Assembly (NCBI GenBank): GCA_013298045.1
Contig: JAAFJI010000007.1
Span: 1-38,771, forward strand
Direction of reading: 5' to 3'
Source: Betaproteobacteria bacterium
GTDB lineage: Bacteria; Pseudomonadota; Gammaproteobacteria; Burkholderiales; Casimicrobiaceae
DNA: 38,771 bases
In this document: positions 1 to 38,771 of the stretch, in pieces
Layout: every line of letters begins with the position of its first letter
Position numbering within the stretch: the stretch's first letter is position 1
Notes under the pieces: generated by a model
The model's input: only the letters and a program-made list of their open reading frames with translations
Databases searched by the model: none
What the model was told of the DNA's origin: nothing
Translations under genes and position numbers: made by a program

Positions 1-3000
1 AGCGGTCCAGTCACCGTTTGCACCGGCTGGACGCCTGGGGTCACCGGATCGCCGTCAACCAGATTCCCGGCTGCGTCGAGGAGTTGTACGAACACGCCGG
101 GAATGCCGCTCTCGCCAGGCTGCTTAATGCCATCGCCAGCAACGCCACCGCCTGCGCCGTTGTCGATCCACACCACGGTGCCCAGGCTCGCGGGTTGGAA
201 TACACCGAAGTCAACCGTCAAGTTTGATCGGCTGTCCGGCGTGCTGTTCACGTCGGTGACAGTGAGGTCGGCACCCTCGCCCGTCGGCATGTTTAGGCCC
301 AGCGTCACGGTGCCAGAGCGAATGATGCCCGGGCTTACCGTGCGTCCGTGGTCACGGTCATTGCCGGTGGCGCCGAAATTGGTGCTTCCCGGTTCGTATG
401 GACCGTTTGCACTGCCGTTGATACCGGTCGATGAGCTGTAGCCTGCGAGCGCAGCGCCACTCAACTCAACGATATAGCCCCCAGCGTCTAGGCCAGTGAA
501 CAAATACTGACCGGTGCCGTTGGTCGTAGTCGTTGCGATTGACGCGCCGTCCGGCACACCGTCGCTATTAGCGTCAAGGTACAAATTAACGGTAACGCCC
601 GAGAGTCCCAACTCACCGCCGTTGCGCACGCCGTCATTGTTGGTGTCGACGAACACGACGTTTCCGAGGGCGAAGGTGACTGGTACAAAACCAAAATCCA
701 CCGTCATGTCTGCTCGGGTATCGGCCGTGCCTTGTCCGGATGGGCTTAGGTCGGTTTCGCCCGATGGCTCCTGACTTAGGTTGCCATTTCCTAATGAGAC
801 GACACCGCTATTTACGCCAGTAGATGCGGGGTTCGCTGAGGCAATGCCGTTACTGTTGCTATCAACACCGTCCCCGCCGGCCACATCGGTCGGCGAGCTC
901 GCAAGCGGTGCGGAGATCACCGGGCTGTAGAGTGGCCCGCCTGGCTGGAAGTTGACGGCAGCGATTTGCACAACGTAGTTGCCGGTCGGCAATCCATCGA
1001 AACGGTAGTAACCACCAGCCGCCGTCGTCGTCGTCAACGGATTGGCAGTCACCGCGGTGCTGACCGATCCGTCGGCTTGGCGATATAGCGGCTGATTGGC
1101 GTCATTGAGCAAATTGACGACCACGCCGTCGCGACCCACCTCGGCATTGTTAATCGTTCCGCTGCTGTCGGTGTCAAGCCAGACGCGATTGCCGATGCTG
1201 TACTGCGGCACGATGCCGATGTCGAGCTGGGGCTGGGTCGTGGTCGCTGCGGTCGAAACCGTTTGCGAGTTGGCGGTGACGCCAGGCGTAACGGTAAAGA
1301 GCGCCGTTTCAATAGCGCCACCCGCGCCGGGTGCGCCATGATCGCGGCTGTCGTTACCGCTCGCGACTGGGAGCGTTGGGCTCGAGGACAGCGCGCCGAG
1401 CGGCGGCGTCGGCAGCACCACGCGGAATTGCCGCGCGATGTCGCCGGGCGCGCCGCTTTGCAGCAGCGGATTGCCCGCAAGGTCGGTGGTGAACAGATAG
1501 GTTCCGTTGCCGCCGGTGGTCGTTGTGGTCGCAATCACGACGCCCGACGCGTCCAGGAGATTGACGACGGTGCCGTTTGGCAAGCCAGGCTCGCCCGGGT
1601 CGAGAATGCCGTTATTGGTTTGACCGGCACCTGTGCCGATGTCAAACCAGATTTGGTTGCCGATTGCAATTTGATGGAAACCAAAGTCCACCGTCAGATT
1701 CGATTGGATGTTGGGCGCAGGCGCTTGACCGCTGTTGGTCGCGTTGTAGGCGGCGGATCCGTTGACTTCGGTTTCGTCGTTGGTCGGTTCGCCCGAAACA
1801 CCTAACGTGACCGTGCCCGATGTGACGCCCAAACCGATGTAATCGCCACCGGCGGGTTTAATGCCGTTGTTGTCGTTGTTCACGCCTGCGCCACCTGGAC
1901 CTTCGGCGTCGGCGTTGGGCGTGCCGCTGGTGAAGTAGCCCCGCAGGACGCCGCCGGTTGCGAAGTTGCTCGGATTGACGCGCACCCGGTAATTGCCTGG
2001 CGCGAGCCCGTCGAAGCGGTAGTAGCCGCCATTGGCGGTTGTTAGCGTTACCCCGCTCGGCGTAAACACCCCCGGCGAGCTCTCGGTGAGCAGCTCCACC
2101 ACCACGCCGTCGGCACCGCTTTCGCTGCCGTTCACCGTACCGCTATTGTCGGCGTCAAACCACACGCGATTGCCCAGCGAGAACGCATTGACAGTAATGT
2201 CGGCAGTGCCCGGCGTTGTGTTGTTGCCCTGATCGGTGGTTAATCCGCCTTCGGGAATGGTGTTGGTGCGGGTGAACGGCGAGACAGGAATGCCGTTGTT
2301 GGTGACCGTGACCGTCAACGTACAGCTCGCGCCGCCTGCGAGCGTGCCGCCGGTGAGCGTGAGCGTTGTTGCGCCCGCAGCTGGCGCAAACGTCCCGCCG
2401 CAGGTATTGGCGGCGTTCGGCGGCGATGCAACCTGAATGTTTGGCGGGAAGTTGTCGGTGAGCGAGACGTTGGTGCGGGCGTTGTTCGCCGCACCGATAC
2501 TGATGGTCAACACCGAGGTGCCGCCAATCGCGATTTCAGTCGGCGCAAAAGCCTTTGCAACCGTCGGCGGCGGAATTGCCTGGACGGTGGTCGTGGTTAC
2601 CGATGAGAGACCTGACGACGTGGTGAGATTGGACTGGTTATTGGTGAACGAGTTGGCGCTAGCAGCAACCACGGTAAACACGGCCGAACAGGTTGCATTC
2701 GGGCCGACTGACGTCGCCCCAGAAATGGTGACGGTCGCACCGGAATTGGTAATCGTCGTGCTGCCGCCGCAGCTATTGCTGACCGTCGCGGTGGCGGTGA
2801 TCCCGGAAGGTAAGTTATCGGTGATCGAGAAGCCGTTTTGTGAACTGGTGTTTACGTTGAGCACCGAAATCGTGAGGCTGAACGGCTGACCGACCGACAC
2901 CGTTGGCGGCGAGAACGCCTTCTGAACGTTGGTGTTTGGCTGCACCGTCAGCGTCGCCGATGTCGGCGTGGTGTTCGTCGCCCGTTGATCCGATGTCGCG

Positions 3001-5810
3001 TTGTTGGCCGGAATGGTGTTGGTCTTGTTGCCGGTCGTCGTCGCGACGACATCAACCGTCACGGTGCACGAAAGATAGGTGCCCATCGGACCGTCGAAGT
3101 TGTCACCAACGAGATAGACATCCGACACCGTAATGGTGGTGCCGCCCGGGGATGCAACGACCGTTGCAGGCGTGCTTGACGGGTACGGAATGCGCGCTTC
3201 ACCGTTGTTGTGGTTATAGAACGGCGACGCCGGTCCCTCGGTGCGGCAGGTGGTAGACGCGTTCGGGCTAGCGGCGATGAACACGCCCGCTGGTAGCGTA
3301 TCGCTGAAACCGACGCCGGTGAGCGGCCAGTTATCAGGTCGCACTTCTATGGTGAGCGGCACCGGCTGGCCCCCAGTAGCCGCGCCGCCGTTTCCGAACG
3401 TTTTGTTGAGCGACAACGAGCGGGGGCGGGTGTAGAGTCGAGCGGTGCCCGGTTGCGCGTTGGTCAGACCTTCCGCGGTGGTCAGGGTGTTTTCCGGAAT
3501 CGTATTGGTCGCATCAGCACTTGCGGACGCGCTAAGCGGAATCACCACGTCAACCGAGAAGAAGCAACGGCTCGGGTTCGCCTGGGTTCCGGTCGGCACT
3601 GTTGCCCCGGAGATCGAGACGGTGCCGCTTCCTGGAGTAGCGTTAACCACGGCACCCACACCGCAGTCGGTCTCGACATTCGGCGCGGCGGCCACGGTAA
3701 CGGCGAAAGGCGTGGTCGGAAGCGTATCGCTGATTGCAGCGTTGGTAAGCGGCGCTCCGCTCTTGTTGGTGATCCACACAGTGAGGCGGCTGAGTCCCCC
3801 CGGATTGAGCACGTAGGAGCTGAACGTTTTCTCGATATTGGCGAGGCTCAGAATGCGCACATCGACGCGTGCCGGCGCGGGGTTGGTTGCACCCTGGGCT
3901 GTGCTGATGTTGGTCGCCGGAATTTCGTTGCGATAGTTCCCTGGCGCGACGCCGCGCAAGCGCACCGAGAACCAGCAACCGGTGTTAAACCAGTTGGTGT
4001 CGGGCGGAAGCGAGGCGGGCTGCGTCGACCAACCGCTATAGGTAATCGTGTCCTGTCCGTTCGCGGCACGGCTCACTGTCACCGAGCCTGTGTTCGAGCA
4101 ACCCGGATAGGAGGTTGCGGCGGTGTTGTTTGGGCCCTGGCTGGCTGCATTGAAATTGGCGAGGTAGATCAGATTGGTGCCGTCGGTCAATGCGATCGGA
4201 CCTGCGCCGCCGGCAACATCGACCTGTACACCGAGCGGCAACACGTCGGTCATGGAGCCGGACGAGTAGGTACGATCGTAGAGGTTGTTGTAGGCACCCA
4301 GGCGCATCCAGAACGTGCCATTGAGTTCACGGTCGCCACTGCCGTTAGGCCCCACGTTAAAGCCGCTTGGGCCATTCCAGTCTTTGTAGACACGGAGCTC
4401 GCCTGATCCTCCGACACCGGGCGTTGGCGTGCCCGTGATCTGCGCGCTATCGGGCGCGATCGGCTGTTTGTTCTGTGTGTTGGTGACGTCGGACGGGTTC
4501 ACGGTGTTGCTTTGCACCGCAAAGCTCGCCGTGACCAACGCGCGGAAGCGGAACGTACAGACACCCGGCGTCCCGCTCGTCAGGTTTGCGCCGGGAATGG
4601 TTGCGCCGGAGATTGTGACTCGGGTGCGCGACGGATCGCCCGCATCCGGCCCGCTGGCAAAGCTGCCGCCGCAACTGACGGGCGAAGCGCTGAAGCTCGG
4701 GTTTCCCGCGACCGTCACGCCGTTGGGCAGGAGATCGGTGACCGAGAAATTAGTAAGCTGACCGTCTAAGTTTGAGAACGTCAATTCGGTGAAATACACC
4801 CCTCCCACCGGGACGCTGATCGATTCCTGCCCGTTGTGCGTTTTTTGCAGGGTGAGCGAATCTTGAACGCTGAGCGTAGCGCTGGTCGGCGTCGTGTTGG
4901 TCACGCCCTCGTCGCTGGTGAGTGCGTTTGCCGGAATCGTGTTGTTGTAGTTGCCCGCCGCGACGCCGGTGGTGGTGATCGTCACCGTACAGGTCGTATT
5001 CGGCGCAATCGTTGCGCCGACTAGCGACACGACACTTGGATCGCCCGCTGCAGTCACCGTCGCACCGACGCCGCAGTTGGCATTTGCGGTGCCGGTCGCG
5101 GCGTTGGTCAGCGAGGCCGTCCCGGCGGGCATCGTGTCGCTCAGTGCTACGTTATTAATCGCGTAGGGCGCGTTATTGCGAATCGTGATGCTCAGCGTTG
5201 AATTGCCTCCGAGCGGCACCGTAGACGGATTGAACGATTTGGTCACCGTGGCGGGGATGGCCGGTTGAATCACAATCGTTGCGCTAAATGGATCGCTCTG
5301 ACAGGGGCTACAGCCGGGACCGGTCGCGGTCGCGTCCGCAGTAGGTACGCTGTTGGTAACGTTTGCCGGAAGCGAGCCCGGTGCACCAGGCACCTCGGCT
5401 GGGTCAGCGCGCACACGAACGACCACCCGACAATCCGGCGCAGCGGTCGAAAGCCGGTTCGGAAATGTCAAGTTCGCAATTGTGATCTGGCTGTCAGTGA
5501 CCGTGACGGTCGCGCCTGCGAGTGTGCAGTCCGGTCCGATCGGATAAATCTCGGCCGGAAACGTCGAGTCGCCGTCCAAACCCAATGGCAGGTTATCGAC
5601 GATGTTGGCCGTCAGTGCACCCGCCGAGGAGTTAAACAGGTTGAATTCGAGATACGCGGTTTGCCCGGGACCCAAATTGTTGACTTGCGTCGCGCTGGTG
5701 GGTGAATTGATGAACTTCTTGTTCACCAGAAAGTTTTGACCCAGCGCGACTGTACTGAGTAGTGCCACTGTCGCCGCGAGACTCGCCTTGAAAAGCCGTC
5801 CGAAACCCAT
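1..5810 (-). CDS. Giant secreted DUF11 / SdrD_B-like repeat protein, N-terminal part
   Basis: The frame is open from an ATG at 5810 to the left edge: at least 1936 residues with no stop, so the C-terminus lies outside the window. Residues 1-25 form a signal peptide (basic start, hydrophobic core, ending near VALGQ). Eight DUF11-type beta-sandwich repeats follow, starting near residues 25, 185, 317, 470, 655, 798, 960 and 1081, with recurring 'sDtLPaG' turns. Five SdrD_B/Cna_B-like repeats start at residues 1211, 1382, 1538, 1714 and 1875, each opening with a [SA][IL]Gn.vw.D motif and several carrying DxDxxG calcium-type loops. An AGGGGA ribosome site lies 7 nt before the ATG. Families of this kind are extracellular adhesin or matrix proteins. 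The anchoring or secretion route cannot be judged without the C-terminus. No partner genes are visible next to it. Confidence 0.88.
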   Translation of the reverse strand, partial: MGFGRLFKASLAATVALLSTVALGQNFLVNKKFINSPTSATQVNNLGPGQTAYLEFNLFNSSAGALTANIVDNLPLGLDGDSTFPAEIYPIGPDCTLAGATVTVTDSQITIANLTFPNRLSTAAPDCRVVVRVRADPAEVPGAPGSLPANVTNSVPTADATATGPGCSPCQSDPFSATIVIQPAIPATVTKSFNPSTVPLGGNSTLSITIRNNAPYAINNVALSDTMPAGTASLTNAATGTANANCGVGATVTAAGDPSVVSLVGATIAPNTTCTVTITTTGVAAGNYNNTIPANALTSDEGVTNTTPTSATLSVQDSLTLQKTHNGQESISVPVGGVYFTELTFSNLDGQLTNFSVTDLLPNGVTVAGNPSFSASPVSCGGSFASGPDAGDPSRTRVTISGATIPGANLTSGTPGVCTFRFRALVTASFAVQSNTVNPSDVTNTQNKQPIAPDSAQITGTPTPGVGGSGELRVYKDWNGPSGFNVGPNGSGDRELNGTFWMRLGAYNNLYDRTYSSGSMTDVLPLGVQVDVAGGAGPIALTDGTNLIYLANFNAASQGPNNTAATSYPGCSNTGSVTVSRAANGQDTITYSGWSTQPASLPPDTNWFNTGCWFSVRLRGVAPGNYRNEIPATNISTAQGATNPAPARVDVRILSLANIEKTFSSYVLNPGGLSRLTVWITNKSGAPLTNAAISDTLPTTPFAVTVAAAPNVETDCGVGAVVNATPGSGTVSISGATVPTGTQANPSRCFFSVDVVIPLSASASADATNTIPENTLTTAEGLTNAQPGTARLYTRPRSLSLNKTFGNGGAATGGQPVPLTIEVRPDNWPLTGVGFSDTLPAGVFIAASPNASTTCRTEGPASPFYNHNNGEARIPYPSSTPATVVASPGGTTITVSDVYLVGDNFDGPMGTYLSCTVTVDVVATTTGNKTNTIPANNATSDQRATNTTPTSATLTVQPNTNVQKAFSPPTVSVGQPFSLTISVLNVNTSSQNGFSITDNLPSGITATATVSNSCGGSTTITNSGATVTISGATSVGPNATCSAVFTVVAASANSFTNNQSNLTTSSGLSSVTTTTVQAIPPPTVAKAFAPTEIAIGGTSVLTISIGAANNARTNVSLTDNFPPNIQVASPPNAANTCGGTFAPAAGATTLTLTGGTLAGGASCTLTVTVTNNGIPVSPFTRTNTIPEGGLTTDQGNNTTPGTADITVNAFSLGNRVWFDADNSGTVNGSESGADGVVVELLTESSPGVFTPSGVTLTTANGGYYRFDGLAPGNYRVRVNPSNFATGGVLRGYFTSGTPNADAEGPGGAGVNNDNNGIKPAGGDYIGLGVTSGTVTLGVSGEPTNDETEVNGSAAYNATNSGQAPAPNIQSNLTVDFGFHQIAIGNQIWFDIGTGAGQTNNGILDPGEPGLPNGTVVNLLDASGVVIATTTTTGGNGTYLFTTDLAGNPLLQSGAPGDIARQFRVVLPTPPLGALSSSPTLPVASGNDSRDHGAPGAGGAIETALFTVTPGVTANSQTVSTAATTTQPQLDIGIVPQYSIGNRVWLDTDSSGTINNAEVGRDGVVVNLLNDANQPLYRQADGSVSTAVTANPLTTTTAAGGYYRFDGLPTGNYVVQIAAVNFQPGGPLYSPVISAPLASSPTDVAGGDGVDSNSNGIASANPASTGVNSGVVSLGNGNLSQEPSGETDLSPSGQGTADTRADMTVDFGFVPVTFALGNVVFVDTNNDGVRNGGELGLSGVTVNLYLDANSDGVPDGASIATTTTNGTGQYLFTGLDAGGYIVELSGAALAGYSSSTGINGSANGPYEPGSTNFGATGNDRDHGRTVSPGIIRSGTVTLGLNMPTGEGADLTVTDVNSTPDSRSNLTVDFGVFQPASLGTVVWIDNGAGGGVAGDGIKQPGESGIPGVFVQLLDAAGNLVDGDPVTPGVQPVQTVTGP

Positions 5811-6222
5811 CACCGATCCCCTGATACTGTTGACCTAGACAAAACCCAAATTTTCGAAACCGCTCGCAAGTCGGTTGACCGATTTTAGTCAGCATGCGTG
5901 GGTTCGCGCAAGAAATCGCGCGCATCGTCTATGACGATACCGACGCGATCACCCTGGATTGTGCGCAGCCAGACGCAGACCCCTTACCGGCTTGTTTTTG
6001 AAGCGTGCCGCCACAACAAGGTTCGCGACTAGCGTACGAACAGCGCGAGTTTCTTGGATCGTCTTAAACGCGCGCGCACGAGACTTCACATATTGACAAG
6101 CAACAACATCCCACATTGCCCGTTAAAACATAGGGTTCTGCACATTTTTATCAAAAATAGATATTTGCAAGAAAAGTGGAATTTTGTTTTATTCTAGGGG
6201 CATCAGTTGGGAAAGTTACTTC
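5811..6222. other. 412-bp gap between parB and the giant repeat protein
   Basis: No convincing gene is seen. The only short reading frame noted, 35 codons on the plus strand from 5894, has no recognisable product and no clear ribosome site. The part nearest parB (about 6120-6200) is AT-rich. No clear intrinsic terminator for parB was found. The gap probably holds the promoter of the repeat protein. Confidence 0.5.
5882..5911 (-). promoter_or_regulatory. Possible sigma70 promoter of the giant repeat protein
   Basis: On the minus strand TTGCGC (5906-5911) and TAAAAT (5882-5887) are separated by 18 bp and lie about 75 bp upstream of the ATG at 5810. A short inverted repeat, TCGGTcaACCGA, sits just downstream of the -10 element. 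The -35 match is weak, so this is only a candidate. Confidence 0.3.
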
Positions 6223-7134
6223 CTATTTCCGAAGTTTTGCGAGAATCCCGTCTAGCTGATCTAGGCTTGCGTAGCGAATGACGAGCTCGCCCTTGCCGTC
6301 TTTGGCGTGAACAATCTGGACATAGGTGCCAAGCGCGTCGGCGAGATCGGTCTCGAGGCGATCAAGGTCACCGTCGCGCACCGCGTCTGCAGGATCGATG
6401 CGCTGGGCTTTCGATGATTTCTTTGTTTTGTTTGACGCGCTGCTCGTCGATGGTGTCGCTTCGAGCTCGTCTTTCACGAGCGCCTCAGTCGCGCGCACGG
6501 AAAGCGCGTTGATCGCAATCTTCTCGGCAAGCATCACCTGTTTATCGTTCGGCAAGCTCGCGAGCGCCCGCGCATGACCCATCTCAATCGTGCCTGCGAC
6601 AACGCGATCTTTCACGGGCGGTGCGAGTTCGAGCAAGCGCAATAAATTCGTCACGGCGCTACGCGATTTGCCAACCGCTTCGGCCGCCTGTTCGTGCGTG
6701 AACTTGAATTCGGCGATCAAGCGTTGAATGCCTTCGGCCTCTTCGATCGCATTCAAATCTTGCCGTTGCAAGTTCTCGATCAGCGCCAGCGTGAGCGCGG
6801 TTTTGTCGTCGACTTCTTTGATGACAACCGGCACTTCGGTGAGGCCCGCGAGTTGCGCGGCGCGGAAGCGGCGTTCGCCTGCGATGATTTCGTTTTTGCC
6901 GCTCGCTGTTTTTCGCACCACGATCGGCTGCATGATGCCCTGCGATTTGATCGAGGCCGCGAGTTCGGCAAGCGCCGCATCATCGAAGCGACGACGCGGC
7001 TGATACTTGCCCGCGACGATCTCCGCGATCTTTAACATCGGAATGCCAGAGGACGCAGGCGCGTTCACCTTCGCCGGTTCCGGCATCAACAACGCATCGA
7101 GTCCGCGGCCGAGGCCTTTTAATTTGGTTGCCAT
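6223..7134 (-). CDS. parB: Chromosome-partitioning protein ParB
   Basis: A 303-residue ParB/Spo0J protein that binds parS, loads onto DNA as a CTP-dependent clamp and stimulates ParA. The N-terminus has the conserved GLGRGLDALL segment (residues 7-16). The CTP-binding box GERRFRAA is at 86-93, preceded by QPRRRF. A helix-turn-helix with THEQAAEAVGKSRSAVTNLL spans about 138-160. A lysine/serine-rich linker leads to a C-terminal dimerisation region. It lies downstream of parA on the same strand, 221 bp away. Its target, two perfect parS sites, is about 5.4 kb upstream at 12493-12698. Length and motifs are normal for a chromosomal ParB. Confidence 0.97.
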   Translation of the reverse strand: MATKLKGLGRGLDALLMPEPAKVNAPASSGIPMLKIAEIVAGKYQPRRRFDDAALAELAASIKSQGIMQPIVVRKTASGKNEIIAGERRFRAAQLAGLTEVPVVIKEVDDKTALTLALIENLQRQDLNAIEEAEGIQRLIAEFKFTHEQAAEAVGKSRSAVTNLLRLLELAPPVKDRVVAGTIEMGHARALASLPNDKQVMLAEKIAINALSVRATEALVKDELEATPSTSSASNKTKKSSKAQRIDPADAVRDGDLDRLETDLADALGTYVQIVHAKDGKGELVIRYASLDQLDGILAKLRK

Positions 7135-7185
7135 AGTGTCTCTTGTAAAGTGGGCATCACGTTCCCAACGATTTCTTGCCCTGCA

Positions 7186-7312
7186 TTTTTGACGCAGATT
7201 ACGCAGATGGATTCAGTTGATTTACGCAGATTTTTGGGCTTTCCATCGCGCGGAACCTCTCAAAAAAATCTGTGTGAATCTGCGGTAAATCTGCGCAATC
7301 TGCGTCAAAAAA
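7186..7312. repeat. ACGCAGATT palindromic element, copy 1 (parA-parB gap)
   Basis: A 127-bp imperfect inverted repeat bounded by T-runs and A-runs. The left arm holds GACGCAGATT, ACGCAGAT and TTTACGCAGATTT. The right arm holds ATCTGTGTGA, ATCTGCGG, ATCTGCGC and ATCTGCGTC. Units recur about every 10-11 bp within an arm. It is the same family as 19910-20029 and 21356-21487. Confidence 0.85.
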
Positions 7313-7334
7313 GGGGGCGGTTCCTGGAGAGTTT

Positions 7335-7360
7335 GGTGGGCACGGGGCGCCCACCCTACG
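7335..7360. repeat. GTAGGGTGGGC-type palindrome overlapping the parA stop codon
   Basis: GGTGGGCAC...GCCCACCCTACG is a single-arm copy of the family seen at 9041-9131 and 16177-16270. The TAG stop of parA (7356-7358) lies inside its terminal CCTACG, so the element supplies the 3' end of the gene. Confidence 0.75.
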
Positions 7361-8156
7361 CGGCGGCGCTCACTGCCTCATGTTTCGCAATCAACTCCTG
7401 CGCAAGCTGCACATACGCCTGCGCGCCCTTGCTCGCTTTGTCGAGCAGCAACGCAGGCACGCCGTGCGACGGCGCTTCAGCCAATCGTACGTTGCGCGGA
7501 ATGATCGTCTTGAAAAGTTTGTCGCCGAAGTGCTGTTCGAGCTGCGCCGCGACTTGTTGCGAGAGGCTCATGCGGTTGTCGTACATGGTGCGCAGCAACC
7601 CCTCGATTTGCAACGTGGGGTTCAAGTGTTGTTGCAACTTGCGCAAGGTTTGCACGAGGTCGCTCAAACCTTCGAGCGCGTAGTACTCGCATTGCATCGG
7701 AATCAACACGCTGTCGGCGGCGCAGAGCGCGTTCAACGTGAGCAAATTCAAGGTCGGCGGACAGTCGATCAGGATGTAATCGTATTGATCGGCGACGGCC
7801 TCGATGGCGGCTTTGAGCGTATGAATCGCGTCCTTCAATTTCGTTTCGCGATCGGGCATGTTGACCATTTCGATTTCCGCGCCCGCAAGTTCGCGGTTCG
7901 CCGGAATCAAATCGAAATCACCTTGCGCGCGCACGCGAGCTTCGATCAACCCGGTTTCGCCAAGCAGCACGGTGTACACGCTCTGCTCAACGCTGTTTTT
8001 GTTCACACCCGCGCCCATCGTTGCGTTGCCCTGCGGATCGACATCGATCAACAGCACACGGCGCTTTTGCGCGGCGAGTGAGGCAGCGAGGTTCACAGCG
8101 GTAGTCGTTTTGCCGACTCCGCCTTTTTGGTTTGCGATTGCGATAGTGCGAATCAT
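7356..8156 (-). CDS. parA: Chromosome-partitioning ATPase ParA
   Basis: A 266-residue ParA/Soj ATPase that works with ParB to move the origin region apart after replication. The deviant Walker A motif KGGVGKTT is at residues 11-18, with the signature lysine at position 11. The Walker A' motif VLLIDVDPQGN is near residues 34-44, and the Walker B motif YILIDCPPTL is near 129-138. No N-terminal helix-turn-helix is present, so it is the short chromosomal type. The next gene, parB, follows after 221 bp containing two repeat elements, so the pair may not share a simple short leader. The stop codon falls inside a repeat element. Confidence 0.97.
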   Translation of the reverse strand: MIRTIAIANQKGGVGKTTTAVNLAASLAAQKRRVLLIDVDPQGNATMGAGVNKNSVEQSVYTVLLGETGLIEARVRAQGDFDLIPANRELAGAEIEMVNMPDRETKLKDAIHTLKAAIEAVADQYDYILIDCPPTLNLLTLNALCAADSVLIPMQCEYYALEGLSDLVQTLRKLQQHLNPTLQIEGLLRTMYDNRMSLSQQVAAQLEQHFGDKLFKTIIPRNVRLAEAPSHGVPALLLDKASKGAQAYVQLAQELIAKHEAVSAAA

Positions 8157-8207
8157 TATTTAGTTTCTTTTCTTCTTTTTTGTTTACGCAATTGCGTTAC
8201 CAATACC

Positions 8208-8316
8208 TGTCATCCCCGCGAAGGCGGGGACCCAGTCCCTGAGCAGTTCGCAGCACAACGCGGGTTGTGTTTTCGCAAAGGTCCCGGTCTGGGTCCCCGC
8301 CTTCGCGGGGATGACA
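8208..8316. repeat. 28-bp perfect inverted repeat, TGTCATCCCCGCGAAGG family
   Basis: The left arm (8208-8235) and right arm (8289-8316) match at all 28 positions as reverse complements, around a 53-bp centre. Each arm contains its own smaller hairpin, CCCCGC-GAAG-GCGGGG. The element fills the gap between the LysE-family gene and parA. A partial relative is at 31990-32015. Confidence 0.9.
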
Positions 8317-8329
8317 GCATGGCGTGCGC

Positions 8330-8968
8330 TCATTTTTGAACCGCAAACTTCACAGCAAAGCCCATCAACGCCGCCCCCGCCCCACGCTTCAACCAGACGC
8401 CCGCTTCGGGATAGCGCTTAAACACGCGCTTCGCAAACTGCGCAACGACGATCAACCACATGCAATACAAAAAACAAATCGTGAGCACGATCGCGATCAT
8501 CGTTGCATAGGTTTTCACACCCTCGAAGTGTCTCGTATCGATGAAGAGCGGAAAGAACGCAACGTAAAAGCCAATCACTTTCGGATTCGAAAGCGAGACG
8601 AAACACGATTCGACGAACCATTGCTTCGCACCACGATTCGCGGCGTTATTCACCCGACCTTCGCCGAGCGCCGCCCGCGAATGACGAATCAAATTGAAGC
8701 CAACCCACGCAAGATACAACGCCCCCGCATAACGCAACACATCAAACGCTTTCGGATACGCCGCCGCGAGCGCGGCCACGCCCGAGAGCGCGAGCACCAT
8801 CCACACCGTGTCGCCTGCCATGAGCCCGAGCGTGCTCCACACCCCCGCACGCGCGCCACCGTTTTTCTCCGCCATCGACGCGAAGAGCTTGATCGTGCCC
8901 GGGCCGGGGATCGCGAGGAAGATCAGCGTTGCGAGGGCGAGAGCCCAGAGGTCGGTGATGCCGTTCAT
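8330..8968 (-). CDS. LysE/RhtB-family exporter
   Basis: A 212-residue inner-membrane protein with about six hydrophobic segments. The LysE/RhtB family exports amino acids or related small molecules. The conserved N-terminal signature is visible as LIFLAIPGPGT (about residues 13-23), followed by a G-rich second segment near GLMAGDTVWMVLAL. The ATG at 8968 is preferred over an ATG 54 bp upstream (9022), because a GAGG site lies 9-10 nt before it and the family begins at MNGITDLWAL. The substrate cannot be told from sequence. It sits between rsmG's small partner and parA and is flanked on both sides by repeats. Confidence 0.9.
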   Translation of the reverse strand: MNGITDLWALALATLIFLAIPGPGTIKLFASMAEKNGGARAGVWSTLGLMAGDTVWMVLALSGVAALAAAYPKAFDVLRYAGALYLAWVGFNLIRHSRAALGEGRVNNAANRGAKQWFVESCFVSLSNPKVIGFYVAFFPLFIDTRHFEGVKTYATMIAIVLTICFLYCMWLIVVAQFAKRVFKRYPEAGVWLKRGAGAALMGFAVKFAVQK

Positions 8969-9040
8969 TCCGCGCCCTCGCAAGGACGAATGACCAATGA
9001 CGAATGACGCAAAGCTACGCAATCATCATTGCGAAAAACC

Positions 9041-9131
9041 CGTAGGGTGGGCACCCCGTGCCCACCAAACCGTTGCATAACAACCAATTCAGCAATGCGA
9101 ACAATCGGTGGGCACGGGGTGCCCACCCTAC
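9041..9131. repeat. CGTAGGGTGGGCACC paired palindrome
   Basis: The left arm (9041-9066) and right arm (9107-9131) are near-perfect reverse complements. Each arm is itself a hairpin (GGTGGGCAC...GTGCCCACC). It is the same family as 16177-16270 and 7335-7360. It fills most of the gap between the LysE gene and the small gene at 9141. Confidence 0.9.
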
Positions 9132-9140
9132 AAGATCCGC

Positions 9141-9533
9141 TCATGCAGATACGTCCATCGCATAACCCTCCAACGACGCGAGCGCTTTGGGCAAATATTT
9201 CGCAACAAATTCATCTTGCTCCGCTCGCTCCCTCGCCTTTAAAGGATGATTGAAATTCGTTGCGTCATCATTCATTCGCGACAAACCAACCAACAGTTCA
9301 GTAACGGCGTGCTCCATTTTTTGCGCTGTTTTCATGCCTGGCATCGACGAAAAATAAACGGTGGACAACCCGCGATCAAAGAAGAACATCTCTGGCCATC
9401 GTTCGTCTGGACAACACAGATGAAACTCGCGGATCAACGCCCACTGTGGAACGTCAAGCACGTCACGTAGCGTCTGCACTTGCTTTCTCGACAGCGCAAA
9501 CTCTCCTACGCGATTGTGAACGATTATTTTCAA
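9141..9533 (-). CDS. Small hypothetical protein coupled to rsmG
   Basis: About 130 residues. The family was not recognised. The frame extends upstream inside rsmG, but the probable start is a TTG at 9531-9533. It overlaps the rsmG stop (TTGA) and has a GGAGAGG ribosome site 2-5 nt before it, a typical translational-coupling layout. The protein is soluble, with no signal peptide or membrane segment. It has aromatic and Cys residues mid-protein (REFHLCCPDERWPEMFFFDR) and a charged helical end (ARERAEQDEFVAKYLPKAL). No function is proposed. Start choice is the main uncertainty. Confidence 0.6.
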   Translation of the reverse strand: MKIIVHNRVGEFALSRKQVQTLRDVLDVPQWALIREFHLCCPDERWPEMFFFDRGLSTVYFSSMPGMKTAQKMEHAVTELLVGLSRMNDDATNFNHPLKARERAEQDEFVAKYLPKALASLEGYAMDVSA

Positions 9534-10339
9534 GCCCTCTCCAACCAAATCAAGCACCGCTCCGCATCCAAAAACGGCACGTTGAGTGCCCTCTTCCGAT
9601 CCACGACCCAACCCGTCCCCGCAAGCTCTGAAATTTCGTCCTCGGGACTCTTGCCTTTCATCGCGAGCATGAGGCCGTCTTCTTCGGGGACGACGCATTC
9701 GCCTGCCGTGGTGACGAAATCTTTGAGCGAGGCGTAGGCGCGCGAGATCACGACGTCGTAGGTGACGAGATGTTCTTCGACGCGGCCGTGCACGGCGCTT
9801 AAATTGCCGAGCTTCAAGTGGGCTGCGGCTTTTTCGATGTAATCGGTTTTCTTACGCACGGCATCGATCGCAACGACTTCAAGATCGGGACGCATGACGG
9901 CGATCGGCAGCGCCGGAAAGCCGCCGCCGGAGCCGACGTCGAGCAAGGTCGTCGCTTCTTGCGGAATGCAATAAAGGATCGAGAGCGAATCGAGGATGTG
10001 TTGCACGAGCATGTCGTGCGGATCGCGAATGGCGGTTAAGTTGATCACCGCGTTCCATTCGGAAAGGAAGGCGAGCGATTCGATCAGCGTGTCTTTTTGT
10101 TTGCCGCTCGCATTCAGGCGCAGTTGCTTCAAGCCCTCGGAGAGTTTTTCGTAGAGCGCGGCGCGGAGCTCAGGGGTGTATTCGATCAATTCGCGTCCTT
10201 CTTTGAGCGGACGATCGATAACGGGACGCAAACCGGCGGAAGTGGTCATGCCTTGGCCTTGGGGGTTGATGTTGTTTTGCACGACGGGGCGCGTGCCTAA
10301 TTTCGCATGTTTGGTTTTGGGAGGGTTCGCTGAATTCAC
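9530..10339 (-). CDS. rsmG: 16S rRNA (guanine-527-N7)-methyltransferase RsmG
   Basis: RsmG (GidB) methylates G527 of 16S rRNA using S-adenosylmethionine. The core aligns from LYEKLSEGLKQLRL onward. It includes FLSEWNAVINLTAIRDPHDMLVQHILDS, then the SAM loop LLDVGSGGGFPALPIA, then SRAYASLKDFV. The frame up to the ATG at 10339 gives 269 residues, about 60 more than usual. An ATG at 10249 (MTTSAGLRP) with AAGG before it gives 239 residues and may be the real start. It follows mnmG on the same strand by 70 bp, the usual pairing. Its stop overlaps the start of the next small gene. Confidence 0.94.
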   Translation of the reverse strand: MNSANPPKTKHAKLGTRPVVQNNINPQGQGMTTSAGLRPVIDRPLKEGRELIEYTPELRAALYEKLSEGLKQLRLNASGKQKDTLIESLAFLSEWNAVINLTAIRDPHDMLVQHILDSLSILYCIPQEATTLLDVGSGGGFPALPIAVMRPDLEVVAIDAVRKKTDYIEKAAAHLKLGNLSAVHGRVEEHLVTYDVVISRAYASLKDFVTTAGECVVPEEDGLMLAMKGKSPEDEISELAGTGWVVDRKRALNVPFLDAERCLIWLERA

Positions 10340-10355
10340 GAAGCGGTCTCCGTAG

Positions 10356-10375
10356 CCCGGATGCTCGCATCCGGG
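10356..10375. repeat. CCCGGATGC hairpin in the mnmG-rsmG gap
   Basis: A perfect 9-bp stem (10356-10364 with 10367-10375) with a 2-nt loop, preceded by CGTAG. It resembles REP-type palindromes and lies between the end of mnmG and the start of rsmG. Confidence 0.7.
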
Positions 10376-10409
10376 TTCCCGTGCACAGGCGAAGTCATTT
10401 CGACTTGAT

Positions 10410-12426
10410 TCACGCGGTTAGCTCCACAACTTTCCCCGCATTCGCCCGTTTCAAATGGACGAGAAGCAATGAAATAGCAGCAGGTGTTACACCTGAAATT
10501 CGGCTTGCCTGCCCCAATGTATCAGGCGTCGCTTGGGTAAGTTTTTGCTGAACTTCTTTGGAAAGCCCGCGCACCATCGAATAGTCGAAATCGGTCGGCA
10601 GGCGGAGGTTTTCGTTGGCGAGTTGACGCTCGATTTCTTCGTTTTGACGGTCGATATAGCCGGCGTATTTGGCGGCGATTTCCACCTGTTCGCTAACGGA
10701 TTCGTCGAGCGCGCGGTTCGTAGGATGGGTGGAGGAACGATACCCATCGGTCGCCGGTAGTGGGTTGGGGTGATGGGTATCGCTTCGCTCCACCCATCCT
10801 ACGGGAGCCACGTTCTCCGCTTCGCTCTTCGCTTTGAGTCCGAATTCTTCGCGCAGACCAGCAATTGTCTCGTACGTAACACCCGGACGTCGCAACAGGT
10901 CGAACAGGTTGTATTCGCGTTCAATAGGCGCTCCAAGCGTAGCGAGCGCTCGCTCGTTACTCAAAATCTGGGGGTTGATCCAGGTGGATTTGAGGCGTTC
11001 AGTTTCGCACGCGATGGCGTCGCGTTTGCGGTTGAAGGCGTCCCAGCGCGCGTCATCGACCAAGCCAAGCTCGCGTCCCTGCTCCGTCAAGCGCATATCG
11101 GCGTTGTCTTCGCGCAGTTGCAAACGGTATTCCGCGCGGCTCGTGAACATGCGATACGGCTCGGAGACGCCTTGCGTGGTCAGGTCGTCTACGAGCACAC
11201 CGAGGTAGGCCTCGTCGCGGCGCGGACACCAGCCTTCGAGACCTTTGGATTTCCGCGCGGCGTTCACTCCCGCGAGCAAACCTTGCGCGGCAGCTTCTTC
11301 GTAGCCGGTCGTGCCGTTGATCTGGCCGGCCATGAAGAGCCCGTCGAGATACTTGGTTTCAAGCGTTTGTTTGAGCTGGCGCGGATCGAAATAGTCGTAT
11401 TCGATCGCGTAACCGGGGCGCAGGATGTGCGCGTTTTCGAGTCCGGCCATCGAGCGGATCAGCGCGAGCTGAATATCGCAGACTGGTCGACACGCCCGCC
11501 GGGTAAATCTCGGTCGTCGTGAGCCCTTCCGGTTCAAGGAAGATTTGATGGCTCGACTTATCCGCAAAGCGATGAATCTTGTCTTCGATGCTCGGGCAAT
11601 AGCGCGGGCCGACGCCTTCGATCACGCCGGTGAACATTGGCGAGCGGTCGAGTCCCGAACGAATGATGTCGTGCGTGCGCTCGTTGGTATGTGTGATCCA
11701 GCACGGCACTTTGCGCGGGTGCATCGCGCGGGTACCCATGAAGCTAAACACCGGTTCGGGATCATCGCCCGGCTGGATGCCGACTTTCGCGTAATCGATG
11801 GTTTTGCCGTCGATGCGCGGCGGCGTCCCGGTTTTGAGGCGACCTTGCGGTAGCTTCATTTCCTTGAGACGTGCGCCGAGGGTCGTCGCTGCCGGATCGC
11901 CCGCGCGGCCTGCCGTGTAATTCTGCAGGCCGATGTGGATCAAGCCTGAGAGGAACGTCCCCGCCGTCAGCACCACGGTTTCGGCTTCGAAGACCACACC
12001 CATTTGCGTTTTGACGCCGGTCACGCGGTTGCCGGAGACGCAAACGTCATCAACTGGCTGCTGAAAGAGCGTCAAATTCGGCTGAGTCTCGATGCGCTTT
12101 CGAATCGCGGCGCGGTAGAGCACGCGGTCGTTTTGTGCGCGGGTCGCTCGAACCGCTGGGCCTTTTGAGGAATTCAGGATGCGAAATTGGATACCGGCTT
12201 CGTCGGTCGCGATCGCCATTGCGCCGCCGAGCGCGTCCACTTCCTTGACCAAGTGGCCTTTTCCGATGCCGCCAATCGACGGATTGCAGCTCATTTGACC
12301 CAAGGTTTCGATGCTGTGCGTGAGCAACAGCGTCTCCGCGCCCGCCCGCGCGGACGCAAGCGCAGCCTCGCTACCGGCGTGGCCACCGCCGACGACGATG
12401 ACATCGAAACGTTTGGGGAAAATCAT
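10410..12426 (-). pseudogene. mnmG: tRNA uridine carboxymethylaminomethyl-modification enzyme MnmG, frameshifted
   Basis: MnmG (GidA) works with MnmE to modify wobble uridine 34 in tRNAs. The N-terminal part, from ATG 12426, has the FAD motif [12 protein letters not shown], then [14 protein letters not shown] and [15 protein letters not shown]. The reading frame breaks near 11479: the family's STSLPFDVQ segment reads STSL, then continues as [10 protein letters not shown] in another frame. Restoring five bases (residues PF) rejoins the frames. The total of 2017 bp plus 5 is divisible by three. The C-terminal part has [29 protein letters not shown] and [11 protein letters not shown]. An extra stretch of about 34 residues ([10 protein letters not shown]...) comes from a palindromic repeat. 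Either the gene is broken or the shift is an assembly error. Confidence 0.9.
10719..10803. repeat. Palindromic repeat inserted in frame in mnmG
   Basis: Arms 10719-10748 and 10772-10803 are reverse complements apart from a 2-nt length difference, and both end in CGTAGGATGGGTGGAG. On the minus strand the element is translated as [10 protein letters not shown]...YRSSTHPT inside MnmG, between the 'LREEFGL' and '[13 protein letters not shown]' segments that are normally close together. Confidence 0.88.
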
Positions 12427-12492
12427 CCTTCGATTTTAGCGGCGTGTTTGTTCGCTGATTTGGCAGAGGCTCCTTTTTGATGGGCGTTTTGA

Positions 12493-12508
12493 TGTTTCAC
12501 GTGAAACA
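12493..12508. promoter_or_regulatory. parS: parS centromere site 1
   Basis: TGTTTCACGTGAAACA is a perfect 16-bp palindrome identical to the universal chromosomal parS consensus, the loading site of ParB. It lies 67 bp upstream of the mnmG start. Confidence 0.97.
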
Positions 12509-12682
12509 TAAGCGCTCGCACATACGCACTCACACTCTGACCAGAGCGTTTCGCGCTCGAACTTCAGGTCGCAACCGACTTAGTTCTAACGAATGCTCGC
12601 CTGCGTTCTTCGCACACATGAGTTGCCACCGCTATGTTCGCGCATCGCTGATTCCAGACCAGACGATGCCCCCGGCACTGTA

Positions 12683-12698
12683 TGTTTCACGTGAAACA
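12683..12698. promoter_or_regulatory. parS: parS centromere site 2
   Basis: A second perfect TGTTTCACGTGAAACA, 190 bp (start to start) from the first. parA and parB are encoded about 4.5-6.5 kb away on the same side of the origin. Confidence 0.97.
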
Positions 12699-12783
12699 TT
12701 CCAATAAGGTATTCATGGCTCGATGCGTCGACAAGCTCAGGATGAACCAAGCTCCTCACGAACGCCTCAGGGTTCGCGCAACC

Positions 12784-13260
12784 TCAAAGTCTTTCATGCA
12801 CGTAACGCACCAACCCCTCGCTCGCCTCTTCCACCAAATCCAGCACCCGCTCAAAATCCTCGCGCTCGCCGTAGTACGGATCAGGCACTTCACGAAACTG
12901 CGCGGCAAGCGAGCCCTCCGCAAACTCCATCATCCGACGCACCTTCGGATGATGCTCGTGCGAAGTGCGATTCAGCAGCGTCGAATAATTCAGATCGTCC
13001 ATCACAACGAGCAAATCAAAGCGCTCAATGTCAGCCTCGGTTACCGCCCGCGCCCGCAGCATCGACAAATCGTAGCCACGCCTTTTCGCAGCCGCTTGCG
13101 ATCTCGCATCCGGCGGCTCACCCGGATGGTAGTTATGCGTCCCGGCCGAATCGATGGTTAGGCGGTCGAGCAGTCCGGCGTCGGCCGCTTTCTTGCGAAA
13201 CACGCCTTCTGCCGTCGGGCTGCGGCAGATATTGCCCATGCAAATAAAGAGAATTTTCAT
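12784..13260 (-). CDS. Low-molecular-weight protein-tyrosine phosphatase
   Basis: A 158-residue cytoplasmic LMW-PTP. The phosphate-binding loop is at the N-terminus (C7-MGNIC-R13-S), with Cys7 as the nucleophile. The general acid Asp127 lies in VPDPYYG. The DSAGT segment near residue 37 is also typical. The length is normal and all key residues are present. Its partner kinase is not in the window, so it could act in exopolysaccharide control or elsewhere. It lies between the AraC-type gene and the parS region, with a weak ribosome site. Confidence 0.93.
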   Translation of the reverse strand: MKILFICMGNICRSPTAEGVFRKKAADAGLLDRLTIDSAGTHNYHPGEPPDARSQAAAKRRGYDLSMLRARAVTEADIERFDLLVVMDDLNYSTLLNRTSHEHHPKVRRMMEFAEGSLAAQFREVPDPYYGEREDFERVLDLVEEASEGLVRYVHERL

Positions 13261-13308
13261 CGGAGGATTGTAGGATCGTCATCACTCGAAAATCACTTGG
13301 CAATTCCG

Positions 13309-14100
13309 CTACGACAACACAATGACGGACCGTAACCCTTTCAAAATGCTGCTCGGCGTGTTGCCGAAGCACTTGCGAAATGCGTGGCTGAAGTGCGAAG
13401 AATCGACAAATCCTCCTTCGAGGGCCGCCTGCGTAAAGCTTGGTTGCGTCGCGAGCGTTGCAATCGCGCTGCGCACTTGTGACCATCCGCGGTAGGTGCG
13501 AAAACTCACCCCCATTTGCTCACTGAACAAATGGTTGAAACGCGACACCGAAAGCCCGGCGATACGCGCTGCCCGATCGCGGTCAAATCCTGGGGCAGCA
13601 CCTTTGCGCATGCGCCACACAGCGTTCGCCACCCGCGCATCAAGTGGCTCGCGGGCTGCAAATTGCCAAGGTAACAACGCTGGCAAGTCAAACGTACTCA
13701 GATAGCGCTCAACGTTTGCAAGCGCCGACAACCGTTTGACCGGGTCGAGCATCACACCGCCCGCGCGACCAAAGTGAAACCGGAGACTTCGGGCTTCTGG
13801 TGAATCCGGTTCGAGATATATCGTTGCCACCGATTCCCCACGCGCATCAAACACGTGATCGACGCCGGCGTCGATCAGTGCGCTGTGACAGGTATCGATC
13901 CTGCCGTCAGGAAACTGCAGCGCGAACCGTCCCGACAAACCGACCAGCAGCACCGGTGCCGCATGCGAATGCCAATCCGAAGCCGGCAGCGCGCCGAGAT
14001 AGAGCGCTCGATCGACACCCAAAGTCAGCGTGTTTTTTTGCGTGCTTCGCATCCACTTAGCCCAAACATACAAGCGCTCATCAGCAAAAACGGACAGCAT
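13309..14100 (-). CDS. AraC-family transcriptional regulator
   Basis: 263 residues from 14100, or 247 from an internal ATG at 14052 (MRSTQKNTLTLG). The N-terminal half resembles a cupin-like sensing domain: a SDWHSHAAPVLLVGLSGRF segment followed by IDAGVDHVF. The C-terminal half has two helix-turn-helix units: AARIAGLSVSRFNHLFSEQMGVSF, then TQAALEGGFVDSSHFSHAFRKCFGNTP, the AraC signature. It is divergent from the hydrolase gene that begins near 14165, so it may control that gene. The effector is unknown. Confidence 0.9.
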   Translation of the reverse strand: MLSVFADERLYVWAKWMRSTQKNTLTLGVDRALYLGALPASDWHSHAAPVLLVGLSGRFALQFPDGRIDTCHSALIDAGVDHVFDARGESVATIYLEPDSPEARSLRFHFGRAGGVMLDPVKRLSALANVERYLSTFDLPALLPWQFAAREPLDARVANAVWRMRKGAAPGFDRDRAARIAGLSVSRFNHLFSEQMGVSFRTYRGWSQVRSAIATLATQPSFTQAALEGGFVDSSHFSHAFRKCFGNTPSSILKGLRSVIVLS

Positions 14101-14174
14101 TCATCTTGCGCGCGACGACCCAGCAGTCCCCCCGCACGTCGCGCGCACCCACTTTCCGAAGTCTATGGCGAAAC

Positions 14175-14226
14175 GCACAACGATACTCCTTTCGATCTGT
14201 GCACAACGATACTCCTTTCGATCTGT
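14175..14226. repeat. Perfect 26-bp tandem duplication in the hydrolase 5' end
   Basis: Copies at 14175-14200 and 14201-14226 are identical over 26 bp. Both encode TTILLSIC, in different frames. Removing one copy joins an ATG at 14165 in frame to the hydrolase, so the duplication is a recent frame-breaking slip. Confidence 0.95.
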
Positions 14227-14229
14227 TTG

Positions 14230-15123
14230 ATGGCGTTCGCCGTGGCTGCTTACTACCTCGCATCCGAACCCGTGGCGCGCGGATTGATCTGGCTTAACCG
14301 GGCAAGCGCTTCGTTATCGCTTGCCCCGCCAGTTGCGGTTGGATCTCACCAGGTTCGCTACGCAACGGGCGGCCAAGGCGAGGCGGTGGTTTTACTGCAC
14401 GGCATATTCGCCGAAAAAGAGCACTGGGTCGACTTTGCCCGCTCGATCACCTCGGCATATCGAGTGATCGCCCCGGATTTACCGGGCTTTGGCGAAAGCG
14501 GGCGCTTCCCTGCTGAAAATTACGACTACGCAACACAGGTTGAACGCCTCGCTGTATTTCTCGATGCAATTGGCGTCCAGCGCGCACACCTCGCAGGCAA
14601 TTCGATGGGCGGCACAATCGCCGCGCTCTTTGCACTGCGCTATCCGGATCGCGTCATCAGCGTTGCACTGATCGGCGCACCGCACGGCGTGCGCACGCCC
14701 ACACTGAGCGACATGGACCGAATGATTGAGTCCAACCAGCCGAGTCCGTTGATCGCGCAGGACACGAAAGCGTTTGATCGAATGCTTGAAATGGTTTTCA
14801 AAAATCAGCCGTTCTTGCCTCATCCGATTCGCGAGCAGGCCAGGACGCGGGCGATTGCAAATGCGACGTCGAATGAACGCATTTGGCGCGAACAACGCAA
14901 AGACCGCTTTCTGCTTGACACGCGCATCGATGAACTTAAGCGCCCGACTTTCGTGCTTTGGGGCGACGCCGATCGGTTGTTCGACGTGTCCGGCGCGGTG
15001 CTGCTGCAGCGCCGACTTCCGCACGCCGACGTGCAAATCCTGCGCGACGTAGGCCACTTGCCGATGATGGAAATGCCGCGAGAGTCGGCAAAAGCGTATC
15101 TTGCATTCTTGTCTAGGCTCTAG
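14230..15123 (+). CDS. Alpha/beta hydrolase, N-terminus altered by a tandem duplication
   Basis: 297 residues from the ATG at 14230. The fold motifs are VVLLHGIFAEKEHW (oxyanion region), nucleophile elbow GNSMGG with Ser125, Asp248 in WGDADRLFD, and His276 in GHLPMMEMP. The start is uncertain. In a single-copy version of the 26-bp duplication, translation would begin at 14165 (MAKRTTILLSICLMAF), giving an N-terminal membrane anchor or signal segment. With two copies that ATG runs into a stop after 21 codons, leaving the ATG at 14230 or an upstream alternative start. The substrate is not known; lipase or haloperoxidase-like esterase activity is possible. The gene is divergent from the AraC-type regulator. 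Confidence 0.88.
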   Translation: MAFAVAAYYLASEPVARGLIWLNRASASLSLAPPVAVGSHQVRYATGGQGEAVVLLHGIFAEKEHWVDFARSITSAYRVIAPDLPGFGESGRFPAENYDYATQVERLAVFLDAIGVQRAHLAGNSMGGTIAALFALRYPDRVISVALIGAPHGVRTPTLSDMDRMIESNQPSPLIAQDTKAFDRMLEMVFKNQPFLPHPIREQARTRAIANATSNERIWREQRKDRFLLDTRIDELKRPTFVLWGDADRLFDVSGAVLLQRRLPHADVQILRDVGHLPMMEMPRESAKAYLAFLSRL

Positions 15124-15273
15124 CCATTCGCCAGAAGCGACCAGGTGAAATACACCTATCTTACTTAAAGCCCTTTTGAACATTGCATGCTGCAGGAAAT
15201 ATGCAAATTACGAAAAATAGCTTCTTATCGACTTTTCCCCTAATTCATGTGGCAAAGATTGAAATCGCTGCTA

Positions 15274-15700
15274 CTACGACGCAGCCCTGAGCTCGACGCT
15301 TCGTCGTGATGTTTTCACCTTAGCCTCGACCGTCTGCACCGAACGCGCCAACATCACAACCAGCGAATCCAAACTGAAAAGATCAATCTTGCCTCGGAAG
15401 AGGTCCGACATCCGAGGCTGCGTCACGCCATAAAGTGCTGCGGCCTTCGCTTGCGTCAACCCGTCTTTCTCAACGCGAGCGCGGATGTGATGCATGAGCG
15501 CGCAAGGAGCGAGTGGTCGGTTTGCGAAGCAAACCAGCGAGGGCGAAGCCGCGAGCAACGAGACGACGCAGCAGTGACCGACCCACCGGTCGTCGATAAC
15601 CGAACCCTCGCTCGGAGGTCACGCGCGCTTTCAAATTCTCCGCCTCTTCGGGTGTGTCGGCGATTGCATCCCACACACTTTTGAACACTTGCGATTTCAT
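15274..15700 (-). pseudogene. XRE-type (HTH_37-like) regulator interrupted by a palindromic element
   Basis: The N-terminal piece from ATG 15700 reads MKSQVFKSVWDAIADTPEEAENLKAR, the usual opening of this antitoxin-like family. The helix-turn-helix piece (HIRARVEKDGLTQAKAAALYGVTQPRMSDLFRGKIDLFSLDSL) is in another frame further on. About 120 bp of foreign palindromic sequence (roughly 15503-15621) lies between and shifts the frame. The C-terminal piece might still be made from an internal start near 15496-15558. It is the third gene of the hicB-hicA-xre run and starts 10 bp after the hicA stop. Members of this family usually pair with a RelE/Gp49-like toxin, which is not seen here. Confidence 0.8.
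15503..15621. repeat. Palindromic insertion element within the xre gene
   Basis: Nested inverted repeats are visible: GAGCGAG (15507-15513) with CTCGCTC (15607-15613); GTGGTCGGT (15513-15521) with ACCGACCCAC (15577-15586); and a local hairpin GGTTTGC-gaa-GCAAACC (15519-15535). Both ends abut GCGCGC, which may be a duplicated target. The exact borders are approximate. Confidence 0.7.
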
Positions 15701-15710
15701 GATCGCGTCG

Positions 15711-15925
15711 TCAAAGCGCCTCGATGAACGCGTCAGTCGTGACACCCGCCTGACGCGAAACACCCGCGAGTGTTCTGACCTTCAATTCCGCATGCATCGG
15801 CACTACGCAGCCGACCGATCCTTTGCGCATCACGACGTGACTTCTGTTTTGTCTCACCTTTCGAAACGCAAACGCTGCAACGCACGAATCGCCTCTGCGC
15901 CAGAAACGCGCGGCAGTTTAGGCAT
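15711..15925 (-). pseudogene. hicA: HicA-type toxin, single-base frameshift
   Basis: HicA toxins are small double-stranded-RNA-binding-fold ribonucleases. From ATG 15925 the frame reads MPKLPRVSGAEAIRALQRLR, then stops at a TGA after FER. Adding one G at the GG of 15857-15858 restores VRQNRSHVVMRKGSVGC, HAELKVRTLAGVSRQAGV and a stop at 15711, giving 71 residues, normal for HicA. The catalytic His region (RSHVVM) is intact in the second frame. The start overlaps the hicB stop by 8 bp. It is probably inactive unless the missing base is a sequencing error. Confidence 0.85.
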
Positions 15926-16157
15926 GGGCAGCTGTAGTTGGCACAGAGAACATCGTCACGATCGGATGACCGAGCGACGGTTGCGGAAATTCTTCGAGGT
16001 AAAGCACAGTCGCCTCGCGCAAATTCGTGAGCGCCTCTTCAATCGTTTCGCCCTGCGTCGTCGTCCCGGTTTCGGGATTCAATGCAACGAAACCGCCTTC
16101 TTCGGCGGGCGTGAGAACAGCGGTCAATTCCAAGGTGTTGCTCCTAGCGATGCGCAA
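15918..16157 (-). CDS. hicB: HicB-type antitoxin
   Basis: A 79-residue HicB-like protein. The partial RNase-H-like fold motif is visible: LTAVLTPAEEGGFVALNPETGTTTQGETIEEALTNLREA. HicB neutralises HicA and often represses the operon. The short form lacks an obvious C-terminal DNA-binding domain. It is first in the operon (hicB then hicA), the reverse of the common order, and overlaps hicA by 8 bp. The frame is intact although the toxin gene is not. Confidence 0.88.
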   Translation of the reverse strand: MRIARSNTLELTAVLTPAEEGGFVALNPETGTTTQGETIEEALTNLREATVLYLEEFPQPSLGHPIVTMFSVPTTAAHA

Positions 16158-16176
16158 TTATCGATCATGCGCGATT

Positions 16177-16270
16177 CGTAGGGTGGGCACCCCGTGCCCA
16201 CCAAATCGGAGACCAATCAACTCGGTCTGGCTTGCAACGGTGATGGTGGGCAGGGGCTGCCCACCCTACG
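16177..16270. repeat. CGTAGGGTGGGCACC paired palindrome, second full copy
   Basis: The left arm (16177-16202) is identical to the left arm at 9041-9066. The right arm (16245-16270) is its near reverse complement. It lies upstream of hicB and downstream of the DUF4145 gene. Confidence 0.9.
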
Positions 16271-16314
16271 CAAAACTCGCCCCTACACAAAACGCAATCG
16301 CGACTCACCGAAAA

Positions 16315-16343
16315 CGTAGGGCGGAACTCGAAGAGGTTCCGCC
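16315..16343. repeat. CGTAGGGCGGAAC hairpin
   Basis: GGCGGAAC (16320-16327) pairs with GTTCCGCC. A further GGCGGAACC follows at 16375-16383, just before the DUF4145 stop. It shares the CGTAGGG end with the neighbouring family but has a different stem. Confidence 0.7.
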
Positions 16344-16395
16344 ATTTCGTGGCGCGAGAGGGATTCAACGATTTGGCGGAACCGCGAGGTGTTCG

Positions 16396-17298
16396 TCAAA
16401 ACGGTATGTCTTCAAATTCATCTTTCGCAGGCTCTGCGACCGAATAAAGCTGCACTTGATGACCATCTATTTCTTCGACCGACCCAACTTGCAGCCTCGG
16501 GAATCTTGCTTTCTCGATCTCTTCTTTCAGTGTCTTTTCCAGTTCTTCTAGCTGCAATCCAACGAGACGTACACGCTTACCAAGCAACCCTTTAAAGCTC
16601 AAACTTTGTGCTTTTTTCAACGCCCCCAAGCGCTTATCAATGAACCGAAAAAACTCATCCGTGTTCTCTAGAACAGAATTAAGTTTTTCCGCGCGCTTTT
16701 CAAGAATAAACACCGAGTTAAGCAAGTTCTCAACGATTTCAAGCGCGACTCGAAGTTCGCTTTCCTCCGGTTCGGCAATTTCATGCGCCGCGTCGTTACC
16801 CAAGAATCGAATTGCATGCAATCGCTTTTTGTCTGCGTTCGAAACGTGGCCTTCTTTGAACAGCTTGTCGATTCTCTTTTCAAGCGACGTTCCCACGACC
16901 TTTAGCTCGCCACAAATTGCCTCTATCGTCGCCCTGAGTCCTATGCTCGCAAGAACAAATGCTCCTTCACCATATGCAGACAGCGTCTGTTCGTACACGC
17001 GGCGAATCAATCGCGGCAGAAGGTAAGTTACAAGACGTCTGTGATTGCGCAACGCGCGTGGATACAGCGCTACCTCGGTTCGCGGAACCAGTTCACCCTC
17101 TTCGTTCTCAGTGCCCACCTCAAAGTCTTCGTATAAGTGACGAAAACCCATCGAAAGACAACCATTGCATTGGAGTATTTGCCAAGTGTTTTCGTCATGG
17201 TAGAACCCGTCTTCGCGCCCTGATAAACGCTCACACAACACGGTGTGAACCGTTTGTGAGGAACACTTTCGGCAGTCCGCCCAGACGGGTTTTGACAT
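16396..17298 (-). CDS. DUF4145-like protein with N-terminal zinc-ribbon cysteines
   Basis: 300 residues, soluble. Two CxxC pairs (C9/C12 and C44/C47) form a likely zinc ribbon. Residues about 95-190 match the DUF4145 pattern (GLRATIEAICGELKV ... LHAIRFLGNDAAHE). A charged, coiled-coil-like C-terminal third follows (RVRLVGLQLEELEKTLKEEIEKA). DUF4145 proteins are often found alone or near restriction and defence genes; their biochemical role is poorly defined. It is inserted between gyrB and the hic cassette and flanked by repeats. An AGGTAAGA ribosome site precedes the ATG. Confidence 0.8.
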   Translation of the reverse strand: MSKPVWADCRKCSSQTVHTVLCERLSGREDGFYHDENTWQILQCNGCLSMGFRHLYEDFEVGTENEEGELVPRTEVALYPRALRNHRRLVTYLLPRLIRRVYEQTLSAYGEGAFVLASIGLRATIEAICGELKVVGTSLEKRIDKLFKEGHVSNADKKRLHAIRFLGNDAAHEIAEPEESELRVALEIVENLLNSVFILEKRAEKLNSVLENTDEFFRFIDKRLGALKKAQSLSFKGLLGKRVRLVGLQLEELEKTLKEEIEKARFPRLQVGSVEEIDGHQVQLYSVAEPAKDEFEDIPF

Positions 17299-17341
17299 AC
17301 GTTCTTACCTAAGTCCACCGTGACCTTGCACTACGAAACCT

Positions 17342-19825
<2,484 letters not shown>

Positions 19826-19858
19826 TTACTGTTGAAACTAAAGTTTTACGCCTTTACT

Positions 19859-19875
19859 GCCCAATTGAATTGGGC
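19859..19875. promoter_or_regulatory. gyrB leader palindrome 2
   Basis: GCCCAATTGAATTGGGC, a perfect 8-bp inverted repeat around one base, 67 bp from palindrome 1. The pair fits a consensus GCCCARTTNAATKGGGC. Binding protein unknown. Confidence 0.45.
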
Positions 19876-19909
19876 TATGCGGCTTAATGTTGTGCCATGC
19901 AATCGCTTC

Positions 19910-20029
19910 TTTTTTTTATGCAGATTTCGCAGATTAAAAATGATGATTTACGCAGTTTTTTTTACAAGGTTTTTATCGAATCAAAAACAAAAAAATCTGC
20001 GTGAAATCTGCGAAATCTGCGTCAAAAAA
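19910..20029. repeat. ACGCAGATT palindromic element, copy 2 (dnaN-gyrB gap)
   Basis: The left arm (T-run, ATGCAGATTTCGCAGATT, later TTTACGCAG) pairs with the right arm (ATCTGCGTGAA, ATCTGCGAA, ATCTGCGTC, A-run). It ends 9 bp downstream of the dnaN stop codon. Confidence 0.85.
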
Positions 20030-20038
20030 TGCAGGGCA

Positions 20039-21142
20039 CTAAATCCGCATCGGCATCACCACATATTTGAAGTCCGTACGACCGGGCATTGTGAAGAGCG
20101 CGCTCGCCGCCGAATCTTGCATCGACATCGTGATCTCGGTCGAGCCGATCGTTGATAACGCGTCGAGCAAGTAATTGATGTTGAAGCCAATATCGACCGC
20201 GCCACCGTCGTAGGCGATTTCAAGTTCTTCGTCGGCCTCTTCCTGCTCGTTGTTGGTACACGCAATCTTCAAGGTCTGCGGCGCAAGGCCGACGCGCACG
20301 CCACGGAAGCGCTCATTCGAAAGAATCGCCGCGCGTTGCAGTGTTTGCAACAGCAATGTGCGATCAAGCGTGACGTGTTTCGTGTGCGCCGTTGGAATGA
20401 CACGGTTGTAATCCGGGAATTTGCCATCGATCACTTTGCTCGTGAGCTCAACGTTGCCAAACGAAAAACGTACTTGGTTCGCGAGAATGTCGATCTTGAT
20501 CGCGTCATCCGTGTCGGCCAACAGCTTCGAAAGCTCAACGATCGTTTTGCGCGGCACGATGATTTCCTGCTTCGAGAAATTGCCTTCGACGGGCATCGAG
20601 GCGTAGCTCAAACGATGTCCGTCGGTTGCGACACACACGAGCATGTCTTTTTCAAGAACGAACAGCATGCCGTTCAAATAAAAACGGATGTCTTGCTGCG
20701 CCATCGCGAATTCGACGAGTCGCAAGGTGGATTTCAACAACTTCTGTGGCACCGAGAAGCTCTGTAGCTGCTCTTGGCTCATGGTCAGGCGGGGGTAGTC
20801 AGCCGCAGGCAGCGTTTGCAGCGAGAAGCGGCTCTTTGCCGCCTTCACGGCCATCTTGCCATCTTTGGCGTCGAGCGAGACGGTGCTCGCGTCTGGCAGC
20901 GCGCGCAACAGGTCTTGCAATTTGCGCGCGGCGACCGTAATCGACTGATCGCCGGACTGCTCAACGTCGACCGAGGCCGAGATCTGCAACTCAAGATCGG
21001 TGGCAACGGTGGTCAGGCGCGTGCCCTTGTGCTCCAGGAGCACATTGGCCAAGATCGGTAGGGTTTGTCGACGCTCAACGATCCCGGAGACCGCCTGCAG
21101 CGGCTTCAAAATAAGATCGCGAGAGATAGATTTAAGTTGCAT
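20039..21142 (-). CDS. dnaN: DNA polymerase III sliding clamp (beta subunit)
   Basis: 367 residues from the ATG at 21142 (MQLKSISRDLILKPLQAVSG). The frame extends seven codons further upstream, but this start matches the family length (366 in E. coli). The clamp has three repeated domains; TLPILANVLLEHKGTRLTTVATDLEL in domain 1 and the C-terminal YVVMPMRI are conserved. The C-terminal strand and pocket bind polymerase and other partners. It is downstream of dnaA by 355 bp, a gap containing DnaA boxes and a repeat. The start codon lies at an ATATATAT tract. Confidence 0.97.
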   Translation of the reverse strand: MQLKSISRDLILKPLQAVSGIVERRQTLPILANVLLEHKGTRLTTVATDLELQISASVDVEQSGDQSITVAARKLQDLLRALPDASTVSLDAKDGKMAVKAAKSRFSLQTLPAADYPRLTMSQEQLQSFSVPQKLLKSTLRLVEFAMAQQDIRFYLNGMLFVLEKDMLVCVATDGHRLSYASMPVEGNFSKQEIIVPRKTIVELSKLLADTDDAIKIDILANQVRFSFGNVELTSKVIDGKFPDYNRVIPTAHTKHVTLDRTLLLQTLQRAAILSNERFRGVRVGLAPQTLKIACTNNEQEEADEELEIAYDGGAVDIGFNINYLLDALSTIGSTEITMSMQDSAASALFTMPGRTDFKYVVMPMRI

Positions 21143-21179
21143 ATATATACCTAACCCTAACAATAATGACGATAGAATT

Positions 21180-21188
21180 TGTGGATAA
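21180..21188 (-). promoter_or_regulatory. DnaA box
   Basis: TGTGGATAA, the reverse complement of TTATCCACA, a perfect consensus box. Confidence 0.8.
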
Positions 21189-21302
21189 GCCGAAATAAAT
21201 AAACGAATTCAATGGTTTGAGAAGAAAAATTCATTTGTTTATGTGGGCTGCGTCAGTGTGGGCGAATGTGCATCGAAATTCGAAGGTGGGAAAAAAGGCT
21301 AG

Positions 21303-21311
21303 TTATCCACA
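21303..21311 (+). promoter_or_regulatory. DnaA box
   Basis: TTATCCACA, perfect consensus, 123 bp from the inverted box at 21180. Confidence 0.8.
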
Positions 21312-21355
21312 AATAGTAATGAGCTATACAAGATGATTAGTTGGCGACCGCTTAC

Positions 21356-21487
21356 TTTTTTTGACGCAGATTACGCTGATTTACCGCAGATTCACGCAGA
21401 TTATTTTTTGCTGTGGATACCAACAAAAACACGTAAAAAAATCTGCGTAAATCAACGTTTGCAATCTGCGAAATCTGCGTAAAAAAA
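21356..21487. repeat. ACGCAGATT palindromic element, copy 3 (dnaA-dnaN gap)
   Basis: The left arm has four units in a row: GACGCAGATT, ACGCTGATTT, ACCGCAGATTC, ACGCAGATTA, at 10-11 bp steps. The right arm has the reverse complement units with an extra AACGTTTGCA spacer. It ends 10 bp downstream of the dnaA stop. Confidence 0.87.
21412..21420 (-). promoter_or_regulatory. Near-consensus DnaA box in a repeat loop
   Basis: TGTGGATAC (reverse complement GTATCCACA) has one mismatch to consensus. It lies in the central loop of the palindromic element 21356-21487. Confidence 0.4.
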
Positions 21488-21497
21488 CTCTCAAAAA

Positions 21498-22943
21498 CTA
21501 ACTTCTCAATAGCTGCAACAAAAACGAATAATCATGCTGAATCTGCGGCGCGCTCTCGCGCAGCGATGCAATTTGCCGGCAGGCGTGTAGTACCGTGGTG
21601 TGATCGCGACCGCCAAAATTCTGGCCGATCTCAGGTAACGACAATGAGGTGAGCTCTTTGGCGAGTGTCATCGCCATTTGCCGGGGTCGGGCCACGATGC
21701 GCGAGCGATTTTTTGAGTGCATGTCGCTGACTTTGACTTTGTAGTAGTCGGCAACCATCTTCTGGATGTTCTCAACTGAGATTTGCCGCGATTGCACGGC
21801 TAGCAAATCGCGTAGTGCTTCTTTGGCGACCTGTGGGTTAATTTCCACATTGTGAAAGCCTGCGTAGGCGACCACGCGCTTCAAACCGCCTTCGAGTTCT
21901 CGCACGTTCGAGCGAATATGCTTTGCGATGAAAAACGCGGTATTTTCATCCAGCGCAGCCTCCATTTGCTTGGCTTTTGCAAGCAAAATTGCAACCCGCA
22001 TCTCGGTCTCTGGCGGCTCGACCTGCACCGTTAAACCCCAGCTAAAACGGCTCTTCAATCGATCTTCAATACCCTCGATTTCCTTCGGATAGGTATCGCA
22101 GGTTATGATGACTTGCTTTTTCGCCTCAATGAGGGTGTTGAACAAATAGAAAAACTGCTCTTGCGTCGAGCTCTTGTTGTTGAAGAACTGAATGTCGTCA
22201 ATGAGAAGCAGGTCGAGCGTCGCGTAGCTTTGTTTAAACGCGTCCCAGGCTTTATGTTGATAGGCCTTCACCACGTCCGAAACATAGCGCTCAGCATGGA
22301 TATAGCGAACCCGCGCAGTTGGATGCACTTGCAGCAGTGCGTTTCCGATCGCCTGCAACAGATGCGTTTTCCCCAGCCCAACCCCGCCATATATGAAAAG
22401 CGGGTTATATGCATCGCCCGGGTCGCTTGCCACTTTCATCGCGGCAGCGCGCGCCAATTGATTGGCTTTGCCGGTGACGAATGAGTCAAAGGTAAATGTA
22501 TCGTTGAGCGCGGATTCTTTGCTCGCGAAGCGGGAAACTTCCGGGAGCGCATCTGGGCGGTTTGGCAAGATTTCTTGGTTCGACGATGCGGAGAAGCCAT
22601 TTGATCCGGCCGCACGCGTCGGCAGCGTCATTGCCTCGAACCCCCTGACCAGCGGCGGGTCTTCTGTCGAAACAGGCGTGGCAACCATCGCAGGTTTAGC
22701 GGCTTGAACGGTCTCGACACGCACCTCCACCCGAGTCGGGACCGAGAAAAAATCGTTCGCTAACGCTTCAATGCCCGTAAGGAAACGTTCGCGCACCCAC
22801 TTCCCGACAAATGAATTCGGCGCGAGCACGACGACTTTTTGGTCACTTTCAACCGCTGAGAGCGGGCGCAGCCAAGTGCTGAATTGTTGGGCGGACAATT
22901 CACGTTCGTAGTGCGCTAAACAATGGGACCAAAAACTCGACAT
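21498..22943 (-). CDS. dnaA: Chromosomal replication initiator DnaA
   Basis: A 481-residue AAA+ initiator that opens the origin. Domain I (residues about 1-75) begins MSSFWSHCLAHYERELSAQQFSTWLRPL. A variable linker (about 85-145) follows. The AAA+ domain has Walker A GGVGLGKTHLLQA with Lys192, Walker B LLLIDDIQFF (about 250), and a sensor region near FSWGLTVQVEPP. Domain IV has the DnaA-box-binding signature GGRDHTTVLHACRQI. The ATG at 22943 follows an AGGTCGG ribosome site. A perfect DnaA box about 100 bp upstream suggests autoregulation. The usual rpmH gene is not upstream; a transporter gene is. Confidence 0.98.
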   Translation of the reverse strand: MSSFWSHCLAHYERELSAQQFSTWLRPLSAVESDQKVVVLAPNSFVGKWVRERFLTGIEALANDFFSVPTRVEVRVETVQAAKPAMVATPVSTEDPPLVRGFEAMTLPTRAAGSNGFSASSNQEILPNRPDALPEVSRFASKESALNDTFTFDSFVTGKANQLARAAAMKVASDPGDAYNPLFIYGGVGLGKTHLLQAIGNALLQVHPTARVRYIHAERYVSDVVKAYQHKAWDAFKQSYATLDLLLIDDIQFFNNKSSTQEQFFYLFNTLIEAKKQVIITCDTYPKEIEGIEDRLKSRFSWGLTVQVEPPETEMRVAILLAKAKQMEAALDENTAFFIAKHIRSNVRELEGGLKRVVAYAGFHNVEINPQVAKEALRDLLAVQSRQISVENIQKMVADYYKVKVSDMHSKNRSRIVARPRQMAMTLAKELTSLSLPEIGQNFGGRDHTTVLHACRQIASLRESAPQIQHDYSFLLQLLRS

Positions 22944-23042
22944 TACCGACCTATTTCACCGATCCCACAGGTACGAAAATTAACGCATCGAACAGCCGGA
23001 ATCCAGTCTCGATTTTACGCGCAAAACGAAAAAAAAGCCGAG

Positions 23043-23051
23043 TTATCCACA
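23043..23051 (+). promoter_or_regulatory. DnaA box upstream of dnaA
   Basis: TTATCCACA, a perfect consensus 100 bp upstream of the dnaA start codon. It lies upstream of a possible TAAAAT -10 element near 23013-23018 on the minus strand, so it may serve dnaA autoregulation. Confidence 0.7.
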
Positions 23052-23116
23052 GGATTTAGCGAGTTCAGCCAAACCCCTAAAAAGATTAACTGGCAGGTCA
23101 AAAAGAAAACGAATCG

Positions 23117-24037
23117 CTAATGCTTCGAACGCAGCGTATGCCAGGCACCAGCAAGCGCACAAACGATACCCAAGAGGGCGAGCCCCGAAAGGCGTAAATT
23201 TTCCAGCCCATGCGAGATTCCCACTGCGCCAATGGGCGACAGCACGCTCACGTACATCGCGTGTGCGGCGCCTTCGCGACGAAGCAATTCCAAATAGCAA
23301 AGAAAGGCAACCGCTGAGCCGAAGACGGCTAGGTAGGCGAAGGCGATCCAAAAAGCCGGTCGTACATCCCAACGCAGCGACTCGCCACTGGCGAAACCGT
23401 AGGCGGCGGCCGCGAGCGCTCCGTAGAGCATCGCCCACGCCGTGTACACCGCGACCGGCACCTTGCGATCATTGAGCCGCATCGAAATCACGGCGGCGGC
23501 CGACGAGGCAAACGCGGCACCAAGCATCGAGGCCACTGCCCAGGGCGCAAGCGAAGTATGACCAGCAAACGCAAGGCTTGGCCCAAAACACAGCGACACC
23601 CCCAACACCCCGAGCGAACCGCCGATCCAGGTTCGGCGCGATATCCGGTGTCGATACGCGAGCCAAGCGAGAAGTGGAGTGAAGAACACCATCAAGGTAA
23701 ATGCGATTGCGACCAGTCCAGAGGGGATCGCTCGCTCGGATAGATAGGTCAGCTGGTAGCTCACAGCGTATGCGAGCAAGCCCGAAGCTGCAGCTAGCAG
23801 GTGATCGGGTTTTCCAATATTTGCCGAAACTTTCTTAGCACGTAGGTAGAAAAATATAATCACCGACGCGATTAAAAAACGTAACGAAACAGCAAAAATC
23901 TCAGGCGTTACGCTATTGAGCTGAAAAGTAATCGCGTAATACGTCGTCGACCAAATCGCGACGGGTGCCAAGAAGAGCCACCAGCTCGAGCGCGCCATTG
24001 AGGACGCAATCGCGGACGGGTCGCTACTCAATGGCAA
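23117..24037 (-). CDS. EamA/DMT-family transporter
   Basis: 306 residues from 24037, or 293 from MARSSWWLFL at 23998. About ten hydrophobic segments form two EamA repeats. The first starts LFLAPVAIWSTTYYAI and the second starts APWAVASMLGAAFASSAAAV. Conserved features include LTYLSERAIPSGLVAIAF and LFTPLLAWLAYR-like segments. These inner-membrane proteins export metabolites; the substrate is unknown. The longer start overlaps the ntrX stop by 14 bp, so it may be translated from the ntrYX transcript. It lies directly upstream of dnaA. Confidence 0.9.
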   Translation of the reverse strand: MPLSSDPSAIASSMARSSWWLFLAPVAIWSTTYYAITFQLNSVTPEIFAVSLRFLIASVIIFFYLRAKKVSANIGKPDHLLAAASGLLAYAVSYQLTYLSERAIPSGLVAIAFTLMVFFTPLLAWLAYRHRISRRTWIGGSLGVLGVSLCFGPSLAFAGHTSLAPWAVASMLGAAFASSAAAVISMRLNDRKVPVAVYTAWAMLYGALAAAAYGFASGESLRWDVRPAFWIAFAYLAVFGSAVAFLCYLELLRREGAAHAMYVSVLSPIGAVGISHGLENLRLSGLALLGIVCALAGAWHTLRSKH

Positions 24038-25289
24038 TGCGACGCGGGAAGCGAATGTTGAGTTGTTTCAACTTACGATAAAGATGTGTGCGCTCAAGGC
24101 CCGCTTTATCGGCGACGCGGCTCATGTTGCTGGATTCGCGGCCCAACAGATTCTCGAAGTACACCCGCTCGAACGCCTCGCGCGCCTCGCGCAGCGGCAA
24201 CTCAAAAAACTCGGGTGGTAGTTGCGGTTTCTGCGGTTCGCTCGATTCCTGCAAATCGCCCAAAATCGCTTGCAGGTGATCGATGGTGATGGTGTCGCTG
24301 TTCGACAGCAGCAAACTCGAGAGCACGCTTTGAAGCTGAATTAAATTCCCGGGCCAGGGTGCCGATTCCAGCAGCGCCCGCACGTCGGCCGGCAAGCGCG
24401 TAGGCGCGTCGGCCGAGAACGCAAGTGCACAGCGCTCGATCAAACCCGGCAAATCCGCGCGACGGGCGCGAAGCGGTGGCACCACCACAGTTCCGGCGGA
24501 TAAGGCGGAATACAGATTCGGATCGAATCGACCCTCACCAGAGAGCTGCCCGAGCGGCTCCGAGCTCGCGCAGACGATACGAACACCATAGTTCGCCATC
24601 TTGCCAAGCATGAAAGCAAGCGATCGCTGCTCACTGCGGGACAGCAATGACACCTCGCTGCAAAACAGCGTCCCTCCGCGCGCACTCTCGAGAATTTCAA
24701 GCGGGTTGTTAATCAGTCGTTGCCCCGACTCAAGAACCAGCCACGGCGTGCTCGGCGTGTGCAGCGCACGCGCGCATTCAGAAAAACCAGCGCCGACTTC
24801 CCCGGTTAGCAAGATCGGGCGCAGATCGCTCAACAGCCCCTCCATGCGCGCTTTAAGCTCCACAATCGGGGCGCTTGAGCCGAGCTCGGAGAGATCGACG
24901 CTCGCACGGGGCTTTGCGCGGGTGTGTTTAAGTGCGCGCTGAACGGTAGCCAGGAGCTTCTGCAGGCCGATCGGCTTCTCCAAGAAGTCGAACGCACCGA
25001 TGCGCGTTGCTTCGACGGCGGTCTCGATGGTTGCGTGACCAGAGAGCATGACCACCGGCATCGTCAGTAATCCGGCGAGCTTCCACTCTTTGAGCAGCGT
25101 GACGCCATCGGAATCGGGCATCCAGATATCGAGCAGCACCAACGACGGGTTGTGCTTTGCGCGAAGCGCGCGTGCCGCCGTTGCGTTTTCGGCAAGGCGA
25201 ACGACAAACCCTTCGTCTTCTAGAATTTCATTGAGCAGTTCGCGAATACCGACTTCATCGTCGACAACAAGAATTTCCGTCGGGGTCAT
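24024..25289 (-). CDS. ntrX: Response regulator NtrX with a degenerate AAA+ domain
   Basis: 421 residues. An N-terminal receiver domain has the acidic pair D10/D11, phospho-acceptor D54 (LVLLDIWMPDSDG) and K105. A sigma54-activator-like region follows but is decayed: Walker A reads GEVGAGFSE (163-171) without the usual lysine, Walker B reads GGTLFCSEV (205-213) with Ser where Asp is expected, and no GAFTGA loop is seen. The C-terminal Fis-type helix-turn-helix (LERTHLYRKLKQLNI) is intact. It starts at TAATG overlapping the ntrY stop. It probably acts as a sigma54-independent DNA-binding regulator, which is an inference. Confidence 0.92.
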   Translation of the reverse strand: MTPTEILVVDDEVGIRELLNEILEDEGFVVRLAENATAARALRAKHNPSLVLLDIWMPDSDGVTLLKEWKLAGLLTMPVVMLSGHATIETAVEATRIGAFDFLEKPIGLQKLLATVQRALKHTRAKPRASVDLSELGSSAPIVELKARMEGLLSDLRPILLTGEVGAGFSECARALHTPSTPWLVLESGQRLINNPLEILESARGGTLFCSEVSLLSRSEQRSLAFMLGKMANYGVRIVCASSEPLGQLSGEGRFDPNLYSALSAGTVVVPPLRARRADLPGLIERCALAFSADAPTRLPADVRALLESAPWPGNLIQLQSVLSSLLLSNSDTITIDHLQAILGDLQESSEPQKPQLPPEFFELPLREAREAFERVYFENLLGRESSNMSRVADKAGLERTHLYRKLKQLNIRFPRRIAIE

Positions 25290-27496
25290 TAGCTCAAGCC
25301 TTTTTCTTCAGTCACCAACAGGGGCAACACGACGGTGACTACAGCGCCGCCTTCGGCAGCGTTGTCAAGCGAGATTCGCCCTTTGTGTTCGTCGATTATT
25401 TTCTTCACGATCGCCAAACCCAGGCCCGTGCCTTTGGGTTTTGTTGTGACGTAGGGTTCGAAAGCACGCAGGCGAACCGCCTCGTCAAACCCGTTCCCAT
25501 TGTCGCAGAAACGCAACACCAACTCAGCGACGCCGTCTGCGCCGATGCGCTGTGTCGCCTCGATCGCCACGCGTGGCGACGCGCGATCGACACAAGCGTC
25601 AACCGCGTTCTGTAACAAGTTGTGCAGCACCTGGCGCAGTCGGGTCGATTCGCCTCGCACGGTGTTGCTCGGCGCTTTCCAATCCAGTGCGATGCGCACG
25701 TTGTAGGACTCGTAGAGCTCGAGCGTCTCGCGCAGCAGCGCACTCACATCGATTGGCTGCAAACTTCCCGGGCGTGGCCGTCTCGCATAAATCGCAAAAT
25801 CGTTGACCATGTTTTTCATCGCCGTTACCTGATTGACGATGGTCTGTGTCCCGCGTTTGAGCACCTCGGCATCGGCCGCTTCAAGACGCGACGCAAGCTT
25901 CATTTCAAGTCGCTCGGCGGAAAGCTGAATCGGCGTTAAGGGGTTTTTAATTTCATGTGCCAATCGCCGCGCGACCTCGGCCCAGGCGGTGTCGCGCTGC
26001 GCCTGTAAAACCTCGGTGATATCGTCAAACACGACGATGCGTGCGGCCACGTCGGAGACCACACGACGCGAACCGCGCAGGATCATTGTGCGGGCATTGC
26101 CGCCCACCATGATCTCCTGTTCATGCTGCCAATCGGCGTCGCCCGCGCGTTCGAACAACCGCACGACGATGTCGGAGAACTGCGCAAGCACCGGCTCGGC
26201 AGCGCTCGCGCCGCGCCAGCTCGACAACGCCGTCCCGACGTGCGTGTCCACTCGCGCCTGCAAGATTACAGTGGCCGCCGCATTGGCAACGCGCAGCACA
26301 TAGTCGTCGGTAAACACCAGCACGCCAGCGTTTAGGTTGCGCAGGACGTTTTCGAGGTAGAGATTACTGGTTTCGATCGCACGTCGATTGATCGCATCTT
26401 GTTCGCGGGCGTCGGAGAGCTGCGCAGTCATTGCGTTAAACGAGTTGGCGAGCACCGAAAGCTCATCGCGCCCCGCCACCGGCTGACGTCTCGAAAAATC
26501 GCCGGCAGCGACCGCTCGTGTGCCCATCGCGAGGTTTGCCAGCGGCGTTGCCAGCCGTTCGGAAAAAACGCTCGCCAGCGAGAGCGCGGTGAGCAGTGCC
26601 AGGAGCAACAGAAGCGTCAATGTGAAAGCGAACAATCGTTTCAACGCGTTGCGCTGGTTCAACACCTCCTGATAGTCGCGATAACCGGCATCGACCCGCT
26701 CGGTCTGCTCGCGCAGCGCGGGCGCAACGCTCTGCCCGACCAGCAGCACGCGCAGCGGCGCAAACGCGCTAGACGCGACCGGCACCACCGCGCGCAACAT
26801 CAAACCCGACTCGCCCTGGGACTCGATATTGTTGACCGATTGCAACGCGCGAACGCTTCGCAGTTCAAGCGGGCTTGGCAGCGCGGGGGCGACAATGTCG
26901 CGCGACTCGCTTGCCATCGCAATCGAGGTGCCATTGGCGCTCATCAATACCGCATACGAGACGCCGGAGGATTCGCGTGCGCGAATGAGTGCGCTTCTCG
27001 CCTCGCCGGGTTCACTCTCTGAGAACCCGGCGGCGATCGCTTCTGCTTTGCGGGTCAAATCTTTAAGCGGTTGTGCAAGTGCGGTACGACCCAACTGGAG
27101 ACCCGCGTCAAGCGCCTTCTCGATTCGGGTATCGAAGAAGCTCTCGATCGAGCTCGAAAGAAACGCAACCGACACCGCATAGACCACCGCACCCGGCAGC
27201 ACCGCGACGACTGCGAAAAACATCATCATTCGCGTTGTAATTTTTGCGCCGAACACGTTGCGACGACGTGCGCGCAGAAGCACCGAAATCTGGTAGATCA
27301 CCATCCCCGCGAGGCCAAGCACGATCACGCCATTGGCAATCAGAAGCGAGGTGTAATAGCGGGTCAAAAGCTCCGAATTTGCGGACGCTGTCGCAAGCAA
27401 AGTAATTAGTACCGCGCCGGCAATGGCGAGCACCCACCGCGTGATTCGAATCCAGCGCGGCGGCGACAGCGCGAGACCGACGTCGTCGCCCGTCAT
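25289..27496 (-). CDS. ntrY: Membrane sensor histidine kinase NtrY
   Basis: 735 residues from the ATG at 27496, chosen because it forms an ATGA overlap with the upstream stop. Three hydrophobic helices lie at about 15-110, then a periplasmic region, then a fourth helix (FTLTLLLLLALLTALSLASVF). Next come a HAMP domain (RLATPLANLAMGTRAVAAGDF), a PAS-like region, a HisKA domain with His514 in HEIKNPLTPIQLSAERL, and an ATPase domain with N, G1 and G2 boxes (NAVDA, DNGNGF, GTGLGLAIVKKI). It phosphorylates NtrX and is linked to nitrogen or redox sensing in other bacteria. The signal here is unknown. Confidence 0.95.
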   Translation of the reverse strand: MTGDDVGLALSPPRWIRITRWVLAIAGAVLITLLATASANSELLTRYYTSLLIANGVIVLGLAGMVIYQISVLLRARRRNVFGAKITTRMMMFFAVVAVLPGAVVYAVSVAFLSSSIESFFDTRIEKALDAGLQLGRTALAQPLKDLTRKAEAIAAGFSESEPGEARSALIRARESSGVSYAVLMSANGTSIAMASESRDIVAPALPSPLELRSVRALQSVNNIESQGESGLMLRAVVPVASSAFAPLRVLLVGQSVAPALREQTERVDAGYRDYQEVLNQRNALKRLFAFTLTLLLLLALLTALSLASVFSERLATPLANLAMGTRAVAAGDFSRRQPVAGRDELSVLANSFNAMTAQLSDAREQDAINRRAIETSNLYLENVLRNLNAGVLVFTDDYVLRVANAAATVILQARVDTHVGTALSSWRGASAAEPVLAQFSDIVVRLFERAGDADWQHEQEIMVGGNARTMILRGSRRVVSDVAARIVVFDDITEVLQAQRDTAWAEVARRLAHEIKNPLTPIQLSAERLEMKLASRLEAADAEVLKRGTQTIVNQVTAMKNMVNDFAIYARRPRPGSLQPIDVSALLRETLELYESYNVRIALDWKAPSNTVRGESTRLRQVLHNLLQNAVDACVDRASPRVAIEATQRIGADGVAELVLRFCDNGNGFDEAVRLRAFEPYVTTKPKGTGLGLAIVKKIIDEHKGRISLDNAAEGGAVVTVVLPLLVTEEKGLS

Positions 27497-28137
27497 GGCG
27501 TGACCACCACGCGATACCAATCGGAGGCAAGCGTCCACTCGCGCGATACCAACGTGTTGACCTGCAGCGGTTTCGGCAGCTGCGTCGTATCCAGGCGCAG
27601 CCGCAGCGCCACCTCATAGCGCGAGCCCGCACGCAGCGCTTTTCGCTCGACCAGCGGCCGACCGCGCACCGATCGAATCTGCCGCAGCGCTTCATCCAGG
27701 CTCACGTAGCTCGCCCCGCCGCTGACCGTGCCGCCGGCGTCCACGCGGTAGCTGCTGGTGAGCGGCACGTAGGTCAGTCGCCGCACCGACGGCTGTGTTT
27801 CAAGTGAATCGTCGAACCAAAACGAGCGCTGGCGCGTGACTTCGCTTTCAAACACAAAATAGAGTGAGGTTCCGCGGAGTAGCGCAGCCTCAAGCGGAGC
27901 GGTCAGATGAAACTCGAATTCAACATCAACGACCAGTGCCTCTTCGTTTGGTTTAACGATTGCGCTTTTCACTGATATCGTATCTGCATGAACAGGACGA
28001 AAAATCAATAAAATCAGGGCAAAAAGCCACAAAACCAGTTCCCACCGGATCGCGCTTAGCGCCGGTGCGTGTGAGCCGCGTCGCGTGCGCGCGGTCGCCG
28101 TTTCCAGTTGGCTTGCGTGAAACGAAGAGGCGATCAC
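27493..28137 (-). CDS. DUF4390 domain-containing protein
   Basis: 214 residues. A hydrophobic segment (WELVLWLFALILLIF, about residues 32-46) ending PVHA suggests a signal peptide or anchor, so the rest is probably periplasmic. The body is beta-rich (VEFEFHLTAPLEAALLRGTSLYFVFESEVTR). DUF4390 proteins are usually found between rsmB and ntrY in betaproteobacteria, as here. The function is not defined; a partner of the NtrY sensor is an inference from position. It overlaps both neighbours by 4 bp (ATGA), a tight operon. Confidence 0.9.
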   Translation of the reverse strand: MIASSFHASQLETATARTRRGSHAPALSAIRWELVLWLFALILLIFRPVHADTISVKSAIVKPNEEALVVDVEFEFHLTAPLEAALLRGTSLYFVFESEVTRQRSFWFDDSLETQPSVRRLTYVPLTSSYRVDAGGTVSGGASYVSLDEALRQIRSVRGRPLVERKALRAGSRYEVALRLRLDTTQLPKPLQVNTLVSREWTLASDWYRVVVTP

Positions 28138-29528
28138 GGCGCAGTTTTCTCCAGCAGGGCATAGAAAAATCCGTCGTGATTGTGGGTCTTCTTGTTACCG
28201 CCCGGCAAGAGCTGGCCGCCGCTTGAGGCCGGGTCGCCCGGCAGGCTGATGCGCAAACGCTTCAAATTGACGTGTCGCGAAAGCGCTGCTTCAACCTGTA
28301 GGGCATTTTCTTCCCGAAAAATCGAGCACGTGCAATAGAGTAAGCGCCCGCCAACAGCTAGCGTCGGCAGAAGTGCATCAATCAGCGCCGCTTGCAGTTT
28401 GGCGAGCTGACCGATGTCGCTTTCACGTTTCAACCATTTGCCGTCAGGATGGCGACGCACCACGCCTGACCCTGTGCACGGCGCATCTAGCAGGATCCGG
28501 TCGAACGGTTTACCGTCCCACCACGAGGCGATCGTGCCGTCGCCGCGTGAAGCGACATCGAGCGCATCTGCCGCGCGCACCGTCGCTTTCAAGCCAAGTC
28601 GCGTCAGGTTTTCATCGATCTTTTTCGCGCGTTCGGCATCGATATCAAGCGCGGTCAGCTCGCAATCGGCAAGTTCGAGAATGTGCGCAGTTTTACCGCC
28701 AGGTGCGGCGCAGGCATCGAGCACCCGCATCCCATCTTTGATACCCAGAAGCGGTGCCGCTAACTGTGCGCCCGCGTCCTGCACCGAAAACCAGCCGTCC
28801 TGAAACCCCGGCATCCGCAACACCGGGCGCGCACGCTTCACGACGAGCATGGTCTCACTCAGCGGCTCAACCTCAATTTTCTTGACCGCCAGCGCATCGA
28901 TCAGACTGGCTTGGGATGTGCGCCGCCGGTTGATCCGAAGGGTGAGCGGACCGTGACCGTTACCGCCGCGAAGTATCGCCTCCCACCACTCCGGATGATC
29001 CGCGCGCACCCGATCGATCCACCACTGCGGATGATTCCAGTGCCCCTCTTCGGTGGCGGCTCCCTTGCTGCGCGCCTCGTCTGGGTTGCGCAGCACATTT
29101 CGGAGTACTGCATTTACAAAACCCTTCGCGCCGCGATCCATCTGTTGCGCGGCTTCGACCGCCTGCGAGACCACGACATGCGAAGCCGTACGCGAGTAGA
29201 GCAACTCGTAGATCGCCACCCACAGCAAGGCCTCAATTTGCGGGTCGGGTTTTGCTCGCACGAACGCCCGCAGGATCGCGCGCAGCTCGCCCAGATGACG
29301 CAGGCTACCCAGTGTCAAGTCGGTGAGTGCCGCGCGTGAAGCGCCATCAAAACCGCCGGTGTCTTGTTTAGCGATCGCGTGCTCCCCGTTTGCGCCAGCA
29401 AGCACGGCGAGCACCGCGCGCGCGGCTGTCGCCTGTACCCGCGCGAGCGAGACCGAGGCGGCGGATTTCGCTGCAACAAGCGGTTTGCCCTTCGGCGCAG
29501 GGGAAGCGATAGCCACGGTGTCTTTCAT
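28134..29528 (-). CDS. rsmB: 16S rRNA (cytosine-967-C5)-methyltransferase RsmB
   Basis: 464 residues from ATG 29528. Non-ATG starts up to 29672 would lengthen it by as much as 48 residues. The N-terminal NusB-like RNA-binding domain begins ARAVLAVLAG. The methyltransferase domain has SAM motif DACAAPGGKTAH, LDAPCTGSGVVRRHPD with the catalytic-region cysteine, and LLYCTCSI with the second cysteine, both required in this family. It modifies C967 of 16S rRNA. It is the first gene of the rsmB-DUF4390-ntrY-ntrX run, with a TTGACA at 29667-29672 (minus) as a possible -35 box. Confidence 0.94.
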   Translation of the reverse strand: MKDTVAIASPAPKGKPLVAAKSAASVSLARVQATAARAVLAVLAGANGEHAIAKQDTGGFDGASRAALTDLTLGSLRHLGELRAILRAFVRAKPDPQIEALLWVAIYELLYSRTASHVVVSQAVEAAQQMDRGAKGFVNAVLRNVLRNPDEARSKGAATEEGHWNHPQWWIDRVRADHPEWWEAILRGGNGHGPLTLRINRRRTSQASLIDALAVKKIEVEPLSETMLVVKRARPVLRMPGFQDGWFSVQDAGAQLAAPLLGIKDGMRVLDACAAPGGKTAHILELADCELTALDIDAERAKKIDENLTRLGLKATVRAADALDVASRGDGTIASWWDGKPFDRILLDAPCTGSGVVRRHPDGKWLKRESDIGQLAKLQAALIDALLPTLAVGGRLLYCTCSIFREENALQVEAALSRHVNLKRLRISLPGDPASSGGQLLPGGNKKTHNHDGFFYALLEKTAP

Positions 29529-29812
29529 CGCGGGAAGGTATGTTGCGAGCGCGTCCAGACGATCTGCGCTCACAGATTTAATGGCAATAGCGGAAGTGTA
29601 ACGGTAAACTGTAGCGTCATAGATTATTGCCCTGCTAGGTATTCGAAAAACAGCGAAACTAATTAATGTCAATACAAAAATAAATCTGCGGTAACGCGAT
29701 ATTTAATGAGGCATTGAAAATGAAAGTTAAATATAGGTTGAATGACTGATCGACGACGAGCGCGCCGTGGTGCCTCAGTAAGATTCGCACCTTCGCAGAA
29801 GAGTTTCTCGCC
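29529..29812. other. Divergent promoter region, rsmB and M32 peptidase
   Basis: An AT-rich centre near 29640-29740. A TTGACA-type -35 on the minus strand lies at 29667-29672, but no convincing -10 element was found at 16-18 bp. A purine-rich AGAAGAG precedes the peptidase ATG. No gene was seen other than the possible N-terminal extension of rsmB. Confidence 0.4.
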
Positions 29813-31297
29813 ATGAACGCCGCCTACAACGATCTTTCCAGTACCTTCACTCGCCTCTACCGTTTCCGACATCTCAATTCGATCGTCGGCTGGGATCACT
29901 CCACCATGATGCCCAAGAACGGTAACGACGCGCGCGCTGCGGCCCTCGCCGAGCTCGGCGTGCTGATGCACAACATGATCACCGAGCCCGCGCTTAAATC
30001 GAAGCTCGATGCCGCCGATCAGGAAAACCTAAAACCGCTCGAGCGAGCGAATTTGCGGGAAATGAAACGCGCCTGGCAAAGCGCCAATCTCTTGCCCGCA
30101 AAACTAGTCGAAGATATGTCGCTCGCAAGCTCGAAATGCGAACACGCCTGGCGCGAGCAGCGGCCTGCGAACGACTGGAAAGGGCTCGCAGAGAATTTGA
30201 AAGACGTCGTGCGTCTCGCGCGCGAGCAGGCGAAGCTGCTGGCTGCGGAAAAAGGCACCACACGCTACGACGCGTTACTAGACATGTACGAACCTGGCAT
30301 GACGACGGCAAAAATCCAAGCGATTTTTGCTGACGTGAAAACCTGGCTGCCCGATCTGATCGCAAAGGCGCGGGCGCTGCAAGCAAACGATGCGCTGGTC
30401 AAACCTGTTGGCCCATTCGCAGCGGAAAAACAAAAAGCGCTCGGTCTAGCGGTCATGAAGCACTTGCAATTCGATTTCGATGGGGGCCGACTCGACGTAA
30501 GCGCGCACCCATTCTGCGGCGGCGTGCCGGAGGACGTGCGGATCACGACGCGCTATCGCGAAGATGACTTCGCGCAAAGCCTGATGGGCATCATTCATGA
30601 GACGGGTCACGCGCGTTACGAGCAAAACCTGCCGCGTGAGCTCGTCGATCAACCGGTCGGCCTCGCGCGCTCGATGGGCATTCACGAAAGCCAATCGCTC
30701 TCGTTTGAAATGCAACTGGCGCGCTCTAAACCCTTTCTCAAATTGATCGCGCCGCTCGTTCGTGAACACTTGGGCGATCAGCCCGCGTTCAGTGCAGATA
30801 ATTTAGGCAAACTCTATTCGCGAGTAGCACCGGGTTACATACGCGTCGATGCGGACGAAGCCTGTTACCCCGCGCACGTCATCCTACGCTTCGAAATAGA
30901 GAGCGCTTTGGTCAATGGCGAAATCGAAGTCGACGACATTCCTGCCCTTTGGAACGAAAAAATGAAAGCGTATTTGGGCATCGACACGAAAGGCAACTTC
31001 AAAGACGGTCCAATGCAAGATGTGCACTGGCCGTTGGGATTGCTGGGCTATTTCCCGAGCTACACGCTCGGCGCGATGTACGCCGCGCAATACTTTGCAA
31101 CGATTCGCAGGCTACATCCCGATCTCGATCAAAAAATCGAAGCGGGCAACCTCGCCCCTATTTTCGATTGGCTCAAAGACAACATTTGGTCGAAAGCCAG
31201 CGAGCTTTCGACCGATGAACTCGTCGCGCGAGCGACGGGTGAAGCGCTCAATCCGAAGCATTTCCGTGTGCATCTGGAAACGCGGTATTTGGCGTAA
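29813..31297 (+). CDS. M32-family metallocarboxypeptidase
   Basis: 494 residues, cytoplasmic. The family (carboxypeptidase Taq-like) removes C-terminal residues from peptides using one metal ion. The zinc motif H262-ETG-H266 lies in LMGIIHETGHARYEQNLP. The third ligand is probably E292 in GIHESQSLSFEMQLA. Other family segments are visible: IRVDADEACYPAHVILRFEIE and SYTLGAMYAAQYFATI. The length matches the family (about 500). It stands alone on the plus strand, divergent from rsmB and convergent with phoU. Confidence 0.96.
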   Translation: MNAAYNDLSSTFTRLYRFRHLNSIVGWDHSTMMPKNGNDARAAALAELGVLMHNMITEPALKSKLDAADQENLKPLERANLREMKRAWQSANLLPAKLVEDMSLASSKCEHAWREQRPANDWKGLAENLKDVVRLAREQAKLLAAEKGTTRYDALLDMYEPGMTTAKIQAIFADVKTWLPDLIAKARALQANDALVKPVGPFAAEKQKALGLAVMKHLQFDFDGGRLDVSAHPFCGGVPEDVRITTRYREDDFAQSLMGIIHETGHARYEQNLPRELVDQPVGLARSMGIHESQSLSFEMQLARSKPFLKLIAPLVREHLGDQPAFSADNLGKLYSRVAPGYIRVDADEACYPAHVILRFEIESALVNGEIEVDDIPALWNEKMKAYLGIDTKGNFKDGPMQDVHWPLGLLGYFPSYTLGAMYAAQYFATIRRLHPDLDQKIEAGNLAPIFDWLKDNIWSKASELSTDELVARATGEALNPKHFRVHLETRYLA

Positions 31298-31305
31298 CGC
31301 TGACG

Positions 31306-31974
31306 CTATCCCCCGTGCCGAGGATCCTTCCCTTGCACGATATGAATCACGTACTCGCTGATGTTTTTCGTGTGATCCGCGACACGCTCGGCCGCTTTCG
31401 CCAGGAACGCGATTTCAATGCCAGCGCCGATCGTGCGCGGGTCTTCAAGCGTGTAAGTCACGATCAGGCGCAAGATGCGCTCGAACTCATCGTCCACCGC
31501 TTTGTCGCGACCGATCACTTCACCAGCGGCAATGACATCAAGTCTTGCGAATGCGTTGAGCGATTCTTTAAGCATCTCTTGAACGAGTACGCCGATGTGC
31601 TTCATTTCGTTCAAACGCATCGATTGGAAGCGCTCGTTCGCTTGAAACTGCTTAGCGCGCTCGGCAATTTTTTTTATCTCATCGCCAATGCGTTCGAGGT
31701 CTCCTGCGGCTTGCATCGTGCAAAGAATCTGTCGCAGGTCAACAGCAGCAGGCTGGCGCTTGGCAATAATTTCCATACCCTTGCGATCGATGTCCATCTG
31801 TAGCGAGTTGACCTTTTTGTCCTCGCGTGTGACCGCTTCGACGAGATCTGCGTCGTTGGTTGCGACCGCGCGCATCGCGCGCTCCATCTGCGCCTCGACG
31901 ATGCCGCCCATCGCAAGCAGGCTGCTGCGCAGGTCTTCGAGTTCGAGTTCGAATTGTTTGGAGGTGTGTTCCAT
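31306..31974 (-). CDS. phoU: Phosphate-signalling protein PhoU
   Basis: 222 residues from ATG 31974 (MEHTSKQFELELEDLRSSLL), preceded by AGGAA 5 nt upstream. A longer in-frame start would read through a repeat and is rejected. It is all-helical with two PhoU repeats. The metal-binding motifs E-x-x-x-D-R are partly visible as GDLERIGDEIKKIAE and AERVADHTKNISE. PhoU links the Pst transporter to the PhoR/PhoB system and dampens phosphate uptake. It is last in the pst cluster and separated from pstB by a 106-bp mobile-like element. No phoB/phoR is in the window. Confidence 0.95.
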   Translation of the reverse strand: MEHTSKQFELELEDLRSSLLAMGGIVEAQMERAMRAVATNDADLVEAVTREDKKVNSLQMDIDRKGMEIIAKRQPAAVDLRQILCTMQAAGDLERIGDEIKKIAERAKQFQANERFQSMRLNEMKHIGVLVQEMLKESLNAFARLDVIAAGEVIGRDKAVDDEFERILRLIVTYTLEDPRTIGAGIEIAFLAKAAERVADHTKNISEYVIHIVQGKDPRHGG

Positions 31975-31986
31975 GTTCGTTCCTAA

Positions 31987-32092
31987 TGCGTCACCCCGGC
32001 GAAGGCCGGGATCCATCGTGGTGGGAGATGACTGCTCATTCTTTGCGCAAATTTATGCATAAGTGGGTCGCAGCCTGCGCTGCAATGACGCA
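31987..32092. repeat. 106-bp MITE-like element in the pstB-phoU gap
   Basis: It is bounded by perfect 7-bp inverted ends, TGCGTCA (31987-31993) and TGACGCA (32086-32092). The left part is a CACCCCGGCGAAGGCCGGGATCC segment (31992-32014) related to the repeat at 8208-8316. The right part is a GC-rich GGGTCGCAGCCTGCG segment. It lies between pstB and phoU. Confidence 0.65.
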
Positions 32093-32097
32093 CGCCG

Positions 32098-32898
32098 TTA
32101 ACCAAAACGGCCCGTGATGTAATCCTCTGTCCGTTTATCTTGCGGCTTCACAAAAATTTGCGCGGTCGGCGTGAATTCGACCAATTCTCCGAGATACATG
32201 TAAGCCGTGAACTGCGACACGCGAGCCGCCTGCTGCATGTTGTGGGTCACAATGACGATGGTGTAATCGGTACGCAGTTCGCTGACCAACTCTTCAATGC
32301 GTGCGGTTGAAATCGGATCAAGCGCAGACGTCGGCTCATCAAGCAGCAGAACTTCCGGTTTTACCGCAATGCCGCGCGCGATACACAGCCGCTGCTGTTG
32401 ACCGCCGGAGAGCGACAGACCGCTTTGCGAAAGCTTGTCTTTCGTCTCGTTCCACAACGCCGCTTTCTTGAGAGCCCACTCGACCCGATCGTCCATGTCG
32501 CTCTTGCCGAGCTTTTCGTACAAGCGAACGCCGAAAGAAATGTTGTCGTAAATCGACATTGGAAACGGCGTGGGTTTTTGAAACACCATGCCGACCGAGC
32601 CGCGCAGGGCGTTCAAGTCGTAGCTCGAATCGAGTACGTTTTCACCATTGAGCAGTACCTCGCCTTCGGCGCGCTGACCGGGATAGAGCGAATACATGCG
32701 ATTGAGCACACGCAGCAAGGTCGATTTGCCGCAACCCGACGGGCCAATGAACGCGGTGACCTGTTTTTCCGGAATGTCGAGCGAGATGTTGCGCAAGCCC
32801 TGAAACGATCCGTAGAAAAAATTCAGGTTATTGATTTTGATCTTGGTCGCATTCGCTACCGCATTGGCATCGCTGCCGAGACTGACTTGGAAGGACAT
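32098..32898 (-). CDS. pstB: Phosphate ABC transporter ATP-binding protein PstB
   Basis: 266 residues from ATG 32898 ([14 protein letters not shown]). The frame also opens 108 bp earlier within the pstA end, which is rejected. It powers high-affinity phosphate import. Walker [11 protein letters not shown]-loop [11 protein letters not shown], signature LSGGQQQR and Walker [13 protein letters not shown] are all present, with the switch His in IVTHNMQQA. The PF-MS motif after the Q-loop is typical of PstB. It lies 24 bp downstream of pstA. Confidence 0.97.
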
Positions 32899-32921
32899 AA
32901 CTTGTTTTCTTTCCCGGTGTC

Positions 32922-33782
32922 TTATTGGGTTTTCTGACGAAACACGGTTCGCGCCAAAATATTCAGAAGCAATACGGTGAGCGTGATGAGCAGCGCACCC
33001 GCCCATGCCAGGCGCTGCCAGTCTTCATACGGGCTCATTGCGAATTGGAAGATCACCACCGGCAGGTTTGCCATCGGTGCGCCCATGTCGGTGCTCCAAA
33101 ACTGATTGTTAAGCGCGGTGAACAAAAGCGGCGCGGTCTCGCCCGAAATACGCGCAAGCGCGAGCAAGATGCCAGTAATCACACCACCACGCACGGACTT
33201 AATCGTGACCTTAAGTACGACTTGCCAAAGCGGAGCGCCGACTGCGTACGCAGCTTCGCGAAGACTGTTGGGTACGAGCTGAAGCATGTTTTCAGTTGTG
33301 CGCACCACCACCGGGACTGCAATGATTGCGAGTGCTGTGGCACCCGCCCAGCCGGAATACTGTTTAAACTGAAATACGATCACTGCATACACGAACAAGC
33401 CAATTACGATCGATGGTGCCGAAAGCAAAATGTCGTTCACGAAGCGGGTGACTTTTGCGATCCAGCTATCCCGCCCGACCTCTGCGAGGTAAATGCCCGC
33501 CATGATGCCAATGGGGGTGGCGATGAAAATCGCGGTGCCGACCATCATCAAGCTGCCGAAGATCGCATTGGCAAGACCGCCATCGGATCCCGGCGGTGGC
33601 GTCATTTGCGTGAACAGCGTGGGGCTCAAGGCGGCAAATCCTTTACCGAACAGCGTCACCAAAATCCAGATCAGAAACGCCATACCGAAGGTCATCGTCG
33701 CAAGCGACATGACCAGATTGAATCGATTGACCCAAACCCGACGACGGTAGATTGGGTTGGTGGCACGAGGATTGCCGTTCAT
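32922..33782 (-). CDS. pstA: Phosphate ABC transporter permease PstA
   Basis: 286 residues with about six membrane segments. The cytoplasmic coupling motif appears as [20 protein letters not shown], and the conserved [15 protein letters not shown] segment follows. The N-terminus ([13 protein letters not shown]) is a basic cytoplasmic tail. It forms the channel with PstC. The ATG overlaps the pstC stop by 4 bp (ATGA), so the two are translationally coupled. Confidence 0.96.
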
Positions 33783-34729
33783 GTGCGCTTCCCTTCTCTC
33801 TTGGCCAGGTTTGCGAGCATCCAGCGCGATGCGGCAAGTACACAGAACGTGAGCAGGAATAGCACAAGTCCGAGTGCAATCAGCGCCGACAGATGCAGCG
33901 GATCGGAGGCCTCATTGAATTCGTTGGCGAGCGACGAAGCAATCGAATTGCCTGGTTCGAATAGCGCCAAAGAGATGTTGTACGCGTTACCGATGACGAA
34001 AGTCACTGCCATGGTTTCGCCGAGCGCTCGACCGAGCCCAAGCATGACGCCGCCGACGACGCCGGTCTTTGTGTAAGGCAACACGACGTTCCACACCACT
34101 TCCCACGTCGTCGCGCCGAGACCATATGCAGATTCTTTGAGAATCGGCGGCGTGGTTTCGAACACGTCGCGCATGACGGACGCCGTAAACGGAATCACCA
34201 TCACCGACAAAATGATTCCGGCGGTCAACACACCGATGCCGATCGTTGGACCCTGAAACAACGCGCCGATGACCGGCAATTTGCCGAGCGTCGCGCTCAG
34301 TAACGGCTGAATGTGCTCGCCAAACAGAGGCGCAAACACGAACAGTCCCCACATGCCATAAATGATGGAAGGAATCGCCGCGAGCAACTCAACGGCGGTT
34401 CCAAGCGGGCGCTTGAGAATCGGCGGACACATCTCGGTGAGAAAGATTGCGATTCCGAAGCTCACGGGAACCGCGATGATCATCGCAATCGTTGCAGTAA
34501 TCAGCGTGCCCCAAAGCGGCGCGAGTCCGCCGAAGAGGCTGCGCACGGGGTCCCAGCTAGCGTCGACGAAAAACTTTGGACCGACCTTGGTGATCGTTGG
34601 CCACGCGCCGTGTATGAGCGAAATGATGATGGCCGCTAAAGTGACCAGCACCAGGACGGCAAAAAACTGGGTCGATCGCGCGAAGATCGCATCTTGTCGC
34701 GCGAATGATCGTGTGGGATTGGAACTCAT
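33779..34729 (-). CDS. pstC: Phosphate ABC transporter permease PstC
   Basis: 316 residues with about six membrane segments. The first helix is [20 protein letters not shown]. The coupling motif is [22 protein letters not shown] and the [16 protein letters not shown] segment is conserved. It pairs with PstA in the membrane. It follows pstS by 87 bp, a gap holding a hairpin (34760-34784). Confidence 0.96.
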
Positions 34730-34759
34730 GCGAACGCTGCCCCGGTAACTTATGAAAGC

Positions 34760-34784
34760 AAAGCCCGCGTCGATGGCGGGCTTT
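34760..34784. terminator. Hairpin between pstS and pstC
   Basis: AAAGCCCGC (34760-34768) pairs perfectly with GCGGGCTTT (34776-34784) around a 7-nt loop. A partial T tract follows on the plus side; only a weak one (TGCTTTC) is on the minus side. It probably acts as a partial terminator or mRNA stabiliser giving more PstS than PstCAB. Confidence 0.6.
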
Positions 34785-34816
34785 GTTATTTGAGCTTATC
34801 TAGCAAGAAAACCGAA

Positions 34817-35854
34817 TCACATCAGCGCTTTGCCGGACGCATCGGTAATTTTCTTCCATTCCTCGCGAATGAGGTTCGTCGTTGCTGGAGGAAGCGGCAC
34901 GTAGTCAAGTTCGCTTGCCGATTTCGCGCCGTTTTTGAACGCGAAATCGAAGAACTTCAATACTTCTTTCGACTGCTCAGGCTTCCCCGGCTTCGCGTAC
35001 ATCAGGATGAACGAAGCGCCGGCCATTGGCCAGCTTGCCTTGCCGACCTGGTTGGTAAGCACCACGCCCATGCCAGGTGTGCCTTTCCAGTCGGCACCAG
35101 CCGCGGCGGCCGCAAACGCCGAATCGTCGGGCGTTACGAATACGCCATCGCGATTGCGCATCTGGATGTAGTCGAGTTTGTTTTTCTTCGCGTACGCAAA
35201 CTCAACGTAGCCAATCGAGCCCTTGATGCGCTGAACGTATTGCGCAACGCCTTCGTTGCCCTTGCCGCCCACGCCTTCCGGCCAGCTTACTGCGGTGCCC
35301 ACACCTACTTTGGTCTTCCACTCGGGCGAGACTTTCGAGAGGTAATCGACAAACAGGAAGGTCGTGCCCGAACCATCGGAGCGACGCACAACGGTGATCG
35401 GACCGTCAAGCTTCACGCCGGGGTTCAGATCGGTGATCGCTTTCTCGTTCCAGTTCTTGATCTTGCCAAGATAGATGTCGGCCAAGATTTCACCGGTAAG
35501 CTTCAACTGACCCGGTGCAACGTTGTCCATGTTGGTCACCGGCACGACGCCACCGATGATCGCCGGGAACTGAATCAAGCCGTCTTTCGCGAGATCTTCA
35601 GCTTTGAGCGGCATATCGGTCGCACCGAAATCCACAGTCTTCGATTGAATCTGTTTGATCCCGCCACCCGAACCGATCGACTGATAGTTCATCGAAATAC
35701 CGGTGGATTTTTTGTATTCATCCGCCCATTTCGCGTAAATCGGAAACGGGAAGGTCGCGCCAGCGCCTGTGATGGTCTGCGCGAAAGATGTCGAAGCGAC
35801 ACCTGCAGCAATCACTGCGGCGACGGTCGCGATGGAGTTTTTTACAGCTTTCAT
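34817..35854 (-). CDS. pstS: Phosphate-binding periplasmic protein PstS
   Basis: 345 residues from ATG 35854. Residues 1-26 form a signal peptide (KAVKNS start, hydrophobic core, cleavage after SFA). The mature protein starts QTITGAGATFPFPIYAKWADEY, the family signature. Phosphate-contact segments are visible: IGSGGGIKQIQ, VDFGATDMPL and RSDGSGTTF. It captures phosphate in the periplasm and hands it to PstCA. It is the first gene of the operon. A GGA site lies 5 nt before the ATG. Confidence 0.97.
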   Translation of the reverse strand: MKAVKNSIATVAAVIAAGVASTSFAQTITGAGATFPFPIYAKWADEYKKSTGISMNYQSIGSGGGIKQIQSKTVDFGATDMPLKAEDLAKDGLIQFPAIIGGVVPVTNMDNVAPGQLKLTGEILADIYLGKIKNWNEKAITDLNPGVKLDGPITVVRRSDGSGTTFLFVDYLSKVSPEWKTKVGVGTAVSWPEGVGGKGNEGVAQYVQRIKGSIGYVEFAYAKKNKLDYIQMRNRDGVFVTPDDSAFAAAAAGADWKGTPGMGVVLTNQVGKASWPMAGASFILMYAKPGKPEQSKEVLKFFDFAFKNGAKSASELDYVPLPPATTNLIREEWKKITDASGKALM

Positions 35855-35941
35855 GTGATTCCAGTCGTTTTGAAGGAGGAGTGAGTCCGGGCCCGCAAAT
35901 CGCGCGACACGCACCTTTTCAGAACGTAAGTGTCGCCGCCA

Positions 35942-35977
35942 ATTATTACAACGATATTGCAGTGGATTTCTTAACAG
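35942..35977 (-). promoter_or_regulatory. Possible Pho-regulated pstS promoter
   Basis: On the minus strand, CTGTTAAGAAATCCACTG (35960-35977) is followed after 12 bp by AATAAT (35942-35947), about 90 bp upstream of pstS. The first half resembles a PhoB half-site (CTGTCAT); the second half is poor. Weak candidate. Confidence 0.25.
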
Positions 35978-36121
35978 CAAACACGCTTAATGCCGCTTCA
36001 AATATATGTTACTGCCATGTTTCTTTATTAAACAACAAATAATGTATTTTATATTTTAATCAATTTTAATGAGGCAATTAGTGAAAATGCTGTACTATGC
36101 CGCCGCCAAAATCGGCGCGCA

Positions 36122-36150
36122 TTCGCCTGAAATTAGATAAACTATATAAA
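36122..36150 (+). promoter_or_regulatory. Likely promoter of the basic RHH-like gene
   Basis: TTCGCC (36122-36127), 17 bp, then TATAAA (36145-36150). A purine-rich GAAGAGGAAA ribosome site precedes the ATG at 36182. Confidence 0.4.
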
Positions 36151-36181
36151 TCATTTACGTCATTTCGAAGAGGAAACTATC

Positions 36182-36601
36182 ATGACCGCTAAGAGCAACC
36201 CACCTGTGAAGAAAGTCGTCGCAGCAAAGGACAGCAAAGCCGCAAAGAAAGTGTCGACGAAGCCCGCGAACACGTTGAGCGCAATTGCTTCGGCGCAATC
36301 AAAGAAAGTGACGAAAGCCGTCCAAACTCCGGTTGAAAAAGCACCGAGCAAGTCCGAGCGACAAACCACGCCAATCCCGGCAAAAGCGAAACTGGTGCGC
36401 GATAGCTTCACGCTGCCCGAGTCCGATCACGACTTAATTAAACAGTGCAAGAAAATCGCCATCGCCGCCGGTCGCGAGACCAAGAAAAGCGAAGTCGTGC
36501 GCGCCGCTATTCGCGTATTCAGTGCGCTCTCGACCGCCAAACAAATCGAAACATACGCGAGCTTGCAATCGATCGCCGTTGGTCGTCCGAAGGCGAAATA
36601 A
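36182..36601 (+). CDS. Basic Lys/Ala-rich protein with a ribbon-helix-helix-like C-terminus
   Basis: 139 residues. Residues 1-68 are rich in Lys, Ala, Pro and Thr, like histone-H1-type tails (PVKKVVAAKDSKAAKKVSTK). Residues about 72-125 look like a small DNA-binding domain: VRDSFTLPESDHDLIKQCKKIAIAAGRETKKSEVVRAAIRVF, a strand followed by two helices. Similar basic-tail proteins occur in betaproteobacteria, but the role is not settled; nucleoid binding is an inference. It has a good ribosome site and promoter candidate and stands alone. Confidence 0.82.
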   Translation: MTAKSNPPVKKVVAAKDSKAAKKVSTKPANTLSAIASAQSKKVTKAVQTPVEKAPSKSERQTTPIPAKAKLVRDSFTLPESDHDLIKQCKKIAIAAGRETKKSEVVRAAIRVFSALSTAKQIETYASLQSIAVGRPKAK

Positions 36602-36622
36602 GCTCGCGTACCTAGTTCCCCC

Positions 36623-36883
36623 TCAGGCGATAACCGCCTCGCGCCGATAAGGCTCGGCAATCGCCGCCGTGATGCGCTCGATCGATCGGGCGTACATCAC
36701 GCCACGTACGTTGATATCGATTGCGTCGCCTTGCTGCGCGGCGAGTGTGCATTCGACCAGGGCTTCTAGACCGTAGTCGACGACGCGCTCGACAATGGCC
36801 GGATCGAGCGGCTCGAAGCCAAGCTCGAGCGCCGATTCGCGCACAGCGGCGACGCTATAAGCAGCAGAAACTTCTTTGTTCAT
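36623..36883 (-). CDS. Small hypothetical protein
   Basis: 86 residues. Family not recognised. The sequence is mainly helical and acidic (ALELGFEPLDPAIVERVVDYGLEALVECTLAAQQGDAIDINV), without a signal peptide or membrane segment. An AAAGGA site lies 9 nt before the ATG. It is convergent with the RHH-like gene (21 bp apart) and divergent from the phosphatidylserine decarboxylase gene. It could be spurious, but codon use looks coding. Confidence 0.55.
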   Translation of the reverse strand: MNKEVSAAYSVAAVRESALELGFEPLDPAIVERVVDYGLEALVECTLAAQQGDAIDINVRGVMYARSIERITAAIAEPYRREAVIA

Positions 36884-37020
36884 TGACGATGTCCTTTCAA
36901 TCGATTGGGCTCAAAGGTCACATGACGCGATGTTTCTTGGCGTCGATGACACAAGCGTGACAACGCAGTCATTGCACTGCAACACGACAAGTCGAACATA
37001 CGATTCATCGCATGTTTTGA

Positions 37021-38106
37021 ATGCCTTGCATGGTGACTCATCAGTACATCGAGAGATATCGAAATACTGCGGCTAACGAACAACTGTTAGCCGATCAAGC
37101 CATCCGCTTTTTGTACAGCCGCCGTCGCGAAGAGCCCGGTTTTTTGTTGAACGCCCTGGGCTCTGGTCTGGTCACCGATGCGCTTGCGCATTGGCAGTTT
37201 GATCGTCGTTTACGCGATGCGAAACGCGTCATCGAAAACACGGCACATCGGCTCATGATTCGCGAATCGGAAACGGTCGATGGTTTCGCGCACATGACCA
37301 CGTTGCGCGACCTGTTCGAACGACAGATTCGCTACTGGGATTTGCGACCGCTGCCCGAAGCAAGCGATGCAATCGTCTCGCCCGCCGATGGAAAATTATT
37401 GCCATTTGCTGCGTTCGATCGCGACGCGTTGCCGATCAAATCGAAGTTTGTTCGCGTCGACGAGCTGCTCGGCGGCGTGAACCCGTGGCGACATTGCATT
37501 TCGAGTGAAGGACGCGGACAACCTTTCTCGGACACGACACTCGCACCGTTGTGTGGGGTCATCGTTCGACTGACCCCCGATGTGTATCACTACACCCACG
37601 CACCGGTTGCCGGCCGCGTACTGCGTCAGCAAACGATCGAAGGCCGATTTCACTCGTGTAATCCAACGGCGCTTACGCGCTTTCCGGGTTCCTACGCGTT
37701 TAATCGTCGCGTCGTCACCGTATACGACAGCGATGTACACGGCGGCTCGGGCGTCGGCTTCGTGGTGCAAGTCGATGTCGCCGCAATGATGATCGGTGTC
37801 ATTGAATCAAGATTCAGCACCCATCGCTACGACCATGCGCGTCAGATTGCCGTTGGCGACTTTGTCCCACGAGGCGCACCGGTGTCTTTGTTTCGTCCGG
37901 GCAGTAGCACCAGCATCGTTCTGTGGGACGGTCATCGTGCGCAACTGTCTCGCGAGCTGGTCGCCAATGCTAAACGCCGCGATCTGCGCAGTCGCTTTTC
38001 CGATTGGCTTTCACAACCGTGGGTGGAGACGCAGGTCGCCGTGCGCCAGTCGATCTCGGAAATCGATGCGCAAGCCTCTGTTCGCAAGGAGTTCAATCAT
38101 GAATGA
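37021..38106 (+). CDS. psd: Phosphatidylserine decarboxylase-family protein
   Basis: 361 residues, or 358 from ATG 37030. It converts phosphatidylserine to phosphatidylethanolamine using a self-made pyruvoyl group. The catalytic triad can be placed: D123 in VSPADGK, H193 in YHYTHAP, and S295 in the self-cleavage site PGSST (the family's usual LGST). Spacing of the three matches the family. An extra N-terminal region of about 60 residues (IRFLYSRRREEPGFLLNALGSG) is present. No phosphatidylserine synthase is nearby. It overlaps the next gene by 8 bp, so the two are probably co-translated. Confidence 0.85.
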   Translation: MPCMVTHQYIERYRNTAANEQLLADQAIRFLYSRRREEPGFLLNALGSGLVTDALAHWQFDRRLRDAKRVIENTAHRLMIRESETVDGFAHMTTLRDLFERQIRYWDLRPLPEASDAIVSPADGKLLPFAAFDRDALPIKSKFVRVDELLGGVNPWRHCISSEGRGQPFSDTTLAPLCGVIVRLTPDVYHYTHAPVAGRVLRQQTIEGRFHSCNPTALTRFPGSYAFNRRVVTVYDSDVHGGSGVGFVVQVDVAAMMIGVIESRFSTHRYDHARQIAVGDFVPRGAPVSLFRPGSSTSIVLWDGHRAQLSRELVANAKRRDLRSRFSDWLSQPWVETQVAVRQSISEIDAQASVRKEFNHE

Positions 38107-38771
38107 ATGGTTCACCATTGAAATCAGCGTGCTCTTGCTCGCCGCAATGGGCTACTTTGTTTTTCGCTGGGGCTTTCGCAATCTGCGCAGCGAGGGCTGG
38201 CAAATAGCGATGGCGATTCCCGCCCGAACAAATGGGGCGGAGGGGCGGTTTTGGCCTGCTGTTAACTTCACCACTTACGGTGTGATTTCATCCATTGCCT
38301 ATGGGCTATCAACCTGTGTGTTTGTGTTCCTCGTGGGCGCAATGGCCCAACCGCTGCGCCCGGCCGCGCTCTTTGTGACCTTGCTACTGTTAGTCGGTGT
38401 TCCGGCGTCGAAATGGGTCGCGCGTTGGGTCGAAGGCATGGCGGGTCATACGATCGGCGGCGCAGTGTTCGCTGTGTTGGTCGCTGCGATCCCGGCGATG
38501 GGCCTGACGCAATGGATCGCCAAAGCGTTTGCATGGCCGACGTTCGACCCCGGCGTCATCATGGCTGCCGCCTGCATCGCGTATGCACTCGGCGAGGCGA
38601 TTGGTCGTCTGGCGTGTCTATCGTTTGGATGCTGTTACGGACGACCGATTGCGCAGTGCACGTCGCTACAAAAAGCGCTTTACTCGCGCATGACAGAGAC
38701 CTATCGAGGTCGCTTCAAAAAAATTGCGTACGCTGGTGGCCTAAACGATCATCCTGTAATTGCCGTGCAGT
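38099..38771 (+). CDS. Lgt-like (prolipoprotein diacylglyceryl transferase family) membrane protein, partial
   Basis: The frame is open to the right edge (224 codons seen). ATG 38099 has an AAGGAG ribosome site 7 nt upstream and overlaps the psd stop. Several membrane segments are visible (IEISVLLLAAMGYFVF; FTTYGVISSIAYGLSTCVFVFLVGA; AALFVTLLLLVGV). The family motif appears as GHTIGGAVFAV and then ALGEAIGRLACLSFGCCYGRP, resembling the GR-x-GCF-x-x-GCCYG signature of Lgt-like proteins. True Lgt transfers diacylglycerol to lipoproteins. Here the partner and substrate are unknown, and the C-terminus is missing. Confidence 0.75.
   Translation, partial: MNEWFTIEISVLLLAAMGYFVFRWGFRNLRSEGWQIAMAIPARTNGAEGRFWPAVNFTTYGVISSIAYGLSTCVFVFLVGAMAQPLRPAALFVTLLLLVGVPASKWVARWVEGMAGHTIGGAVFAVLVAAIPAMGLTQWIAKAFAWPTFDPGVIMAAACIAYALGEAIGRLACLSFGCCYGRPIAQCTSLQKALYSRMTETYRGRFKKIAYAGGLNDHPVIAVQ

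Follow-up and report, generated by a model that had tools for sequence, protein, structure and literature searches.

A gene pair encoding a Psd-like decarboxylase and an Lgt-like membrane protein next to phosphate transport genes: a candidate module for lipid remodelling

Gene layout of the locus

The stretch of DNA analysed in this study (38,771 nucleotides, in the following referred to as the window) spans the full length of contig C314 in a betaproteobacterial assembly, which comprises 3.7 Mb in 346 contigs and is 90% complete. At the end of the window, a gene for a pyruvoyl-type decarboxylase resembling phosphatidylserine decarboxylases (Psd-like; 37021..38106, + strand; 361 aa) was identified, whose product matches PF02666. 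The GSS cleavage site, which a sequence-only reading of this DNA had assigned to the protein, is present in the form of GSST at residues 294–297. The gene is followed on the same strand by the first 224 codons of a gene for an Lgt-like membrane protein (38099..38771). The contig ends within this second gene, and the missing C-terminus, which corresponds to profile positions 219–345, is encoded on another contig of the same assembly (G000:C346:3-386). The match to the Lgt-like profile is accordingly split into 245.7 bits in the window and 122.9 bits on C346. After the remainder of the Lgt-like gene, C346 carries the gene of a periplasmic binding protein and further genes. PhoX-, GDPD-, Ppk- and SixA-looking genes are also located on this contig, as judged by eye and by their likeness to copies of relatives with family assignments.

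The end of the psd-like gene and the start of the lgt-like gene overlap by 8 bp (38099..38106, + strand; ORF coordinates, ATG at 38099), as the sequence-only reading had stated. The coupling of both genes proposed there also finds a counterpart in relatives, in which 20 of the 45 scored psd/lgt junctions overlap, 16 of them by exactly 4 bp; these 45 are the junctions with a usable start codon among the 48 loci (of 70) which showed both genes on one strand within 200 bp. The latter count was obtained with a crude ORF caller, which misses genes at contig ends or beneath longer ORFs of the opposite strand, and each locus was counted singly, relatives included. It is likely that the overlap causes translational coupling of both genes.

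Directly upstream of the pair, the genes pstSCAB-phoU are located on the opposite strand and provide the context of the locus. They encode the phosphate-binding protein PstS (34817..35980, − strand; a member of the matching cluster belongs to PF12849), the phosphate transporter permeases PstC and PstA (32922..34729, − strand; detected in the search with Pho query proteins), the transporter ATPase PstB (32098..33006, − strand; assigned by eye from its position in the pst operon, cluster member ABC_tran) and PhoU (31306..32016, − strand; a member of the matching cluster belongs to PF01895). Between pstS and the psd-like gene, a motif scan revealed a PHO-box-like direct repeat, TGTCAC-N5-TGTCAT (36946..36962, − strand).

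The Psd-like protein

The match of the Psd-like protein to PF02666 (E-value 7e-29) covers residues 96–308. The N-terminal region in front of it, which had been regarded as an extra part of the protein, is indeed additional in relation to the Pfam domain, but it is not unique: residues 8–319 align to positions 3–279 of the 297-residue PSD model PRK00723 (87.2 bits), and the protein therefore belongs to that Psd type. The equivalog cut-offs were not reached (87.2 versus 371 bits for PRK00723; 69.5 versus 111.75 bits for TIGR00163), and the scores remained below every one of the NCBIfam equivalog cut-offs listed.

In the alignment of the Psd-like orthologs (49 of 49 rows, the sequence of the window replacing L004), D123, H190, H193, G294 and S296 are invariant, and residue 295 is Ser in 47 of 49 sequences. 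The blocks with the Asp and His residues can be aligned with those of E. coli PSD. We take the serine of the G-S-[ST] motif to be the self-cleavage site and the Asp and His residues to be the catalytic residues. As far as can be judged from the sequence, the Psd-like protein is likely to be active as a decarboxylase. With known PSDs (PF02666; PRK00723 type; E. coli 6l06/7cnw) it has the pyruvoyl domain, the Asp/His/His residues, GSST and the N-terminal region in common. It differs from them by its scores below the equivalog cut-offs, by its position in a clade of its own (see below) and by a block, FER.IRYW, which is invariant across the orthologs.

A hydrophobic stretch above the threshold and starting in the first 60 residues was found in none of the 49 rows, so that there is no sign of an export of the Psd-like protein. 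Its most hydrophobic stretch lies inside the domain.

The Lgt-like protein

The 224-aa fragment of the Lgt-like protein encoded in the window scored 18.9 bits against PF01790 (cut-off 24.9), and two full-length orthologs exceeded this cut-off with 38.9 and 28.7 bits. The structure predicted for an ortholog (mean pLDDT 93.7) was most similar to E. coli Lgt (5azb; Z 13.0, rmsd 4.2 over 234 residues; next row 5.1). Lgt was also ranked first by Foldseek (E 2.6e-3, probability 1.00), with no match of the model at E ≤ 0.001, and hhalign gave a probability of 93.8 for the Lgt-like profile in comparison to 14 canonical Lgts.

The alignment of the Lgt-like proteins (52 of 53 rows after length filtering, L053 being left out) contains 30 invariant columns. 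Besides the fold, Y61, G62, R171, G182, R263, E267 and R270 are shared with Lgt, where they pair with Y26, G27, R143, G154, R239, E243 and R246, and all seven are invariant in the 52 rows. R171, R263, E267 and R270 correspond to residues of the donor site. According to passages of PMC4728403, R143, R239 and E151 (E. coli numbering) are required for the activity of Lgt, E151 binds PG, and a replacement of G145 by Ala inactivates the enzyme. In all 52 Lgt-like rows, the sites of N146 and E151 are both occupied by Cys (C174 and C179), and a third Cys follows; in 44 of these 52, Ala takes the site of G145. The donor or the chemistry may therefore differ from those of Lgt. The resulting signature GRLACxSFGCCYG with its three invariant Cys is opposed to GRxGNFxNxExxG of Lgt, which occurs in regular form in 12 of the 14 canonical copies and is absent from the Lgt-like rows.

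A further difference concerns the HGG motif. The HGGL sequence of Lgt (H103GGL) was proposed as the site of the lipobox peptide in the part of PMC4728403 dealing with it. HGG is present in 10 of the 14 canonical copies (two more possess HGA, two neither), but in none of the 52 Lgt-like rows, which also lack His at both candidate positions of the alignment (120 and 126); three rows show a His at 118, two residues off a candidate site.

The model of the Lgt-like protein possesses nine long helices. One of them is added ahead of the first helix of Lgt, and a C-terminal helix is also extra. For Lgt, the active site is described on the periplasmic side in the relevant section of PMC4728403; one extra helix in front would require a cytosolic active site in the Lgt-like protein. 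The mean numbers of K+R in successive regions of the Lgt-like proteins alternate strictly (0.02, 3.92, 0.29, 2.54, 0.79, 6.65, 0.75, 3.19, 0.71 and 2.77). The same side of the membrane is richer in K+R in 52 of 52 rows, even if the two longest loops are disregarded, whereas the opposite side is richer in the 14 canonical copies; the helix borders for these counts were derived from one model, and those of the canonical copies were placed by eye. On the basis of the positive-inside rule, a cytosolic location is predicted for the head loop and the active site of the Lgt-like protein.

These features bear on the question whether the pair serves a modified lipoprotein pathway, in which the Lgt-like protein would lipidate special prolipoproteins or a peptide and the Psd-like protein would alter the lipid or the peptide end. 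The Lgt fold and the retained donor arginines would fit such a function. The loss of the HGG motif and the predicted topology disfavour it, and no recurring gene for a small substrate was noticed in the operon when loci were viewed unsystematically. We regard a lipoprotein modification as quite improbable.

Distribution of the pair and housekeeping copies

An ortholog of the Psd-like protein (at least 40% identity) was detected in 10 of 199 relatives, the own genome included, and the Lgt-like gene in exactly the same ten, so that among these relatives the Psd-like protein was found only alongside the Lgt-like one. A scan of contigs yielded 66 loci, which are labelled largely as Desulfobacterota and Acidobacteriaceae, together with one Nitrospira and several Burkholderiales. 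Among 274 sampled genomes of the class, scores of 443–543 bits were reached by three matches, namely the protein of the window and two from one other family, and everything else scored at most 114 bits.

A canonical lgt is located elsewhere in the genome of the window (contig C340, 267 bits). Canonical copies scoring 138–277 bits against PF01790 occur in 15 of the 16 searched genomes with the pair, two of them in G211, whereas the Lgt-like copies of the pair scored 23–42 bits in the same 15 genomes; G210, the remaining one of the 16 searched, showed no PF01790 match at all. A second psd was likewise detected in 15 of 16 genomes with the pair (this search covered 16 of 17 genomes, L060 being left out) and in 5 of the 6 same-genus relatives carrying the Psd-like ortholog. 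In a phylogenetic tree, the 49 Psd sequences of the pair are split from 23 other Psd sequences by a branch with a support of 100/100. The 23 are betaproteobacterial and all from the order of the window, two of them being identical and one being flagged for its long branch; the tree, with an unsettled bootstrap, was calculated without housekeeping Psd of Desulfobacterota or Acidobacteria.

The Psd-like protein might nevertheless be the ordinary phosphatidylserine decarboxylase of this lineage, with the Lgt-like protein as a side branch without a special role. Consistent with this, a second psd was found neither in the window's own assembly nor in G015, the catalytic residues of Psd are conserved, and a gene for PssA is present in the genome of the window (in G015, no PssA was detected above the cut-off). 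A loss of the housekeeping psd to a gap in the assembly was considered as well. Because the monooxygenase gene flanking the expected site has a different neighbourhood in this genome, nothing could be shown in this way. On the other hand, the own assembly is 90% complete, the paralog counts given above disfavour a housekeeping role, the Psd forms of the operon constitute a separate clade, and the Lgt-like protein is strongly conserved. This explanation is therefore very unlikely. The pair very probably consists of specialised copies, which agrees with the earlier proposal that neither gene represents the housekeeping form. A search for other copies of both genes had been suggested there; with regard to the own genome, it succeeded for lgt and not for psd.

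Phosphate starvation context

The arrangement with pst-phoU upstream of the pair was also found in two loci of the same genus, which in addition possess ppk and a histidine phosphatase gene downstream. Over all loci, PhoU, PstS, PstC/A or PhoX (58 genes) were detected near 23 of 72 operon loci, while the examined stretch of the other 49 contained no such gene. The same queries yielded no hit at any of the 30 control loci (15 with a canonical lgt and 15 with a housekeeping psd), three of which (L152, L158 and L162) offered clearly shorter stretches. Within the 16 paired genomes, Pho genes occurred at 6 of 16 operon loci in comparison to 0 of 30 control loci (Fisher p 0.0009). The query proteins were drawn from operon loci, also for the controls, and the detection may therefore favour near relatives. 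The arrangements vary, with pst divergent upstream, phoU-pst convergent downstream or PhoX downstream; a single inherited arrangement therefore does not explain the association.

The PHO-box-like repeat in front of the psd-like gene is the only exact match to TGTCA-N6-TGTCA in the whole window. This is the form of many PhoB sites of E. coli, as given in a part of PMC10294691. If one mismatch is allowed, all 7 of the 7 same-genus genomes have the repeat in front of psd (four exact, three with one mismatch), with an expectation of 0.018 per locus by chance; the seven genomes are related to one another, so that a binomial probability overstates the significance, and the orientation of the repeat differs between them. 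In the pst promoter region of the window, no such repeat was found even with two mismatches. Upstream of operons which contain a third gene, C2 (see below), it was found exactly in 0 of 48 and with one mismatch in 3 of 48 cases, which is not convincing. In the genus of the window, control of the pair by the Pho system is probable.

In addition, a PF13444 acyltransferase is encoded close by in the loci of six relatives. It is OlsB-like, and such acyltransferases serve the synthesis of ornithine lipids.

The third gene C2 of other loci

At 49 of the 71 loci that were examined, a gene for a protein of about 800 aa, referred to as C2, was called. With the same crude ORF caller, it was placed ahead of psd, co-directional and no more than 200 bp away, at 40 of 70 loci. 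No Pfam family was matched by the two C2 rows scanned, and a comparison with the sequences of solved structures gave no match. The predicted structure (mean pLDDT 85.7, pTM 0.90) was compared to 282 chains, among which glutamate-cysteine ligases, YbdK, PafA and Dop lead with Z 18.4–12.4. The yeast glutamate-cysteine ligase follows with Z 10.2 and glutamine synthetase III with about 7, and other chains remained below 4. Foldseek returned the same families first (best E 0.05, probability 0.98). According to this model, C2 has the fold of glutamate-cysteine ligases and the Pup ligase, a kinship that is visible by fold only, because the sequence searches were empty.

In the alignment of C2 (48 of 49 rows after length filtering, without L053), G43, E45 and E47 of a G.E.E motif near the N-terminus are invariant. 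This motif, which C2 has in common with glutamate-cysteine ligase, PafA-Dop and YbdK, represents the likely metal site of the glutamate-cysteine ligase superfamily; the missing Pfam match and the length set C2 apart from this superfamily. The presence of the Pup ligase PafA in its fold group could be cited in favour of the lipoprotein pathway considered above.

A search for C2 returned it from all 6 genomes in which it was known or had been seen, two of these being members of the one other gammaproteobacterial family mentioned above. It was found in none of the 6 pair-bearing genomes of the order of the window, nor in 100 relatives or in the genome of the window itself. In this order, the pair therefore works without C2, and a pathway of three steps is not universal.

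Proposed function of the gene pair

Phosphatidylserine is the substrate which Psd decarboxylates. In our opinion, the observations are best explained, with somewhat more confidence than doubt, by a lipid-remodelling module for conditions of scarce phosphate, which consists of two genes in the window and of three elsewhere. As its mechanism, it is conceivable that diacylglyceryl is transferred to a small acceptor and the product then decarboxylated; for this part our confidence does not reach an even chance. The kept donor-site residues, the lost peptide site, the probably cytosolic active site, the soluble-looking decarboxylase and the signs of Pho control together favour it.

In the first step, the Lgt-like enzyme would take diacylglyceryl from a phospholipid, perhaps phosphatidylglycerol, and transfer it to a small cytosolic molecule with an amino-acid head instead of the cysteine of a prolipoprotein, whereby the phosphate-bearing head group would be set free. 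In the second step, the Psd-like enzyme, whose pyruvoyl group would arise by self-cleavage at GSS, would strip off the carboxylate of the head. At loci with C2, this ATP-dependent ligase-like protein might make or cap the head by an amide bond in a third step. With the acceptor, donor and product that we infer, the module may form a membrane lipid that saves phosphorus. The sequence-only reading had left open whether an unusual modification of lipids or of lipoproteins takes place: the phosphate context favours a role in lipids, and the absence of HGG and the cytosolic charge pattern speak against lipoproteins.

The same phosphate context, with its Pho genes and PHO-box-like sites, would also suit two enzymes acting separately. 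The Lgt-like protein might split phospholipids without an acceptor in the manner of a phospholipase C, so that diacylglycerol would feed glycolipid synthesis and phosphate would feed the cell, and the Psd-like protein might be a starvation isoform converting phosphatidylserine to PE. Diacylglycerol in the crystal of E. coli Lgt was ascribed to slow hydrolysis, according to a passage of PMC4728403, and when phosphate is limiting, the sulfate reducer D. alaskensis substitutes glycolipids and ornithine lipids for its phospholipids, as described in part of PMC5193443. Separate enzymes explain neither the overlap nor why the genes were never found apart in 199 relatives; additional PE would save no phosphate, and the invariant cysteines and the ligase would have no explanation. 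We consider this alternative unlikely, if somewhat less so than lipoprotein modification.

Returning to transfer and decarboxylation, a bolder version can be formulated, in which the acceptor is named. Canonical Lgt couples diacylglycerol to the thiol of cysteine. Because of this, and because an enzyme of the Psd type could recognise the head of diacylglyceryl-cysteine, free cysteine might be the acceptor. With PG as the donor, the inverted Lgt would then attach diacylglycerol to the thiol group of this free cysteine, and the resulting diacylglyceryl-cysteine would be decarboxylated by the Psd-like protein to diacylglyceryl-cysteamine. The head of diacylglyceryl-cysteine would equal that of phosphatidylserine, with a thioether replacing the phosphodiester. 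The product would be a phosphorus-free analogue of phosphatidylethanolamine, a thioether aminolipid obtained from a phospholipid in two steps; glycerol phosphate would be released for re-use, and C2, where present, would cap the amine. This version is speculative and, taken by itself, has a low probability.

Relation to known systems and implications

Pho-controlled pathways to phosphorus-free lipids are known, namely OlsBA for ornithine lipids, BtaAB for betaine lipids and Agt for glycolipids. The pair resembles them in its neighbourhood of phosphate genes, the PHO-box-like site and the nearby PF13444 acyltransferase; it belongs to other families, a distinction made by Pfam assignment alone. 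Among the matches listed in a search of the open-licence literature, whose silence weighs little, there was no work on the psd-lgt pair or on an inverted Lgt, and none on diacylglyceryl-cysteine or diacylglyceryl-cysteamine as a free membrane lipid.

If the proposed function is true, the annotations 'psd' and 'lgt' can be misleading in genomes with the pair, and a fold known for the lipidation of lipoproteins would be flipped in the membrane, paired with a decarboxylase and used to rebuild membranes under phosphate hunger. Such remodelling would take place in sulfate reducers, relatives of Geobacter, Acidobacteriaceae and betaproteobacteria, and the genes would point to a class of lipids that environmental lipidomics could seek.

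Two small genes lie in the interval between the phosphate-transport genes pstSCAB-phoU and the psd-lgt pair. The first (positions 36182-36601, plus strand; protein cluster 12) is conserved in six distinct genomes and the second (36623-36883, minus strand; cluster 15) in four, in both cases counting the genome of the window among the genomes compared. A Pfam search with one member of each cluster gave no match. The product of the gene at 36182-36601 possesses an N-terminus rich in Lys and Ala, and its C-terminus, judged by eye, looks like a small DNA-binding segment.

In the loci of other genomes which carry the psd-lgt pair, further neighbours were detected. Tandem pairs of PhoX-type genes are located close to psd-lgt in two same-genus relatives (L045, positions 8163-12346; L061, 4423-8736). 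At the five loci L050, L055, L059, L065 and L067, the operon is repeatedly accompanied by a gene of the chemoreceptor type (cluster 18, MCPsignal) and by one for a response regulator (cluster 7).

Elsewhere in the window, a gene resembling mnmG/gidA (10410-12426, minus strand; name assigned by eye) is broken into two ORFs, 11359-12426 and 10410-11567, in different frames that overlap; either a frameshift or faulty assembly accounts for this. Within the second ORF, 10410-11567, there is an insertion resembling a translated repeat element. Furthermore, a repeat-rich ORF of more than 1,900 amino acids (3-5813, minus strand), whose product appears to be secreted, is interrupted by the contig end.
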